Shown piece after piece: positions 1-64,000 of a DNA stretch of 64,000 nucleotides. Source of the stretch: an uncultured Clostridia bacterium. Its GTDB lineage: Bacteria; Bacillota; Clostridia; Christensenellales; Borkfalkiaceae. Every line of letters begins with the position of its first letter. The first letter of the stretch is position 1. Below the pieces are notes generated by a model, which worked only from the letters and a program-made list of their open reading frames with translations, did no database searches and was not told the DNA's origin. The stretch lies in assembly GCA_947628675.1 (NCBI GenBank), contig CANRAR010000006.1, forward strand, positions 1 through 64,000. Direction: 5' to 3'. A program made the position numbers and the translations under genes.

Positions 1-11
1 CCGCTTTTTAA

Positions 12-467
12 TGATGCGTCCCGATCCATATCTACCCGCAGTAGAACTCCCGTCCCGCCTTTTCGTCCCTCGCCCGCACAATAGCCCCTCTGGCGGAAGA
101 TTCCGCCTTTTCCCCTTGTCGAAGCCACCGCTCTCCCTTGCCCCGCCCCCCTGTCGAAGCACCCCTTGCCCTCCTCGACCCCCTCAACCCCCTTGCCTCC
201 CTTGCTCTTCTTTCCCCTGCAAGTTTTTTCTTATCTTTATTGAAATCCCCCCGTTCGTTCTGTTCTTTCCCGCTTAATTTCCCTCTCTTTCTATCTCATC
301 CCGCCATTGAAATCCCCCCCGTTCGTTCTGTTCTTTCCCGCTTAATTTCCCTCTCTTTCTATCTCATTCCGCCCCTTAATACGCGCCAGAATTTAACTCT
401 ACCCACAGTAGAGTTCTATTTTTCAAGCCATTTTTCGCCCAAAAGTAACTCTACTCCCGGTAGAATT
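12..467 (+). repeat. Three copies of an imperfect palindromic repeat (gatgcgtcccgat..ctctactcacagtagag family)
   Basis: 12-46 atgatgcgtcccgatccatatctacccgcagtaga; 395-415 aactctacccacagtagagtt; 447-467 aactctactcccggtagaatt. Confidence 0.8.
239..372. repeat. Tandem direct repeat, 2 x ~66 bp, in a pyrimidine-rich intergenic tract
   Basis: attgaaatcccccc(c)gttcgttctgttctttcccgcttaatttccctctctttctatctcat occurs twice back to back (from 239 and from 306). Confidence 0.9.
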
Positions 468-694
468 GCCAATTTTTCTCCCGAATTTTGCCGATTTTAC
501 CCGCCTTTTGCCCCTCTTGCTCCAAATTTTCGCCCATTTTGCCCCTCCCCCCCCCGCTTTTCGTCAATTTTACCCGCCTTTTGCCCGCGTTTTCCCCGAT
601 TTTACGCTGCCCCCTCATTATTCTCCCCCCGTTACCACACTCTCGCCCCCCCAAGCGCCCCACAAAAAAATTTTGTAAAATTTCAAACAAATGT

Positions 695-732
695 TTGACA
701 AACATCTGTTCGGGGTGTATAATGAAACCATG
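695..732 (+). promoter_or_regulatory. Sigma70-like promoter 6 nt upstream of ATG (predicted leaderless)
   Basis: TTGACA (695-700) - 17 nt - TATAAT (718-723) - GAAACC - ATG (730); no SD. Confidence 0.75.
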
Positions 733-1983
733 ATTTCCGAAGAGAAACTTCACATCCTCACCGAGTGCGCAAAATACGACGTCTCCTGCTCGTCCTCGGG
801 GAGCGCGCGCAAAAACGCGGGCGGCATGGGAAACGGCTACGTTTCGGGGTGCTGCCACTCCTTCACGCCCGACGGCAGGTGCATTTCGCTCCTCAAAATC
901 CTGCTGTCCAACGACTGCGTGTTCGACTGCAAGTACTGCATGAGCCGCCGCGCCTCCGATGTGCCCCGCGCCACCGCCGAGCCCGATGAAATTTGCGAGC
1001 TCGTCATGGACTTTTACAAGCGCAACTATATCGAAGGCCTCTTCCTCTCCTCCGCCGTGCACGTCTCGCCCAACTACACGATGGAGCGCCTGCTTCTCAC
1101 CGTCAAAAAACTGCGCACGGAGTACGGTTTCCACGGCTACATCCACCTCAAGGGCATCCCGAAAGCCGACCCCATGTACGCATTTGAGGCGGCGAAGTAC
1201 GCCGATAGGATGAGTTACAACGTGGAACTCCCCTCCGAGCGGAGCCTCAAACTGCTCGCCCCGCAGAAGAGCCGCGAGAGCCTGCTTCTGCCCATGCGGC
1301 AACTTGCGAAGGAGCGGCAAATTTTCAAGGAAGAAAAGCGGCGCGGCTATTTTCTGCCCGCGGGGCAGACCACACAGATGATCGTGGGCGCGTCGCCCGA
1401 GCCCGACGGGCAAATTTTGCGCCTCTCGCAGGCGCTGTACCGTGCAAACGGGTTAAAGCGCGTGTATTTTTCCTCGTATACGCCCGTCGTGCACGATTCG
1501 CTCCTGCCCGATGCACCCGCGGCGGCCATCCGCGAGCATCGCCTGTATCAGGCCGATTGGTTGTTGCGGTTTTACGGGTTCACGGCGGAGGAGATCTCCC
1601 CCGAGGATGAAAACCTCTCCCTCGAACTCGACCCCAAGTGCGCGTGGGCACTCAAAAATATGCACCTCTTCCCCGTGGAAGTCAACCGTGCACCCCTCGA
1701 GGTGCTCCTGCGCGTGCCGGGGATCGGGGCAAGGAGCGCGTATAAGATCATGCAGGCGCGGCGGTATACGTCGCTCACGTTCGACGATCTGAAGCGGATG
1801 CGCGTCGTCCTCAAGCGGGCGCGGCACTTTCTCACGGCGGGCGGAAAATTTTACGGGGAAAAACAGCAGGAGGCGGTGCGCGGACTGCTCGTAGCAGCGG
1901 AAACCCGCGCAAACGCCGTACAACTCAATATGTTTTCCCCCATGACGGAGGCAGCGCGGAGTGCGCTGACGGGAGAATTATGA
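730..1983 (+). CDS. Putative DNA modification/repair radical SAM protein (TIGR03916-like)
   Basis: CVFDCKYCMSRR radical-SAM-type cysteine motif, C-terminal HhH-like VPGIGARSAYKIMQARR; adjacent to TIGR03915-like gene. Start placed at MISEEKLHIL. Confidence 0.85.
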   Translation: MISEEKLHILTECAKYDVSCSSSGSARKNAGGMGNGYVSGCCHSFTPDGRCISLLKILLSNDCVFDCKYCMSRRASDVPRATAEPDEICELVMDFYKRNYIEGLFLSSAVHVSPNYTMERLLLTVKKLRTEYGFHGYIHLKGIPKADPMYAFEAAKYADRMSYNVELPSERSLKLLAPQKSRESLLLPMRQLAKERQIFKEEKRRGYFLPAGQTTQMIVGASPEPDGQILRLSQALYRANGLKRVYFSSYTPVVHDSLLPDAPAAAIREHRLYQADWLLRFYGFTAEEISPEDENLSLELDPKCAWALKNMHLFPVEVNRAPLEVLLRVPGIGARSAYKIMQARRYTSLTFDDLKRMRVVLKRARHFLTAGGKFYGEKQQEAVRGLLVAAETRANAVQLNMFSPMTEAARSALTGEL

Positions 1984-2705
1984 TCTATTTTTTCGACGGT
2001 ACCAAAGAGGCGTTTTTGTGCGCCTTCGCGCGCGCGTTCTCGGATAGAGAGGCGGTGCTCACTTCCATGAATGCCCAACTTTCACTGGGGCAACAGTCCA
2101 TCTTCGTGCCTGCGGAAGCGGCGCGCGCCGCGCAGATCGAACGGCGGTTGCGCGTTTTCGATAAAAATTGTATGCACGACCTCGATCTCCTCCTCCGCTG
2201 CGGGGATGCCCACAGGGACGCGGCGGCGTTTTCCTACTTCAAACTGCTCGCCGAGAAGAAGCGCCCCGTGCGCGAGATGCTCGCAGAGCCCGCCGTGATC
2301 GCCGCCACCGAGTGTATGCGGCGGGTGGGGTTTGAAGTGCACCGCTTCCACGGGTTCGTGCGCTTTTTGGAGTGCGAGAGCGGCGCGCTGTACGCCCCCA
2401 TCTCGCCCGACCACGACATCTGCGACCTGCTCGTCCCCCACTTCCGCGCGCGCCTGCCTCAGTTCCCCTTCGTCATTCACGACGTCAAGCGCAAAAAAGC
2501 CGCCGTCTACGACGGCTCGCACGATTTCCTCGCCCCGCTCGACCGCGCCGAGGTTGCGCTCTCGGCGGATGAGGCGGCTTGGCAGTCGCTCTGGAAGAAT
2601 TACTACGCGAGCGTGAACATCCCCTCGCGCGAGCGCTTAAAGCAGATGCGCGGCTATATGCCCGTCCGCTATTGGAAATTCATGCCCGAAAAACAGGGCA
2701 TCTAA
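1980..2705 (+). CDS. TIGR03915-like DNA metabolism protein, partner of the radical SAM gene
   Basis: 4-nt overlap with preceding CDS (ATGA); MIYFFDGTKEAFLCAFARAF...VPHFRARLPQFPFVIHDVKRKKAAVYDG typical of the family. Confidence 0.8.
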   Translation: MIYFFDGTKEAFLCAFARAFSDREAVLTSMNAQLSLGQQSIFVPAEAARAAQIERRLRVFDKNCMHDLDLLLRCGDAHRDAAAFSYFKLLAEKKRPVREMLAEPAVIAATECMRRVGFEVHRFHGFVRFLECESGALYAPISPDHDICDLLVPHFRARLPQFPFVIHDVKRKKAAVYDGSHDFLAPLDRAEVALSADEAAWQSLWKNYYASVNIPSRERLKQMRGYMPVRYWKFMPEKQGI

Positions 2706-3032
2706 GCGCCCGCGGCTTCTCCCTCGGTGTCCTGTTGATCCCCCGCCGCCGCGCTCGCCTGATTTTATCCCCTTCCTCTTCGAGGAGGGGGACACAGGGG
2801 GAGGAGCCCTCCCAAAAGCAGTTCGCCCCATGATGAACGCCCCGCGGCTTCTCCCTCGGTGTCCGCGTCATTCTGAACCCCCTGGCGGGGGTGAAGAATC
2901 CCGAACAACGAAGTCGCTCCCAATATCAAACAGCGCCCCGCGGCTTCGCCGCGGGGCGCATAAAATTGTCATTTCGCCCGACGCGTAGCGGCGCACGAAG
3001 TACCAAGCGAAGCGCGTGGAGAAATCTCTACT

Positions 3033-5144
3033 TCATTCAAAATACGTCACCGTACCGTCTTTTTTCACCGTCCCGTCCGTGCACGTCACGGTGTAATCAG
3101 CGGTACCGTCATCCCAATAACGGTCATCCCAATAGAGGTCTTTCTTAATCGCTTGCCATTCCTCTATCGTTCCCGTGAATTGAATATCCGTTAAATTGCT
3201 ACAACCCCCGAACGCCAAGGGCCCAATCTCAGTCACGCTGTCGGGAATTTCAATGCTTGTCAGCCCACTACAATCATAGAACGCCCACCACCCGATTTCG
3301 GTCACGCTGTCGGGAATTGTAATACTCGTCAGCCCGCTGCAACCACCAAACGCATACCACCCAATCGAGGTCACGCTGTCGGGAATTGTAACGCTCGTCA
3401 GCCCACTGCAACCATAGAACGCCCTCTCCCCAATCCAGGTTACGCTATTGGGAATTTCAATGCTCGTCAGCCCGCTGCAACCCGAGAACGCATAATCCCC
3501 GATCGAGGTCACGCCGCTCCCGATCGTCACGCTTTCAAGCCCGCTGCAACCCGAGAACGCATAATCCCCAATCCAGGTTCTGCCGCTCCCGATGATCGTA
3601 ACACTCGTCAGCCCGCTGCAACCCGAGAACGCATGATCCCCAATCTTGGTCACACTATCGGGTATATCAATGCTCGTCAGCCCGCTGCAACCCGAGAACG
3701 CATACTCCGAAATCAAGGTCACGCCGCTCCCGATCGTAACGCTCGTCAGCCCCTCGCAATCCACGAATGCCCGCGTCCCAATTTCAGTTACGGGGGCATC
3801 CTCATGCCATGCGGAAATCACAATGTCGGTATCCGTACAACTTCCCCGACGCACGACCCAATGATCGCCCGACCTCTCAAATACAAGCCCCTCGCTCGAA
3901 TTATCCTTGATGCCGCAGTTGCATTCGCGGTTTTTCATGTTGTGCTCGTGCCCTTCTTTCGCATACACTGTTCCGCCGACTTTCAGCACGTCGCCCACAA
4001 TCGTGCCTTCTCTCGTTGTAGTGGATGAGCCTGTCTTGTCCATTCCGTTTGAGGGGTCGTAGGAGAGCGTCACTTTTTCGCCATCAAAGGTTATTTTGCC
4101 CCGTTCTCCATCCTCATCTATCCATGTGCCGCCCGAAAGTTTATAAAATTTCTCCATGTTGTACTCTTCCGTCTCGCCGTTGTAGGCATAGTACGTCCCA
4201 TTATGGCGGTTTGCAAGCCCCACAGGAACGGCAATCGCTACAACAATGGCAATAATAAGCACGGCGGCAAGAAAGATTGACAATTTCTTGTGCTCTTTTA
4301 TCCATGTTTCCACCTTTGTAGGCTTCGCCGCCGCGATTTTTGCCTCCTGCGCTTTGACGAGCGCGGGATAAGTCTTGCGGAGATGTGCTCCCACAAAAGC
4401 GCACACAAGAGCGGCAAGCGAGCAAATAAGCGTGAACACAAGCACAAGAATTGGCGCAGTACCCGCCTTCATGAGCCCCAGCCCGCCGTCATCGCTTGCG
4501 ATTTGCCCCATCATGATGCAAGCGATGAGGAAGAGCACAAAAAACAGCACATATCCGATGGCAGTCAGTATGTTGCGCAGAAAAATTTTCTTGCCCGCGA
4601 TCGTAAACCGCTTATCGCGCATATTGGAAAAGACGCAGGAAATGAGGAGGAGGAATGTAATAAACAGCGCAAGGGCGGCAAACACGATGAGCGCCGTCAT
4701 CGAGCCCGTAAAGGACATTCCCGCATAATTAGAACTTTCATACACGTTGCCGTAACTCATGCTCGGGATCTTCTGCCCCATAAATTCGCCGCCGGGCATC
4801 ACCGCGACGGGTGTGAGGAAGAAGAGAAACAGGAGCACGGAAAAGAGTGCGAGGAGCGCCGCGGGCAAAATGCACACTGCGGCATACAGTTTTTTCGTGC
4901 CCGCCGTGACGGGCTTTCCCGCCTTTTGTGGTTGCCTCGCCGCGGGCGAGGTCTGTGGCGCAACGGGCGCGGGCGCACTCTGCGTCTCAAACGAATAGCC
5001 GCACTCCGAGCAAAATTTTGCGCTCGCTTTCAGAACCGCCTTGCACTTGGGGCAAACTTTTTCCTCTTCGAGGAGCCACGGTTCTCCGCACTCGGGGCAA
5101 AACTTTCCTTCAAACTCCGTACCGCATTTTTTGCATTTGTTCAT
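3033..5144 (-). CDS. Zinc-ribbon membrane protein with C-terminal BspA-like (LRR_5) leucine-rich repeats
   Basis: N-terminal CxxC zinc ribbons (MNKCKKCGTEFEGKFCPECGE...CPKCKAVLKASAKFCSECG), TM segments, then repeated SGLTSIxIPDSVTxIGxxAFxGC units. Confidence 0.85.
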   Translation of the reverse strand: MNKCKKCGTEFEGKFCPECGEPWLLEEEKVCPKCKAVLKASAKFCSECGYSFETQSAPAPVAPQTSPAARQPQKAGKPVTAGTKKLYAAVCILPAALLALFSVLLFLFFLTPVAVMPGGEFMGQKIPSMSYGNVYESSNYAGMSFTGSMTALIVFAALALFITFLLLISCVFSNMRDKRFTIAGKKIFLRNILTAIGYVLFFVLFLIACIMMGQIASDDGGLGLMKAGTAPILVLVFTLICSLAALVCAFVGAHLRKTYPALVKAQEAKIAAAKPTKVETWIKEHKKLSIFLAAVLIIAIVVAIAVPVGLANRHNGTYYAYNGETEEYNMEKFYKLSGGTWIDEDGERGKITFDGEKVTLSYDPSNGMDKTGSSTTTREGTIVGDVLKVGGTVYAKEGHEHNMKNRECNCGIKDNSSEGLVFERSGDHWVVRRGSCTDTDIVISAWHEDAPVTEIGTRAFVDCEGLTSVTIGSGVTLISEYAFSGCSGLTSIDIPDSVTKIGDHAFSGCSGLTSVTIIGSGRTWIGDYAFSGCSGLESVTIGSGVTSIGDYAFSGCSGLTSIEIPNSVTWIGERAFYGCSGLTSVTIPDSVTSIGWYAFGGCSGLTSITIPDSVTEIGWWAFYDCSGLTSIEIPDSVTEIGPLAFGGCSNLTDIQFTGTIEEWQAIKKDLYWDDRYWDDGTADYTVTCTDGTVKKDGTVTYFE

Positions 5145-5164
5145 CGTTTTTCTCCTTTTTCCGC

Positions 5165-5205
5165 GGGCAAAAAATAAGGACGCCCGACAATATCGGGCGC
5201 CCGCA
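5165..5205 (-). terminator. Terminator-like hairpin in the leader of the zinc-ribbon/LRR gene
   Basis: Minus strand: GGGCGCCCGATATTGTCGGGCGTCCTTATTTTTT, just before SD aaaaaggagaaaaacgATG. Confidence 0.5.
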
Positions 5206-5223
5206 TTGAGTATCCCGTATTGT

Positions 5224-5307
5224 CTGCGTCACAATTCCCTGTATGCAAGGAAAAGGATACACCGATGCCGTTGTATCTTTTGCATACAGTATTGAATTGT
5301 GACGCAG
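5224..5307. repeat. 84-bp imperfect palindrome
   Basis: Arms ctgcgtcacaattc..ctgtatgcaa..aaaaggatac / gtatcttttgcatacag..gaattgtgacgcag. Confidence 0.85.
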
Positions 5308-5394
5308 TTTTAGTATACCATGCGGGCGGAAAATTTGCAATGCTTTTGCCGAATTTTTGAAAATTTGCGGTTTACGGTGAGAAAAATCGGCGCG

Positions 5395-5889
5395 CTATTG
5401 CCGCGAGACGAGGGATTTGGCGGCGTCGCGGAGGCGGCGGAGGTGCTCCTCCTCATCGTCGCGGAGGCGGGCGAGGACCGCCGCGGCGGGTTCATCTTTG
5501 AGGCAGGCGATCATGCGTTCGTACTCCGAAATGGCGGTGCACTCGGCAGCGATGTCGGCGGCGAGCATGGCGCGCGAGGACTTCGCGTAATTGACGCACG
5601 AGGCGGAGTAGTACGAGACGGGATACGGCGGACAGGCGGTGAACACAGGCGGCGCGCCGAGTTTCACGATGAGCGTCCCCAAAATTTGCAAATGGCGCAT
5701 CTCCTCCTTGGCGATCGACATAAGGAGCGCGGCGAGTTCTTTTTCCCCGCTCCCGCCGAGCAAGATCGACTGGTACACATATTGCAAGACCGCCGTGAGT
5801 TCGCCGTCCTTTCCCGCATACGCGGGCGAGACGACGCGAAGTGCCCGCACGTTCTCCCCGATTTCATTCAGTCCGTAATCTTCCGCCAT
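5395..5889 (-). CDS. Ferritin-like diiron domain protein
   Basis: AVLQYVYQSILL..ELAALLMSIAKEEMRHLQILG..AISEYERMIACLKDEPAAAVLARLRDDEEEHLRRL: ExxH-type helices. Confidence 0.7.
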   Translation of the reverse strand: MAEDYGLNEIGENVRALRVVSPAYAGKDGELTAVLQYVYQSILLGGSGEKELAALLMSIAKEEMRHLQILGTLIVKLGAPPVFTACPPYPVSYYSASCVNYAKSSRAMLAADIAAECTAISEYERMIACLKDEPAAAVLARLRDDEEEHLRRLRDAAKSLVSRQ

Positions 5890-6005
5890 GGCTGCCTCCT
5901 CTTTTCCTTCATCGTATGCCGCGCGCCGAAAATGGGTGACGGCCTCAAAATTTCTTCCGCGAACGCTTGCCTTTCCACGCGCTTTGTGCTATGATTTTTG
6001 TGAAA

Positions 6006-7049
6006 ATGGTGAACGGTATGGATGATTTTACTCTCGGCAACTTGATGCGCAACAAGGAGCGCATCCCCGACCCCATGCGCTACAGGAAGGGGCTCGTGAA
6101 CTATCGGCGCGCGGGCGGAAGCGGGCTGAAACTGCCCGAAGTTTCGCTCGGGCTCTGGCACAACTTCGGAAGCGTGGACAACTTCGAGGTCATGCGCGAC
6201 ATGATCTTCACCGCCTTCGACAGCGGCGTCTGCCACTTCGACCTCGCCAACAACTACGGGCCTCGCAACGGCTCTGCCGAGGAGAATTTCGGCAAAATTT
6301 TGCGCGAGAATTTCCGCGGCTACCGCGACGAGATGTGCATCTCCACCAAGGCGGGCTTCGGAATGTGGAAGGGCCCGTACGGCGACGGCGGGAGCAAGAA
6401 GTACCTCACCGCCTCGCTCGATCAGAGCCTTTCCCGCCTCGGGCTCGACTACGTGGACATCTTCTACCACCACCGCCCCGCGCCCGAGACCCCCATCGAG
6501 GAGACCTGCTACGCCCTCCACCGCCTCGTGGAACAGGGAAAGGCGCTGTACATCGGCATTTCCAATTACGACAAAGAACAGACCGAAGCGGCCGTTGCCG
6601 TGTTCCGCGAACTCAAGACGCCCTTCATCCTCAACCAATTCTGCTACAACCTCCTCGACCGCCGCATCGAGGAAAACGGGCTCAAGCGCTACGCCGCCGA
6701 GACGGGCTTCGGAATTATCGCCTACTCGCCGCTCGCGCAGGGGCTCCTCTCCGACAGGTACCTTCGCGGCATTCCCGCGGACAGCCGTATGCGCAAAAGT
6801 TTCACTTTGAAGGAGGAGCGGCTCACCCCCGCCCTTCTCAAAAAACTGTTCGCGCTCAAAGAGGTTGCCGAGCGGCGCGGACAGACGCTCGCCGAACTCG
6901 CCCTCTCGTGGGTGCTCCGCGACAAAGTTGTGACGAGCGTCATTGTGGGCGCTTCCTCCTCCGCACAGATCCGCGAGAACCTCAAGGTGAACCCCGCTTT
7001 CACCGAAGAGGAACTCGAAGAGATCGAGCGCATTTGCAAGTCGGAATAA
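6006..7049 (+). CDS. Aldo/keto reductase (YghZ/GPR-like)
   Basis: PEVSLGLWHNFG..FDLANNYGPRNGSAEENFGKIL..STKAGFGMWKGPYGDGGSKKYL..GISNYD..FNQFCYNLLDRR. Start uncertain (6006 or 6018). Confidence 0.9.
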   Translation: MVNGMDDFTLGNLMRNKERIPDPMRYRKGLVNYRRAGGSGLKLPEVSLGLWHNFGSVDNFEVMRDMIFTAFDSGVCHFDLANNYGPRNGSAEENFGKILRENFRGYRDEMCISTKAGFGMWKGPYGDGGSKKYLTASLDQSLSRLGLDYVDIFYHHRPAPETPIEETCYALHRLVEQGKALYIGISNYDKEQTEAAVAVFRELKTPFILNQFCYNLLDRRIEENGLKRYAAETGFGIIAYSPLAQGLLSDRYLRGIPADSRMRKSFTLKEERLTPALLKKLFALKEVAERRGQTLAELALSWVLRDKVVTSVIVGASSSAQIRENLKVNPAFTEEELEEIERICKSE

Positions 7050-7066
7050 TTGAAATTTTTTTCCTT

Positions 7067-7141
7067 TTCCCGTCCCCGCCCGCGCGCGCAGTTCCCCCCT
7101 ACGGGGGGAACTGCGCGCGCGGGCGGGGACGGGAATTTTTT
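7067..7141 (+). terminator. Very long GC-rich hairpin followed by T-run, downstream of aldo/keto reductase
   Basis: CCCGTCCCCGCCCGCGCGCGCAGTTCCCCCC-TA-CGGGGGGAACTGCGCGCGCGGGCGGGGACGGGAATTTTTTTT, ~30-bp perfect arms. Confidence 0.7.
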
Positions 7142-7290
7142 TTGCGCCGCCGCCGTTTTTGTTCCCCTCTTTTGATTTTTGAATGTTCGAAAAATTGCCC
7201 TTCATTGCAATTTTATCGTACCATACAAATTTTACTTTCGGGGGGATATGTGACAGGGTTTTTTGAAAAATTTCAAAAAATTTTTTGCCC
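7067..7290. repeat. Composite intergenic repeat copy 1 (long hairpin + conserved gtaccat...ggggatatgtgacaggrttttttgaaaaa)
   Basis: Same order and orientation as 46982-47205. Confidence 0.75.
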
Positions 7291-7326
7291 GCCGACGGGG
7301 TCGGCGAAAAAAAGCAAGGAAATAAC

Positions 7327-7362
7327 AACTCTACTGAGAGTAGAGTTAAATCGGGACGCATC
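7327..7362 (-). repeat. Palindromic repeat copy (gatgcgtcccgatttaactctactctcagtagagtt)
   Basis: Reverse complement matches copies at 12-46, 395-415 and 43121-43220. Confidence 0.8.
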
Positions 7363-7436
7363 GATAAAAGGCAATGGAAAATAAAGCAGAAGGATAAAAA
7401 TAAAAACAGGAAAAGCGAGTTGGGAAACCTCCCCCT

Positions 7437-7520
7437 GTGTCCCCCATTGCGGAGAAAGGCTCCGCAAATCATATGGTCGCCTTTCCCGAAAGCCATAAGG
7501 AAGGCTCCTTTCCAAGGAGG
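7437..7520 (+). repeat. Family-3 intergenic repeat copy 1
   Basis: ccccattgcggagaaaggctccgcaaatcatatggtcgcctttcccgaaagccataaggaaggctcc; near-identical to 49204-49283. Confidence 0.85.
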
Positions 7521-7524
7521 GGGG

Positions 7525-7611
7525 CGAACTTCGTTGCTCGGGATTCTTCACCCCTTCCCGCGCCCCGCCCCACAGGGGCGGGGCGCGGGAAGGGGGTTCA
7601 GAATGACGCGG
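7525..7611 (+). repeat. Family-1 hairpin repeat (cttcgttgctcgggattcttcacccc..hairpin..ggggttcagaatgacgcgg)
   Basis: Conserved flanks, long self-complementary stem ccccttcccgcgccccgcccc/ggggcggggcgcgggaagggg. Confidence 0.9.
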
Positions 7612-7763
7612 TGGACGAGCGCGGGGCAGAATGACGCGGGGGGATGGGCGGGTGGCCGGACAAAATGACGCGGCAGGACGGGCGGGCGGACAGAATGCCA
7701 CGGGGGGATGGGCGCGGAGGCAAAAAAGCCCCGTGGAGGGGCAGGGCGGACTTCGTTGGGGGG

Positions 7764-7820
7764 AAGATACACTCACGCGCGCCCCGCGGCTATGCCGCGG
7801 GGCGCGCGTTCGGTATGAGG
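7764..7820 (+). repeat. Family-2 hairpin repeat (aagatacactcac..hairpin..gttcggtatgagg)
   Basis: Stem gcgcgccccgcgg/ccgcggggcgcgc between conserved flanks. Confidence 0.85.
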
Positions 7821-7828
7821 GAAAGAGA

Positions 7829-8656
7829 TTACAAAATGGCGAGGGCGTCGAGCCAGAAGCAAGTCATGGAGAGGAGCACCAAATAGAATGCAAACCACTT
7901 GTAGTTCGCCTTGCCGATGACTTTCAGCATGACCTTGACGGAGAAGAGACCGAAGGCGGCGGCGCACAGGACGCCGACTACCATGCCGACGATCTCGGGC
8001 CCGCCCATGGTAAGTGCGAGCCCCTCCTCGCCGGGGAAGATGAGGTCTTTGACCTCCATGACGACGCTTCCCAGAATAATGGGAATGCTCATCATAAAGG
8101 AGAACTTGGCGACGTCCTCCCGCTTCGCCCCTGTAAGGGTACCGGCGACGATGGTGGAGCCGCTCCGCGAGATGCCCGGGAAGAGTGCGACCGCTTGCAT
8201 GAGACCCATGGGGACGGCGTTCTGCCAATTGAGGGGCTTGGGCGCCTTCCATCGCTTGGCGACGAGTTCGCAGGTGAGCAGCATGACCGCCGTGCAGGCA
8301 AAGCAGATGGCAAGATACAGTAGCCCCTGTGCACCCGCGAAAATTTCGTCTATCTTATCCCCTGCGAGGACGCCGACGATGGCGGCGGGAATGGTGGCTA
8401 CGACGAGCATGAGGAGCGTTTTGAAGGGCTTTTTGAAGAGCCCCACAATATCCCGCCAAAAGACGAATATGACGGCTGCGAGCGTTCCGAGGTGCAGCAT
8501 GACGTTGACGAACATCATGCTTCCGCCCGCCATTTCGTAGCCCAAGACGCGCTGCAAGAGGGATAAATGTCCGCTTGAAGAAACGGGTAGGAACTCGGTG
8601 AGTCCTTGCGCCGTACCTAATACGATGGATTTCCAGATCGCTTCAAAATAGTCCAT
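7829..8656 (-). CDS. uppP: Undecaprenyl-diphosphatase UppP/BacA
   Basis: MDYFEAIWKSIVLGTAQGLTEFLPVSSSGHLSLLQ..PGISRSGSTIVAG motifs. Confidence 0.95.
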   Translation of the reverse strand: MDYFEAIWKSIVLGTAQGLTEFLPVSSSGHLSLLQRVLGYEMAGGSMMFVNVMLHLGTLAAVIFVFWRDIVGLFKKPFKTLLMLVVATIPAAIVGVLAGDKIDEIFAGAQGLLYLAICFACTAVMLLTCELVAKRWKAPKPLNWQNAVPMGLMQAVALFPGISRSGSTIVAGTLTGAKREDVAKFSFMMSIPIILGSVVMEVKDLIFPGEEGLALTMGGPEIVGMVVGVLCAAAFGLFSVKVMLKVIGKANYKWFAFYLVLLSMTCFWLDALAIL

Positions 8657-8664
8657 ACAAAATG

Positions 8665-10881
8665 TTATGCGTTGATGTTGGCGAGGTCGGAATAGCGGTC
8701 TTCGAACTTCTCGGAGCATACCTCCACGTAGCCGTTGATGACCTGCGTCTGCTTATCCGACGTGTACTGCGAGATGCTCTGCTCTTTCAGGCTCTCGAAG
8801 AAGAGATAGGAGAAGGTGCCCTCTTCGCCCTTCTCGGCGTCCTTATACTCGAAGGGCGAGGTGTTCGCCTCTTTGAAGGAGAACGTGCAGTAGATGAAGT
8901 GCCAGCCGTACTCAGAGGGGACGACGATGTAGTGCCCCGCGCCTGCCTTGACGGCCTGCTGTGCCGCGTACTCGAACTCGGAGACGAAGTCGGTCTTGGC
9001 GGGCGTCACGGCATAGCCGAGGTAGGAGTTGAGCCCCGCCGTATCCGTATTATATGCGAAGGACAACTCGTTGATGACGGAGAACGCGGTATTTTCCCAC
9101 GAGCCGCGGACGAACATCTTGTTCGGATCGAACGTAGCATCACCGGCAACATAGCCCGACGCATAGACGAATTGCGAATAGTCGATGTCTCCCTTCTTGT
9201 GCTCGGGCGTCGTTGAGCCGTAGTAATAGTCGGTCGCTGACTTGGTGAAGTAGTTGGCTGTATCGATTGTTTCGTCCGGCGTGACGGTGAGCGGCGTCGC
9301 GCTCGCGCCATAGGTCGCCGAGCCCAAATAGTTCGTGACTTCGGCGAGGAAGCCGTCGATCGAGATCTTGTTGGGGGTGAGCGTGTAGTGCGTGTGCCCC
9401 TTTTCTTCCTTCTCGGTCACCTTGCCGTTGTAGGTGTACTTGCCGTAGTAATTTTTGAGCGCCTCGTACTCGGTGCCCGTGTTGCCCTCGGCATCGGGAA
9501 GGCAATCTTCAAAGAAGAGATATTTGCGGGCATCGTCGCCGCCGTTGTAGGCGGTCGCCCCCTCTTTTTCGGTGTAATCGAAGGAGTAGTCGTCGTGACC
9601 CGTGAACCACGTGCCGCGCTGGTCGGTCGCCGTGACGTTTTGGAGGATGGCGGCGCGCTGGGCGAACTTGTTGCCCTTCTTATCGCCGCTATCGATGGGC
9701 GCATCGGTGAGTTCCTGCTTCTGCGCCTCGGAGAAGGGCAAAAGAATGTTGATGACAAAGCCGTAATTCGCCTCGGGCGCGGTGAGGACAAAGGAGGTAT
9801 CCGAGACGCCGTCCAAAGCGGTTTCGAAGGCTTCCGCATCGTCCTTATAGGCCGCCTGCTGGGAGGCGAGTTTCATTTCAAACTGCTTGGCGACCCAATC
9901 GGAGTCCTCGGTCTGCTTCTTGGTGAGGATGTCCTCCGCCTCTTTTTCGTATTGGTCGTTGAGTTTTTGCAGGAGCGCGCTCTCATAGGCGCTCTTGACT
10001 TCCATGGAGTAGTAGACGAGACTCTCGATCTCAGTGGTATCCTCGCCCGAATACAGGAGCGCGTAGGAGCGGAGATTGCTCAAAAACTGCGTGTATGCCT
10101 TTCTGCGGGTGGTGGCGGTGGAGCCTTCGACGGGCTCGTACTCACCGCACTCGGCGACGTGACGGGACGTGCCCGTGTAGATTTCGTAATTTTCGGGGTA
10201 GTAGTCCTCTTCCTCGGTGTTGACGCCCGTGGGGATCGTGCGCACGTCTTCATCGTGGTCGTGATCGTCGGTCGCTGAAATGATGCTCTCCTCCTGCGAG
10301 TCGAGGGCATCGTTGACGGAGGATTTGAGGTCGTAAATGGCCTTCTTCTCCTCGGCGTCCGTGAGGAAGTAGCCGAGACCCGCGATCTCCTCTTCGAGTT
10401 TCTTCTTGGCGGCGGAGGCATCCTTATACGCTTCGCTCGCCGCATTGACGGCGGCTTCGTAGCCCGAAACGCTGAAAGTCGCCTTCTCTTCGCTGCCCTC
10501 TGCCACCGCGCCGTTTTGGAGGAAATAAACTTTGGCATATTGAATGTAGATCTGACGGTTGATGAGCGTATCGCAGATGGTATCGAAGGCATCGGCATAC
10601 GAGTAGCCGCCGTTGACGAGCGACCCGCCCTGCGAGGCGAACAGCGAGACGAGATCCCGCTTGGTGATCTCGGACGTGGTGACGACCTTTTCGTAATTCT
10701 TGCCCGCGTACTTGCCGCCTTCCTTGAAATCGTCCGAGGCGGTCAAATTGACCGTGGCGACGACCTGCTCATAGTCCTTACGGGCATCGTCGGTGGTGAG
10801 GCCATCGCACCCCGCGAGCACCCCGCACACCATGACTGCCGAAAGCGCAACTGCCGCTATCGCTCTCTTTTTCATCTTCAT
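8665..10881 (-). CDS. Lipoprotein with PrsA/SurA-like parvulin peptidyl-prolyl isomerase region
   Basis: Lipobox VMVCGVLAGCDG; SurA-N-like N terminus; C-terminal AGHYIVVPSEYGWHFIYCTFSFKE parvulin-like. Confidence 0.65.
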   Translation of the reverse strand: MKMKKRAIAAVALSAVMVCGVLAGCDGLTTDDARKDYEQVVATVNLTASDDFKEGGKYAGKNYEKVVTTSEITKRDLVSLFASQGGSLVNGGYSYADAFDTICDTLINRQIYIQYAKVYFLQNGAVAEGSEEKATFSVSGYEAAVNAASEAYKDASAAKKKLEEEIAGLGYFLTDAEEKKAIYDLKSSVNDALDSQEESIISATDDHDHDEDVRTIPTGVNTEEEDYYPENYEIYTGTSRHVAECGEYEPVEGSTATTRRKAYTQFLSNLRSYALLYSGEDTTEIESLVYYSMEVKSAYESALLQKLNDQYEKEAEDILTKKQTEDSDWVAKQFEMKLASQQAAYKDDAEAFETALDGVSDTSFVLTAPEANYGFVINILLPFSEAQKQELTDAPIDSGDKKGNKFAQRAAILQNVTATDQRGTWFTGHDDYSFDYTEKEGATAYNGGDDARKYLFFEDCLPDAEGNTGTEYEALKNYYGKYTYNGKVTEKEEKGHTHYTLTPNKISIDGFLAEVTNYLGSATYGASATPLTVTPDETIDTANYFTKSATDYYYGSTTPEHKKGDIDYSQFVYASGYVAGDATFDPNKMFVRGSWENTAFSVINELSFAYNTDTAGLNSYLGYAVTPAKTDFVSEFEYAAQQAVKAGAGHYIVVPSEYGWHFIYCTFSFKEANTSPFEYKDAEKGEEGTFSYLFFESLKEQSISQYTSDKQTQVINGYVEVCSEKFEDRYSDLANINA

Positions 10882-10993
10882 ATCTTTTTCGCTCCGAACT
10901 TCTTGTTTTCGGTGCGGGACATACGTCCCGCATTTTCATACATTCCCTATTATAACCTATTTCCGCAAATTGTGCAATTCTTTTTTAGGAAAA

Positions 10994-13900
10994 TCATGCA
11001 AAAGTTGCCGCAAATTTGAGAAATTTCGTCATCTGCACCATGGTTTTGCCGCTATCCGACGCGGGACGGAATTTGAGGACGGGCGCAGTCGTCATATCGA
11101 GGGCGTAGGCGCCGCGGTATTTTTCCATGGCGGCCTGCATCCGCTCGTCCGAAAGAGCCGCAAGCGAGGTGAATTCGAGGGCGCCGCCCTTGCTGCTCAC
11201 CGAGATCTTTTTGACTTTGAGGCGGGCGGCGTAACTCTTCATGACCGCGATGACGAGAAGGTTCAGTGTCTCGGGCGGGAGCGCACCGTACGTCTCCTCC
11301 ATGGAGACGCAGACGCGCTTGTAGTCGGCGGCCGAGCGGATCTCGGCGATCTGCTTGTAGCAGTCCATGCGACCCGCGGGGGATTCGACGTACTTCTCGG
11401 AGATGAACGCCGTTGCCTTGACGTCGAGATCGACGGGCTCCTGCGTCTCGCCCGTGAGTTCTTCCTTCAAAAGTTTGGCATATAACTCGTAGCCGACCCG
11501 ATCCATGTGCCCGTGCTGTTCGGCGCCGAGGACGTTGCCCGCGCCCCTAATTTCGAGGTCGCGCATGGCAATTTTGAAGCCCGCGCCGAGTTCGGTGAAC
11601 TGCATGATGGCTTTGAGGCGCTCGGCGGCGTTCTCCGTCATGACCTTTTCCGCCTTGTAGGTGAAGTAGGCGTGGGCGAGCCTCAGCCCCCTCCCCACCC
11701 TGCCGCGGAGTTGATAGAGTTGGGAGATGCCGAGCCTATCGGCGTCGATGACGATGAGGGTGTTGGCGTTGGGGAGATCGACGCCGTTCTCGATGATGGT
11801 CGTGGTGACGAGGATATCGTACTCGCCGCGGTAGAAGCCGAACACGTTTTTTTCGAGCGCGGACTTCTCCATTCTGCCGTGGGCGACGGCGACGCGCGCC
11901 TCGGGGAGGATCTCGCGGACGCGCTTTGCGTAACTTTCGATGGTCTCCACGCGGTTGTAGAGGAGGAAAATTTGCCCGCGGCGGGCGATTTCGCGGAGGC
12001 AGGCGTCGCGGATGAGGGTCTCCGTCTCCTCCGTGACGTAGGTCTGCACGGGGAGGCGCGCCTGCGGGGGCGTACGGATGGTGGAAATATCGCGGATGCC
12101 CGAAAGGGACAGGTGGAGGGTGCGCGGGATGGGGGTCGCCGTCATGGTGAGGCAATCCACATTGCGCTTGACGTTTTTGATCTTCTCCTTGTGCTCGACG
12201 CCGAAGCGCTGTTCTTCGTCGAGAATGAGAAGCCCGAGGTCGCGGAACTTGACGTCGGCGGAGAGCAGACGGTGGGTGCCGATGAGAAGATCGATTTCGC
12301 CCTTTGCCGCGGCGGCGAGGGTCTCATTGACTTCCCTTTCGGTGCGGAAACGGTTGAGGCAGGCGATGCGGACGCCGAATTCCTTCATGCGCTCCGAAGC
12401 CGTCTGGAAGTGCTGCTCGGAGAGCACCGTGGACGGGCACATGAGGGCGACCTGCCGCCCCGCCAAGATGCAGAGGTAGGCGGCGCGGAGGGCGACTTCC
12501 GTCTTGCCGAAGCCGACGTCGCCCACGAGCAGGCGATCCATCACCTTATCCGAGCACATATCCTCGCGGATCTCATCGAAGGAGACGCGCTGGTCGGGGG
12601 TCTCCTCGTAGGGAAATGCCGCCTCGAACTCCTCCATCTCCTCACGGTAGTCGGGGAAGACGTAGCCGCGGCGCTCCTGCCGCTCGGCGTAGAGGTTTTT
12701 GAGGTCGAACGCCATCTTCTTGAGGGACGCGCGGACGCGGGCTTTGACGCGCTCGAACTCGCCGCCGCCTATTTTGGAGAGGGTGGGGTGATCTTCCCCC
12801 ATGTATTTGGAGAGGGCGTCCATCTGCTCGACGGGGACGTAGAGGGTGTCGCCGTCGCGGTATTCGAGGGCGATGTACTCCTTCGTGCCGTCGGTGGTCT
12901 CAATTTTTTTAGTGCCCGTGATGCGGCCGACGCCGTAACTCTCGTGCACGGCGTAGTCCCCCACCTCGGGCGCGACGAAAAAGTCCCCTCTCCGCTTCTT
13001 GATGCGCCTTTCCTTGGGCGACTTGGTGAATAAGTCGCCCGTGCCGATGACGGCGAGTTTGCATTCGTGGAGAAGGAAGCCGTGGTCGAGCGTTTCGGGG
13101 ACGGCGACGGCGCCTTGGAAGCTTGCAAGCGAGGCGGGCGGCGGGGAAAGGGAAATTTCGCGCTCCGCAAGTTCCTCCTCCACCCGCTCGGCGCGCTCGG
13201 GGGTGCCGCACCACAGCATGGCGCGATAGCCCGTCTTTTTCCACGCGGCAAGGTCGGTTGCAAGGTCTGCAAGGGAATTGAGATACTTCCGCGCGGGGGG
13301 CGCGGCGATATGGAACATTTTGAGGGGCTCGAAGAAGCCCACCCTGCCCGAAAATGTGGCGAGCGCGAGGGTGCGGCAGTCGGAAAAATTTTCAACTTGC
13401 GCGGGGGGGACGTACTGCGCCTCGGAAAAGCGCATCACCTCCCCCGCCCCGTAGAGCGCGCGGAAGCGTTCGCCGTGCTCGCCGTAGAGACCGTTCAGTT
13501 TATCCGCGATGAGTTTGGGCTCATCGAAGATGACGAGGGCGTCCCCGAAGAGAGACCGCGGGGCGGCGGCATTTGAAAGAACGGGCAGGAGAAAATCCGA
13601 GCGGTAATTTTCCGCTTCAAGTTCGGCAGCAAGGGAGCGGAGGCGGTCTCTCGCCTCCCGCGGGGCGGCGGCGACCTCCTCACCTACGATTTGCGCGAGG
13701 CGCTCCTCCTCGCCCTCTTCCAAACAGGCGTCGGTGGCGGCGAGAAGATCGAGGGCGGAAAGTTTGGGGTAGCGCTCGCCCGTCGCCTCGTCGTACGGCT
13801 TGATGGCCTCCACTTCGTCGCCGAAGAAGTCCACGCGGACGGGGTGCTCGCTCCCCACCGCCCAAATATCGAGGATGTCCCCGCGGACGGCGAGCGCGCC

Positions 13901-14380
13901 GGGGGCTTCCACCTCGTACTCGCGGGAATAGCCCGCACGGATGAGGGCATCGACGAGGGCGCGCATCTCCGTCTCCTTCCCCACCTCGAGGGAAAAGACG
14001 GGCAGCCGCTTTGGCACGAGTTGGACGATCGCCTCGACGTCGGCGACGAGCACTTCCGCGCCCCGCTCCCACTCGTAGAGGGCGTGGAGGCGGCGGTAGA
14101 GGGCATCCTTGGAGCCCGCCTTGCGGTATAAAAGCACCTCGTCCTTGGCACAAAGAAGGGCGCACCTCTTGCCCGAGAGCGCGCCGATACTTTCCGCCGC
14201 GCGCTTTGCCGTGAGCGCATCCGCCGTGAGATAGACGGCGCGCCCCCTTACGAGCGCGGCGATGAGATATTTGACGGGGTCGGAGACGCCGGATACCGCC
14301 GCGGGGACGCCCTTCTCCAAGGCAGCCCCGAGGAGCGGGAAGTCCCCGCCGATCCCTTCAAAGGAGAAAAAACCTTTCAT
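10994..14380 (-). CDS. mfd: Transcription-repair coupling factor
   Basis: UvrB-like N terminus, DYAVHESYGVGRITG, GDVGFGKTEVALRAAY, DEEQRFGVEHKEKIK, TATPIPRTLHLSLSGIRDIS. Confidence 0.97.
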   Translation of the reverse strand: MKGFFSFEGIGGDFPLLGAALEKGVPAAVSGVSDPVKYLIAALVRGRAVYLTADALTAKRAAESIGALSGKRCALLCAKDEVLLYRKAGSKDALYRRLHALYEWERGAEVLVADVEAIVQLVPKRLPVFSLEVGKETEMRALVDALIRAGYSREYEVEAPGALAVRGDILDIWAVGSEHPVRVDFFGDEVEAIKPYDEATGERYPKLSALDLLAATDACLEEGEEERLAQIVGEEVAAAPREARDRLRSLAAELEAENYRSDFLLPVLSNAAAPRSLFGDALVIFDEPKLIADKLNGLYGEHGERFRALYGAGEVMRFSEAQYVPPAQVENFSDCRTLALATFSGRVGFFEPLKMFHIAAPPARKYLNSLADLATDLAAWKKTGYRAMLWCGTPERAERVEEELAEREISLSPPPASLASFQGAVAVPETLDHGFLLHECKLAVIGTGDLFTKSPKERRIKKRRGDFFVAPEVGDYAVHESYGVGRITGTKKIETTDGTKEYIALEYRDGDTLYVPVEQMDALSKYMGEDHPTLSKIGGGEFERVKARVRASLKKMAFDLKNLYAERQERRGYVFPDYREEMEEFEAAFPYEETPDQRVSFDEIREDMCSDKVMDRLLVGDVGFGKTEVALRAAYLCILAGRQVALMCPSTVLSEQHFQTASERMKEFGVRIACLNRFRTEREVNETLAAAAKGEIDLLIGTHRLLSADVKFRDLGLLILDEEQRFGVEHKEKIKNVKRNVDCLTMTATPIPRTLHLSLSGIRDISTIRTPPQARLPVQTYVTEETETLIRDACLREIARRGQIFLLYNRVETIESYAKRVREILPEARVAVAHGRMEKSALEKNVFGFYRGEYDILVTTTIIENGVDLPNANTLIVIDADRLGISQLYQLRGRVGRGLRLAHAYFTYKAEKVMTENAAERLKAIMQFTELGAGFKIAMRDLEIRGAGNVLGAEQHGHMDRVGYELYAKLLKEELTGETQEPVDLDVKATAFISEKYVESPAGRMDCYKQIAEIRSAADYKRVCVSMEETYGALPPETLNLLVIAVMKSYAARLKVKKISVSSKGGALEFTSLAALSDERMQAAMEKYRGAYALDMTTAPVLKFRPASDSGKTMVQMTKFLKFAATFA

Positions 14381-14940
14381 GCGTTGTACTTTGTCATGAC
14401 GAGATCGATGTTCTCGCCGCGGGCGATGGCGATCGCCGCCTCCGCCGCACGGGTACACGCCGAGGCGAAGAGGTCGTAATCCTCCCTCTTCACGTCGGAG
14501 AGCACGTAGTTGATGAGCGGAATGTTGACCTCTTCATCGCGGATGCCGATGCGCACACGGGCAAACTCCGTGAGCCCCGTTTCGGCAATGACGGAACGCA
14601 TTCCGTTGTGGGTGCCCGCGCTCCCCGAGGGGCGGACGCGGACATGACCCTTGGGAAGGTCGTAGTCGTCGTAGATGACGACAAGTTCGCGTTCCGTGAG
14701 TTTGTACTTACCCATGAGCTGTTTGACGGCGCGACCCGAGGCGTTCATGTACGTGAGCGGGCGGGCGATGACAATCTTTTCGCCGCCGAGGTAGCCCTCC
14801 GCGACGCTCGCTTCGCACTCCTTCTTCTTGAACTTTGCGCCGAGCATCGCCGCGGCGTCCCCCGCGGCGAGAAAGCCCATGTTATGAAAGGTTTTGGCGT
14901 ATTTTTCCTCGGGATTTCCGAGGCCGACAATGAGAAACAT
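14377..14940 (-). CDS. pth: Peptidyl-tRNA hydrolase
   Basis: MFLIVGLGNPEEKYAKTFHNMGF..MNASGRAV..YDDYDLPKGHVRVRPSGSAGTHNGMRS; overlaps mfd start. Confidence 0.95.
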   Translation of the reverse strand: MFLIVGLGNPEEKYAKTFHNMGFLAAGDAAAMLGAKFKKKECEASVAEGYLGGEKIVIARPLTYMNASGRAVKQLMGKYKLTERELVVIYDDYDLPKGHVRVRPSGSAGTHNGMRSVIAETGLTEFARVRIGIRDEEVNIPLINYVLSDVKREDYDLFASACTRAAEAAIAIARGENIDLVMTKYNA

Positions 14941-14958
14941 ATGCTCTTTCCGTTTTGG

Positions 14959-14986
14959 AAAGCCGCCGCTCATCGCGGCGGCTTTT
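14959..14986. terminator. Rho-independent-like hairpin
   Basis: aaagccgccgctcatcgcggcggctttt. Confidence 0.7.
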
Positions 14987-14992
14987 GCTTGT

Positions 14993-15045
14993 GGACTTCG
15001 TTGTTCGGGATTCTTCACCCCCTACGGGGGTTCAGAATGACGCGT
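14993..15045 (+). repeat. Family-1 hairpin repeat
   Basis: ggacttcgttgttcgggattcttcaccccctacgggggttcagaatgacgcg. Confidence 0.9.
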
Positions 15046-15056
15046 AAGAGAGAGGC

Positions 15057-15095
15057 AAGATACGCTCGCCCGCTCCGCGGGCTCGGTATGAGGGG
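15057..15095 (+). repeat. Family-2 hairpin repeat
   Basis: aagatacgctcgcccgctccgcgggctcggtatgagg. Confidence 0.85.
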
Positions 15096-15098
15096 ATG

Positions 15099-16046
15099 TT
15101 AGTCGTATATTTTACTCATGGGCTTGTCAAGATACACGTTCTCGATGGCGGCGGCGAAGATGTCCGCCGTGGAGAGGATCTTCATCTTGGGCAGAATTTT
15201 CTCGGGAGGGAGTTGGATGGTATCGAGCATGACGAGTTCGTCGATGGCGGAATCCCGAAGCCGCTCGATGGCAGGCCCCGACAGAACCGCGTGGGTGCAA
15301 CACGCCTTGATTTCCTTTGCACCCGCCTTGACGAGCGCTTCCGCGCCCTGCACGATGGTGCCGCCCGTATCGATCATGTCGTCCACGAGGAGACACCGCT
15401 TGCCCTCGACGTTGCCGATGATGTTCATGACCTCCATGACGTTCGCCTTGGGACGGCGCTTATCGATGATGGCGAGGGGACACCCGAGGCGCTCCGCCAC
15501 CTTCCTCGAACGGTTGACCGAGCCGATGTCGGGCGAGACGACGATGAAATCTTCCCCCAACTTGTCGGCATAATAACTGTAAAGAAGGGGCCCGCCGAGG
15601 AGGTTATCCACGGGGATATTGAAAAAGCCCTGTATCTGCGCGGCGTGGAGATCCATGGTGAGGACTCTGTCCGCGCCCGCCGAGGTGATGAGGTCGGCGA
15701 CGAGTTTTGCCGTGATGGGGTCGCGCGAGCGGGCTTTCCTATCCTGCCGCGCATAGCCGAAGTACGGCATCACGGCGGTGACACGCCCCGCCGATGCGCG
15801 CTTGGCGGCGTCGATCATGATGAGGAGTTCCATCAAATTGTCGTTGACGGGGTTGGACGTCGATTGGATGATGAAAAGATCCCGCCCTCTCACCGTTTCG
15901 GCGATGTGGACGGAGGTCTCGCCATCCGAAAACTTCCCCACTTCCACCTCCCCGAGGCTCGTGTTGAGCTTGGCCGCGACGGCGCGCGCCAAAGGAAGGT
16001 TGGAATTGCCCGCGAACAACTTGATTTCGTTTCCGTGCGTGATCAT
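15099..16046 (-). CDS. prs: Ribose-phosphate pyrophosphokinase
   Basis: IKLFAGNSNLPLARAVAAKLNTSLGEVEVGKFSDGETSVHIAETVRGRDLFIIQST; VDDMIDTGGTI PRPP loop. Confidence 0.97.
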   Translation of the reverse strand: MITHGNEIKLFAGNSNLPLARAVAAKLNTSLGEVEVGKFSDGETSVHIAETVRGRDLFIIQSTSNPVNDNLMELLIMIDAAKRASAGRVTAVMPYFGYARQDRKARSRDPITAKLVADLITSAGADRVLTMDLHAAQIQGFFNIPVDNLLGGPLLYSYYADKLGEDFIVVSPDIGSVNRSRKVAERLGCPLAIIDKRRPKANVMEVMNIIGNVEGKRCLLVDDMIDTGGTIVQGAEALVKAGAKEIKACCTHAVLSGPAIERLRDSAIDELVMLDTIQLPPEKILPKMKILSTADIFAAAIENVYLDKPMSKIYD

Positions 16047-16136
16047 ATTCTGTTTCCTCGCGTATTTTCCTACGTGCAGTTCTATTGTACCCGTTTTGGG
16101 CGCGTTCGTCAAATGTTTCGGGGGGAGAAATAAAAT

Positions 16137-17306
16137 TTATTTGCGGGCGACGCCGCTTGTCCTTGCCGCCGCCGCGACCGCTCGGGCGACCGCCTCGTGC
16201 GCCGAAAGATCGTAGGCGTAGGGCAGGATGTAGTCGGGCGAGAGGTCGCCCTTCACGCAGGAGGCGATGGCCTCGCTCGCCGCAAACATCATTTCGTCGT
16301 TTACCGTGCGGGCGCGGACGTCCAATGCGCCGCGGAAGAGCCCCGGAAATACCAATACATTGTTGATTTGGTTGGGCTTTTCGGAGGAACCCGTGCCCAC
16401 AACTGCGGCACCCGCGGCGAGGGCTTCCTCCCGCGAAATTTCGGGGACGGGGTTGGCGCAGGTGAAAACGACGGGATCTTTTGCCATGGAGCGCACCATG
16501 TCGCCCGTCACACAGCCCGCGACCGAGACGCCGATGAAGACGTCAGCGCCCCGCATGGCGTCTTGCAGGGCGCCCCTGATGTGCCCGCGGTTGGTGAGGG
16601 CGGCGAGCTCCATATGGGCGGGAGAGAGCGTTTCGTCCCCCTCGCAGAGAATGCCGCATTTATCGCAGGCGACGACCTCCCCCACGCCGAAGCGGAGAAG
16701 GTACTTGGCGATGGCCGTGCCCGCCGCCCCTGCGCCGTTGATGACGACGTGGATGTTCTCTCTCTCCTTTCCGACGAGTTTTAAGGCGTTGACGAGGGCG
16801 GCCGCCATGACGACGGCGGTGCCGTGCTGGTCGTCGTGAAAGACGGGGATATCGAGATCCTCTTTGAGGCGGCGCTCGATCTCGAAACAGCGGGGCGCGG
16901 CGATGTCCTCCAAATTGATGCCGCCGAAGGAGCCCGCGAGAAGTTCGACGGTTCTCACAATTTCATCGGGATCCTTGGAGCGGATGCAGAGCGGGAAGGC
17001 ATCTACCCCGCCGAACGCCTTGAAGAGGGCGCACTTGCCCTCCATGACGGGCATCCCCGCCTCGGGGCCGATGTCGCCGAGCCCCAAAACCGCGGTGCCG
17101 TCGGTGATGACGGGCACGGTGTTCCAACGGCGGGTGAGTTCAAAACTCTTTTCGGGGTCCTTTTGAATGGCGAGACAGGGCTCCGCGACGCCCGGCGTAT
17201 AGGCGAGCGAGAGTTTTTCGCGGGTATCCACCTCGACGCGGGGCGCAATTTCGATCTTGCCCCGCCACTTGGCGTGTTCGATGAGCGATTGCTTTCTGTA
17301 ATCCAT
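16137..17306 (-). CDS. Malic enzyme (NAD(P)-dependent malate dehydrogenase, decarboxylating)
   Basis: SLAYTPGVAEPCLAI..NTVPVITDGTAVLGLGDIGPEAGMPVMEGK..VFHDDQHGTAVV..FPGLFRGAL. Confidence 0.95.
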   Translation of the reverse strand: MDYRKQSLIEHAKWRGKIEIAPRVEVDTREKLSLAYTPGVAEPCLAIQKDPEKSFELTRRWNTVPVITDGTAVLGLGDIGPEAGMPVMEGKCALFKAFGGVDAFPLCIRSKDPDEIVRTVELLAGSFGGINLEDIAAPRCFEIERRLKEDLDIPVFHDDQHGTAVVMAAALVNALKLVGKERENIHVVINGAGAAGTAIAKYLLRFGVGEVVACDKCGILCEGDETLSPAHMELAALTNRGHIRGALQDAMRGADVFIGVSVAGCVTGDMVRSMAKDPVVFTCANPVPEISREEALAAGAAVVGTGSSEKPNQINNVLVFPGLFRGALDVRARTVNDEMMFAASEAIASCVKGDLSPDYILPYAYDLSAHEAVARAVAAAARTSGVARK

Positions 17307-17361
17307 GGCTACTCCTCTTTCTCCCATTATAGCCGAAAAGCGGAGCGGGGTCAACAAAAAT

Positions 17362-17396
17362 AAAAGCCCGCGCTCTTTTGGAACGCGGGCTTTTTT
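17362..17396 (-). terminator. Terminator downstream of GH51 gene
   Basis: aaaagcccgcgctcttttggaacgcgggctttttta. Confidence 0.8.
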
Positions 17397-17404
17397 ACGA
17401 TTTG

Positions 17405-19768
17405 TTACTTGACGGTGAGGCGGAAGCACACGGCGCTGTACGCCTTGATCTCCTGCCCGAGTTTGCCGTCCGAGAAGCCGAGAATTTCCTGCTTGGAGGT
17501 GACCTTCTCCTCCTCCAAGGTATTGAGAGCCTTCCAATCGCTCTCCGCATTGCTCACCTCGGTGTAGTACGCGATGCCCTTGGCTTCGGCGTTCTTCACC
17601 TCGACGTTGAGCTTGATGTTCTCCCCGCTCGCGTTGACGACTTTGAGGATGAGGTCGCCGTTTTCCGCCTTGCTCGCCACGGTGTACAACTTGTTGACGG
17701 TCTTGGCCACGGCGTTGCCCTCCGAGATGAGGGTGCAGGTGCTATCTACGCCCGAGGCATATTGAAGTTTGGAGTTGGGAAGGCGGTACTTGCCTTGGTT
17801 CTGCATGAAGAGTTGCTGGATGTAGTAGTTGGCGCTCTTCACGATCTGCGTGTTGGTGAAGTACATCATATCGACATCCCACTGGTTGGAGATATCGTCG
17901 CCGCCCGTCGCGGGATTCCTATTCGTGTTGGCGACGCCGAACATGGGCGCATACGCAGCGAGTTTAATGATGTCGCCGTTCTCCTCGTAATTCGTCATGA
18001 TCGCCGCCTCGGAAATCGCGGTGATGAGGCTGTTCGGAATGGTGGGATAGCCCGAGGGATTGCCCTCGCCGCCGTTGGCGGAATACTCGCCCACGAAAAC
18101 CTCGTAATAGTTATTGGGCTCGATATCGGAGCGGGCGTAGCCATCATACATACCGGTGAGCTCGAAGAGTTTCGAATAGTTGACGTAGTAGTGCTGGTCG
18201 TGTACACCGTAATCGGCGACCTTCTTGACGTCCGGAATGTCGCCGCGGTTGACGGCAGCCTTTGCGGCCGAACGTGCCGTACCGCCGTTATCCGTGCCCT
18301 TTTGGCAGTCCGAAGAAAACAAACTGTTGCCGACGATGGGCTTGACGTTGTAATCTTTCAGCGCACTTTGGAAGGCGGCGCTCTTCAAGAACTTCTCGTA
18401 GTACTGCGTATAATACGTGCCGAACTGCTCGTTGCCGATGCCGATGTAGTCCATCTCGAAGGGGTCGGGATGGCCGAGTTTTTCGCGGAGTGCGCCCCAC
18501 TTGGTAGTCGTAGCGCCCTTGGCGAATTCGATGAGGTCGATGGCGTCCTGAATGTAGTCGTTCACCTTGTTCCCGTGACGGCCGTTAAGTTCTACGCCTT
18601 TCGGATTGCCCGGGTTTGCGCCGCCCTGGTCGGACAGGCCGCAGTTGACGACGGGCACCGCGCTCGCGCCGAGGTTCTCGCAGAGCAGGAAGTACTCATA
18701 GAAGCCGATGCCGTACTCCATATCGTATCCCCAAAGGTCGCCGTTCTGCCTACGGGTCGCCCACTCGCCGTACGTCGTCACGGTCGTCGCCGCGGCGCCG
18801 TCCTTGACAAGGGTATATTCGAAGGCGGGGATATCGTCTGCACCCGCGGCCGTGCCCGTCTGCACCGCACCGACGGAATTCTTCCAATCGTACACTCTCG
18901 TGCAGTCCGCTCCGCCGACGCCGGCGTCGCCCTCGATGATGCAACCGCCGGGGAAGCGCACGAACTTGGGCCCGAGATCCTTGATGGCGTCGAACACGTA
19001 CTGCTTGATGCCGCCCGTGGAATGCTGCGTCTCCAAAGAGACGGCATCGACGGAATAGGCGCCCGTCTTATTGAACGTGATATCCATCTTGATGTTTTCG
19101 CTCGCCGTAGCGCTTGCGGTGAGCGTCTGTTCGTACTTCACCCAACCGCCCGTTTGGAGCGGGATATCCGCTTCGCAGTAGGTGGTGGTATTGTTCTTGA
19201 CGGTAACCTTCATCGTTGCATCCGAGACCGCCGTCTTGACGAAGGCGGAGAATAGATACTGTACGCCGTTTTCGACCGCCATGGGCATCTCGGTACGCCC
19301 CTTGTTGGAGATGCCGCTGTTTGCCGCCGTCACGTTGACGTTGGCGTAGTTCTTATTGACGCCCTTGTTGGCGTCGGAACCCTGACCCGCGTCTTTGTAA
19401 TATAGTTCGTTCGCAAGCACACCGCCCGAAGACGCTATGGAAAACGAGGCGCCCGTGTTCGTCGGTTGCCAGCCCTGCATTTTTCCGTTGAACGATTCAA
19501 AGGAGCCGTTAAAGACGAGGTTATCGTCGAGGAGATACCCCGCAAAGTTGATATCCTCGAGGAACACGCCGAAGAGCGTATCCGAGATGATACCTGTCAC
19601 ATTGTCGGTGGTCTTGCCGTCGATGGTGAACGTGGCGGCCGCATCGGAAAAGGCAGGCGCCTCACGGTCGGGCGTGACTTGTTCTTCTTCCTCGCCGCCG
19701 CCGCAGGCACACAGCACACACGCAAAGGCGGTGACTGCCGCAATGCACGAGAGCAGTTTTTTCTTCAT
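17405..19768 (-). CDS. Alpha-L-arabinofuranosidase-like GH51 lipoprotein
   Basis: Lipobox AFACVLCACGG; GIGNEQFGTYYTQYYEKF acid/base region, VGEYSANGG nucleophile-like region. Confidence 0.8.
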   Translation of the reverse strand: MKKKLLSCIAAVTAFACVLCACGGGEEEEQVTPDREAPAFSDAAATFTIDGKTTDNVTGIISDTLFGVFLEDINFAGYLLDDNLVFNGSFESFNGKMQGWQPTNTGASFSIASSGGVLANELYYKDAGQGSDANKGVNKNYANVNVTAANSGISNKGRTEMPMAVENGVQYLFSAFVKTAVSDATMKVTVKNNTTTYCEADIPLQTGGWVKYEQTLTASATASENIKMDITFNKTGAYSVDAVSLETQHSTGGIKQYVFDAIKDLGPKFVRFPGGCIIEGDAGVGGADCTRVYDWKNSVGAVQTGTAAGADDIPAFEYTLVKDGAAATTVTTYGEWATRRQNGDLWGYDMEYGIGFYEYFLLCENLGASAVPVVNCGLSDQGGANPGNPKGVELNGRHGNKVNDYIQDAIDLIEFAKGATTTKWGALREKLGHPDPFEMDYIGIGNEQFGTYYTQYYEKFLKSAAFQSALKDYNVKPIVGNSLFSSDCQKGTDNGGTARSAAKAAVNRGDIPDVKKVADYGVHDQHYYVNYSKLFELTGMYDGYARSDIEPNNYYEVFVGEYSANGGEGNPSGYPTIPNSLITAISEAAIMTNYEENGDIIKLAAYAPMFGVANTNRNPATGGDDISNQWDVDMMYFTNTQIVKSANYYIQQLFMQNQGKYRLPNSKLQYASGVDSTCTLISEGNAVAKTVNKLYTVASKAENGDLILKVVNASGENIKLNVEVKNAEAKGIAYYTEVSNAESDWKALNTLEEEKVTSKQEILGFSDGKLGQEIKAYSAVCFRLTVK

Positions 19769-19942
19769 AATTCTTTTCCCCCTTTCGGTTTGTTCCATTA
19801 TAACATAAAATTTCGGCATGTGCAACAGCCGCGCGGAAATTTGTTCGAAAAATCCGAGAACGAAACCATTCGGGGCTCCCGAAAAAGGTTTGCGTAGCAA
19901 AGATTTTGCGGGGAGAGACGCAGCAAGCGGTAAAAAAAACAT

Positions 19943-19976
19943 CAAAATCCGAGGGCGAAAGCCCTCGGATTTTGAT
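19943..19976. terminator. Hairpin, possible terminator
   Basis: caaaatccgagggcgaaagccctcggattttg. Confidence 0.5.
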
Positions 19977-20093
19977 GGCGCAGAGTGGGAGATTACTTCG
20001 CGCCACGCGATGGCGCTTGTGCCGCGCTTAGTAGACAAATGGTGCGCGCGGGGTGAACTCCCGGCGGGGGTTCTTCATTCCCACTCTGCGCCA
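19976..20093. repeat. tRNA-Ser 3'-end fragments flanking a ~59-bp mini-element
   Basis: tggcgcagagtgggagatt (19976-19994) and tgaactcccgg (20054-20064) match contiguous tRNA-Ser sequence; inverted fragment tcccactctgcgcca at 20079-20093. Confidence 0.75.
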
Positions 20094-20130
20094 GAGCCCC
20101 CCGAGGACAAGCGTCCTCGGGGGGCTCTGG

Positions 20131-20218
20131 CGCAGAGTGGGAGATTTGAACTCCCGGTAAGCTTTTGACCTACACACGATTTCCAATCGTGCTCCTTAAG
20201 CCGCTCGGACAACTCTGC
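20131..20218 (-). tRNA. tRNA-Ser (anticodon GGA), with encoded CCA at 20128-20130
   Basis: Minus: GCAGAGTTGTCCGAGCGGCTTAAGGAGCACGATTGGAAATCGTGTGTAGGTC...CCGGGAGTTCAAATCTCCCACTCTGCGCCA; long variable arm. Confidence 0.95.
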
Positions 20219-20292
20219 AAAAGACAATGCCATTTTACACGAAATGCCCGCAAATTGCAACAATTTTTGCCGTCTTTTGCAAAGAAATTTTG

Positions 20293-22869
<2,577 letters not shown>

Positions 22870-22929
22870 AATGTCCCCTCCCGCTTTTCTCTGTTCCCTT
22901 CTATTATACCGCAAACGCGCGCCGATAAA

Positions 22930-23031
22930 ACAAAAAGAGCGCGGCATCGCGGCTGCGCCCCCATTTATGCGGCCTATATTTATAAAGCCGCTCCCACACA
23001 AAAAGAGCGCGGCCTTGCGGCTACGCCCTTT
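22930..23031. repeat. ~31-bp direct repeat (caaaaagagcgcggcMtYgcggctRcgccc), two copies; proximal copy may be a terminator for the upstream operon
   Basis: 22930-22962 and 22999-23030. Confidence 0.6.
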
Positions 23032-23036
23032 TGCGG

Positions 23037-26000
23037 TTACTGCTTATTGTCGGGGGGAAGTGCCTCGCTTTGGGGGCTCGTGGCGCCGCCCGTCGCCGTT
23101 GTGGGCTCGTTGAGCCATGTGATGGTGCCCTCTTCTTCGATCGTGATGTCGTAATACTCCGTCACGTCGTTCTCATTGCTGTCGAGCACCTTCACGTTTT
23201 CCTTTAACAGCGTGTTCTTCGCCGATACCTGCGCGAGGAGGAGTTGCCCCGTCATGGTGCATTGGAGATGGTGCCCCTCCAAAAGGGTATTGACGGTGAG
23301 GTAATACAGGGATTGGTCGCTCCCATTCACGTGGTAATCTCTCTCTACGTCGCTCCCCTCATCGGTGCGGCTCACCTTCATGTTGATGGTGTGGATGGTG
23401 AGTTTGCGCTGCGTCACATTGAGCACCGTTGCATCCTCTTTCGGGTCTTTGGGATTGCCGCCGACGAAGATGAAGCGGTTCTGCTTCGTGAGGTCAGTAT
23501 CCCCGTTGCTGACGGTGCAGATGCTGTTTGTCAAAACCCCCGCCGCGGTGAGCACGCCAGGCTCGGTGATGCCCGTGAACGTAATGTGGATCCAGTCCGT
23601 GGATAACCCGGCGGGAAGGGGGGCAAGGAAACGCACCTCGGATTGGGTGTGGATAAGCGGTTTGCCGTCGTACTGCTTATTGTGGGTATAGAGGAATACG
23701 TAGATGGCGGTCTGGACGCGGAGCCGTCCCAAATCGCCCACCTCTATTTCGTAGTTATCCTTTACGCTCACGCCGCCGTAGGTAGTCAGGACGATCTTGA
23801 CATCCCCATCATCGAAGGTATTTTCAACGTCGCCGAATACATACTTGCCGTCCTCGCCGAGGGTATCGGTGATATTCGTCACTTCCTTCCCCAGCACGGT
23901 GAGGCTGTGTCCCGAAAGCACCCCGCGGTCTCCGTTTCCGTCCGCACGTTCGTAATCGAAATCGGCGCTATGCGGTTGTCCGTCGTAACCCCACGTGCCG
24001 CCTTGGCTTGTGATGAGAACATGGCGCTTCGTGATGGTGATGGTGCCCCACGTCCAAGTGATGTCGTAGTTTCTTATGAGATCTTCGCCGGCGCCGGGTT
24101 CGCCATGATAGATGTGGTACTCCCCTTTCCACTCATTGTTGTACTTTATGTCTTTGGTCTCCATAAAGTTGATGAAGGAAGCGTAGGTCTCCGCGGTGAT
24201 TTCATGCCCGTATACGAGCCCCCGCTTGCCGTCTGCATCAAACTCTTCCGCGGTGTACCCCATCACGCTGTGGCTTTGACCGTCATAGACAAAACTTTCA
24301 CTACCCGTCGTAACATTCACGGGGCGCGGCGTAATGGTGATCGTGCCATTTACCCACGTGATCTCGTAATTTTCCGTCAAGTCATCGGCGCCTTCCCCGC
24401 CGTTCACGTTGCCGAGAATGCGCACAGAGGATACCGTATTATTTCCGTTTGCGGTATCCCAAACATTGGTATAGGTGGGGTAGTTCGCGGAGAGTATATG
24501 CCCCGCCAAGATCCCCCGCTCGCCGTCCTCCAAGACCTCCTCCGCGGTGTACTCCTCTACTTTGTGCCCTTGGCCGTCATAGACGAATTCGCCGTCGTGC
24601 GTCGTGATCGTCACGGGGCGCTTCGTCACCTCCAACGTGCCCCATTGATAGCGAAGTTCGTAATTTCCCGTGACCTCTTTCTCGCCCGATTGAATGGTGA
24701 TCCCTAACGTCATTTCATTGTTGAGCAACTGCACGGTGGTTATGCTGTTCCACTTCGTGTATTCCACCAAAAATTCGTGCCCTGTCACGAGCCCCGTGTG
24801 CCCCTCTTCGTTGAACGGCTCCGGCGTACATTCTTTCAGTTCGAACGCATTCCCGTCATAGACGTGGGTGTCGCTGGGCGTCGTAATCGTCAAAGGACGC
24901 GGTGTGACCGTAATTGTATTGTAGTAGTAATTGTCGAACTGGTAGTTTTGGGTGACATCCTCGCTACCCGCCATAACTTTTATGTTCGCATATTTCAATT
25001 CGTTGAGTTTACTTCCAACATCATGAAGAATCGGTGCAGTGACATCCGCCGAAACTTGATGCCCGCTTACAAGCCCTCTTTCATTTTCCGTGAATTTCTC
25101 CCATGTAAACGTTTCCACGGAAAAATCTGTATCATCATAAACGTGGCTACCCTCGTCCGATGTAAGAGCCACGGGTCGCGGTGTAATGGTAATGGTGCCC
25201 CACTCCCATGTGATGTCGTAATTTTCCGTGACATTTTGACCGCCTTGGAGGATGCGCGCGGAATTGATATCCAACTTGTTGTTTTCCGCTTTCGTCTCCC
25301 ACACGTTGGTGATAGAAGGGTAAGTCGTGGAGAGTGTGTGCCCGTCTACAAGCTTATAGTAGGGATTTCCCTCCTCCGTACCCCAACCTTGATCCCAATT
25401 CCAAGAGGTATAGGACATTACTTGACGCGGTTCGCCGTTGTAAACGTAGCTATGAGACCCCGTAAGAATCTTCACTTTGCGCCGCAGAATTTCCACCGTA
25501 CCGTATACCCGCGTGAGGTCGTAGTTCTTTTCGTAATCGACCGTCGAACCGTCCCCGCGGACGATTGCAAAACTCAACGGCTCGTTGATGTACTTGCCGT
25601 CCTTTTCTGCAAAGGACGCGTCGATGAACGCTTTATATTCGATTTTGAGGGTATGCCCGTCCGCAAGTCTCAAGAAGCCCTCTTCTTCCCAACCGTATTC
25701 CCAATTCCAATCGGTAGCGGAATCCGCTTTATGCGGTTCGCCGTCATACACGATGTCATCGAGCGACCCCGTGAGAATTTTCACTTTCCGCTTTGTCACC
25801 GTAATGGTGCCGTACTCATCGTGGATTTCGTAGTTGTCCGTCACGTTATCGCCGTTTTCATCGGAGATGTGATAGATGAGAACGTTGTCCTTCTCGTCCA
25901 CTTCGATGAGCGTCGTGCCCCCCGTGACGACCAGGTTTTGATTGAGTGCAAGCCCTACGTCTTTGCCATTCTCGGTATATGTGTACGCGTCCGCCCCCCA

Positions 26001-29000
26001 AAAAGAGTGTTCCGTATCGTCATAGACGAACTCTTTCGACTTTGACGTGATCGTGATAGGGCGGTATTTAATGGTGACTGTGCCGTAGGTGTAAGTGATT
26101 TCGTAGTTCTCCGTGACGGGTTTGCCGTTTTCGTCGAAAATGTCCACCACGGGCGTGTTTGTGTACGGATCGTTCTCGCCTTTTGCTTCCTTGAAGATGT
26201 AAATGCTGTCCTTATTCTCTGCGGTTTCCACGATGCGCCAAATCTGATTCGGTGCGCGGGTCGTCCCGTCGAGCAGTTCCAGCGTATCGATGTCGTAGCG
26301 GTGCTCTTGGCCGTTGTAGGTGAATACGGCCGTCTGCGTTTGGATATGCAGGGGGCGCAGGGTGATCTCGACCTCGCCGAAGACGACCGTCACGTCGTAA
26401 TTTTCCGTCACGTCGCCGTACACTTCCGCAACAATGCGCGCCGTGAAGGCAATTTCGTGCGTGCCGACGTTCGCCATTTTGTCCTTTTGGGTGTATTCGA
26501 TCTTCACCTCGTGCCCGTCGAGTTTGGGCGCGCCCTCGGGATAGACGACGGTGCAGTTTTCGTAGTCGGTCTCCCGCCACGAAATGCCGTCATAGACGTA
26601 CGGCCCGCGGTCGTGCGTGAGCACCGTGATGGGGCGGCGGTCGATCTTCACCGTGCCGTAGACGACGATTAAGGTATAATTTCTTGAAATATCCTCCCCG
26701 TTCGCATATACCTTGACCGTCATCTCGTTGGAATAGGGGGCTTCGCGCGCGTCGAGGAAGGAGGCGTAGCCTTCGAGCACGAGGCGGTGCGTCTCCGCCG
26801 CGAGTTGCTTTTCCGAGGTGACTTCCGCAGAGGCATAGGTGTGCTCTGTGCCGTCGTAGACGATCGCATCGCCCTTCGTCGTCACGGTGATTTCGCGCGG
26901 CGTGATCTCTACCCTGTTCGTGCGGACGTAGGTGACGTCGTAATTCTTCCCGCAGTCGTCGCCGCCCTCGGGGCCGATAAAGACCTCGTCAAAGTCGAGT
27001 TCGTTCACCCTGCTGTCCCACACGTTGACGATCTGCGGCGCGGTGACGTTCGCCTTATAGACGTGCCCGTCGGCGAGCCCTTCCACATCGTACCCCGCCT
27101 CGCTGTGCGCGGCGGCGTCGTATTCCCATGTGTTCCCGTGGGCAGTCACGGTGAGGGGGCGCAGGTCGATGACGATGCTCCCCGCCTTCCATGTGACATG
27201 ATAATTTTGGGTGACGGGAGTCCCCGCTCCGTCGCAAATCGCCTTGCCGTCGGGGTCGTTGTCGTAACTGCCCGCGTCGGTGAACGCCTCATAGGTGCCC
27301 GCGGCGTAGTGGTCCTCGGCGAGGGATCCGCTCTCCACGCTCCATTCTTCGGCGGTGTGCGCTTTCCCGTCGTACACCGCGTGATAGTCGCCCGCGCACA
27401 GGGTCACTTCGCGCCGCAGAATGACGACCGTCCCCCACTGCCAATGCACGGTATAGTTGGCCGTCACGTCCTCGCCGTTCGCGTCCTTGATCTTCACCGC
27501 GGTCTCGTCCAAAGAGTTCTCGTAGCCCGCCTCGTTCGCCTCCGTCCATTGCTTGAAGGCCGCCTCCACGGTGTGCCCGTCAACGAGTTGCGTCCCCACG
27601 GCGGTGTACGATGCCTTGCCGTGCTCTTTCGCATCGTATGTAACAGTGTCCGAACCCGTTGTTAAGGTCACCTCGCGCTTTTGTACCGTAAGTTCGCCGT
27701 AGGTCACAATGCGGATGATATAATTGCCCGTCAGGTTATCCGTCGCGTCCCTGTTTCGTGAAGGCGTCCCGTCCGACACAGTGAAGGCAAGTTCGTTGGA
27801 TACGGGCGTATCGCTGTAATTTGTGATGCTCGCAACAGCCGACGGAACCAGGGTGTGCCCCTCCACGGGAAGGTACCTTCCCTCCTGCGCGGGCAAGATC
27901 TCAAACCCTAACTCCGTATGCGCCTGCCCGTCATAGGGGAAGGACTGCGAGTTGGTCGTCACTTCCACGACGCGTTGGAGAATGTGCACCTTGCCGTAAA
28001 CTTTGTCAATATCGTAGTTGGCGCTGACATCGTCCTCCCCGTCGTATACCCTAATATCGGGTTCATTGCTCCGCTCGCCCGCGTCCTTCATGACGAGAAC
28101 ATCGAAAAATTTCAGTTCCTGTCCCGCCGCAAGGGCGCCTTCAAGGTCATACGCCTTTTCTTCTACACCGTAGCGATGCTCAATGCCGTCGTAGACGAAT
28201 TCCGCGCTGTGCGTCTCCACCTTAATGGCGAGTTTCGTCACGGTCACCGTGCCGTAATGCTCAATGATCTCGTAGTTCTCCGCCGAAATCGGGGTCTCGC
28301 CGTCTTGGATAGTGAACTGCGGCTCGTTCGGATATTCCTTCGCGTTCTGCACACAGAGCGTATCGGTGCGCGTGATGGTCTGCTTTCCCGCAAGCCCATC
28401 GGCGGTGAGGTCGTTATAGGTATGCTCCGTGCCGTCGTAGGGAATTTCATGCGACTCGGTCGAAAGCGTAAGTTCGCGCTTGTGAATGGTGACCGTGCCC
28501 GTTGTAACCGACACATCGTAGTTAGCCGTCACTTCATCGTTGCCCGCTCCTACGAAAATAGCGATCGTCGGGTTATTTATGTGGCCGTCCTCGTTCGCCT
28601 CCGTAAAGGCGTAATTGCCGCCCGTGAACCGAATTTCATGCTCCAAATCTACGAGAAGCCCCGCGTCGTCGCCCTCGTCGTTATATGTCAGCGTCGTTTC
28701 GTCATACTTATACTCTTTCCCGTCGTAGGTGAAGGTAGCCGACTGCGTCGTCACGTGTAGCGCGCGCTTGTGAATGATGACCGTGCCCGCTGTAACCGAC
28801 ACATCGTAGTTGCCCGTCACTTCATCGTCGCCCACGTAGATACCAATGATCGGCGCATTCTGGTAGCCTTCCTCATTCGCCTCCGTAAAGGCGTAATTGC
28901 CGCCCGTGAACCGAATTTCATGCCCCAAATCTACGAGAAGCCCCCCATCGTCGCCCTCGTCGGTTTTTAGCGTACCTACGCCATATTCGTGCTCCTTGCC

Positions 29001-29930
29001 GTCGTATGTAAATTCGTCGCCCTGCGTCGTCACGGTAAGTTCGCGCGGCGTCACCTTCAATGTGCCGTACTTGCGCGTCACTTTGTATTTGCCCGTCACG
29101 TCGTTGCCGTCCTCGTCGAGAATGTGGAAATGGCCGTCTCTTTCGGGGCAATTTTGTATCTCGCCGACGTCCGTCAAAGACGCAAAAATCGTGCCCTCTT
29201 CCTCGATCCGATGCCCCTCGGCGAGCCCGTCGCCCTCCAAAATGATCTCCTCGGCGGAGTGCGGCTTGCCATCGTATTCATAGGTCTCGGAGGCCGTCGT
29301 CACGGTGAGTTTCCGCGCGATCTCCGTCACGTCGCGGTCGGCGACGTTCACGCTGTAAGAGGCCGTCACGTCCTCCCCGTCCGCACTCAAAATGGTGACG
29401 GCGTCAAGGTCGGCGACGATGTTTACGATGTCGCCGCTCTTTTCCACCTTGGTATAATCGTTGACTTGCAACACGTCGTCATAGCACAAATTTGCCGTGA
29501 ACGAGGGCGTATTGCCGTAGACGATCGAACTATCCGCAACACTCACCACCGTCTCCATGGGGTCGATGGTGAAGGAGAAAACCTCTCCGCCCGGGCGGGA
29601 CGTGCCCACGATGCTCTTGCCCACGGCGCGGCACTCGTAAGTTCCCGCCGCACGGGGCTCCTTCTCGCTCCAAACCTCGGTGCCCTTCAGGCGGAACTCG
29701 AACCCCGCGCCGCCGAACACCGAACTCGCCTGCATGGAGAGCGGCTGGCCGTAGAAAAATTTCGTCTGCGGAACGGAGACGGCGGTCACCTGCCCCGCGA
29801 CGCCCATCATCGCGCCCGCGGCGGCGAGCAGCATGAGGAAGATGAGCAAAAAGAGCAAACGGAAGCGCCAGAAGCGCTCAAACCTGCGCTTCCGCTTTTC
29901 CAGCTTGTTCTTGTATGCTTCGTATAACAT
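23037..29930 (-). CDS. Giant (2297 aa) N-terminally membrane-anchored surface protein with ~20 MBG-like repeats
   Basis: N-terminal basic stretch + hydrophobic segment; ~21 recurrences of T(T)xSxxFxYDGxxHxxxxY...NYDVTxxxGTVxIxxR. No LPXTG seen. Confidence 0.85.
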
Positions 29931-30067
29931 CTCTACGCTCCGTGTCCCCGCTATTTTCCGTATTTTTGCTTACGCCTTCCGCGCTCGCCTAAACTTCGTT
30001 TTATTGCCTATGTTTTCGTGTTTTACTGCTTACGTTTTTACGTTTTTTGCTTATGCTCCCCGTGCTC

Positions 30068-31663
30068 TTACCAATCCCAATCTATAGTGAGTTCACCCCA
30101 TGTGGGGGTCACTTCGTAGTTATCCTTCATATCATCACCCGCGGCATTTGTGATGGTATATTTCTCTATGGTATTCGGGTGTGTGCCCAATTCCGTCGGC
30201 CATTCTCCGTACGAGAGAACGGTGAGGGTGTCGCCGTCCACGAAGTGCGCGGAACCTTCTACATACTCCCAGCCCTCGAGGACGTACGGCTCGCCGTCAT
30301 AAGTTTTATTGCCCGAAAGCGTCCTGATATTGATCTTGCGGGGCGCAATTGTCAGAGTCCTCGGCCTATAATCGATGGCAAATAGGTCTGTAACATCCTT
30401 TCCGAGCAGGGCTGTAACATTCTCTCCGAGTTGGCCTAAAACATCCTGTCCGAGTAGGTCTATAACTTCCCGTCCGGGAACGCTTACGCTTACGGTGAAC
30501 ACATTGGGGACGCTTCCCGATTCGTCCGGGTGCTTTTCGTTCTTGACGTATGTAAGGGTTTTGGTGTAAGTTACCTCATATACTAAGAACTGCTCTAATA
30601 TTTTCAGCTCGTCGGGCAACTCTCCGCATTTTTCCTTGACGATCGTGTACTTCTCTCCCACTGCGGAGTTGGAAGATTGCGGCATACCGTTGTATTCAAA
30701 CGTGTCGCTCCTTCCCACGATGTACAGCCTCGGACGGTGGCAGACGGTGCACGTGTTGGTCGTTTCGTCGAATGTATGGAAGTGATACCACACGCCCGGG
30801 TAGGCGTTGGGGTACTTCTCCCACAGATCGGGCGGCACATCGGCGGGGTCTATATTCTCCCACGGCATGACGACGGCGCCGACCGCCACAAGGGGAATGA
30901 GATACTCCCACGGCATCTGCCCCCATTCGAAGTCCTTGCCGAATTTGTTCCAGTCGATCCCCTCCAAAACCGAAGGGTCGTCGGCGAAGTTCTCCCAAGG
31001 CACATTTTCCCACGGGAAGTCGGCGGGAAGATCCTCGAACGGCACATCCTCCCACGGGACTTGCGACCAGTCGAAGTTCTCGGGCATTTCGTTCCACGGG
31101 AAATTGCCCCAGTCGAAGTTCTCGGGTGCACTGTTCATGAAGCCGCCCCAATCGAAGTTCTCGGGCACGTTTTCCGCAAAGTCTCCCCAATCGAAGCCCT
31201 CGGGCACGTTTTCGAGGAACTCTCCCCAATCGTAGTCGGACGGCGCCTCGCCGAGGAATTTTCCCCAGTCGAAGTTCTCGGGCACGTTGTCGAAGAAGTT
31301 CCCCCAATCGAAATTCTCGGGCAGGTTGCCGAGGTTCAAATCTTCCCACGGGAAGGCGTCGTTCAGCTTATCCCACGGGAGTTTGGAGAGGTCAAAGTCG
31401 TCGGGCATGGAATCCCACGGCAGTTGATCCCAGGGGAAGTCCGCGGCGAAGTCCTCCCAGTTGAAATTTTCAAAGTCAAAGGTGCTCCAATCGAAGTTAT
31501 CGAGGAACCTCTCCCAGAACGGGCGGGTGTCCCCGGGTTTCGCCGTCGGGTCGGTGAGCATATTGAAATTGCGGGCGCCGAGGAACGTCATAACGCTACC
31601 GCAGATGAGCAGCACTGCGGCCAACAAAACTCCGATGATACAGATGATTTTCTTGCGTATCAT
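30068..31663 (-). CDS. Exported/membrane-anchored protein with PENFDWGxF-type repeats and a C-terminal MBG-like module
   Basis: N-terminal TM (IICIIGVLLAAVLLICGSVMTFLG); repeated NVPENFDWGKFLGEAPSDYDWGEFLENVPEGFDWGDF; C-terminal IRTLSGNKTYDGEPY module. Confidence 0.8.
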   Translation of the reverse strand: MIRKKIICIIGVLLAAVLLICGSVMTFLGARNFNMLTDPTAKPGDTRPFWERFLDNFDWSTFDFENFNWEDFAADFPWDQLPWDSMPDDFDLSKLPWDKLNDAFPWEDLNLGNLPENFDWGNFFDNVPENFDWGKFLGEAPSDYDWGEFLENVPEGFDWGDFAENVPENFDWGGFMNSAPENFDWGNFPWNEMPENFDWSQVPWEDVPFEDLPADFPWENVPWENFADDPSVLEGIDWNKFGKDFEWGQMPWEYLIPLVAVGAVVMPWENIDPADVPPDLWEKYPNAYPGVWYHFHTFDETTNTCTVCHRPRLYIVGRSDTFEYNGMPQSSNSAVGEKYTIVKEKCGELPDELKILEQFLVYEVTYTKTLTYVKNEKHPDESGSVPNVFTVSVSVPGREVIDLLGQDVLGQLGENVTALLGKDVTDLFAIDYRPRTLTIAPRKINIRTLSGNKTYDGEPYVLEGWEYVEGSAHFVDGDTLTVLSYGEWPTELGTHPNTIEKYTITNAAGDDMKDNYEVTPTWGELTIDWDW

Positions 31664-31744
31664 GTTCTCCTCCCCTGTGTCCGCATGAGCGGGCGGATGC
31701 GCGCACGAGCGCGCGGGCTTACAAGATAATTTCTTCGCGCGCGT

Positions 31745-33199
31745 TTACAATTTATATACGCGCGAAAGGTAACGGCGGCACTTGGGCATCTTGCCCTCGC
31801 CGAAGAGCGTTTCGAGGTACTTCGCCGTGTCTTCGAGATCCCCCTTCATGAGCGAGAGGTCCTTATAGGCGAGTTTGCGCAGCACCTTTTTGCAGAGAAT
31901 GTCGTCGAGCGCTTCGAGTTCATCCCCCCCGCAACTCACATACACGGAGATGTAACTCCGTATCTGCCGCATGATGCGGTTCCCGAAGGTGATTTGGAAG
32001 GTCTCCGTCAGATGCTCGTCGAGCGCCTTGAGCCTGCGCTCGTTGCGGCGCGTAATTTCGTATCCCCTCTGCGCGGTCTCCGCGAGCATCATAAAGTCGC
32101 GGTAGGAAACGGGCACCGTCGGCTCGGCTTCCTCCCCCGCAAAGGGCGTCGTGCGGCTGTCGAGATCGACGACCATCGCACGGTCGTACACCTTATCCGA
32201 GATGGAGAAGGTCGAATCGTCGTTGTTGGCAGTCCCGATGAACCACATATTCTCGGGCAGTTTTATCCGCCCGTCCTTGAGCCCCTCGGGGTCGTCGTCC
32301 CACTTATCCGTGACTACTTCGAGGTACCTGAGTTCGGGGTTGGGGATCTCGAGGAGGGACAAAAACTCCGCAAAGTAGTACTCCACGCGGGCGATGTTCA
32401 TCTCGTCGAGCACGGTGATGTAGATGCTCTCCGAACTGTTCGCCTCATACATTTTACGCAGGAGAATGGTCTCGTTGTACTTGCGGGTGAACTCGTTGTA
32501 GTAGCCGAGAAGGTCGCTCCGCTCCTTCCACATGGGCTGAACGGGGATGATGGTCGATGGATTGCCGATGAACTCCCCGAACGCATAGGTGAGCGAAGTT
32601 TTACCCGTGCCCGAGATACCCTGCAAAATGAGGATATGCGAAACGGTGAGGCTGGCTATAAATTCGCGGATCTGCGCCTCGGTGTAGTAGAGGTGCAGGT
32701 TGGTGGCGGCGAAGCGGCGGAATTTCTCGCACAGTTCGGCGAGCGACTGCACCGCGCCCGCCCGCACGGCTGCGCCGACGGGCTTCTCGTTGAGCGCGCT
32801 GAACCGGTGGGAATGCATCGCCTTCTCCTGTTCCTTCTCGTACTCGCGCTTCTCGGTATCCACGGCGATGCGCACCGTGTCCTCCCACGTCAGGCGGTAG
32901 TAGCGGAATTTCCGCCGCCGTACGCCGTTGATGACGAGGAAGATGATGAGGAGGAGCGGGATGGCGAGGATCCAGAAGATGACGATGGTGCGCACGAGTT
33001 CGTTGCTCAGGAACACCGTCTCTATGGTGGAGAAGACGGGCTGCAACATTTCGTCGCGCCACAGCATGACGAGCAAGGCGATAAAACTCCCCCCGATGAA
33101 TAAGATCGAGACGAGCAAGATGACGGAGAGGGCAAAGCGCCGCTTACTTCTTCGTCTTATCTTTTTCCGTGCCTGTTCCGGCGGTAGGTACTTGGCCAT
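31745..33199 (-). CDS. McrB-like AAA+ ATPase with N-terminal transmembrane helices
   Basis: Two N-terminal hydrophobic segments; Walker A GISGTGKTS, Walker B ITVLDEMN, sensor IGTANNDDSTFSISDKVYDRAM. Confidence 0.85.
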   Translation of the reverse strand: MAKYLPPEQARKKIRRRSKRRFALSVILLVSILFIGGSFIALLVMLWRDEMLQPVFSTIETVFLSNELVRTIVIFWILAIPLLLIIFLVINGVRRRKFRYYRLTWEDTVRIAVDTEKREYEKEQEKAMHSHRFSALNEKPVGAAVRAGAVQSLAELCEKFRRFAATNLHLYYTEAQIREFIASLTVSHILILQGISGTGKTSLTYAFGEFIGNPSTIIPVQPMWKERSDLLGYYNEFTRKYNETILLRKMYEANSSESIYITVLDEMNIARVEYYFAEFLSLLEIPNPELRYLEVVTDKWDDDPEGLKDGRIKLPENMWFIGTANNDDSTFSISDKVYDRAMVVDLDSRTTPFAGEEAEPTVPVSYRDFMMLAETAQRGYEITRRNERRLKALDEHLTETFQITFGNRIMRQIRSYISVYVSCGGDELEALDDILCKKVLRKLAYKDLSLMKGDLEDTAKYLETLFGEGKMPKCRRYLSRVYKL

Positions 33200-35405
33200 T
33201 ACGTTCTGTCTGCTCCTTCACGCCCGATGCCTTTGCAGTCGGTGCCTTCGGCTTGGTCTGGGTTGCCTGTTTTACGCCCTGCGCACTCGGTTTTGCGGGT
33301 GCGGCGGGCTTGGAAGCGGCGGGTGCCGCGGGTGTCTTGGGTGCGGCGGGTTTGGCCGCCTGTTCGGTGGGCTTTGCGGCGGGCTTGGCAGCCTGCTCGT
33401 TCGGTTTCGCCGCGGGCGCATTCGGTGCCGCGGGTTTCGCCGCCTGTTCGTTGGGTTTTGCGGCGGGCTTGGAAGCCTGCTCATTCGGTTTCGCCGCGGG
33501 CGCATTCGGTGCCGCAGGCTTCGCCGCCTGTTCATTGGGCTTTGCGGCGGGCTTGGAAGCCTGCTCGTTCGCTTTCGCCGCGGTCGCATTCGGTGCCGCG
33601 GGTTTGGGTTTGGGCGCGGGTTCGGGGCGCGGTCTGCGCGCCTGCACCTCTGCGCTCAACTTGCGGTATTCGTCGGATTTCTGCCCCTTCTTGCCGCGCA
33701 CCACGGCGCGGATGCTGTCGGAGAACTCCTTTTTGAGAATTTTCTTCACGTCCGTCCACTGTTTGCGGACGAGCCTCCCCAGCGTCTCGAACTCGTGTTC
33801 GAGGGCGTTGAAGCCCGCTTCCGTCGTAAAGTCGTCGGCGGCGGTGAGCAGCCCGTGCTCGCTGCGGACGGCGGTGAGCCGCGCCATGTACACGTCGCGC
33901 TCGTGCTTGACGCTCTCGAGCGTCTCCTCGGCGTCCTTGCGCTTGGCCTCGCCCTCCTCCATCTTGAGGCGGTTCTCGTTGAGGGTCTCCTCGCACGATT
34001 GCTTCATGCGGGCGATCTCCTCCTTGGCTCTCTCGTCGGCGGCGGCGAGGTCGGCAATGCGCTTCTCCTCGGCGTCGGCGAGCGCCTTCTCGTGCTCGCG
34101 TTTGAGGGCGGCCTCGGCCTCCTGCCGTTCGCGCACCATCTCCTCGATCTTGCGGCGGTGCTCCTCCTCGATGCGGGAGAGCGTATCCTTGAGTTTGGAA
34201 TTCTCGTCGTTGAGCCCGTCGATCTCCGTTTGCAGGGCGCGCGCCTCCATCTCCATGCGGTCGATGGTGCCGTTCAAGTTCTCGATCTCGACGCGAGCCT
34301 GTTGCAGCAGGATGCTGTCCTGTTCGAGGGCGGCGTTGCGCTCTTCGAGCAGGAGCATATACTCCTCCATGCCCTTGCCCGTCTCTTCGATGCGCTTTTT
34401 GAGTTGGCGGATGGCCTCCACGAGGGCGCGTTGTTTGGCCTCTGCGCGGCGGGCTTCCTCCTTGTCGAACTCCTCTTGCAGGCGGTTCTCCACGCCCAGC
34501 CCGTGTTCGTACACGAGGAAGGAGGCGAGGAGCGCGGGCACGGCGAGTTCCTTTGCTGTCTCCAAGGGGACGGGGTCGAGGCTCTTTTCCTCGCGCTGGA
34601 TGGTATAGCCGTCCCTGTCGTAGGCGAGCAGGAACTCATAGAGCGTCACGGCCTCCTTGAAGTTCTTATCCATGCGGAGGACGTTGGTCTTGGTGATCTT
34701 GGATTTGATCTTATCGACGCGGGAGACCTCCACCATGAGCGGCGTCCGAAGGAAGAACGCCACGCTCTGCTGGATCTTCTCGATGCGGTCGAGGTAACTT
34801 GCGCAGGCGGGGTCGGCGTCGGCGGCGAACACGTCGTCCTGCTCGTCGGTGAACGTGAGTTCGTACGAGAGCCGCCGCGTCCCCGTCACCACCTTCTTGT
34901 GGGAAGCGAGTTCGCCGCGGTAGAGTTTATACGCGCGCATGATGGCTTCGTACCTGACGGATACGAAATCGCGGACGCGGCAGAGGAGCAGATACAAGAA
35001 CCTGTTCTCGTACACCGTGTAGTCGTTGAGGCGCTCCACCGTGTACAGTTTATCGGGGATGATGTCGCCCTTCTGCTCGGGCTGGCGGGAGATAAAGTCG
35101 CTGTGGCGGGAGAGGTGCTGCACCGATTCGCGGGAGATGTGCTTGACCTTTTCGATGGGCTGCACCTCGCCGTTGGAGCGGATGAACTGCCGATCCTCTT
35201 CGATGGCTCTGCCGATGAACACGATCCCGCGCTCGATGGCGGCGACCCAGTCCTCCTCGACCTTACACACATTGTGCACGACCGTGATCTTATCGGGCTC
35301 CCTCGCGTTGGCGAAATTGCCCTCCATGGCGGTCACACCGCGGTTTTCATCTATTTCGCTTGTAAGATCGCGGAATGCGCGATATAGGAGGTCGGTCTGA
35401 TCCAT
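33144..35405 (-). CDS. DUF2357/McrC-N-like domain + long coiled coil + Ala/Pro/Lys tandem repeats
   Basis: EEDWVAAIERGIVFIGRAI..HISRESVQHLSRHSDFI..DKLYTVERLNDYTVYENRFLYLLLCRVRDF resembles DUF2357; heptad-rich 290-520; repeats AAKPNEQASKPAAKPNEQAAKPAAPNAP. Confidence 0.75.
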   Translation of the reverse strand: MDQTDLLYRAFRDLTSEIDENRGVTAMEGNFANAREPDKITVVHNVCKVEEDWVAAIERGIVFIGRAIEEDRQFIRSNGEVQPIEKVKHISRESVQHLSRHSDFISRQPEQKGDIIPDKLYTVERLNDYTVYENRFLYLLLCRVRDFVSVRYEAIMRAYKLYRGELASHKKVVTGTRRLSYELTFTDEQDDVFAADADPACASYLDRIEKIQQSVAFFLRTPLMVEVSRVDKIKSKITKTNVLRMDKNFKEAVTLYEFLLAYDRDGYTIQREEKSLDPVPLETAKELAVPALLASFLVYEHGLGVENRLQEEFDKEEARRAEAKQRALVEAIRQLKKRIEETGKGMEEYMLLLEERNAALEQDSILLQQARVEIENLNGTIDRMEMEARALQTEIDGLNDENSKLKDTLSRIEEEHRRKIEEMVRERQEAEAALKREHEKALADAEEKRIADLAAADERAKEEIARMKQSCEETLNENRLKMEEGEAKRKDAEETLESVKHERDVYMARLTAVRSEHGLLTAADDFTTEAGFNALEHEFETLGRLVRKQWTDVKKILKKEFSDSIRAVVRGKKGQKSDEYRKLSAEVQARRPRPEPAPKPKPAAPNATAAKANEQASKPAAKPNEQAAKPAAPNAPAAKPNEQASKPAAKPNEQAAKPAAPNAPAAKPNEQAAKPAAKPTEQAAKPAAPKTPAAPAASKPAAPAKPSAQGVKQATQTKPKAPTAKASGVKEQTERNGQVPTAGTGTEKDKTKK
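33289..33600 (-). repeat. In-gene tandem repeat encoding (A/P)AAKPNEQA(S/A)KPAAP units
   Basis: Alternating ~42/84-bp units visible in DNA and protein. Confidence 0.85.
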
Positions 35406-35414
35406 GCGGCCTCC

Positions 35415-36716
35415 TTACGAATTCCGCGCGATGCGGCGCACCGTCTTTAAGCACCGTCTCATGCGTTCCTGTCCGAAGAGTTCGTTGAACATCTCGCACA
35501 GCGCGTCGAGTTCGGAGACGCGGTAGGTGAGGTTCTGCGTCTCCAACTTGCGGAGCACCTTCTTGGCGAGCATATCGTCGAGCGCATCCAGTTCCTCGCC
35601 GCCGCAGGCGACGTACACGGGCAGGTACACCGAGATCTGCTTCATGATACGGTTACCGAAGGAGATGCGGTAATTTTCGGTGAGGAAGGCGTCGATCTTG
35701 TGCAGTTTATCCAGCGTTTCCTCCGCGATCTGATAGCCGTTCACGGCGTCCTGCGCGAGCCGCATGAACGTATCCGCGGCGACGGGCACCGACCGCTTCA
35801 CGGGCGTCGTGAAGGGTTCCGACTTGGCGTCGATGTTGAGGATCATCGCACGGTCATACACCTTATCCGAGATGGCGAACGTCGAGTCGTCGTTGTTGGC
35901 GGTGCCGATAAACCACATATTCTCGGGCAGGCGCACCCTGCCGTTCTCGAGTTCCACGGGGTCGTCGTCCCAGCGGTCGGATACGACTTCGAGTTTTCTC
36001 GCCTCCGCCTTGGGAATTTCGAGGAGGGACAAAAACTCCGCGAAGTAATATTCCACACGGGCGATGTTCATCTCGTCGAGGATGGTCACGTAGATGTCCC
36101 TGCGCCCGTTGGCCTCGTAAATTTTTTGCAGGAGCAGCGTCTCGTTGAACCGCTTGGTGAACTCGTTGTAATAGCCTAAAAGGTCGCTCCTCTCCTTCCA
36201 CATGGGCTGGACGGGAATGACGGTCGAGGGATTGCCGAGGAATTCCCCGAAGGCATAGGCGAGCGACGTTTTACCGGTACCGGACATACCTTGCAGGATG
36301 ATGATGTGCGAGACGGCGAGCCCCGCGATGAATTCGCGGATGGTATCTATATCGTAATATAGTTTGAGCGTCCCCGCGGCGTAGTTGCGGAAGGCGTTGC
36401 ACAGCCCCTTCAAGGTGATGTTCTCCGCATACGGCTTGGGCGGGCGCTTGGAGGCGCGGTCGGCGGCGCGTTCGGCGTCGATGCGCTTCAACATATCGAA
36501 GCGGGAGGTCTTCTTCTCCCCCTTCTCCACGGCCTCCTCCGTCTTTTCCACGCTCTTTTCCACCCTCCTCGAGAGCGAGGAGAAGCGGTGCTCGTTCACC
36601 ATGACGGAGATGACGATGATGAGCATGAGCAGCACGACGGCGGCAATGTATATGACGATAAAGATCGGCTTTGTGAGGAGATCCCAGATTGCTTGGATGT
36701 CTATGAGTAAATTCAT
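35415..36716 (-). CDS. McrB-like AAA+ ATPase with N-terminal transmembrane helix (paralogue of 31745-33199)
   Basis: FIVIYIAAVVLLMLIIVISVMV TM; Walker A GMSGTGKTS; VTILDEMNIARVEYYFAEFLSLLE; FIGTANNDDSTFAISDKVYDRAM. Confidence 0.85.
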   Translation of the reverse strand: MNLLIDIQAIWDLLTKPIFIVIYIAAVVLLMLIIVISVMVNEHRFSSLSRRVEKSVEKTEEAVEKGEKKTSRFDMLKRIDAERAADRASKRPPKPYAENITLKGLCNAFRNYAAGTLKLYYDIDTIREFIAGLAVSHIIILQGMSGTGKTSLAYAFGEFLGNPSTVIPVQPMWKERSDLLGYYNEFTKRFNETLLLQKIYEANGRRDIYVTILDEMNIARVEYYFAEFLSLLEIPKAEARKLEVVSDRWDDDPVELENGRVRLPENMWFIGTANNDDSTFAISDKVYDRAMILNIDAKSEPFTTPVKRSVPVAADTFMRLAQDAVNGYQIAEETLDKLHKIDAFLTENYRISFGNRIMKQISVYLPVYVACGGEELDALDDMLAKKVLRKLETQNLTYRVSELDALCEMFNELFGQERMRRCLKTVRRIARNS

Positions 36717-39700
36717 CGCTTTATCGTCCCATCGCCCCGTGCGTCCAAGAACTCCTTGCAGAGTTCGGTATTCTTGCCGAAGATCTCGGCGAGCGTGTCT
36801 GTGAGCTTTTCGCCGCACAGATCGTTGTTCCAGACTTCAAACATCCACGGAAGCAGTTCACACGCGAGCGCGCCGTCTATGGCGTGTTCGTCGCTCTCGC
36901 CGCAGGCGGAGAGCACGGCGGCGTGAAGTTCCGTCTTGACCCACACGAGGTTGCCCACGTGCGCCGAGCGGCACCGTTCGTCGAGTTGATCGACGGTCTT
37001 CCACGCGTCCTCGCCGAGGGGATAGTCGTCGCGTACGGCGCGCTTCATCGCGGCGAAGCGGTCGAAGCCCACCGATTGCACCACGCTCTTGGGGTCGGCG
37101 GGCGGGCACTCGTTGCAGCGCGGCAGGAGCACGGCTGCGGCCTCTAAAATAGCGGGCGGAATTTTTCCGAGGTCTCCCGCCCCCACTTCCACGACGACGC
37201 GGAGGTTGGGCGGAATGATGCGCTCTTCCCCGCCGGGGAGGGGCACGGCCGCCCGCTTGCGGGAGAGCGTCTCCGCAAACGTGCCCAGCGTCTGCCCGAG
37301 GCGGGTCGCCTCCGCATGGCGCAGAATGGCGATATGCAGGAAGGCATTGTCCTGCGCCGCGTCGTCGAGCGCGGCGGTGAGTTGGGTCTGCTTGAACACG
37401 CGTTCGGTCTGCTTCCATTGGGTGAACAGATCGTCGTTCTGCGCGTACTGCTCGGCGTTGTCGATGTAGGGCTTCTTGCCGAAGTATTCGGCGACGGCTC
37501 CCAAAAGCGCCGCCCCCATGCCCTCGGGCACGATGAGAAGTTGCGTCGCGGTGAGCGCCGCAAACGCGCTCTTCATCGTCTTCTCGTCGGCGTCGAACCC
37601 GCGCTCCTTCACGTAGAGCGAGCCGTCCCGCAACAGTTCCGCGAAGGTGAGGTCCTTATCGAAGAACTGCATGGGCTCTTCGGGTGCCGCCTCCTCGATG
37701 GGCTCCTTCTCCTGTTTCTCGGCGGCGACGCGGAACGCGTCCTCGAACTCCGCCTCGGGGAGCATGGTCTCTTCGCGCTCCTGCGCGAAGTAATATTTCT
37801 GCCAGCGGTTGCCGCCCGCCTTGGCCTTCACGAGCACGTGCTCGGTGATGGCTGCGGTCGCCGCCATGATGGGCGCGCCGACGGCGAGGCAGGAGACGAT
37901 GGTCATCACGAGCCGCTCGTCCTCCACGTCCTTCTCCGTCATGAGGAGGATGCCGAGGATGAGGCAGGCAACGAGCAGCGGCAGGCACACGATGAGCGCC
38001 CCCGTCCTCACGTGCGCGAGGCGGCGGCGGTTGAAACTGCCGAGGAGCGGGATGAGCGCGAGCATCAGAACGGCAATGCCGTAGATGCCCCACTTCACGG
38101 CGTCCTCGTCGAAGGTGAAGAAGAGCGAATAGTCCAGCGCGTAGGTGAACACGAACACGGTGAGGAGCAGGAAGAAGAGCACGGCGGCGATGGGGAACAC
38201 GAAGAGCGCGGCGCGCCGCACATGGCGGAGCGGGGCTGGCACGTTGTCCTTCTCCTTCGTCCCCACGCGGTTCTCGAGGTTCTGGCTCTCGTCGCGGACA
38301 TACGTATCGGGGAAATAGTCCGCAGGCTCCACGCCCGAGGGCTCGCGCGTGACGCCCTCCAGCGTCCGCTTGCCCTGCAACTTCACGGTGCTCGCATTGG
38401 AGCATACGTAGATGCGGTACGTGCCCGCCTCCACGTCGTCGCTCATCGTGAGCAGGTCGTACGTCGCAAAGTCGTCCGTCGTAAGCGTCACGGTCGCCCG
38501 CTTGCTCTCGCCCGGTTTGAGGGCGAACTTATACACGGCTTTCAGGCGCTTGGCGGGGGCGAACACGGCGTCCGTCGGGGTGCCCACGTAAATTTGCGCC
38601 ACTTCATACCCGGGGCGGCTGCCCGTGTTCTTCACGGTGAAGGAGACCTTATTGCCCTGGATGGAGAGCCCCGAGTAGCTGAATTTGGTATAGGAGAGGC
38701 CGAAGCCGAAGGGATAGCGCACTTCCTCGTGCGCGGTATCGTAGCGGAGATACCCCACAAAGCCGCCCACGCGCACTCTGCCCTCGTCGCGGGCGCCCAA
38801 AAGCGCCCTGAAATACGCGTCCCCGCCGTCGTACGCCGTCCGCGTGAGCCGTCCCGCGGGGTCGGTATCGCCCGCGAGCACCCGCGCCAGCGCCTCCGCC
38901 GCGTAGGGGTTATCGGCGGGTGCAAGCAGGAGCGCGTCGAGCACCCCGTCGAAGGAGAGGTCGGCGGGCATATCGCCGCACACGATGCCCACGAGTTTCT
39001 TGCCCGTCTTTTTGAGGGCGCGCAGCAGCGCGATGCGGTTGGCGGGCATGGAGAGGTGCCGCCCCGTCATATCCGGCCAGAGGAACACAAGCACGACGTC
39101 CGCCGCGCCCGCCGTGCGCACCGCCTCGGGGATGAGCGGATCGCTCCGCTCCGTCCCGCGGTCATATCCGCGCGCGCGTCCCTTCACCTTGAACTTGCCC
39201 TCGAGCGCCGTGAGGTCGTTATACGCCTCCCCCACGACGGCGACATTCGTCCCCTTCTCGAGGGGAAGGATGCGGTTGTTTTTGAGGAGCACGATGCTCG
39301 CCGCGGCGAGCGCCTTGCGCGCCGTATCCCCCGCCGCGATCTCCGCGGGCACGAGGGAGGAAAGGCGCAGGGCGAAGTCGGCGACTTCGTCGGCAGCCTC
39401 GTTGAGTTTGGCTTCGTCGAGGGCGCTCCCGTCGCGGATGGCGTCCTCGAGGTCATGCTGGGAGATGCTCCCCTCGTCGCGGTATTTTTTGAGTTGCACG
39501 TACCGCCGCGCCGCCCGTTCGAGGGGAAGCGCCGCGCCGCCGAGCGAGACCTTTCCGCGCAGGAGGGAGAGCGACGCCGAGTTGGCGGCAACGCCGTCGC
39601 CGATGGCAAACGTATCGCCGAGGTACCCGCCCAACACGTCGGAAAAGAGGGTGCGGTTGGTATCGGGATAGCCGCTCCCGATGCGGTTGGGCGTGAGCAT

Positions 39701-40204
39701 CACCGCATCGCACGGAGAAATCTGCGCCGCCTTCAGGAAGGGCTTCACGAAGAGGTCGTGCACCGCCACCGTATCCTCGCGGCGGTCGAGATAGGCAACG
39801 TCCTTTTCGTCGAGCGAGAGGCGCGAAAGCCCCACCGCCATGCCCGCTTCGTGCACGGCGCCCGCAATGGCGCCGCCGATGAGCCCGTTGAGTCCCGCGT
39901 CCTCCGAGAGGCCGGGCACGTAGGGGTTCGCCGCCGTCTTCAAATCGGGCGAAACGAAGAGCCGTGCCCCCGAAGCCGCCGCCTCGCCCGCAAGTTCCTT
40001 GGTCATGCGGCCGATGAGCGCGGGGTCGAAGGAGCGCGCCGCCGATGCGTAGGAAACGCCCTTCTCCCTTGCGAGGTCGTCCAAGAAGACGCGCCCCACG
40101 GCGGGAACGCCCGCCTGTTTGAGGCCGTCGTCCGCGAGCCCCGAGGTCACGAGCGCCACTTTGCGGAGCGGATCGAGTTTTCCGAGAATGTCGTTATGCT
40201 TCAT
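36713..40204 (-). CDS. GH3-like domain (plus Fn3-like) fused to four TM helices and a degenerate McrB-like AAA+ domain
   Basis: GH3 signatures (AAASIVLLKNNRILPLEKG; EEVRYPFGFGLSYTKFSYSGL); four hydrophobic segments ~res 680-830; C terminus aligns with neighbouring AAA+ proteins but lacks Walker A/B residues. Confidence 0.8.
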   Translation of the reverse strand: MKHNDILGKLDPLRKVALVTSGLADDGLKQAGVPAVGRVFLDDLAREKGVSYASAARSFDPALIGRMTKELAGEAAASGARLFVSPDLKTAANPYVPGLSEDAGLNGLIGGAIAGAVHEAGMAVGLSRLSLDEKDVAYLDRREDTVAVHDLFVKPFLKAAQISPCDAVMLTPNRIGSGYPDTNRTLFSDVLGGYLGDTFAIGDGVAANSASLSLLRGKVSLGGAALPLERAARRYVQLKKYRDEGSISQHDLEDAIRDGSALDEAKLNEAADEVADFALRLSSLVPAEIAAGDTARKALAAASIVLLKNNRILPLEKGTNVAVVGEAYNDLTALEGKFKVKGRARGYDRGTERSDPLIPEAVRTAGAADVVLVFLWPDMTGRHLSMPANRIALLRALKKTGKKLVGIVCGDMPADLSFDGVLDALLLAPADNPYAAEALARVLAGDTDPAGRLTRTAYDGGDAYFRALLGARDEGRVRVGGFVGYLRYDTAHEEVRYPFGFGLSYTKFSYSGLSIQGNKVSFTVKNTGSRPGYEVAQIYVGTPTDAVFAPAKRLKAVYKFALKPGESKRATVTLTTDDFATYDLLTMSDDVEAGTYRIYVCSNASTVKLQGKRTLEGVTREPSGVEPADYFPDTYVRDESQNLENRVGTKEKDNVPAPLRHVRRAALFVFPIAAVLFFLLLTVFVFTYALDYSLFFTFDEDAVKWGIYGIAVLMLALIPLLGSFNRRRLAHVRTGALIVCLPLLVACLILGILLMTEKDVEDERLVMTIVSCLAVGAPIMAATAAITEHVLVKAKAGGNRWQKYYFAQEREETMLPEAEFEDAFRVAAEKQEKEPIEEAAPEEPMQFFDKDLTFAELLRDGSLYVKERGFDADEKTMKSAFAALTATQLLIVPEGMGAALLGAVAEYFGKKPYIDNAEQYAQNDDLFTQWKQTERVFKQTQLTAALDDAAQDNAFLHIAILRHAEATRLGQTLGTFAETLSRKRAAVPLPGGEERIIPPNLRVVVEVGAGDLGKIPPAILEAAAVLLPRCNECPPADPKSVVQSVGFDRFAAMKRAVRDDYPLGEDAWKTVDQLDERCRSAHVGNLVWVKTELHAAVLSACGESDEHAIDGALACELLPWMFEVWNNDLCGEKLTDTLAEIFGKNTELCKEFLDARGDGTIKR

Positions 40205-40790
40205 AGTCCTGCCAGTCGCTCCTCACGATCTGCGCCTCCGCCGAGGGGGAGACGCGCTCTATGGTATCGAAAAATCCAAACCGCCATGCGAGCGCGGCGC
40301 CCAGCGCCACGAGCCCGAACACGGCGACACACGCAATTACCACGAACCACTTGCGCCGCTTGGAGACGGTGTACGTCTCGCGGGGAACAAAGGTATATTT
40401 CTGTTCGGTGGCCATGGGCGTAAAGCCGTAGTGCAGTTCCACGCCGTTCTCGCCGAACGCATACTCGTACTCGTCGGAGAAGACGGACTTCACCTCGATC
40501 TCCACCGAGGCGCACTCGAAGTCCACGCCCACGTCGTTTACGGCGAACTCCTTGCCGCTCTCGGCATAGAGGCCGGTGCGCTCCACGAGGCGGTCGGAGA
40601 TGAGGCTGCCGTTCGCGTCCTTTTCCGCGATGCGGAAGCGGATGCCCGTCACGCAGATCTCGCTCGCGTTGAAGAAGCGGAGCGCCGCGCGCCGTTCGCC
40701 GACGCCGAGGATCACATAGCGCGAGGGATACACGGGGAAGCCGCCCTCGAAGGGCAGTCTCACCGCAACCGTTTGCTTCTGTACGTTCAC
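40194..40790 (-). CDS. Beta-rich soluble domain with C-terminal TM helix; GTG start
   Basis: SD AAAGGAGGCGAATC-GTG; overlaps the stop of the upstream gene (GTGA); TM WFVVIACVAVFGLVALGAALAW. Confidence 0.75.
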   Translation of the reverse strand: MNVQKQTVAVRLPFEGGFPVYPSRYVILGVGERRAALRFFNASEICVTGIRFRIAEKDANGSLISDRLVERTGLYAESGKEFAVNDVGVDFECASVEIEVKSVFSDEYEYAFGENGVELHYGFTPMATEQKYTFVPRETYTVSKRRKWFVVIACVAVFGLVALGAALAWRFGFFDTIERVSPSAEAQIVRSDWQDYEA

Positions 40791-41503
40791 GATTCGCCTC
40801 CTTTGCGCTTCATGAAGAAGCGCGCCAGGGCGACTGCCGCCGTGAACACCACCGCGGCGAGCGCGGTGAGCCCCAAGAACTCCGCCCAAATTTCAATGGG
40901 AATGCCGAGTGTCGCGGTGAACGAATCCATGTAGCGCAGGTACGCCGTCACGCCGATCCAAAGCAGGAGGTCGGCGAGGATGGCGACGGACGCGCAGAGC
41001 AGCGCGAGCCACAGCGCGAAGCGCACGTTGAAGCGGGTGCGCTCGGCGCGGATGGGCGTATCGTCCACGCAGAGGATGCGCAGCGTCACATAGTCGGTAT
41101 TCTGGGGGAGGTAGGTGAGGTGGGTCTCCAAACCGTCGTTGAACTTCTCCTTGACGCGGAGAATGTTGATGATGTTGTTGGAGGCGTTGTAGACCACGAG
41201 TTCGTACTTGACGAACGCGATGAGGCGGTTCCACTCCCCGCGGAAATAGAGTTCCCCTCTCTCCCTGACGATGCGGTACGACTTGATGTACTGCCGCACG
41301 GAGGGCGCAGGTTCATACAGAAGAACGGCGCCGCGCTCATCCATGAGGCGCCCCACCGTCCTGTCTCTTGCCGGGATCGTGGCGGCGTGCATCTTGAGCA
41401 TGATGCGCGGAAGGAGCACCACGGTACAGACGACCACGGCGCCGAGCCCCACCACCAGCCATACGATCCAAAATATCATTGTACCAATCGAATCTGAACC
41501 CAT
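40787..41503 (-). CDS. Membrane protein, first gene of the AAA+/DUF2357/GH3/MBG operon
   Basis: N-terminal TM IFWIVWLVVGLGAVVVCTVVLL and C-terminal TMs; start MGSDSIG directly downstream of promoter. Confidence 0.75.
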   Translation of the reverse strand: MGSDSIGTMIFWIVWLVVGLGAVVVCTVVLLPRIMLKMHAATIPARDRTVGRLMDERGAVLLYEPAPSVRQYIKSYRIVRERGELYFRGEWNRLIAFVKYELVVYNASNNIINILRVKEKFNDGLETHLTYLPQNTDYVTLRILCVDDTPIRAERTRFNVRFALWLALLCASVAILADLLLWIGVTAYLRYMDSFTATLGIPIEIWAEFLGLTALAAVVFTAAVALARFFMKRKGGES

Positions 41504-41539
41504 AGAATGAGTATACCATACCCGCGCGCGCGATGTCAA
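41501..41539 (-). promoter_or_regulatory. Promoter of the eight-gene operon; 6 nt from -10 to ATG
   Basis: Minus: TTGACA (41539-41534) - 18 nt - TATACT (41515-41510) - CATTCT - ATG. Confidence 0.75.
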
Positions 41540-41663
41540 GAAAATCGCGCGCCCGTGTGTGAGGATTTCACAAAAATCTTTCGGGAATTTTTCCCATTTC
41601 CCCTCCCCTTCCCCTTTTCCCGCCTCTCCTCTCCCCTTTGTCCCGCCCCTCCTCCCTCGCCCC

Positions 41664-41720
41664 CGCGTCATTCTGAGTGGGGGCGTAGCCCCCCGAAGAA
41701 TCCCGAAAAACGAAGTCCGA
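41664..41720 (-). repeat. Family-1 hairpin repeat
   Basis: cgcgtcattctgagtgggggcgtagccccccgaagaatcccgaaaaacgaagtcc. Confidence 0.85.
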
Positions 41721-41746
41721 TTTGCCCTTTGGGTTACCGCGTCATT

Positions 41747-41856
41747 CTGCCCCGCCCACACTATTTTCGACCAAGGGCGGCACGCCCCACGCGCACCATT
41801 GCCGACTAAGCGTGGCACGAGGCGCAACGCGCCGAAGTAGCCGTAGGCGAAGTACG
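41747..41856 (-). repeat. Two tandem diverged copies of the mini-element seen at 19995-20053 and 49067-49119
   Basis: RC: TACTTCGGCGCG..CTCGTGCCACGCTTAGTCGGCAATGGTGCGCGTGGGG-CGTGCCGCCCTTGGTCGAAAATAGTGTGGGCGGGG-CAGAATGACGC. Confidence 0.7.
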
Positions 41857-41978
41857 GGGGCTGCGGCGGTTCCTGCCGCCGCAGCCGACGGGGGTGGGGC
41901 TTCCTTGCCCCTCTTCCTCCCCCGCGCATGGGGCGCCCGCCGCGCAACGCGCGGCGGGCGCCCCATGCACGTATCCGC

Positions 41979-42056
41979 AACACACAAAAGCGGGGAAGCC
42001 CGAAGGCCTCCCCGCGCGCGTTCCCCCCTGTCCGCGCCGCCATTTCACAATTCTTT
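41979..42056. repeat. Duplicate of the ilvE 3' end + downstream hairpin (partner 43229-43306)
   Basis: acacacaaaagcggggaagcccgaaggcctccccgcgcgcgttcccccctgtccgcgccgcYatttcacaattct in both. Confidence 0.9.
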
Positions 42057-42075
42057 GCCACCCCTCGGCGCTGTT

Positions 42076-42306
42076 TTACTTTGAGAACCAAACCGCCACG
42101 GTGGCGTGTTGCCCGTTGGGGAACCGCATGGAGATGCCGTCCTCCGTGAGGCGGCACGTCGCCACAAAAGCGTCCTTCAGGAGGGGCAAAATTTCGCGCG
42201 TCAACTCCCGCGCGCCGATCTCCGCCTCTCGCACGGCGTCATCCGTGTTTTGCGCTTCGCCTTCCTCTCCCCGCATTCCCAAAAAATTTTCTCTCTCGTT
42301 CTTCAT
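42076..42306 (-). CDS. Small conserved-looking hypothetical protein (76 aa)
   Basis: SD aaggagaaaactt-ATG; promoter TTGCCA-N17-TATACT upstream; divergent from XRE regulator. Confidence 0.6.
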   Translation of the reverse strand: MKNERENFLGMRGEEGEAQNTDDAVREAEIGARELTREILPLLKDAFVATCRLTEDGISMRFPNGQHATVAVWFSK

Positions 42307-42313
42307 AAGTTTT

Positions 42314-42402
42314 CTCCTTATCGACAATAGTATATCTTAACTACATTCTTTTGGCAAGGATTTGCAGTCCGTAGGTAGGATAATTTATTGTCGAAAAAGG
42401 AG
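42314..42402. promoter_or_regulatory. Divergent promoter region with inverted ATTGTCGAWAAGGAG-like operator half-sites
   Basis: Minus TATACT-ATTGTCGATAAGGAG (42330-42314); plus TTTATTGTCGAAAAAGGAG (to 42402). Confidence 0.55.
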
Positions 42403-42407
42403 TATTT

Positions 42408-42851
42408 ATGTCGAATTTGGCAATATTTCCCGAGCGGCTCAAAGAATTGATGTTTGATAACGGTCAAATGACTACGCGTGAACTTGCCGAAAAACTTGGC
42501 GTTCATTCCACTGCGGTCAGTGGCTGGGCGAGAGGAGCATCGCTGATCAATCTCGCCAACGCTGTGAAAATCGCGGATTTTTTTGAATGTTCGCTCGATT
42601 ATCTCGCGGGAGTTTCGGAGGTAGACCGCAAGGTTCCCGCGCGTCCGCTTGAACCATTTTACACGCGGCTACGGGCTGTGATGAGGAGTTGCAATGTTAC
42701 GCGGTACAAAATTGCCAAAGAGACGGAATTTAAGGATGTTTATTTTACGAAGTGGTCGCGCGGTTCAATTCCCGATTTGATCACCGTGATAAAACTCGCA
42801 CAGTACCTGCATATCTCCCTCGATTACCTCGTCGGCAGAACGGACTATTGA
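42408..42851 (+). CDS. XRE-family helix-turn-helix transcriptional regulator with two HTH-like halves
   Basis: MTTRELAEKLGVHSTAVSGWARGASLINLANAVKIADFFECSLDYLAG ... ISLDYLVGRTDY. Confidence 0.9.
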   Translation: MSNLAIFPERLKELMFDNGQMTTRELAEKLGVHSTAVSGWARGASLINLANAVKIADFFECSLDYLAGVSEVDRKVPARPLEPFYTRLRAVMRSCNVTRYKIAKETEFKDVYFTKWSRGSIPDLITVIKLAQYLHISLDYLVGRTDY

Positions 42852-43120
42852 AAAGCCCCTCATCGCTCGCGGCTGCCTCTCGTTCCGCGAATCGCGCGGG
42901 TACGTGAGCAACACAGCGTTTGGAGCATTCGGGGCGCGCGGGGAGTTCGGAGCGTGAAGCCCCGCTCTTGCTTTTTTTACCGATTTCTCTATTTAAGTTG
43001 TCCTTTTGTCTTTTTCAGCCTCCGTTTTCTCATTGCCGCCCCCGCTTTTTAATTCCCTTTTTCTCATTTTTTCTTATTATTTTATCTTCTATTTCCTCTT
43101 CTTTTTTTGATTTCTTTTTT

Positions 43121-43220
43121 ATGATGCGTCCCGATTTATCTCTACTCACAGTAGAATTTCATCATTCTTTTTTGCTGTTTTTACGATGCGCCGCAATCTC
43201 TCTCTACCCACAGTAGAATC
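43121..43220 (+). repeat. Two tandem copies of the palindromic gatgcgtcccgat..ctctactcacagtagaa repeat
   Basis: 43121-43156 and 43183-43218. Confidence 0.8.
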
Positions 43221-43288
43221 CCCCCCACACACACAAAAGCGGGGAAGCCCGAAGGCCTCCCCGCGCGCGTTCCCCCCTGTCCGCGCCG

Positions 43289-44350
43289 CTATTTCACAAT
43301 TCTCCGCCAACCCTCGGGGTCGGGGGATCTTCCGTATTGGATGCCCGTAATGGTCTCGTACAGCATCCGGGTAATGGCGCCCATCTTGCCGCCGTTCACC
43401 ACGTAGTCGGTGCCCTTGTAGCGGATGAGCCCGACGGGCGAGATGACCGCAGCCGTGCCCGTGCCGAACGCCTCGTCGAGCGTCCCGTTTTCCGCCGCCG
43501 CCGCGACCTCCTCGATGGAGATGCGCCGCTCGGTGACGCGGTAGCCCTTCTCCCGCAGAATGTGGAGGCAACTCTTGCGCGTGATGCCGGGCAGAATGGA
43601 GCCCGTGAGCGCGGGCGTTACAACTTCGCCGCCGATGACGAAGAACATATTCATGCTCCCCACTTCCTCGACGTATTTTTTCTCGGCGGAATCCAGCCAC
43701 AGCGCTTGGTCGAACCCCTTTTCCTCTGCGATCTCGCCCGCCTTGATGCTCGCGGCATAGTTGCCGAGGCACTTCGCCTCGCCCGTGCCGCCGAGCGAGG
43801 AGCGCGAGTAGTACTCCTCCACGATGAGTTTGACGGGCTCCAGCCCGTGCGCGTAGTAACTGCCGACGGGCGAGAGGATGATGAAGAAGAGATATTCGGT
43901 GGAGGCGTGTACGCCGAGCGCCACTTTGGTCGCCACGATGGTGGGACGGATGTAGAGCGCCGTGCCGGGCTCCGTCGGGATCCAGTCCTTCTCCAACTTC
44001 AAAAGCGTCTCGAGCCCCTCCTCGGCGACTTCCTCGGGGAAGCGCGGGATGCACATACGGTCGGCAGAGCGGTTCATGCGCGCCCAATTTTCGTTGGGGC
44101 GGAACACCGCAATGGAGCCGTCTGGCTGAATGAACGCCTTCATGCCCTCGAAGATGCCCTGCGCGTAGTGCAGAACGCTCGTAGCAAGGTCGAAGGGCTG
44201 CGGCACGTTGGGCTCGATTTTCGCATCGTGCCAACCCTCTTCCTTGGTGTACTTCATCGTGAACATATAGTCGGTGAAATACCTGCCGAAGCCGAGGGCT
44301 TCCCCCTTTTTCGGCTTCTCTTTGAGAACTTCCCGCTTGATGATCTCCAT
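43289..44350 (-). CDS. ilvE: Branched-chain amino acid aminotransferase
   Basis: YFTDYMFTMKYTKEEGWHDAKIEPN..LDPATSVLHYAQGIFEGMKAF-like; EVGSMNMFFVIGGEVVTPAL; GTGTAAVISPVG. Confidence 0.95.
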   Translation of the reverse strand: MEIIKREVLKEKPKKGEALGFGRYFTDYMFTMKYTKEEGWHDAKIEPNVPQPFDLATSVLHYAQGIFEGMKAFIQPDGSIAVFRPNENWARMNRSADRMCIPRFPEEVAEEGLETLLKLEKDWIPTEPGTALYIRPTIVATKVALGVHASTEYLFFIILSPVGSYYAHGLEPVKLIVEEYYSRSSLGGTGEAKCLGNYAASIKAGEIAEEKGFDQALWLDSAEKKYVEEVGSMNMFFVIGGEVVTPALTGSILPGITRKSCLHILREKGYRVTERRISIEEVAAAAENGTLDEAFGTGTAAVISPVGLIRYKGTDYVVNGGKMGAITRMLYETITGIQYGRSPDPEGWRRIVK

Positions 44351-44351
44351 G

Positions 44352-44978
44352 TTACTCCTCCGCGGCAAACGGAAAATAGTACCGCTTGCCGATCGTAATT
44401 TGAATTTTTCCGTTGAAGAAATCGCGCGCCCGCGCCTTGAAAATTTCCGCATCGCTCTCCTTGACGGCGACGGTGAATTCCGCCCGCTCTGAGAAATTTT
44501 TGGCGAGCACTTCCTTCCCCTCCAAAAAGCGGAGCGCGGCGTTTACGTCGGCATAATCGACGGAGAGCGCGAGTTCCTCGCACATCTCGAAATTGCAAAT
44601 TTTCGCGGCGGAGAGCGCCGCCGAGGCGCAGCCCGCATAGGCGCGCGTGAGCCCGCCCGCGCCCAACTTGATGCCGCCGAAGTAGCGCACGACGGCGACG
44701 AGCGTCTCTTTAAGTTCCTGCGCTTTGAGGACGCCCAGAATGGGCATTCCCGCGGTGCCCTGCGGTTCGCCCGCATCGGAGAACCGCTGCAAATTGCCCG
44801 CCTTATCGGCGATAAACGCAAAGCAGACGTGGGTCGCAAGCGGGTGCAGGGCGCAGATCTCCGCGAGTGCGGCGCGCGCCTCCTCCTCGCCCTCGACGTG
44901 TTTCGCGTAGGCGAGAAAGCGCGATTTTTCGATGACCTTCTCGGCGAACGCCTCGCCCGCGATGCTCCTGTATCCCAT
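44352..44978 (-). CDS. YigZ/IMPACT family protein
   Basis: EKSRFLAYAKHVEGEEEARAALAEI..DAGEPQGTAGMPILGVLKAQELKETLVAVVRYFGGIKLGAGGLTRAYAGCASAAL. Confidence 0.93.
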   Translation of the reverse strand: MGYRSIAGEAFAEKVIEKSRFLAYAKHVEGEEEARAALAEICALHPLATHVCFAFIADKAGNLQRFSDAGEPQGTAGMPILGVLKAQELKETLVAVVRYFGGIKLGAGGLTRAYAGCASAALSAAKICNFEMCEELALSVDYADVNAALRFLEGKEVLAKNFSERAEFTVAVKESDAEIFKARARDFFNGKIQITIGKRYYFPFAAEE

Positions 44979-46174
44979 TATTTGAGCACGACTTTGACGT
45001 GCACTTTTTTGCCCTTGTGCAGGACAAATTCTCCCGCGGGCAGGGGCATATTGAAGTCGGTCGCCTTCTCGCCTCCCACCGAGACGCCGCCCTGCTCGAT
45101 GAGCCTGCGCGCCTCGCCGTTGGACTTACAAAGCCCCGCCGCGACGAGCGCGGCGACGAGGTTGGGCGTGGAGGCGGGAATTTCCACCGTGGGCATTTCG
45201 CCCGCGCCGCCGAACGCCGCCCGCGCCTCGGACTGCGCCTTTTCGGCTTTTTCCGCCCCGTGTACCATTTTCGTAAGTTCGAAGGCAAGCCGCTCCTTTG
45301 CGGCGTTCATGCGCTCGTCGCGGTAGCGGCAAAGTTCGGCGATCTCTTCAAGCGGCAAAAACGTGAGCATACGGAAGCACTTTTCCACATCCTCGTCCGC
45401 CGTGTTGCGCCAATACTGGTAGAATTCGTAGGGCGAAGTCTTGTTCTCATCGAGCCACAGGGCGCCCTTCTGCGTCTTGCCCATCTTCTTGCCCTCGCTC
45501 GTCGTGAGGAGCGCCGTCGTCATGGCGAAGGCGGGTTTGTGCTCTTTTCTGCGGATGAGGTCGGCGCCCGCCAGAATGTTGCTCCACTGGTCGTCGCCCC
45601 CGAGTTCCAAAGAGCAGCCGTACTTTTGGTGCAGGACGAGAAAATCGTATGCCTGCATGAGCATATAGTTGAATTCGAGGAAGGAAAGCCCCCGCTCCAT
45701 TCTCGTTTTGAAGCACTCGGCGGTGAGCATTTTATTCACGGAAAAATGTACGCCGATGTCGCGCAAAAAGTCGATATAATTGAGGCTTAAAAGCCAATCT
45801 GCATTGTTGACGACGATGGCGGCGTTCTCGCCCTCGAAGCGGACGAAGCGCGCCATCTGCCTTTTGAAGCACTCCACGTGATGGGCGATGGTCTCCTTGG
45901 TCATCATCGCGCGCATATCCGTTCTGCCCGAGGGGTCGCCCACCATGGCGGTGCCGCCGCCGATGAGCACGATGGGCTTATGGCCTGCATCCTGCATCCA
46001 CTTCATGATGACGAGTTGCATGAAGTGCCCGACGTGAAGGCTATCCGCCGTCGGGTCGAACCCGATGTAGAAGGGTACGCTCTCGCGGGCGAGCATCTCC
46101 TTTAGTTCGTCCTCGTACACCGTCTGTTTGATAAATCCCCGCTCTTTGAGGGTATCCAAAATGTTGCCGTTCAT
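44978..46174 (-). CDS. tyrS: Tyrosyl-tRNA synthetase
   Basis: [63 protein letters not shown]-terminal S4 domain. Confidence 0.97.
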
Positions 46175-46212
46175 GATAAATTTATTATAATTCCCGCGCG
46201 GGCGGATGTCAA
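46172..46212 (-). promoter_or_regulatory. tyrS promoter, 9 nt from -10 to ATG, no SD
   Basis: Minus: TTGACA (46212-46207) - 17 nt - TATAAT (46189-46184) - AAATTTATC - ATG. Confidence 0.75.
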
Positions 46213-46327
46213 ACGTTCGGCGCGGATATTTGAGAATTTCGCCACGCCGCAGTTTGAAATTTCACCCCGACGAAAAATTTTATTTCGCCCCGACGAAAAA
46301 TCAAATTTTTTTAGGTGCGCGGGCGGG

Positions 46328-46897
46328 CTATTTTTTGAGAAATTCTTTGCCGCTTCCCCACGCCTTGCCCACTTTTTTGCCGAGGGAAAGGTAGTTGTGC
46401 CCCATCTCGTCGAACACGAACACGTCGAGTTTTTCGGCATCCACCCTGCCCTTCTCGTTGAGCACTTTTTCGTCGGCGAGAATGTTGACGATCTTGCCGA
46501 GGACGCGGAGCCCGTACGGCTGCTCCTGCATTTCGGCGACGGTGCACTCGAGCGTGACGGGGTACTCCGTGATGACGGGCGCATCGACGCGCTCGCTTCT
46601 TACGGCGTGGAGCCCCGAACGGGCGAATTTATCGGGCACGTCGTTGCCCGAGACGATGCCGAGATAATCGGATGCGGCGAGCGTATCGACGCCCGGCATT
46701 CCCAAAGTGAACGCGCCGCGCGCCCTTAAATTGGCGACCGTCTTGTGGGTCTCCTCGAGGTTGAGCGCGACCATGTCCTCCGCGCAGATGCCGCCCCACG
46801 CCATCATCATCGCGTCCACGCTGCCGTCCTCGTTGTACGTGCCGATCATGTACGTCGGCATCGGGTAGAGATATGCCTTTACGCCCAAACTTTTCAT
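46328..46897 (-). CDS. Flavin reductase family protein
   Basis: MPTYMIGTYNEDGSVDAMMMAWGGICAEDMVALNLEETHKTVANLRARGAFTLGMP. Confidence 0.88.
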   Translation of the reverse strand: MKSLGVKAYLYPMPTYMIGTYNEDGSVDAMMMAWGGICAEDMVALNLEETHKTVANLRARGAFTLGMPGVDTLAASDYLGIVSGNDVPDKFARSGLHAVRSERVDAPVITEYPVTLECTVAEMQEQPYGLRVLGKIVNILADEKVLNEKGRVDAEKLDVFVFDEMGHNYLSLGKKVGKAWGSGKEFLKK

Positions 46898-46981
46898 GCT
46901 AAATTCCTCCGAAAATTTTTTTGTTTTTATTGTACTTGACGCGCTGCGGATTGTCAAGTTTTTTATTTGGAATGTCCTATT

Positions 46982-47205
46982 TTATCCCTCCCGCCCGCGC
47001 GCGCAGTTCCCCCCGTAGGGGGGAACTGCGCGCGCGGGCGGGAGGGATAATTTTTTTCCGCGCCGCCCCGCTTTTGGGTTTGCCCCGCCGTTTTTTTGCC
47101 CGAATTTTTCATGGTTTTTTCCTCCGCTTTTTTACACTTTTATTGTACCATGCGCGCGGAATTTTCGGCGGGATATATGACAGGATTTTTTGAAAAAATT
47201 TTTGG
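46982..47205. repeat. Composite intergenic repeat copy 2 (69-bp hairpin + gtaccat..gggatatatgacaggattttttgaaaaa)
   Basis: TTATCCCTCCCGCCCGCGCGCGCAGTTCCCCCC-gta-GGGGGGAACTGCGCGCGCGGGCGGGAGGGATAA; cf. 7067-7290. Confidence 0.75.
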
Positions 47206-47210
47206 GGAGG

Positions 47211-47302
47211 CGGACTTCGCCCATCGGGATTCTTCACCCTCCGCCCGCGCCCTGCCCCCGCAAAGGGGGCAGGGCGCGGGCGGAGGGTTCAGAATGACGC
47301 GG
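47211..47302 (+). repeat. Family-1 hairpin repeat with long stem
   Basis: cggacttcgcccatcgggattcttcaccctccgcccgcgccctgcccccgcaaagggggcagggcgcgggcggagggttcagaatgacgcgg. Confidence 0.9.
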
Positions 47303-47492
47303 GAGAACGGGCGGGGGGGGGACGCGGTACGACGAGCGCGCGGGGCGGAGGGACGCGGAGGGGCGGTATGAGGAGGTAAGGACAACCCCCACCTGCCGCG
47401 GCAAAGCCGCGCCACCCGCCCCCTTCAAAGGGGGCAGGTCATTGCCAACCCTCCCGAAACGAAGGCAAAAAAATTCCCCCGTGAGGGGGCTG

Positions 47493-47548
47493 TCGGACTG
47501 CGTTGTTCGGGATTCTTCACCCCCTTGCGGGGGTTCAGAATGACGCGG
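47493..47548 (+). repeat. Family-1 hairpin repeat
   Basis: cggactgcgttgttcgggattcttcacccccttgcgggggttcagaatgacgcgg. Confidence 0.9.
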
Positions 47549-47606
47549 GAGAACGGGCGTGGAAAGGCAAAAAAATTCCCCCGCAAGGGGGGAATCCGTA
47601 GAAACG

Positions 47607-48980
47607 TTACATGATGTTTTTGACGCTGCGGGGGAAGAGGGTGACATCGCGGATGTTCTCCATGCCCGTGACGTACATGACGAACCGCTCGAAGCCGAGG
47701 CCGAAGCCGCCGTGCGGGACGCTGCCGAATTTGCGCAGGTCGAGGTACTGCGCGTACGCCGATTTATCCATGTGGCGCGCGTCCATCGCCGCGACGAGCT
47801 TTTCGTAGTCCGCCTCCCTCTCGCTGCCGCCGATGATCTCGCCGATGCCGGGAACGAGCAAGTCGGTTGCCGCGACCGTCTTGCCGTCGGGGTTCTGCTT
47901 CATGTAGAAGGACTTAATTTCCTTGGGGTAGTCGGTGACGAACACGGGGCGCTTGAATACCTGCTCGGTGAGGTACTTCTCGTGCTCGGATTGCAAATCG
48001 CTCCCCCAATGCACGGGGAATTCGAACTGCGAATTTTTCTCCTCCAAAATTTTCACCGCCTCGGTGTAGGAGCACACGGCGAAGTCGGAATGGGCGACAT
48101 GGGTGAGTTTTTCGAGGAGCCCCTTCTCCACGAAACTATCGAAAAATTTGAGTTCCGCGGGGCACTCCTCCATGACCGCCTTGATGAGATACTTCAAAAG
48201 ATCCTCGGCGAGTTCGATGACGTCGGGCAGTTCGGCGAACGCTACTTCGGGTTCAATATGCCAAAATTCGGCGAGGTGGCGCGTGGTGTTGGAATTTTCC
48301 GCGCGGAAGGAGGGCCCGAAGGTGTAGATTTTGCCGAGCGCCATGGCGGCGACTTCGCCCTCGAGTTGTCCCGAGACGGAGAGACCCGCCTTCACGCCGA
48401 AAAAGTCGTTTTTGAAGTACTCCGCTTCGCTCTTGGCGGCGGCGTTCCAAGGCTGCGTGGTGACGCGGAACATCTCGCCCGCGCCCTCGCAGTCGCTCGC
48501 CGTGATGAGCGGGGTGTTGACGTAATAGAACCCGTGCGCGTGGAAGTAGCGGTGGATGGCCTGCGCCGCCACCGAACGGACGCGGAATACGGCTTGGAAG
48601 GTGTTCGTGCGGAGGCGCAAGTGCGGAATGGTGCGGAGGAACTCGAGCGTGGTGCGCTTCTTCTGGATGGGGAACTCCGCAGGGCACTTGCCGAGAAGTT
48701 GGATGCTTTCGGCGTTGAGTTCGTTGCCCTCCCCCTTGTACGCCTGAACGAGGGTGCCGCGGACTGCGACCGCCGCGCCCGTTGCCGTACAGGCGGCATC
48801 TACGGTGAGGGTCGCCTTATCGATGACGACCTGCAATTTGGCGAAGGACGAGCCGTCGGAGAGTTCCAAAAAGGCGACGTTGGAAGAGTCGCGGAAGGTG
48901 CGCACCCAGCCGCACACGACGGCCGTTTGACCGCGCAATTCCGCTTTGGAGATCGCTTCGGAAATATCGAGATGTTTCAT
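47607..48980 (-). CDS. asnS: Asparaginyl-tRNA synthetase
   Basis: VVCGWVRTFRDSSNVAFLELSDGSSFAKLQVV OB-fold; class II motifs; SVPHGGFGLGFERFVMYVTGMENIRDVTLFPRS. Confidence 0.95.
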   Translation of the reverse strand: MKHLDISEAISKAELRGQTAVVCGWVRTFRDSSNVAFLELSDGSSFAKLQVVIDKATLTVDAACTATGAAVAVRGTLVQAYKGEGNELNAESIQLLGKCPAEFPIQKKRTTLEFLRTIPHLRLRTNTFQAVFRVRSVAAQAIHRYFHAHGFYYVNTPLITASDCEGAGEMFRVTTQPWNAAAKSEAEYFKNDFFGVKAGLSVSGQLEGEVAAMALGKIYTFGPSFRAENSNTTRHLAEFWHIEPEVAFAELPDVIELAEDLLKYLIKAVMEECPAELKFFDSFVEKGLLEKLTHVAHSDFAVCSYTEAVKILEEKNSQFEFPVHWGSDLQSEHEKYLTEQVFKRPVFVTDYPKEIKSFYMKQNPDGKTVAATDLLVPGIGEIIGGSEREADYEKLVAAMDARHMDKSAYAQYLDLRKFGSVPHGGFGLGFERFVMYVTGMENIRDVTLFPRSVKNIM

Positions 48981-49022
48981 GGTTTTTTCTCCTATAATCG
49001 ACAGCGTTTTGAAGGTTTTGGG

Positions 49023-49127
49023 GGGCGGACTTCGCCCATCGGGATTCTTCACCCCCTGCGGGGGTTACTTCGCGCTACGCGCTCGTGCCGCCCTTGGTAG
49101 ACGAATAGTGCGGGCGGGGCAGAATGA
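49023..49127 (+). repeat. Family-1 hairpin repeat interrupted by the mini-element (49067-49119)
   Basis: gggattcttcaccccctgcgggggtt|acttcgcgctacgcgctcgtgccgcccttggtagacgaatagtgcgggcgggg|cagaatgacgcgg. Confidence 0.85.
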
Positions 49128-49203
49128 CGCGGTAACCATGCCCCACCCCCCTATCGCCCGCACGTATTATGCGGTCGAAGGGCGACACAAGCCCGCAGGG
49201 CGC

Positions 49204-49283
49204 AGTACCCCCCATTGCGGAGAAAGGCTCCACATATCATACGGTCGCCTTTCCCGAAAGCCTCAAGGAAGGCTCCCGAGGAG
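49204..49283 (+). repeat. Family-3 intergenic repeat copy 2
   Basis: ccccattgcggagaaaggctccacatatcatacggtcgcctttcccgaaagcctcaaggaaggctcc. Confidence 0.85.
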
Positions 49284-49288
49284 GGGGC

Positions 49289-49325
49289 AAGATACACTCG
49301 CCCGCTACGCGGGCTCGGTATGAGG
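49289..49325 (+). repeat. Family-2 hairpin repeat
   Basis: aagatacactcgcccgctacgcgggctcggtatgagg. Confidence 0.85.
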
Positions 49326-49388
49326 GGCGGGTCAATAGGCGCGGGCGAAGAAGACTGTGCAATTCGCCTTACCCATGCCATTGTAAAA

Positions 49389-50819
49389 TCAATATGCTCT
49401 TGCAAAGAAGACTGTGTGGAGAGATTTCTTGCCGCAGCAGACGCAGGTTTGAGCATCGTTGTGCTCGTCGATAACGCGGGCGGTTGCCTGCGCGACCTCC
49501 TTGACTTTATCCTCGCAGGCGCGATCGCCGCACCAGCCCGCACGGATGAAATAGCCGTTGTTCACGCCGTACAAAAGTTCGGGGAGCGTGTTCGCGTTCA
49601 GGATGCGCTCCTCCATGCGCTGTTTGGCGATCGCAAAGAGGTTCTTGGAAATTTGTTCGAGCAGCGTTTGCACGGTTTGGACGGCATCCGCCCGTTCGTA
49701 CTCCTTCTTTTCCGTCTCGTCCCTTCTTACGGCGACGAACTTTTTATTTTCGATGTCGCGGGGCCCGAGTTCGATGCGCAGGGGGACGCCCTTCATCTCC
49801 CACTCGTTGTATTTCCAGCCGGGGGAATTGTCGGTATCATCGACCTTGGCGCGGATATCCGCGGCTTGGAGTTCCTCTTTCAGGGCGTTCGCCGCTTCGA
49901 GGACGCCCTCCTTCTTCATGGCGATGGGCACGATGATGACCTGTACGGGGGCGACGGGCGGCGGCAGGATGAGCCCGCGGCTATCGCCGTGCGTCATGAT
50001 GATCGCCCCGATGAGGCGCGTGGAGACGCCGTAACTCATGGTGTAGCCGTATTCGAGGGCGCCGTCCTTGCCCGTATACTGAATGTTGAACGCCTTGGCG
50101 AAGTTCTGCCCCATGTAGTGCGTGGTGCCCGACTGCAGGCTCTTTCCGTCGTGCATCATCGCCTCCATGCCGTAGGTGGCAACGGCGCCTGCGAACTTCT
50201 CCTTCTCCGTCTTTCTCCCCGTCAAAACGGGCATACATAGCACGTTTTCCGCAAATTCGCGGTACAAATTGAGCATACGGAGGGTCTCCTGTTCGGCCTC
50301 CTCGCCCGTGGCGTAGACGGAGTGACCCTCCTGCCACAAAAACTCGCTCGTGCGGAGGAAGGGGCGCGTGGTCTTCTCCCAGCGCATGACGTTGCACCAC
50401 TGGTTGAGGCGGAGCGGGAGATCCCGCCAACTCTCCACCCACTTGCCCATCATGTGGCCGATGATGGTCTCCGACGTGGGACGCACGACGAGGGGCTCTT
50501 CGAGTTTTCCCCCACCCGCGTGGGTGACGACGGCGACTTCGGGCGCGAAGCCTTCGACGTGCTCCGCCTCCTTCGTCATGAAACTCATGGGGATGAGCAG
50601 CGGGAAGTAGGCGTTTTCCACGCCCGCCGCCTTGAAACGGGCGTCCATCTCGCGTTGGATGTTCTCCCAAATGGCGTAGCCGTACGGGCGGATGACCATG
50701 GTGCCCTTGACGGGGCCGTAATCCACCAGCTTGGTTTTGAGCACGACGTCGGTATACCACTGCGGAAAGTCGGTTTCGATGTCGGCGATCTCTTTGACGA
50801 ATTGAGTATCCTTGCCCAT
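49389..50819 (-). CDS. proS: Prolyl-tRNA synthetase, archaeal/eukaryotic-type
   Basis: FPQWYTDVVLKTKLVDYGPVKGTMVIRPYGYAIWENIQREMD..VRPTSETIIGHMMGKWVESWRDLPLRLNQWCNVMRWEKTTRPFLRTSEFLWQEGH. Confidence 0.95.
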   Translation of the reverse strand: MGKDTQFVKEIADIETDFPQWYTDVVLKTKLVDYGPVKGTMVIRPYGYAIWENIQREMDARFKAAGVENAYFPLLIPMSFMTKEAEHVEGFAPEVAVVTHAGGGKLEEPLVVRPTSETIIGHMMGKWVESWRDLPLRLNQWCNVMRWEKTTRPFLRTSEFLWQEGHSVYATGEEAEQETLRMLNLYREFAENVLCMPVLTGRKTEKEKFAGAVATYGMEAMMHDGKSLQSGTTHYMGQNFAKAFNIQYTGKDGALEYGYTMSYGVSTRLIGAIIMTHGDSRGLILPPPVAPVQVIIVPIAMKKEGVLEAANALKEELQAADIRAKVDDTDNSPGWKYNEWEMKGVPLRIELGPRDIENKKFVAVRRDETEKKEYERADAVQTVQTLLEQISKNLFAIAKQRMEERILNANTLPELLYGVNNGYFIRAGWCGDRACEDKVKEVAQATARVIDEHNDAQTCVCCGKKSLHTVFFARAY

Positions 50820-50930
50820 AATTTGCTCCGTAATATCCGAAAGATATGGTTCATTATAGCATATCTTTTTGCTTTCGTCCAATCATTGGGGCGGGCTCGG
50901 GAGAGAAAAATAAAAAATTTTGGCATATGC

Positions 50931-50964
50931 AAGCGGCGCGCGGACGAATGTCCGCGCGCCGCTT
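50931..50964 (-). terminator. Terminator downstream of degV-family gene
   Basis: aagcggcgcgcggacgaatgtccgcgcgccgctt. Confidence 0.75.
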
Positions 50965-50975
50965 CTGTATACCGC

Positions 50976-51866
50976 TTATACTTTGTTGCGGGGGGATTTG
51001 GAGAGGTAGCCGAGGGCGAAGGCATCGGGCCCGACGTGCGAGCCGATGACGGGCCCCATGATGTGCAGGAACGGCTCGATGCCGAAGCGCTCGCGCACGA
51101 ACTCCACGAGTTCGTTCGCCATGGGCGTGTTATCGGTGTGCACGACGAATACCATGCCGAGTTCGTCGGGCGGATCCTTTTCGAGTTTCGTCTTGATAAA
51201 GGAAATTGCCTTGCGGTTGCCCTTCACCTTGGCGAGCGGGAAGAGGCGGCCGGCATCGTCAAACGAGATGATGGGCTTGATATCGAGAAGGTTCCCGAAC
51301 GCCGCAGCCGCCGCCGAAACTCTGCCCCCCTTGCGGAGGTATGTAAGGTCGTTGGGGACGATGTAGTGCTGGATGTTGAGGCGGCGAGAATTGCAGAAGT
51401 CGCGCGTTTCCTCCGCCGTCTTGCCCTCGTTGCGGCACTTCAAGGCGAGCATGACGATGCACCCCTGCCCCACGGTTGCCGTGAGCGGATCCAAGACGGT
51501 GACGTTGAACTTCGGGTACAACTTCTTGACGTCCGCCGCCGCCTGCGCGGCGACATCCTTGGTGGGCGAAAGACCCGAGGAGATGGTGACGTGCACGACT
51601 TCCTCCGCGCCCCCCTCCGCGAGTTTCAGGAAATGGTTGTAGTGCGCCGAGTAGTTGAGCATCGCGGTGCGCGAGAACGCGCCCGCACGAAGTTCGTTGT
51701 AGAATGCGACGTATTCGTCGTAGGAGCGAAAATCGTCCAGCCGATCCTCCATGGTGCCGTTCTTCTCCACCGTGAAGGTGAGCGGGACGCGCGCGATCCT
51801 GTTTTCCACGATAAAATCGTGGTACAAATCGCAAGTGGAATCGGTCGAAAGTAAAAATTTTTCCAT
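50976..51866 (-). CDS. DegV family fatty-acid-binding protein
   Basis: LLSTDSTCDLYHDFI..YDEYVAFYNELRAGAFSRTAMLNYSAHYNHFLKLAEGGAEEVVHVTISSGLSPT..YLRKGGRVSAAAAAFGNLLDIKPIISFDDAGRL. Confidence 0.93.
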   Translation of the reverse strand: MEKFLLSTDSTCDLYHDFIVENRIARVPLTFTVEKNGTMEDRLDDFRSYDEYVAFYNELRAGAFSRTAMLNYSAHYNHFLKLAEGGAEEVVHVTISSGLSPTKDVAAQAAADVKKLYPKFNVTVLDPLTATVGQGCIVMLALKCRNEGKTAEETRDFCNSRRLNIQHYIVPNDLTYLRKGGRVSAAAAAFGNLLDIKPIISFDDAGRLFPLAKVKGNRKAISFIKTKLEKDPPDELGMVFVVHTDNTPMANELVEFVRERFGIEPFLHIMGPVIGSHVGPDAFALGYLSKSPRNKV

Positions 51867-52027
51867 GCGCTGAGTGCCTTCCTCCTATCGGTATTATAAC
51901 ATATGCGGTGCGCGAGCGCAAGAATTTTCGGCAAATTGTTTGCTTTTTTCCAAAAAGCCCTTGAAAATCCGCGCGCGCCCCTGTATAATAGAGAAAAGGA
52001 GCGTATGCTCTAAAATAAGGGGGGAAT

Positions 52028-53506
52028 ATGGCGGACTATCTTGCTCTCAAAAACGGGACGGATGTGCGCGGCACCGCCATTGCCGCGGAGGGCGATCCCG
52101 TGACGCTCACCGATGAAGTTGTGGAGACCATCGGGCGGGCGTTCTGCATCTGGCTCAACAATAAGGGGCTTACTTGCCCCACAATCGCCGTTGGGCACGA
52201 TTCGCGCCTCTCGGCAAAGCGCATCGAGACAAGCCTTGTAAAGGGCATGACGGCGTGTGGGAGCGACGTTGTATTGACGGGGCTCTCCTCGACGCCCTCC
52301 ATGTTCATGCTGCTGCAGGGCGGGTTCGGCGCGGACGCCTCCGTGATGATCACGGCAAGCCACTTGCCCATGCAAAAGAACGGGCTGAAGTTCTTCGTGA
52401 AGGAGGGCGGGCTCGAGGGCGACGACGTAAAGGAAATTTTGACGATCGCGGCGGCGGGCGCGGCGTATGCCACGGGAAAAACCGGCACCGTTGCGGAAAG
52501 AAGTTACATTGAGACCTACTCCGCCGACCTCGTGGAGAAGGTGCGGCGGGCGACGGGCAAAAAGGAGCCGCTCGCCGGCAAGCGCATTTTGGTGGACGCG
52601 GGCAACGGCGCGGGCGGATTTTACGTCGATCTCGTTTTGAAGCCCCTCGGCGCGGACACGACGGGGTCGCAGTTTTTGGAGCCCGACGGCTCCTTCCCCA
52701 ACCACATTCCCAATCCCGAAAACAAGGAGGCGATGGCCTCCGTATGCGGCGCGGTGAAAAAGTACCACGCCGATTTCGGCGTGATCTTCGATACCGACGT
52801 CGATCGCGCGGGCGCCGTCTCTGCGGACGGCGAGGAGATCAACCGCAACCGCCTCATTGCACTCATCTCCGCCATTCTATTGGAGGAGCGGACGGGCGCG
52901 ACCATCGTGACGGACTCGGTGACGAGCGACGGGCTCGCCGCCTTTATTGCGGCGCACGGCGGGGTGCACCGCCGCTTCAAGCGGGGCTATAAAAACGTTA
53001 TCAATGAGAGCAAGCGGCTGAACGAAGAGGGAATTTACTCCCCTCTCGCCATTGAGACGAGCGGACACGCCGCGCTCAAAGAAAATTACTTCCTCGACGA
53101 CGGGGCGTACCTCGTGACGAGGCTCCTCATCGCCCTCGCGCAGAAGGGAGATTTGGAGAGCCTTATCAGCGACCTGCCCGAACCCGCGGAGGCCAGTGAG
53201 GTGCGGCTGAAATTTTCGTGTGCAGACTTCAAGGCGCGCGGCGAGGGCGTTCTTGCACACGTGCAGGCTGCCGCCGCGGAGGCGGGGCTTACGCTCGCCC
53301 CCGAAAACTACGAGGGGGTGCGCATCAACTTCGATAAAGCCCATGGCGACGGGTGGGCGCTCGTGCGGATGAGTTTGCACGAGCCCATTCTCCCCATCAA
53401 CATGGAGAGCAACTCGGCGGGCGGGGTCAAAAAGATCGCCGCCGCCCTCTATGCCATGTTGAAGGGATACGACTTCCTCGACACGGAGAAACTTCTGAAC
53501 GCGTAG
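52028..53506 (+). CDS. Phosphohexomutase (phosphomanno-/phosphoglucomutase family)
   Basis: LKNGTDVRGTA; IAVGHDSRLS; MITASHLPMQKNGLKFF active-site serine loop; FDTDVDRAGAV. Confidence 0.92.
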   Translation: MADYLALKNGTDVRGTAIAAEGDPVTLTDEVVETIGRAFCIWLNNKGLTCPTIAVGHDSRLSAKRIETSLVKGMTACGSDVVLTGLSSTPSMFMLLQGGFGADASVMITASHLPMQKNGLKFFVKEGGLEGDDVKEILTIAAAGAAYATGKTGTVAERSYIETYSADLVEKVRRATGKKEPLAGKRILVDAGNGAGGFYVDLVLKPLGADTTGSQFLEPDGSFPNHIPNPENKEAMASVCGAVKKYHADFGVIFDTDVDRAGAVSADGEEINRNRLIALISAILLEERTGATIVTDSVTSDGLAAFIAAHGGVHRRFKRGYKNVINESKRLNEEGIYSPLAIETSGHAALKENYFLDDGAYLVTRLLIALAQKGDLESLISDLPEPAEASEVRLKFSCADFKARGEGVLAHVQAAAAEAGLTLAPENYEGVRINFDKAHGDGWALVRMSLHEPILPINMESNSAGGVKKIAAALYAMLKGYDFLDTEKLLNA

Positions 53507-53528
53507 ATCCAATAAGGAGAGCCGCACG

Positions 53529-54371
53529 ATGGAATATGTGAAATTAAACAACGGCGTCGAGTGCCCCGTCATCGGGATCGGAACGTACACCATCTCACCC
53601 GCGGACGCCGAAGTGAGTGTGCGCGAAGCCCTGAAAATGGGCTATGAATGCGTCGATACCGCCGCGGCCTATGTCAATGAACGGGCTTGCGGACGCGGCA
53701 TCAAGGCGAGCGGAGTTCCGCGCGAGAAGGTGTTTCTCTCCACCAAACTCTGGCCGAGCGAGTACGAAAACCCCCATGCCGTCGATGAAACTTTGGAGCG
53801 GCTCGGCGTAGAGTATGTGGATCTTTTGTACATTCACCAACCCGCAGGGAATTGGCTTGCGGGGTACAGGCTGCTCGAAAAAGCGTACAGGGCGGGGAAG
53901 GCGAAGTCGATCGGCATCTCCAACTTCGAGGGGAAATACCTCGACGAACTGCAATTGAAGTGGGAGATCGTGCCGCAGTTCATGCAGGCGGAAGCGCACC
54001 CCTATTTTGCGCAGGACGAACTCCGCAAGACGCTCGCAAAGTACGATATAAAACTCATGTCGTGGTACCCCTTGGGGCACGGCGACAGGTCGCTCATCGA
54101 AGAGCAAATTTTCCAAAAACTCGGGGAGAAATACCAAAAGTCGCCCGCGCAGATCATCTTGCGGTGGCACACGCAGATGGGGTTTGTCGTCATTCCCGGC
54201 AGCAAGAACGTGGCGCACATTCGGGACAACCTCAACATTCTCGACTTCAAACTGACGAACGGGGAAATGGCGGAGATCGCCGGATTGAACCGCGGCGTGC
54301 GCTACTACCACCGCACCGACGAACAACTCGACGCGTTTGCCTCCTTCCGCCCGAAGTATGAAAAGGCGTAA
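53529..54371 (+). CDS. Aldo/keto reductase
   Basis: MEYVKLNNGVECPVIGIGTYTI..VDTAAAYVNERACGRGIK..IGISNF..FVVIPGSKNVAHIRDNLNILDFKL. Confidence 0.95.
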   Translation: MEYVKLNNGVECPVIGIGTYTISPADAEVSVREALKMGYECVDTAAAYVNERACGRGIKASGVPREKVFLSTKLWPSEYENPHAVDETLERLGVEYVDLLYIHQPAGNWLAGYRLLEKAYRAGKAKSIGISNFEGKYLDELQLKWEIVPQFMQAEAHPYFAQDELRKTLAKYDIKLMSWYPLGHGDRSLIEEQIFQKLGEKYQKSPAQIILRWHTQMGFVVIPGSKNVAHIRDNLNILDFKLTNGEMAEIAGLNRGVRYYHRTDEQLDAFASFRPKYEKA

Positions 54372-54374
54372 GAT

Positions 54375-54896
54375 ATGAAAAATCTCATCGTCTACTATTC
54401 CCGCAAGGGCGAGAATTATTGGAACGGCTCGATAAAAAATCTTTCAAAAGGTAATACCGAGCGGGTTGCCGAGTTTATCCAAAGAGCCGTCGGCGGAGAC
54501 CTATTCGAAGTGGAAACCGCAAAGCCCTATTCCGCCGATTATTATAAGTGCATCGAGGAGGCAAAGGCCGAACTGCACGCAAATGCCCGCCCCGAAATCA
54601 TGGGTTACGCCGGGGATATTTCGGGATACGATATTATTTTCGTAGGCTACCCGAATTGGTGGGGACAGATGCCGATGTGTATGTGTACCTTCCTCGAACA
54701 CTACGACCTTGCGGGCAAGAAGATCGTGCCCTTCTGCACCAACGAGGGCAGCGGCATGGGCTCGAGCGAGCGGCAGCTGAAAGACATCTGCAAGGGCGCG
54801 ACCATTGCCGCGGGACTCTCCGTGCACGGGGCGGAGGCAGAGCAGTCGGAGGCGAAAGTTTCCGCTTGGGCAAAGAAAAATTGCCGAAAGGCATAA
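54375..54896 (+). CDS. Flavodoxin
   Basis: NLIVYYSRKGENYWNGSIKNLSKGNTERVAEFIQ..YDIIFVGYPNWWGQMPMCMCTFLEHYD..FCTNEGSGMGSSERQL. Confidence 0.93.
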   Translation: MKNLIVYYSRKGENYWNGSIKNLSKGNTERVAEFIQRAVGGDLFEVETAKPYSADYYKCIEEAKAELHANARPEIMGYAGDISGYDIIFVGYPNWWGQMPMCMCTFLEHYDLAGKKIVPFCTNEGSGMGSSERQLKDICKGATIAAGLSVHGAEAEQSEAKVSAWAKKNCRKA

Positions 54897-54933
54897 ATTC
54901 ATTAACTATGAAAAAATAAAAGGAGAATCTATT

Positions 54934-56922
54934 ATGAAACAGACAACCATCAACGCCATCCGCATTCTCTCCGCGGAAGCCATTCAAAAGGCAAATTCGG
55001 GTCACCCCGGACTTCCCCTCGGCTCCGCGCCCATTGCCTACACCCTGTGGCAGAACTTCTTGAAGTTCAACAACAAGGACCCCAAGTGGGACGACAGAGA
55101 CCGCTTCGTCCTCTCCGCAGGGCACGGCTCCATGCTCGAATATTCCCTCCTCTATCTCTACGGCTTCGGGCTCAAGATCGAGGACATTATGAACTTCCGC
55201 CAACTCGGAAGTCTCACCCCCGGCCACCCCGAATATCGCCACACCGTGGGCGTGGAGACGACGACGGGCCCCTTGGGACAGGGCATTGCCAACGCCGTGG
55301 GCATGGCGGTAGCGGAGGCGCACCTCGCCGCCAAGTTCAACCGCGAGGGCTTCCCTATCGTAGACCACTTCACCTATGCGCTCGTGGGCGACGGGTGCCT
55401 CGAGGAGGGCATCTCCTATGAGGCCTGCTCGTTTGCGGGGACGCACGAGTTGGGCAAACTCATCGTCTTCTACGACGACAACGACATCACCATTGAGGGC
55501 AACACCGACATCACCTTCAAAGAGGACGTGGCGGCGCGCTTCAAGGCGCAGAATTGGCAGGTTTTGAAGGTCGATCTCGTTGCCAATCCCGACAACGTGC
55601 GCATGATCGCGGGCGCCATCAAGAAGGCGCAGGCGGAAAAGAGCAAGCCTTCCATCATCATCTGCAAGACGAAGATCGGCTACGGCACCCCCTTGGAGGG
55701 CAGCCACAAGTGCCACGGCTCCCCTCTCGGCGCAGAAAACCTGCAAAAGACCAAGGAGAAACTCGGCTGGACGTGGGCTCCCTTCGAAGTGCCCGAGGAA
55801 GTTCTGAAGCATACCCACACCGCAGGCAGACGCGGCGCCAAGAAGGAACGCGCGTGGAAGGTGATGTTCGCAGAATACGAAAAACAATACCCCGAACTTG
55901 CCGCCGAGTATAAGGCCGCGATGAAGGGAACGCTGCCCGACCTTGCGAAGATCGAGGGGCTGTTCGACTTTGAAAAGCCCATGGCGACCCGCCAGACCTC
56001 GGCGCAAGTCCTGCAAAAGATCGCGGCGAATGTGCCCTCCCTTATGGGCGGCTCCGCCGACCTTGCGCCTTCCAACCTCTCCAACATGAAGGACACGGAC
56101 GCCGTGACCTACGGCGACTTCCAGCCCGGCAATTACGCGGGGCGCAATATGCACTTCGGCATCCGCGAACACGCGATGGCCGCCATCACCAACGGGATGC
56201 AACTGCACGGCGGGCTCCATGCGTACTGCTCGACCTTCTTCATCTTCTCCGACTACTGCAAACACGCGATGCGCCTCTCCGCGCTCATGAATATCCCCGT
56301 CGTCTACATTCTGACGCACGATAGTATCGGCGTCGGCGAGGACGGCCCCACCCATGAGCCCGTGGAGCAACTCATCGCGCTGCGCTCCATTCCCAACATG
56401 AAAGTGTACCGCCCCGCGGACGGCAAAGAGACGGCGGCGGCGTGGATCTCCGCCCTCACGGGGACGGCTCCGACCGCGCTCGTTCTCACCCGCCAAAATC
56501 TGCCGCAGTACGAAACCAGCGGGCTTCAGGCGCTCAAGGGCGGCTACGTTTTGGAGGATTGCAAGGGGACGCCCGATATTTTGCTCATTGGCTCGGGCTC
56601 CGAAGTGGAACTCTGCGTGAAGGCGAAGGCTGCGCTCGAAGCGGAAGGCGTGAAGGCGCGCGTCGTCTCCATGCCCTGCATCGAGGAGTTTGAAAAGCAG
56701 ACGGAAAAGTACAGGGAGAGCGTCATTCCCTCCGCCGTCAAGGCGCGCGTGTGCGTGGAGGCGGGCAGCCCGTACAGCTGGTACAAGTACGCGGGAGACA
56801 AGGGCGAGATCGTGGCGATGTCTACCTTCGGCGCAAGCGGCCCCGCGCCCCTGCTGTTTGAAAAGTTCGGCTTCACCGTGGAGAACGTCGTCGAACACGC
56901 CAAAAAGAGCCTCGCAAAATAA
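54934..56922 (+). CDS. tkt: Transketolase
   Basis: SAEAIQKANSGHPGLPLGSAPIAYTLW; GPLGQGIANAVGMA; VGDGCLEEGISYEA; SADLAPSNLS; THDSIGVGEDGPTHEPVEQL. Confidence 0.97.
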   Translation: MKQTTINAIRILSAEAIQKANSGHPGLPLGSAPIAYTLWQNFLKFNNKDPKWDDRDRFVLSAGHGSMLEYSLLYLYGFGLKIEDIMNFRQLGSLTPGHPEYRHTVGVETTTGPLGQGIANAVGMAVAEAHLAAKFNREGFPIVDHFTYALVGDGCLEEGISYEACSFAGTHELGKLIVFYDDNDITIEGNTDITFKEDVAARFKAQNWQVLKVDLVANPDNVRMIAGAIKKAQAEKSKPSIIICKTKIGYGTPLEGSHKCHGSPLGAENLQKTKEKLGWTWAPFEVPEEVLKHTHTAGRRGAKKERAWKVMFAEYEKQYPELAAEYKAAMKGTLPDLAKIEGLFDFEKPMATRQTSAQVLQKIAANVPSLMGGSADLAPSNLSNMKDTDAVTYGDFQPGNYAGRNMHFGIREHAMAAITNGMQLHGGLHAYCSTFFIFSDYCKHAMRLSALMNIPVVYILTHDSIGVGEDGPTHEPVEQLIALRSIPNMKVYRPADGKETAAAWISALTGTAPTALVLTRQNLPQYETSGLQALKGGYVLEDCKGTPDILLIGSGSEVELCVKAKAALEAEGVKARVVSMPCIEEFEKQTEKYRESVIPSAVKARVCVEAGSPYSWYKYAGDKGEIVAMSTFGASGPAPLLFEKFGFTVENVVEHAKKSLAK

Positions 56923-56938
56923 GATATGCGATGTGGAA

Positions 56939-56964
56939 GAAAGCCGCCCCGCGGGGCGGCTTTC
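56939..56964. terminator. Terminator downstream of transketolase
   Basis: gaaagccgccccgcggggcggctttcttt. Confidence 0.85.
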
Positions 56965-57019
56965 TTTATACGCCATGAAATTTTTATATGCCGTGAAATG
57001 CGTTGTTTTTTGCGGCGCA

Positions 57020-57057
57020 TTGACAAATTCCGCAAATTCGCATATAATTGCACTATG
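57020..57057 (+). promoter_or_regulatory. Promoter 6 nt upstream of ATG (predicted leaderless)
   Basis: TTGACA (57020-57025) - 17 nt - TATAAT (57043-57048) - TGCACT - ATG (57055). Confidence 0.8.
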
Positions 57058-57813
57058 AAATTCGAAGTCATCGGTTGGACATATGATACGGACAGGCGGT
57101 TTCCCGACCACAAGGGCGATTCGGGAGCGGTGCTCCGCGCCATTGTGGAGGCCCTCCGCGCGGGCGGCTACAAATTCGGCGGGAACACCCACCAGGACGG
57201 GGCGACGGGGACGCCCGTTCTCAACGACGGCACCAAAATGTGCTACTCGTGGCGGGGCTGGGGCGGCGTGATGGCGAGAGCCTTGAACCTGCCCGATAAG
57301 AACGGCATGGCGTACATGGCGTGGTACATGGATAGCATCGAGGCCATGATGGGCGAGAAGCGGCGGGAGATCGTGCTGCCCCCGTGGGGCGTGGACGAGA
57401 AGCGCATCAAACCGCGCGCGGAACTCGCCGAGACCTTTGAAATGCACCTGTGCCCCGAGGCGTTTGAGGCCGTCTCCACGGGCAAAAAGACGGTGGAACT
57501 GCGCCTCAGCGATGAGAAACGTGACTGCATTTGCCGCGGGGATTTTATCGAATTTATATGCGGGGAGCGCCGTTGCCGCGCCCGCGTGACGCGGGTGGAA
57601 TATTTTGAGAATTTCGGCGAACTCTTTGAGGAACGGAAACATTTCGAGGGGGAAAAGGAGTACCGCCACAGGCTGGCGCTTGTGCGGCGCGCGGGGTTCG
57701 GAACCTGCAAAAACGCGCAAACGCTGTCAGATTTCCTCAATTCCGTCTACCCGGAAGAGAGGCGGAAAGCGTACCGCGCGATGGCGATCTCCATAAAACT
57801 TGCGGAAGAATAA
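57055..57813 (+). CDS. ASCH-domain-like protein with uncharacterised N-terminal domain
   Basis: C-terminal FEAVSTGKKTVELRLSDEKRDCICRGDFIEFICGERRCRARVTRVEYFENFGELFEE; N-terminal half unfamiliar. Confidence 0.7.
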   Translation: MKFEVIGWTYDTDRRFPDHKGDSGAVLRAIVEALRAGGYKFGGNTHQDGATGTPVLNDGTKMCYSWRGWGGVMARALNLPDKNGMAYMAWYMDSIEAMMGEKRREIVLPPWGVDEKRIKPRAELAETFEMHLCPEAFEAVSTGKKTVELRLSDEKRDCICRGDFIEFICGERRCRARVTRVEYFENFGELFEERKHFEGEKEYRHRLALVRRAGFGTCKNAQTLSDFLNSVYPEERRKAYRAMAISIKLAEE

Positions 57814-57814
57814 A

Positions 57815-57873
57815 AAGATACACTCACGTGCCGCCGCGGCTCAAAAAGCCGCGGCGGCACGTTCGGTATGAGG
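57815..57873 (+). repeat. Family-2 hairpin repeat
   Basis: aagatacactcacgtgccgccgcggctcaaaaagccgcggcggcacgttcggtatgagg. Confidence 0.85.
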
Positions 57874-57877
57874 AAAA

Positions 57878-57952
57878 AGTGGCTCCCCCGTGAGGGAAAG
57901 AAAGGCTCCCCTATGGGGAAAGAAAGGCTCCCCCGTGAGGGGGAGCCGAAAG
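57878..57952. repeat. Short tandem hairpin repeats (ggctcccccgtgagggaaagaaaggctccc...)
   Basis: Three ggctcccc(c)N4-6gggg units in tandem, adjacent to family-2 copy. Confidence 0.7.
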
Positions 57953-57965
57953 ATGTGCGGGGCTT

Positions 57966-60900
57966 TTAAGTTTCCTCGGGAGCGGGAGACGTTTGTTGCT
58001 CCGTGAGGGTGAGGCCGCCGAGACCGGAGGTCTGGGTGATCGTCGCCGTGTACGTCTTTCCCTCGGAGGGAGAATGGATCGTCCAGACGTTCTTCCCCTC
58101 GGCCTTTTCAAACGTAGCGTCGTCGATGTACTTCTCCTGCGAGAACCTCAAAATGTACTCCACCGTGAAATCTGCTTCGTCGCCCGTGTAGAGGAAGCGC
58201 AACGTGTACTTCGCGTCGCTCGTGTTGACTTCGCCGTACTTGTAGTCCTTTTCCTCCTTCGTTGCACTTTCGATGAAGCCATCCATTCCCTTTTGGATCT
58301 TGTACACGTAGGCCTCATAGACGTTGGTCTCGGTAGCATGGTCGAAGCGGTTGCGTACGAACGCCGCCGTATCGCCATCGAGCGCACCCATGAAGATGAC
58401 CTGCTCCTCGGCAGAACTCTGCGGTGCGGTGAGCCCGACGAGATCCTTTTGGTTGACGCCCAAGTAGTGGGTGCCCGCATCCCAAAGTTGCGTGAACGTG
58501 ATGTCGATCCCGTCGATGGGAATGGTCTTTTCGACGACGATGGAGTGGATGATGAAGCGCTTGACCTGCTGATCCTTTCCACCGGGCTTATCTGCCTTAA
58601 TGGTGGCATCGTCTATCCAGAAGCGGAGGACGTACGTCTTCTCGTCGTTGCTCGTGAGGTTGATGGCGCGCACGTTGCCAAGCGTGAACTCGGCTTCCGC
58701 CTCCGTGCGGATGGCATCGAGCGAGCCCTCGTAGTGGAGCGTTTCTCCCTTGCTATCCTTGATGCCGAGCGTAATTGTGAGTGCGTTGCCGTCGCCCTTG
58801 GGTGCAAGGTTGAGTGCGCCGATGTGACCCGAGGTGATGTTGACGGAGTCGCTACCTTCCATGGGCTCCTTGGCACTCTTATTTGCGTAGCGGACGTAGT
58901 TGCCGACCTCGTGCGGTTCGACGGTGAAGGTGTTGCCCGTGGCCGCGCCGCTGTAAGTGAGCGTGAGGGCGTACTCTTCCACCTGCGAATCCATGCCGCT
59001 CGCAAGGTAGGTGAGCTTGATCATGAGCGTCCACACGGGCCCGCCCTCTATCTGCGGAACATTTTCGTAGGAGACGACGACGCGGTAGCCCGAGTACGAC
59101 GACGAACCGCTTTCAAACTTCGCCGCCACCGCGAAGGTCGCGCCATCGGGCGTGAATTTGAGCGTGATCGTATCGTGATACACGTCATTCGTGAAAGTGA
59201 GCTCTTCGCCCGCCGTGTACGCCAAGTATTGCTTTTCCTGATAGGTATAGGGGTTGCCCTTCGTCGGGAGCGTGACGGTCTGCTCCTGCTTTCTGAACGT
59301 GACGGTGTAATTATCATACTCATTCATCGTCTGCTTGTAGAGCGTGACGCTCTTTTCCGCGGCGGGATCGTCCGAGACGATGTAGAAGTATTCCACGCCC
59401 TCGATGATGAAGCGCGCGCCCGTAAGCACGACGGAGGAGAAGTCGGCCGCATAGTAGGCGGCGGCGTAATCCCTATCGTAGTGGAGGAATTCGTAGCCGT
59501 TGCCGTCCTTCATTTTGAACACGTCGGTCTTGCCGTCCGATTCAAATGCGCCGTAGCCATTCTCCGCATCGAAGATGGTGTAGGTACCGATGATGACGTC
59601 GCCATACTTATTGATATAGCGCGCGTCACCGTAGCCGTTGAGCACGAGCACCGTCCAATCGTCGTTCACGAGGACGAGGTTCGCATCGGGATCCATCGCC
59701 TCATAGACGTAGACGGTATCCATGCCCGACGTCTTGGAAGAGATGCGGAAGGTGAATTCACTGTTACCATAACCGTCATCTCCCTTGCCGGAGAAGAAGT
59801 ATTCCGACGTACCGCGCGCCTCGTAGGTGCCGCTCCAGAGCACGTTTTCGATGGGGCCGTTGAGCGAATAAATGGTGGCGGAAGAGACGCCGTCGAGCCG
59901 CAATACCTGATTCGAGATGACGGAGCCGTACACATAGAAGGCGTAGTCGCCATAGGCAAGGGTGAGCGGGATGAGTTCATCGTCATCGGCGATGTTGAAG
60001 TAGTAATCTTCGCTGATGCTCCTGCCATTCTGTATGAGCGCCCAGAAATGCACCATGGCGCCATCCGCATCGTTGTTAAAGCTGTGGTCGTCCGCGCCTT
60101 TGCTTACATTGCCGACGTACATATTGCCCATGAAGGTTTCGCCGAGTTCGTTGGTGTAGGTCGCAAGAGGATAGCCGGGGTAGCCGATGCTCTCGATGGT
60201 GCCGCCGCCGCGCACCGTAAAGGTGCCCACGCGGTGCGGGATGAGTTCTTGGTACAGGGGAATGGTTTCCACATAGCCCGTTGTGGTATCTACGACGGAA
60301 TAGGCGGGGTCGAGAAGGTGGGTCTTGGGAGCCTCATCTTCAAACGTAATGGTATACTCCATGAAGCCGCCCTGCAAATAGGGACCCGCCACGAACCGCG
60401 ACGTACGCGCATAGGTGCCCCGCGTGACCTCGGTCGTATCCGTCATGTAATCGTACTCATAGAGGAAGGCGGTACCGTTGCCGTCGAATACGAGATACAC
60501 GCTATCCCGAATGTTCTGGTTGTTATCCAAGAAATACCAATAGCCCGCATCGCCGCTGTCGTAATAGTCGAACACCTCTACAACGGAGCCCTCCGAGACG
60601 CGGAAGATGAAATCCCGGTTGAGCGTGTGGAAGTAGATGAGCCTGCCCTCGCCGTTGTTGCCCGTGAGGGTCTCGTTGCCGATGGTAAATTCGATGGTGC
60701 CCTCGTAGGAGGCGCTGCCGTTGGTATAGGTGTAGGTGCCGTAGCCATCGCTCGTGAAGTTGGAATAGGTAAGCTCATCGTGCTTGAACACGTAGGTGAG
60801 GATGTTGTCGTCGCCCGAAACCTGATTCTCGTCATCGATACGGAAGGTGAAATTATCGTAGCCCTCGAATTCGGAATTTGCCATATCGGAGAGTTTCGCC

Positions 60901-63770
60901 GTGCGGGTAAATTCGTAATCCTTGTCGTTTTTCAACGTCGTGGTGCCCTTGCCGACGACGCGATAAAGACCGCTATCGAGCATATAGGCGAGGTAGGTGT
61001 CGCCCTCGGGCGTACCGTCCAAGAAGAGAAGCATACCGATGTAGGAGGTCTCTTCGAGTTCGGGCGTGATCTTCGCAAGGTACATGGATTTCGCGCCGAT
61101 TTTGTGGAACTGCATATCGCCGTGTTTGGCGGACGGATCGGACATCGTGCCGTCCGTCCAATAGTAGACGAGCGAGCCGTTCAGCCTGAACGTGTACAGG
61201 TCGAGATAGCCGATGGTGTACCAATAATCGACCTCGAGATCGCCGAGTTTCGCCGTGCGCGTCGTATAGTCGAGGGTGAGCGGCTGCCCGTCCACCGTAT
61301 CGACGGAGGCGATGTCGTGCGTATCGGGCAACTTGACTTTCGCCGTCTTTTTGGACGCATCGAGCGTGAAATCGAATTGGTTGAGCCCCGAGGCGGTATT
61401 ATCGCCCTGCGCGAAGTGGTAAGTATCGCCATCCTTTGTCACGGTGCGGGCAAGCGCGGGTTCGAGGTAGTACACGTAATAGACGATGTCCCTGTTCGTC
61501 TCGTCGGGACGGGCGGTGCCGTACAGCGTCCATACTTCCGCGTCGCCGTTTTCGTAGATCATGACGAAGCCGCGCGGGAAGGACATATTGAGAACGAAGA
61601 GCCAATCGTCGATGTTATCGGGGTCGATATCCAGATCGAAGCGCCCCGTTGCGCCCGTGTACGCCGACGCCTGATCGGCGGTGATGGTGCGGTCGATGAT
61701 GTACTCGCGGTTGCCGATGTCCATGCGGAAGTAGGTGATGTCGCTGTTTTCCGCATTCGGCGTGAAGCGGACGAGGTAGTACGTTTCGATGGTATCGCCG
61801 TTCTCCCCCTCCATGCTCCAAAGCCATGTGAAGAGCGTGTAGGTGCCCTCGGTTTCGCCGAACGTGGCCGTGCCGTAGCCGGTGAGATCGAGGAGGTTTG
61901 CGGATTCACCCCACTTGCTCGAATAGTTGCCCCTGACGCCGTCATCCATGTTGACGGTGTGCTCGACGGTCACGCCCGCGGGAAGATCGGGGAAGTCGGC
62001 CTCGTTGACGGTTGCCGTTTTGCTGCCGAGTTCCTTGAAGGTGAACTGTTTGAGAACGGAAGCAATGTCGCGCGTCTGGGCGACGTAGATCTCTTCGCCG
62101 TCCTCGCGGTGCTGGTGTTCATAATAGCCGATGGCGACGTAGGTGAAGCTGCCATCGTAACCCGTGTACTCGGCGTTGGTCTTGTGATAGTAATAGCGGA
62201 GCCCGCCGAGGCCATCGAGATAGAGAATGATGTTGGCGTCCTCATCGTAGTAGTAGCCGATCTCATCCTTGTTCTGCTTGCGGAACACGATGTTCTCGGT
62301 ACCGTCTGCCGCGGTGAAGAGGTTGAAGAGGAAGTTGTTTTCGGGGTCGTCAGCGTCCTCAAAGATGAAGTAGCCGTTGCTGTTGATGGCGTATGTACCC
62401 GTCTGCTTGCCCTCTTCGCTGTTTGCGCCGTGGGGACGGTATTCCACCCTGCCGTCCTCAAACATTTGGAGCGTGGCGGCATTGGGATCGCTCTCGTTCT
62501 CCATATCCCGATACGTCTTTATATAGTCTTCGCGGTAGTAGAAGAAATAGGTGTATACGCCCGCATTTTCTTCATCTTCGATGAGTTTGCCCTTGAGTTC
62601 CTCATCGCCGAACGTAAAGGTAAAGGAATGGTGCGCCGCATCGAACGTGCCCTCTTTGAACTCTCTGCCCTCGCGCTCGAGGTACAGTTTGGTGTTATCG
62701 AACTTATCGACATAGAGGACATCGCCGCCGTCGAATACGTCGGCATAGCCCTTTTCCCAAATGGCGTAGTAGGTGAGGTTCAGGTCGGCATCGTTCTGCA
62801 CGGTGGCGCCCGGTTGGAGAAGGTCGCCTTTCTCCGTGACATCGGTCGTCGCCGCCCAGCCGAGGAAGCGATAATGCCCGCTCAATACATAGCCGCACTC
62901 GCCGAGCGTGACTGTGCTGCCGTGCACGTAGATGTCCATGGGCATATTGTCGGTGATGACGTGCTCGCCATCGGGCGTGTTGGGGTCATACCCGACAAAG
63001 AAGGTTTTGAGGTCGAGGCGGAGATCAAAGGTCTCGTTTACGCCGAGGCTATCCGTCTCAAAATAGCCGCCGGGGCCGAGGGTGAGATTTTCGGGCACCT
63101 GAATGGTGCCGTCCTCTATGAGCTGCTCGCAGGAGAAGGGCTCGCCGTAGAATGCCGTGCCCGTGATGGCGGTTGCATCCTTCGTATAATCCCCCTCCGC
63201 GTTCTGGCGGGACACTTCCACCTTGTACGTGGCAGTGTACTTCGCCGTGAGCGTGACGCCCGCGGCAGAGATGAAGTTATCCGAACTCTCCGCCGTGAGC
63301 TTTTTCTCCCCTTTGTACCAGCCCGCAAAGGTGAGCCCCGTCTTGGGCGTGGGAGCCTTGTCCGCAAGGAACTCCAAGAGATCCGTGCCCACTGCCACGT
63401 TGTAGGAGGTCTTGCCGAGGCTGCCGCCGTCGTTTGTACGGAGGGTGAGCTTGGCGCCGTTGCCCTCCGTCCACTTGGCGTAGTACGTCACGCTGTTTTC
63501 GGGCATGACGGTGGGAAGCTCCTGCGCCTCGCCCGAACAGTCGGCTTCGAGGTACCAGCCGTCGAAGAAGTACCCGTCGCGGGTGGGCTCTTGGGGCAAG
63601 CGGTCGGTGATATCCGTGCCCGCGGCCGCCTCGATGGGCGCGATCGCGGTGCCGCCGTTCGTCTCGAATGTAATGGTAGGCGTACTGCTTCCGCACGCCG
63701 CTATCGCAAGCGATAGCACGAGCACGAACATCGAGCAGAGCAAAAGGAGCGACTTTTTCTTCAATTTCAT
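57966..63770 (-). CDS. Giant (1934 aa) lipoprotein with N-terminal InlB B-repeat/Flg_new-like modules and repetitive beta-rich body
   Basis: Lipobox SLAIAACGSS; TITFETNGGTAIAPIEAAAGTDITDRLPQEPTRDGYFFDGWYLEADCSG...YYAKWTEG; recurrent (Y/L)xLDGxGxxxY...GTY units. Confidence 0.85.
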   Translation of the reverse strand: MKLKKKSLLLLCSMFVLVLSLAIAACGSSTPTITFETNGGTAIAPIEAAAGTDITDRLPQEPTRDGYFFDGWYLEADCSGEAQELPTVMPENSVTYYAKWTEGNGAKLTLRTNDGGSLGKTSYNVAVGTDLLEFLADKAPTPKTGLTFAGWYKGEKKLTAESSDNFISAAGVTLTAKYTATYKVEVSRQNAEGDYTKDATAITGTAFYGEPFSCEQLIEDGTIQVPENLTLGPGGYFETDSLGVNETFDLRLDLKTFFVGYDPNTPDGEHVITDNMPMDIYVHGSTVTLGECGYVLSGHYRFLGWAATTDVTEKGDLLQPGATVQNDADLNLTYYAIWEKGYADVFDGGDVLYVDKFDNTKLYLEREGREFKEGTFDAAHHSFTFTFGDEELKGKLIEDEENAGVYTYFFYYREDYIKTYRDMENESDPNAATLQMFEDGRVEYRPHGANSEEGKQTGTYAINSNGYFIFEDADDPENNFLFNLFTAADGTENIVFRKQNKDEIGYYYDEDANIILYLDGLGGLRYYYHKTNAEYTGYDGSFTYVAIGYYEHQHREDGEEIYVAQTRDIASVLKQFTFKELGSKTATVNEADFPDLPAGVTVEHTVNMDDGVRGNYSSKWGESANLLDLTGYGTATFGETEGTYTLFTWLWSMEGENGDTIETYYLVRFTPNAENSDITYFRMDIGNREYIIDRTITADQASAYTGATGRFDLDIDPDNIDDWLFVLNMSFPRGFVMIYENGDAEVWTLYGTARPDETNRDIVYYVYYLEPALARTVTKDGDTYHFAQGDNTASGLNQFDFTLDASKKTAKVKLPDTHDIASVDTVDGQPLTLDYTTRTAKLGDLEVDYWYTIGYLDLYTFRLNGSLVYYWTDGTMSDPSAKHGDMQFHKIGAKSMYLAKITPELEETSYIGMLLFLDGTPEGDTYLAYMLDSGLYRVVGKGTTTLKNDKDYEFTRTAKLSDMANSEFEGYDNFTFRIDDENQVSGDDNILTYVFKHDELTYSNFTSDGYGTYTYTNGSASYEGTIEFTIGNETLTGNNGEGRLIYFHTLNRDFIFRVSEGSVVEVFDYYDSGDAGYWYFLDNNQNIRDSVYLVFDGNGTAFLYEYDYMTDTTEVTRGTYARTSRFVAGPYLQGGFMEYTITFEDEAPKTHLLDPAYSVVDTTTGYVETIPLYQELIPHRVGTFTVRGGGTIESIGYPGYPLATYTNELGETFMGNMYVGNVSKGADDHSFNNDADGAMVHFWALIQNGRSISEDYYFNIADDDELIPLTLAYGDYAFYVYGSVISNQVLRLDGVSSATIYSLNGPIENVLWSGTYEARGTSEYFFSGKGDDGYGNSEFTFRISSKTSGMDTVYVYEAMDPDANLVLVNDDWTVLVLNGYGDARYINKYGDVIIGTYTIFDAENGYGAFESDGKTDVFKMKDGNGYEFLHYDRDYAAAYYAADFSSVVLTGARFIIEGVEYFYIVSDDPAAEKSVTLYKQTMNEYDNYTVTFRKQEQTVTLPTKGNPYTYQEKQYLAYTAGEELTFTNDVYHDTITLKFTPDGATFAVAAKFESGSSSYSGYRVVVSYENVPQIEGGPVWTLMIKLTYLASGMDSQVEEYALTLTYSGAATGNTFTVEPHEVGNYVRYANKSAKEPMEGSDSVNITSGHIGALNLAPKGDGNALTITLGIKDSKGETLHYEGSLDAIRTEAEAEFTLGNVRAINLTSNDEKTYVLRFWIDDATIKADKPGGKDQQVKRFIIHSIVVEKTIPIDGIDITFTQLWDAGTHYLGVNQKDLVGLTAPQSSAEEQVIFMGALDGDTAAFVRNRFDHATETNVYEAYVYKIQKGMDGFIESATKEEKDYKYGEVNTSDAKYTLRFLYTGDEADFTVEYILRFSQEKYIDDATFEKAEGKNVWTIHSPSEGKTYTATITQTSGLGGLTLTEQQTSPAPEET

Positions 63771-63855
63771 AGTTATCCATGTGGCGGCCCCGCTTGGATT
63801 GGGCGTTTTATGCCGTGGGATGCCGCAAATATTTTTTTGTTTTTAAGACCCAAAC

Positions 63856-63881
63856 GAGAGAAGGGGACGTCCCCTTCTCTC
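63856..63881. terminator. Perfect 26-bp palindrome gagagaaggggacgtccccttctctc, possible terminator
   Basis: 13-bp perfectly complementary arms, no loop. Confidence 0.5.
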
Positions 63882-63920
63882 TTTGGACTGCAATTGTTTG
63901 GTGGTTACGCTTGCGCCTTA

Positions 63921-64000
63921 TTAGATTGTTTTCGTAAATGCGAGCTCTTCAGTCGTCCTAAGGCCGAAATCGGTGAACTTCGTGAGCGTGATGGCGCCCG
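63921..64000 (-). CDS. 3' end of a CDS truncated by the window edge
   Basis: Minus frame ..GAITLTKFTDFGLRTTEELAFTKTI* stop at 63921-63923. Confidence 0.4.
   Translation of the reverse strand, partial: GAITLTKFTDFGLRTTEELAFTKTI

Follow-up and report, generated by a model that had tools for sequence, protein, structure and literature searches.

McrBC type IV restriction systems and CoCoNuT/CoCoPALM combine a McrB-like AAA+ protein with a DUF2357/McrC-N-like coiled-coil partner, and the NxxD motif is a feature of McrB GTPases (PMC11090510). The gene cluster analysed here has both components, i.e., AAA+ proteins with an NxxD motif and McrB as the best PDB match, and a coiled-coil DUF2357 protein; on these features, it looks McrBC-derived. 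It differs in that the AAA proteins carry membrane helices, the partners are MBG-like proteins predicted to be extracellular, and no nuclease family (PD-(D/E)xK included) was found in any of the 12 members of the DUF2357-partner family. As no nuclease was found, we did not file the cluster as McrBC.

The PFNA cluster of bifidobacteria encodes a MoxR AAA+ protein, a DUF58 protein, a transglutaminase, and a giant FN3 surface protein (PMC8430577). PFNA and MoxR-DUF58-transglutaminase loci resemble our cluster in that gut bacteria encode, side by side, a MoxR/McrB-like AAA+ ATPase, a membrane protein of the transglutaminase-like kind, and a giant surface protein of the Ig/FN3-like kind, which is a likeness of layout and not membership. 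Here, DUF2357 stands for DUF58 and MBG for FN3, there are two AAA+ genes and a GH3 fusion, no kinase was seen in the cluster, and the loci with the tryptophan-rich (W) array described below (W types) are without the transglutaminase.

For the W protein itself, MBG-domain bacterial surface proteins (Pfam MBG/MBG_2/YDG) share the C-terminal MBG-like modules, the membrane anchor, and the predicted extracellular topology. Nothing in those families corresponds to the W array, and the MBG scores here stay under the curated cut-offs. The choline- and glucan-binding repeats of Gram-positive surface proteins are likewise short, aromatic-rich, arranged in tandem, and located outside the cell, the last being a prediction in our case. 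Their units have about 20 residues, and unit length and sequence differ from those of the W array.

The gene lies in a window of 64,000 nucleotides, which is the whole stretch of DNA that was analysed. It is an unbroken reading frame of 531 aa on the minus strand (30068..31663), supported by orthologs, and all window coordinates below refer to this strand. It encodes a membrane anchor, the W array, an HxH/CxxC segment, and two MBG-like modules. The initial annotation had placed the feature at 30650-31580, which does span the array and the CxxC segment but takes in only the start of the first MBG-like module.

Residues 1-37 (31553..31663) form the N-terminal signal anchor, one hydrophobic helix preceded by basic residues (helix 2-37 in the model). 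A basic N-terminus and a single hydrophobic helix, followed by MBG-like modules, predict an N-in/C-out topology. Hence, the W array is predicted to be extracellular, and the earlier topology assignment is supported as a prediction.

By repeat analysis, the W array covers residues 47-295 (30779..31525, approximately 250 residues) and contains 24 W, 23% D/E, 3% K/R, and 23% W+F+Y. Its most regular part is a 13-aa block, xxPENFDWGxFxx, at residues 115-199 (31067..31321), which is visible in the translation and as a 39-bp period with 5.7 copies in TRF. The tryptophans of this block are at positions 120/133/146/159/172/185, then at 199. Downstream of the array, comparison with relatives defines an H-x-H ... 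CxxC segment, HFHTFDETTNTCTVCH, at residues 294-309 (30737..30784). The same comparison indicates that it is a remnant of a longer H/CxxC module, which is whole in relatives. The CxxC described by the initial annotation is present after the array, but a haem-type (c-type cytochrome) reading of CxxCH was rejected because H follows the last CxxC in only 8 of 26 family members.

Two MBG-like modules end the protein, not one as first described, and the first of them is interrupted by a tandem insert. The first covers approximately residues 311-440 (30344..30733; family alignment, model strands, and TRF) and the second approximately residues 441-531 (30068..30343; Pfam MBG_2 and the match to a neighbouring protein), with approximate boundaries in both cases. 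The second module scores 16.3 bits with Pfam MBG_2, below the curated cut-off of 25, and is clearly similar to modules of the giant MBG-like protein encoded next to it (E 9.9e-6). In relatives, the MBG-like modules match YDG at 17-21 bits (cut-off 25). The insert in the first module is 8 aa (24 bp) long and repeated 3.7 times at 30383-30470 (TRF), with the sequence VIDLLGQDVLGQLGENVTALLGKDVTDLF.

The tandem aromatic-acidic PENFDWGxF repeat was borne out: the quoted peptide is exact in the translation, and residue identity at lag 13 is 7.8 SD over shuffles of the window protein, with further peaks at 5, 14, 26, and 39. The 39-bp units in the window DNA show just 70% matches, and the copies are thus old and diverged. 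The 13-aa repeat is the central block of the array, with W-x-x-Phi-P steps (Phi = L/I/V/F) on either side. We searched 101 congeneric genomes for orthologs, which were found with differing repeat numbers, and added 29 named loci from GTDB contigs. All sequences are MAGs, in which repeat arrays may have been collapsed or interrupted where a contig ends. In G586, for example, what looks like a second W protein is most likely a single array divided between two contig ends.

Orthologs at the 29 named loci share the consensus [FILV]-[P/D]-W-x-x-[LIVF]-P. The residue before W is P in 59% and D in 23%, and the one further back is F/I/V/L in 79%; L/V/I/F/M occupies +3 in 93% and P occupies +4 in 78%. 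The spacing is quantised, as W-W gaps of 5, 8, 9, 13, or 14 account for 996 of 1135 gaps, and 240 are expected from shuffling. In all complete orthologs, the array sits between the anchor and the MBG-like modules. The shortest array has 80 residues and the longest 913, W counts run from 10 to 113, and the part C-terminal to the array is nearly constant (189-273 residues where no contig end truncates the copy). Over this 11-fold length range, the aromatic fraction is held at 0.17-0.25 and the acidic fraction at 0.15-0.32. One array (L072) has expanded recently and contains 22.5 copies of 39 bp at 82% and 3.8 copies of 96 bp at 96%; the latter value indicates that array turnover is ongoing.

The frameshift that could have argued against translation was looked for and not seen in the reading frame. 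The frame is kept at about 30 loci and pN/pS between units is 0.15-0.91, i.e., below 1 in every tested array, which rules out an antisense or out-of-frame artefact; pN/pS is just a rough guide here because the units are near saturation at silent sites. We conclude that the W array is a real, new, and testable module of gut Clostridia, predicted to lie on the cell surface.

The view that the repeat falls outside recognised families held up. No Pfam, NCBIfam, PHROG, or PADLOC model matches the W array, a PDB sequence search with it gave no match, and the Pfam choline- and glucan-binding repeat models do not match the window protein. Foldseek against PDB returned nothing convincing (best E 0.09 and 0.14, helical solenoids with weak alignments and TM <0.3), and the same applies to the viral BFVD (best E 0.005 with TM 0.17). 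A phage or mobile origin was rejected as searches of phages, plasmids, and viral contigs did not return the repeat. A literature search yielded nothing on the W repeat or on clusters of MBG and AAA proteins.

The conserved gene order is TM - TM - GH3 fusion - AAA2 - DUF2357 - AAA1 - slot - MBG protein wherever the contig extends far enough, with the W protein in the slot. The initial annotation had noted neither this slot nor the cluster, nor the exchange with a transglutaminase described below. The first cluster gene encodes a membrane protein (40787..41500) and is followed by another membrane protein gene (40194..40790), both recognised by conserved position. The fusion protein (36713..40204), identified by its domains and conserved position, joins a GH3 C-terminal domain to Fn3-like and membrane segments; the GH3 N-terminal catalytic family was unmatched in it, and a signal peptide was not evident. 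The GH3 match is absent upstream in at least five divergent W-type loci.

AAA2 (35415..36818) is a paralog of AAA1, recognised by its AAA domain and a PADLOC match. The DUF2357 (McrC N-terminal-like) coiled-coil protein (33144..35405) was identified by a Pfam-type domain search over 12 family members, 9 of which contain the domain (best 8e-8); the window copy scores 21.0 bits (cut-off 23.3). Repeats of the form KPNEQ(A/S)xKPAA make up its C-terminal tail (33144-33700). AAA1 (31745..33199), a membrane-anchored McrB-like AAA+ protein, matches AAA_5, PADLOC PDC-M26A, and McrB in PDB. The AAA1 family profile has McrB 6hz4 as its best PDB match (E 4.5e-4), and N324/D327 of the NxxD motif are invariant. 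The AAA proteins of the cluster have hydrophobic segments at the N-terminus and reach just 23-28 bits with the whole-protein McrB model, whose cut-off is 637.

Downstream of the slot, the next cluster gene encodes a giant MBG-like protein of 2297 aa (23037..29930), assigned by module similarity and conserved position. Among W types, this second MBG protein has about 680 to over 2600 aa, and by eye, no link between its length and array length was seen. The cluster is widespread, with 507 AAA1-like stretches in GTDB contigs, and suggests that McrB/DUF2357 pairs have been reused at the membrane. The match of the AAA proteins to PDC-M26A, a PADLOC candidate, raised the question of anti-phage defence, for which the rest of the cluster gives no support.

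In sister lineages, the slot protein has Transglut_core in its middle (E 8.5e-21 to 3.6e-24). The C-terminal MBG pair is common to both types of slot protein (in BLAST, E is as low as 1e-39 and the alignment reaches the protein end), and many members of both share the anchor motif (K/R)RSKxxYIxG. Among the classified slot proteins, 29 have a W array without transglutaminase and 26 others a transglutaminase, and never both. A Transglut_core search of the window's whole genome found none; 23 of the 29 other W-type genomes are also without it, and the remaining 6 show weaker matches, all of them on other contigs. In a tree of the slot-adjacent AAA proteins, all 30 W-type loci form one clade (100/99). 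Hence, the exclusivity reflects few evolutionary events and not 29 independent ones. The long-branched AAA2 outgroup falls among the transglutaminase types, which suggests that the enzyme type is older and that the exchange probably ran from enzyme to array.

Between anchor and enzyme, the transglutaminase types have a linker that is Gly-rich, DxNxDxD-rich, an MBG tandem, or W-rich. The W-rich form occurs in L085 and L081 and reads LPEDWLDNLPDQMPGDWPDEF. This variety marks the stretch as a linker or stalk position. Some slot proteins, such as those of L080 (11438-16723) and L082 (11375-16657), have five transglutaminase-like domains in tandem. Another (L111, 11019-13796) has a long, calcium-loop-like DxNxDxD linker tract between its MBG modules and the transglutaminase.

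For a length-variable array at a linker position, bounded by the anchor on one side and the MBG-like modules on the other, a stalk is the simplest reading. We thus propose, with a probability of about one half, that the W array is an extracellular stalk, i.e., a length-variable, semi-rigid rod which displays the MBG-like modules from the membrane anchor; we infer both its extracellular side and its display function. In this model, each W-x-x-Phi-P or W-x-x-Phi-P-(D/E)-(D/N)-F-(P/D) unit (Phi = L/I/V/F) would form one short helical turn, with W, Phi at +3, and F at -2 packing on neighbouring units. Stacked units would give a thin, semi-rigid, strongly acidic rod, which would begin just past the anchor helix, end at the H/CxxC and MBG-like modules, and keep these off the membrane. 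Tandem duplication of 39-, 42-, or 96-bp units would make the rod longer or shorter, so that species would differ in reach but not in unit grammar.

The W array would have arisen once, within the conserved cluster that encodes two McrB-like AAA+ proteins at the membrane together with their DUF2357 partner, and taken over the place that a linker and a transglutaminase-like domain hold in relatives. With the transglutaminase replaced, the W-type protein would have lost an enzymatic step (putative cross-linking or cleavage) and either retained display and binding or become specialised for them. Repeat stalks are common on bacterial surfaces; new here are the undescribed unit, the strict spacing rule, the extreme length turnover, and the clean exchange with transglutaminase. 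As both protein ends and the neighbours are kept, W-type and enzyme-type relatives are a natural experiment on the purpose of the slot.

The structure prediction called for by the initial annotation gave regular short helices with a mean pLDDT of 76-81. For the window protein (AlphaFold2, 21 sequences), mean pLDDT is 81, with short helices along the array at mostly 66-90. In the model of one ortholog array (L058), helices of ~6 residues and loops of 7 alternate regularly over about 28 units (mean pLDDT 76, pTM 0.50). With a pTM of 0.5 and shallow alignments, the regular prediction from a regular sequence may be partly artefact. The strict W/Phi/P spacing together with the model confidence favours a folded rod over a disordered chain. 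That no known solenoid matches the models in Foldseek counts against the stalk fold. If the fold is real, a compact and tunable rod joins the list of repeat architectures. Tentatively, and as a proposal we would rather doubt than assert, the W-x-x-Phi-P grammar may define a new solenoid-like rod with interchangeable 5-, 9-, and 13/14-residue units, and this rod would have taken the place of an enzyme in a McrBC-derived surface machine that gut Clostridia hold at the membrane and that has no nuclease.

The main rival to the stalk reading, unlikely in our estimate, is a multivalent binding surface. Exposed aromatics in an acidic setting would bind glycans, peptidoglycan/teichoic acid, or a host or plant-fibre polymer, and unit number would set avidity. 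W-rich choline- or glucan-binding repeats do bind through aromatic residues, W is retained in each unit, the aromatic and acidic fractions are held over the whole length range, and a GH3-type protein is encoded in the cluster. Similarity to choline- or glucan-binding repeats is, however, absent, and the regular hydrophobic positions (W, +3, -2) resemble a packed core and not exposed platforms. Isolate names with Lapin, taken as rabbit gut, occur at 28 of 29 named W-type loci and at 4 of 26 transglutaminase-type loci, which speaks for this reading; with a single clade and a single sampling campaign behind it, the host bias may be a sampling effect. A spacer needs no W in each unit, and yet 10-113 are kept, which suggests that the W side chains also act beyond reach. 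Thus, the stalk possibly also binds something multivalently.

In another reading, which we consider improbable, the array would be disordered and sticky, a low-complexity segment whose aromatic stickers and acidic spacers self-associate or condense on the surface. The low-complexity, acidic, aromatic, Pro-rich composition and the fast length turnover would fit, but disordered segments usually have pLDDT <50, most of the array reaches 70-90, and the strict quantised spacing holds everywhere. It is very improbable that the array is a docking ladder for, or a substrate of, the giant MBG protein or the AAA/DUF2357 machine instead of a stalk: the gene order is conserved, but the AAA and DUF2357 proteins are predicted to be cytoplasmic, on the other side of the membrane from the predicted position of the array, and the second MBG protein does not track array length.

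In profile searches, the array turned up in two genera of the window's family, its own and one more, and in three other families of the same order. Among 390 genomes sampled across the class, matches occurred only in the window's genome and one congener; among 399 sampled across the phylum, only in the window's genome, apart from one match running through stop codons. Matches in G423 and G1218 were discarded as they run through stop codons, and one in G002 as a composition match (VEEVPVEETP). A scan of GTDB contigs with the W protein as the query gave no match; the AAA1 alignment succeeded as the query. Elsewhere in the window, a putative lipoprotein of 1934 aa is encoded at 57966-63770.
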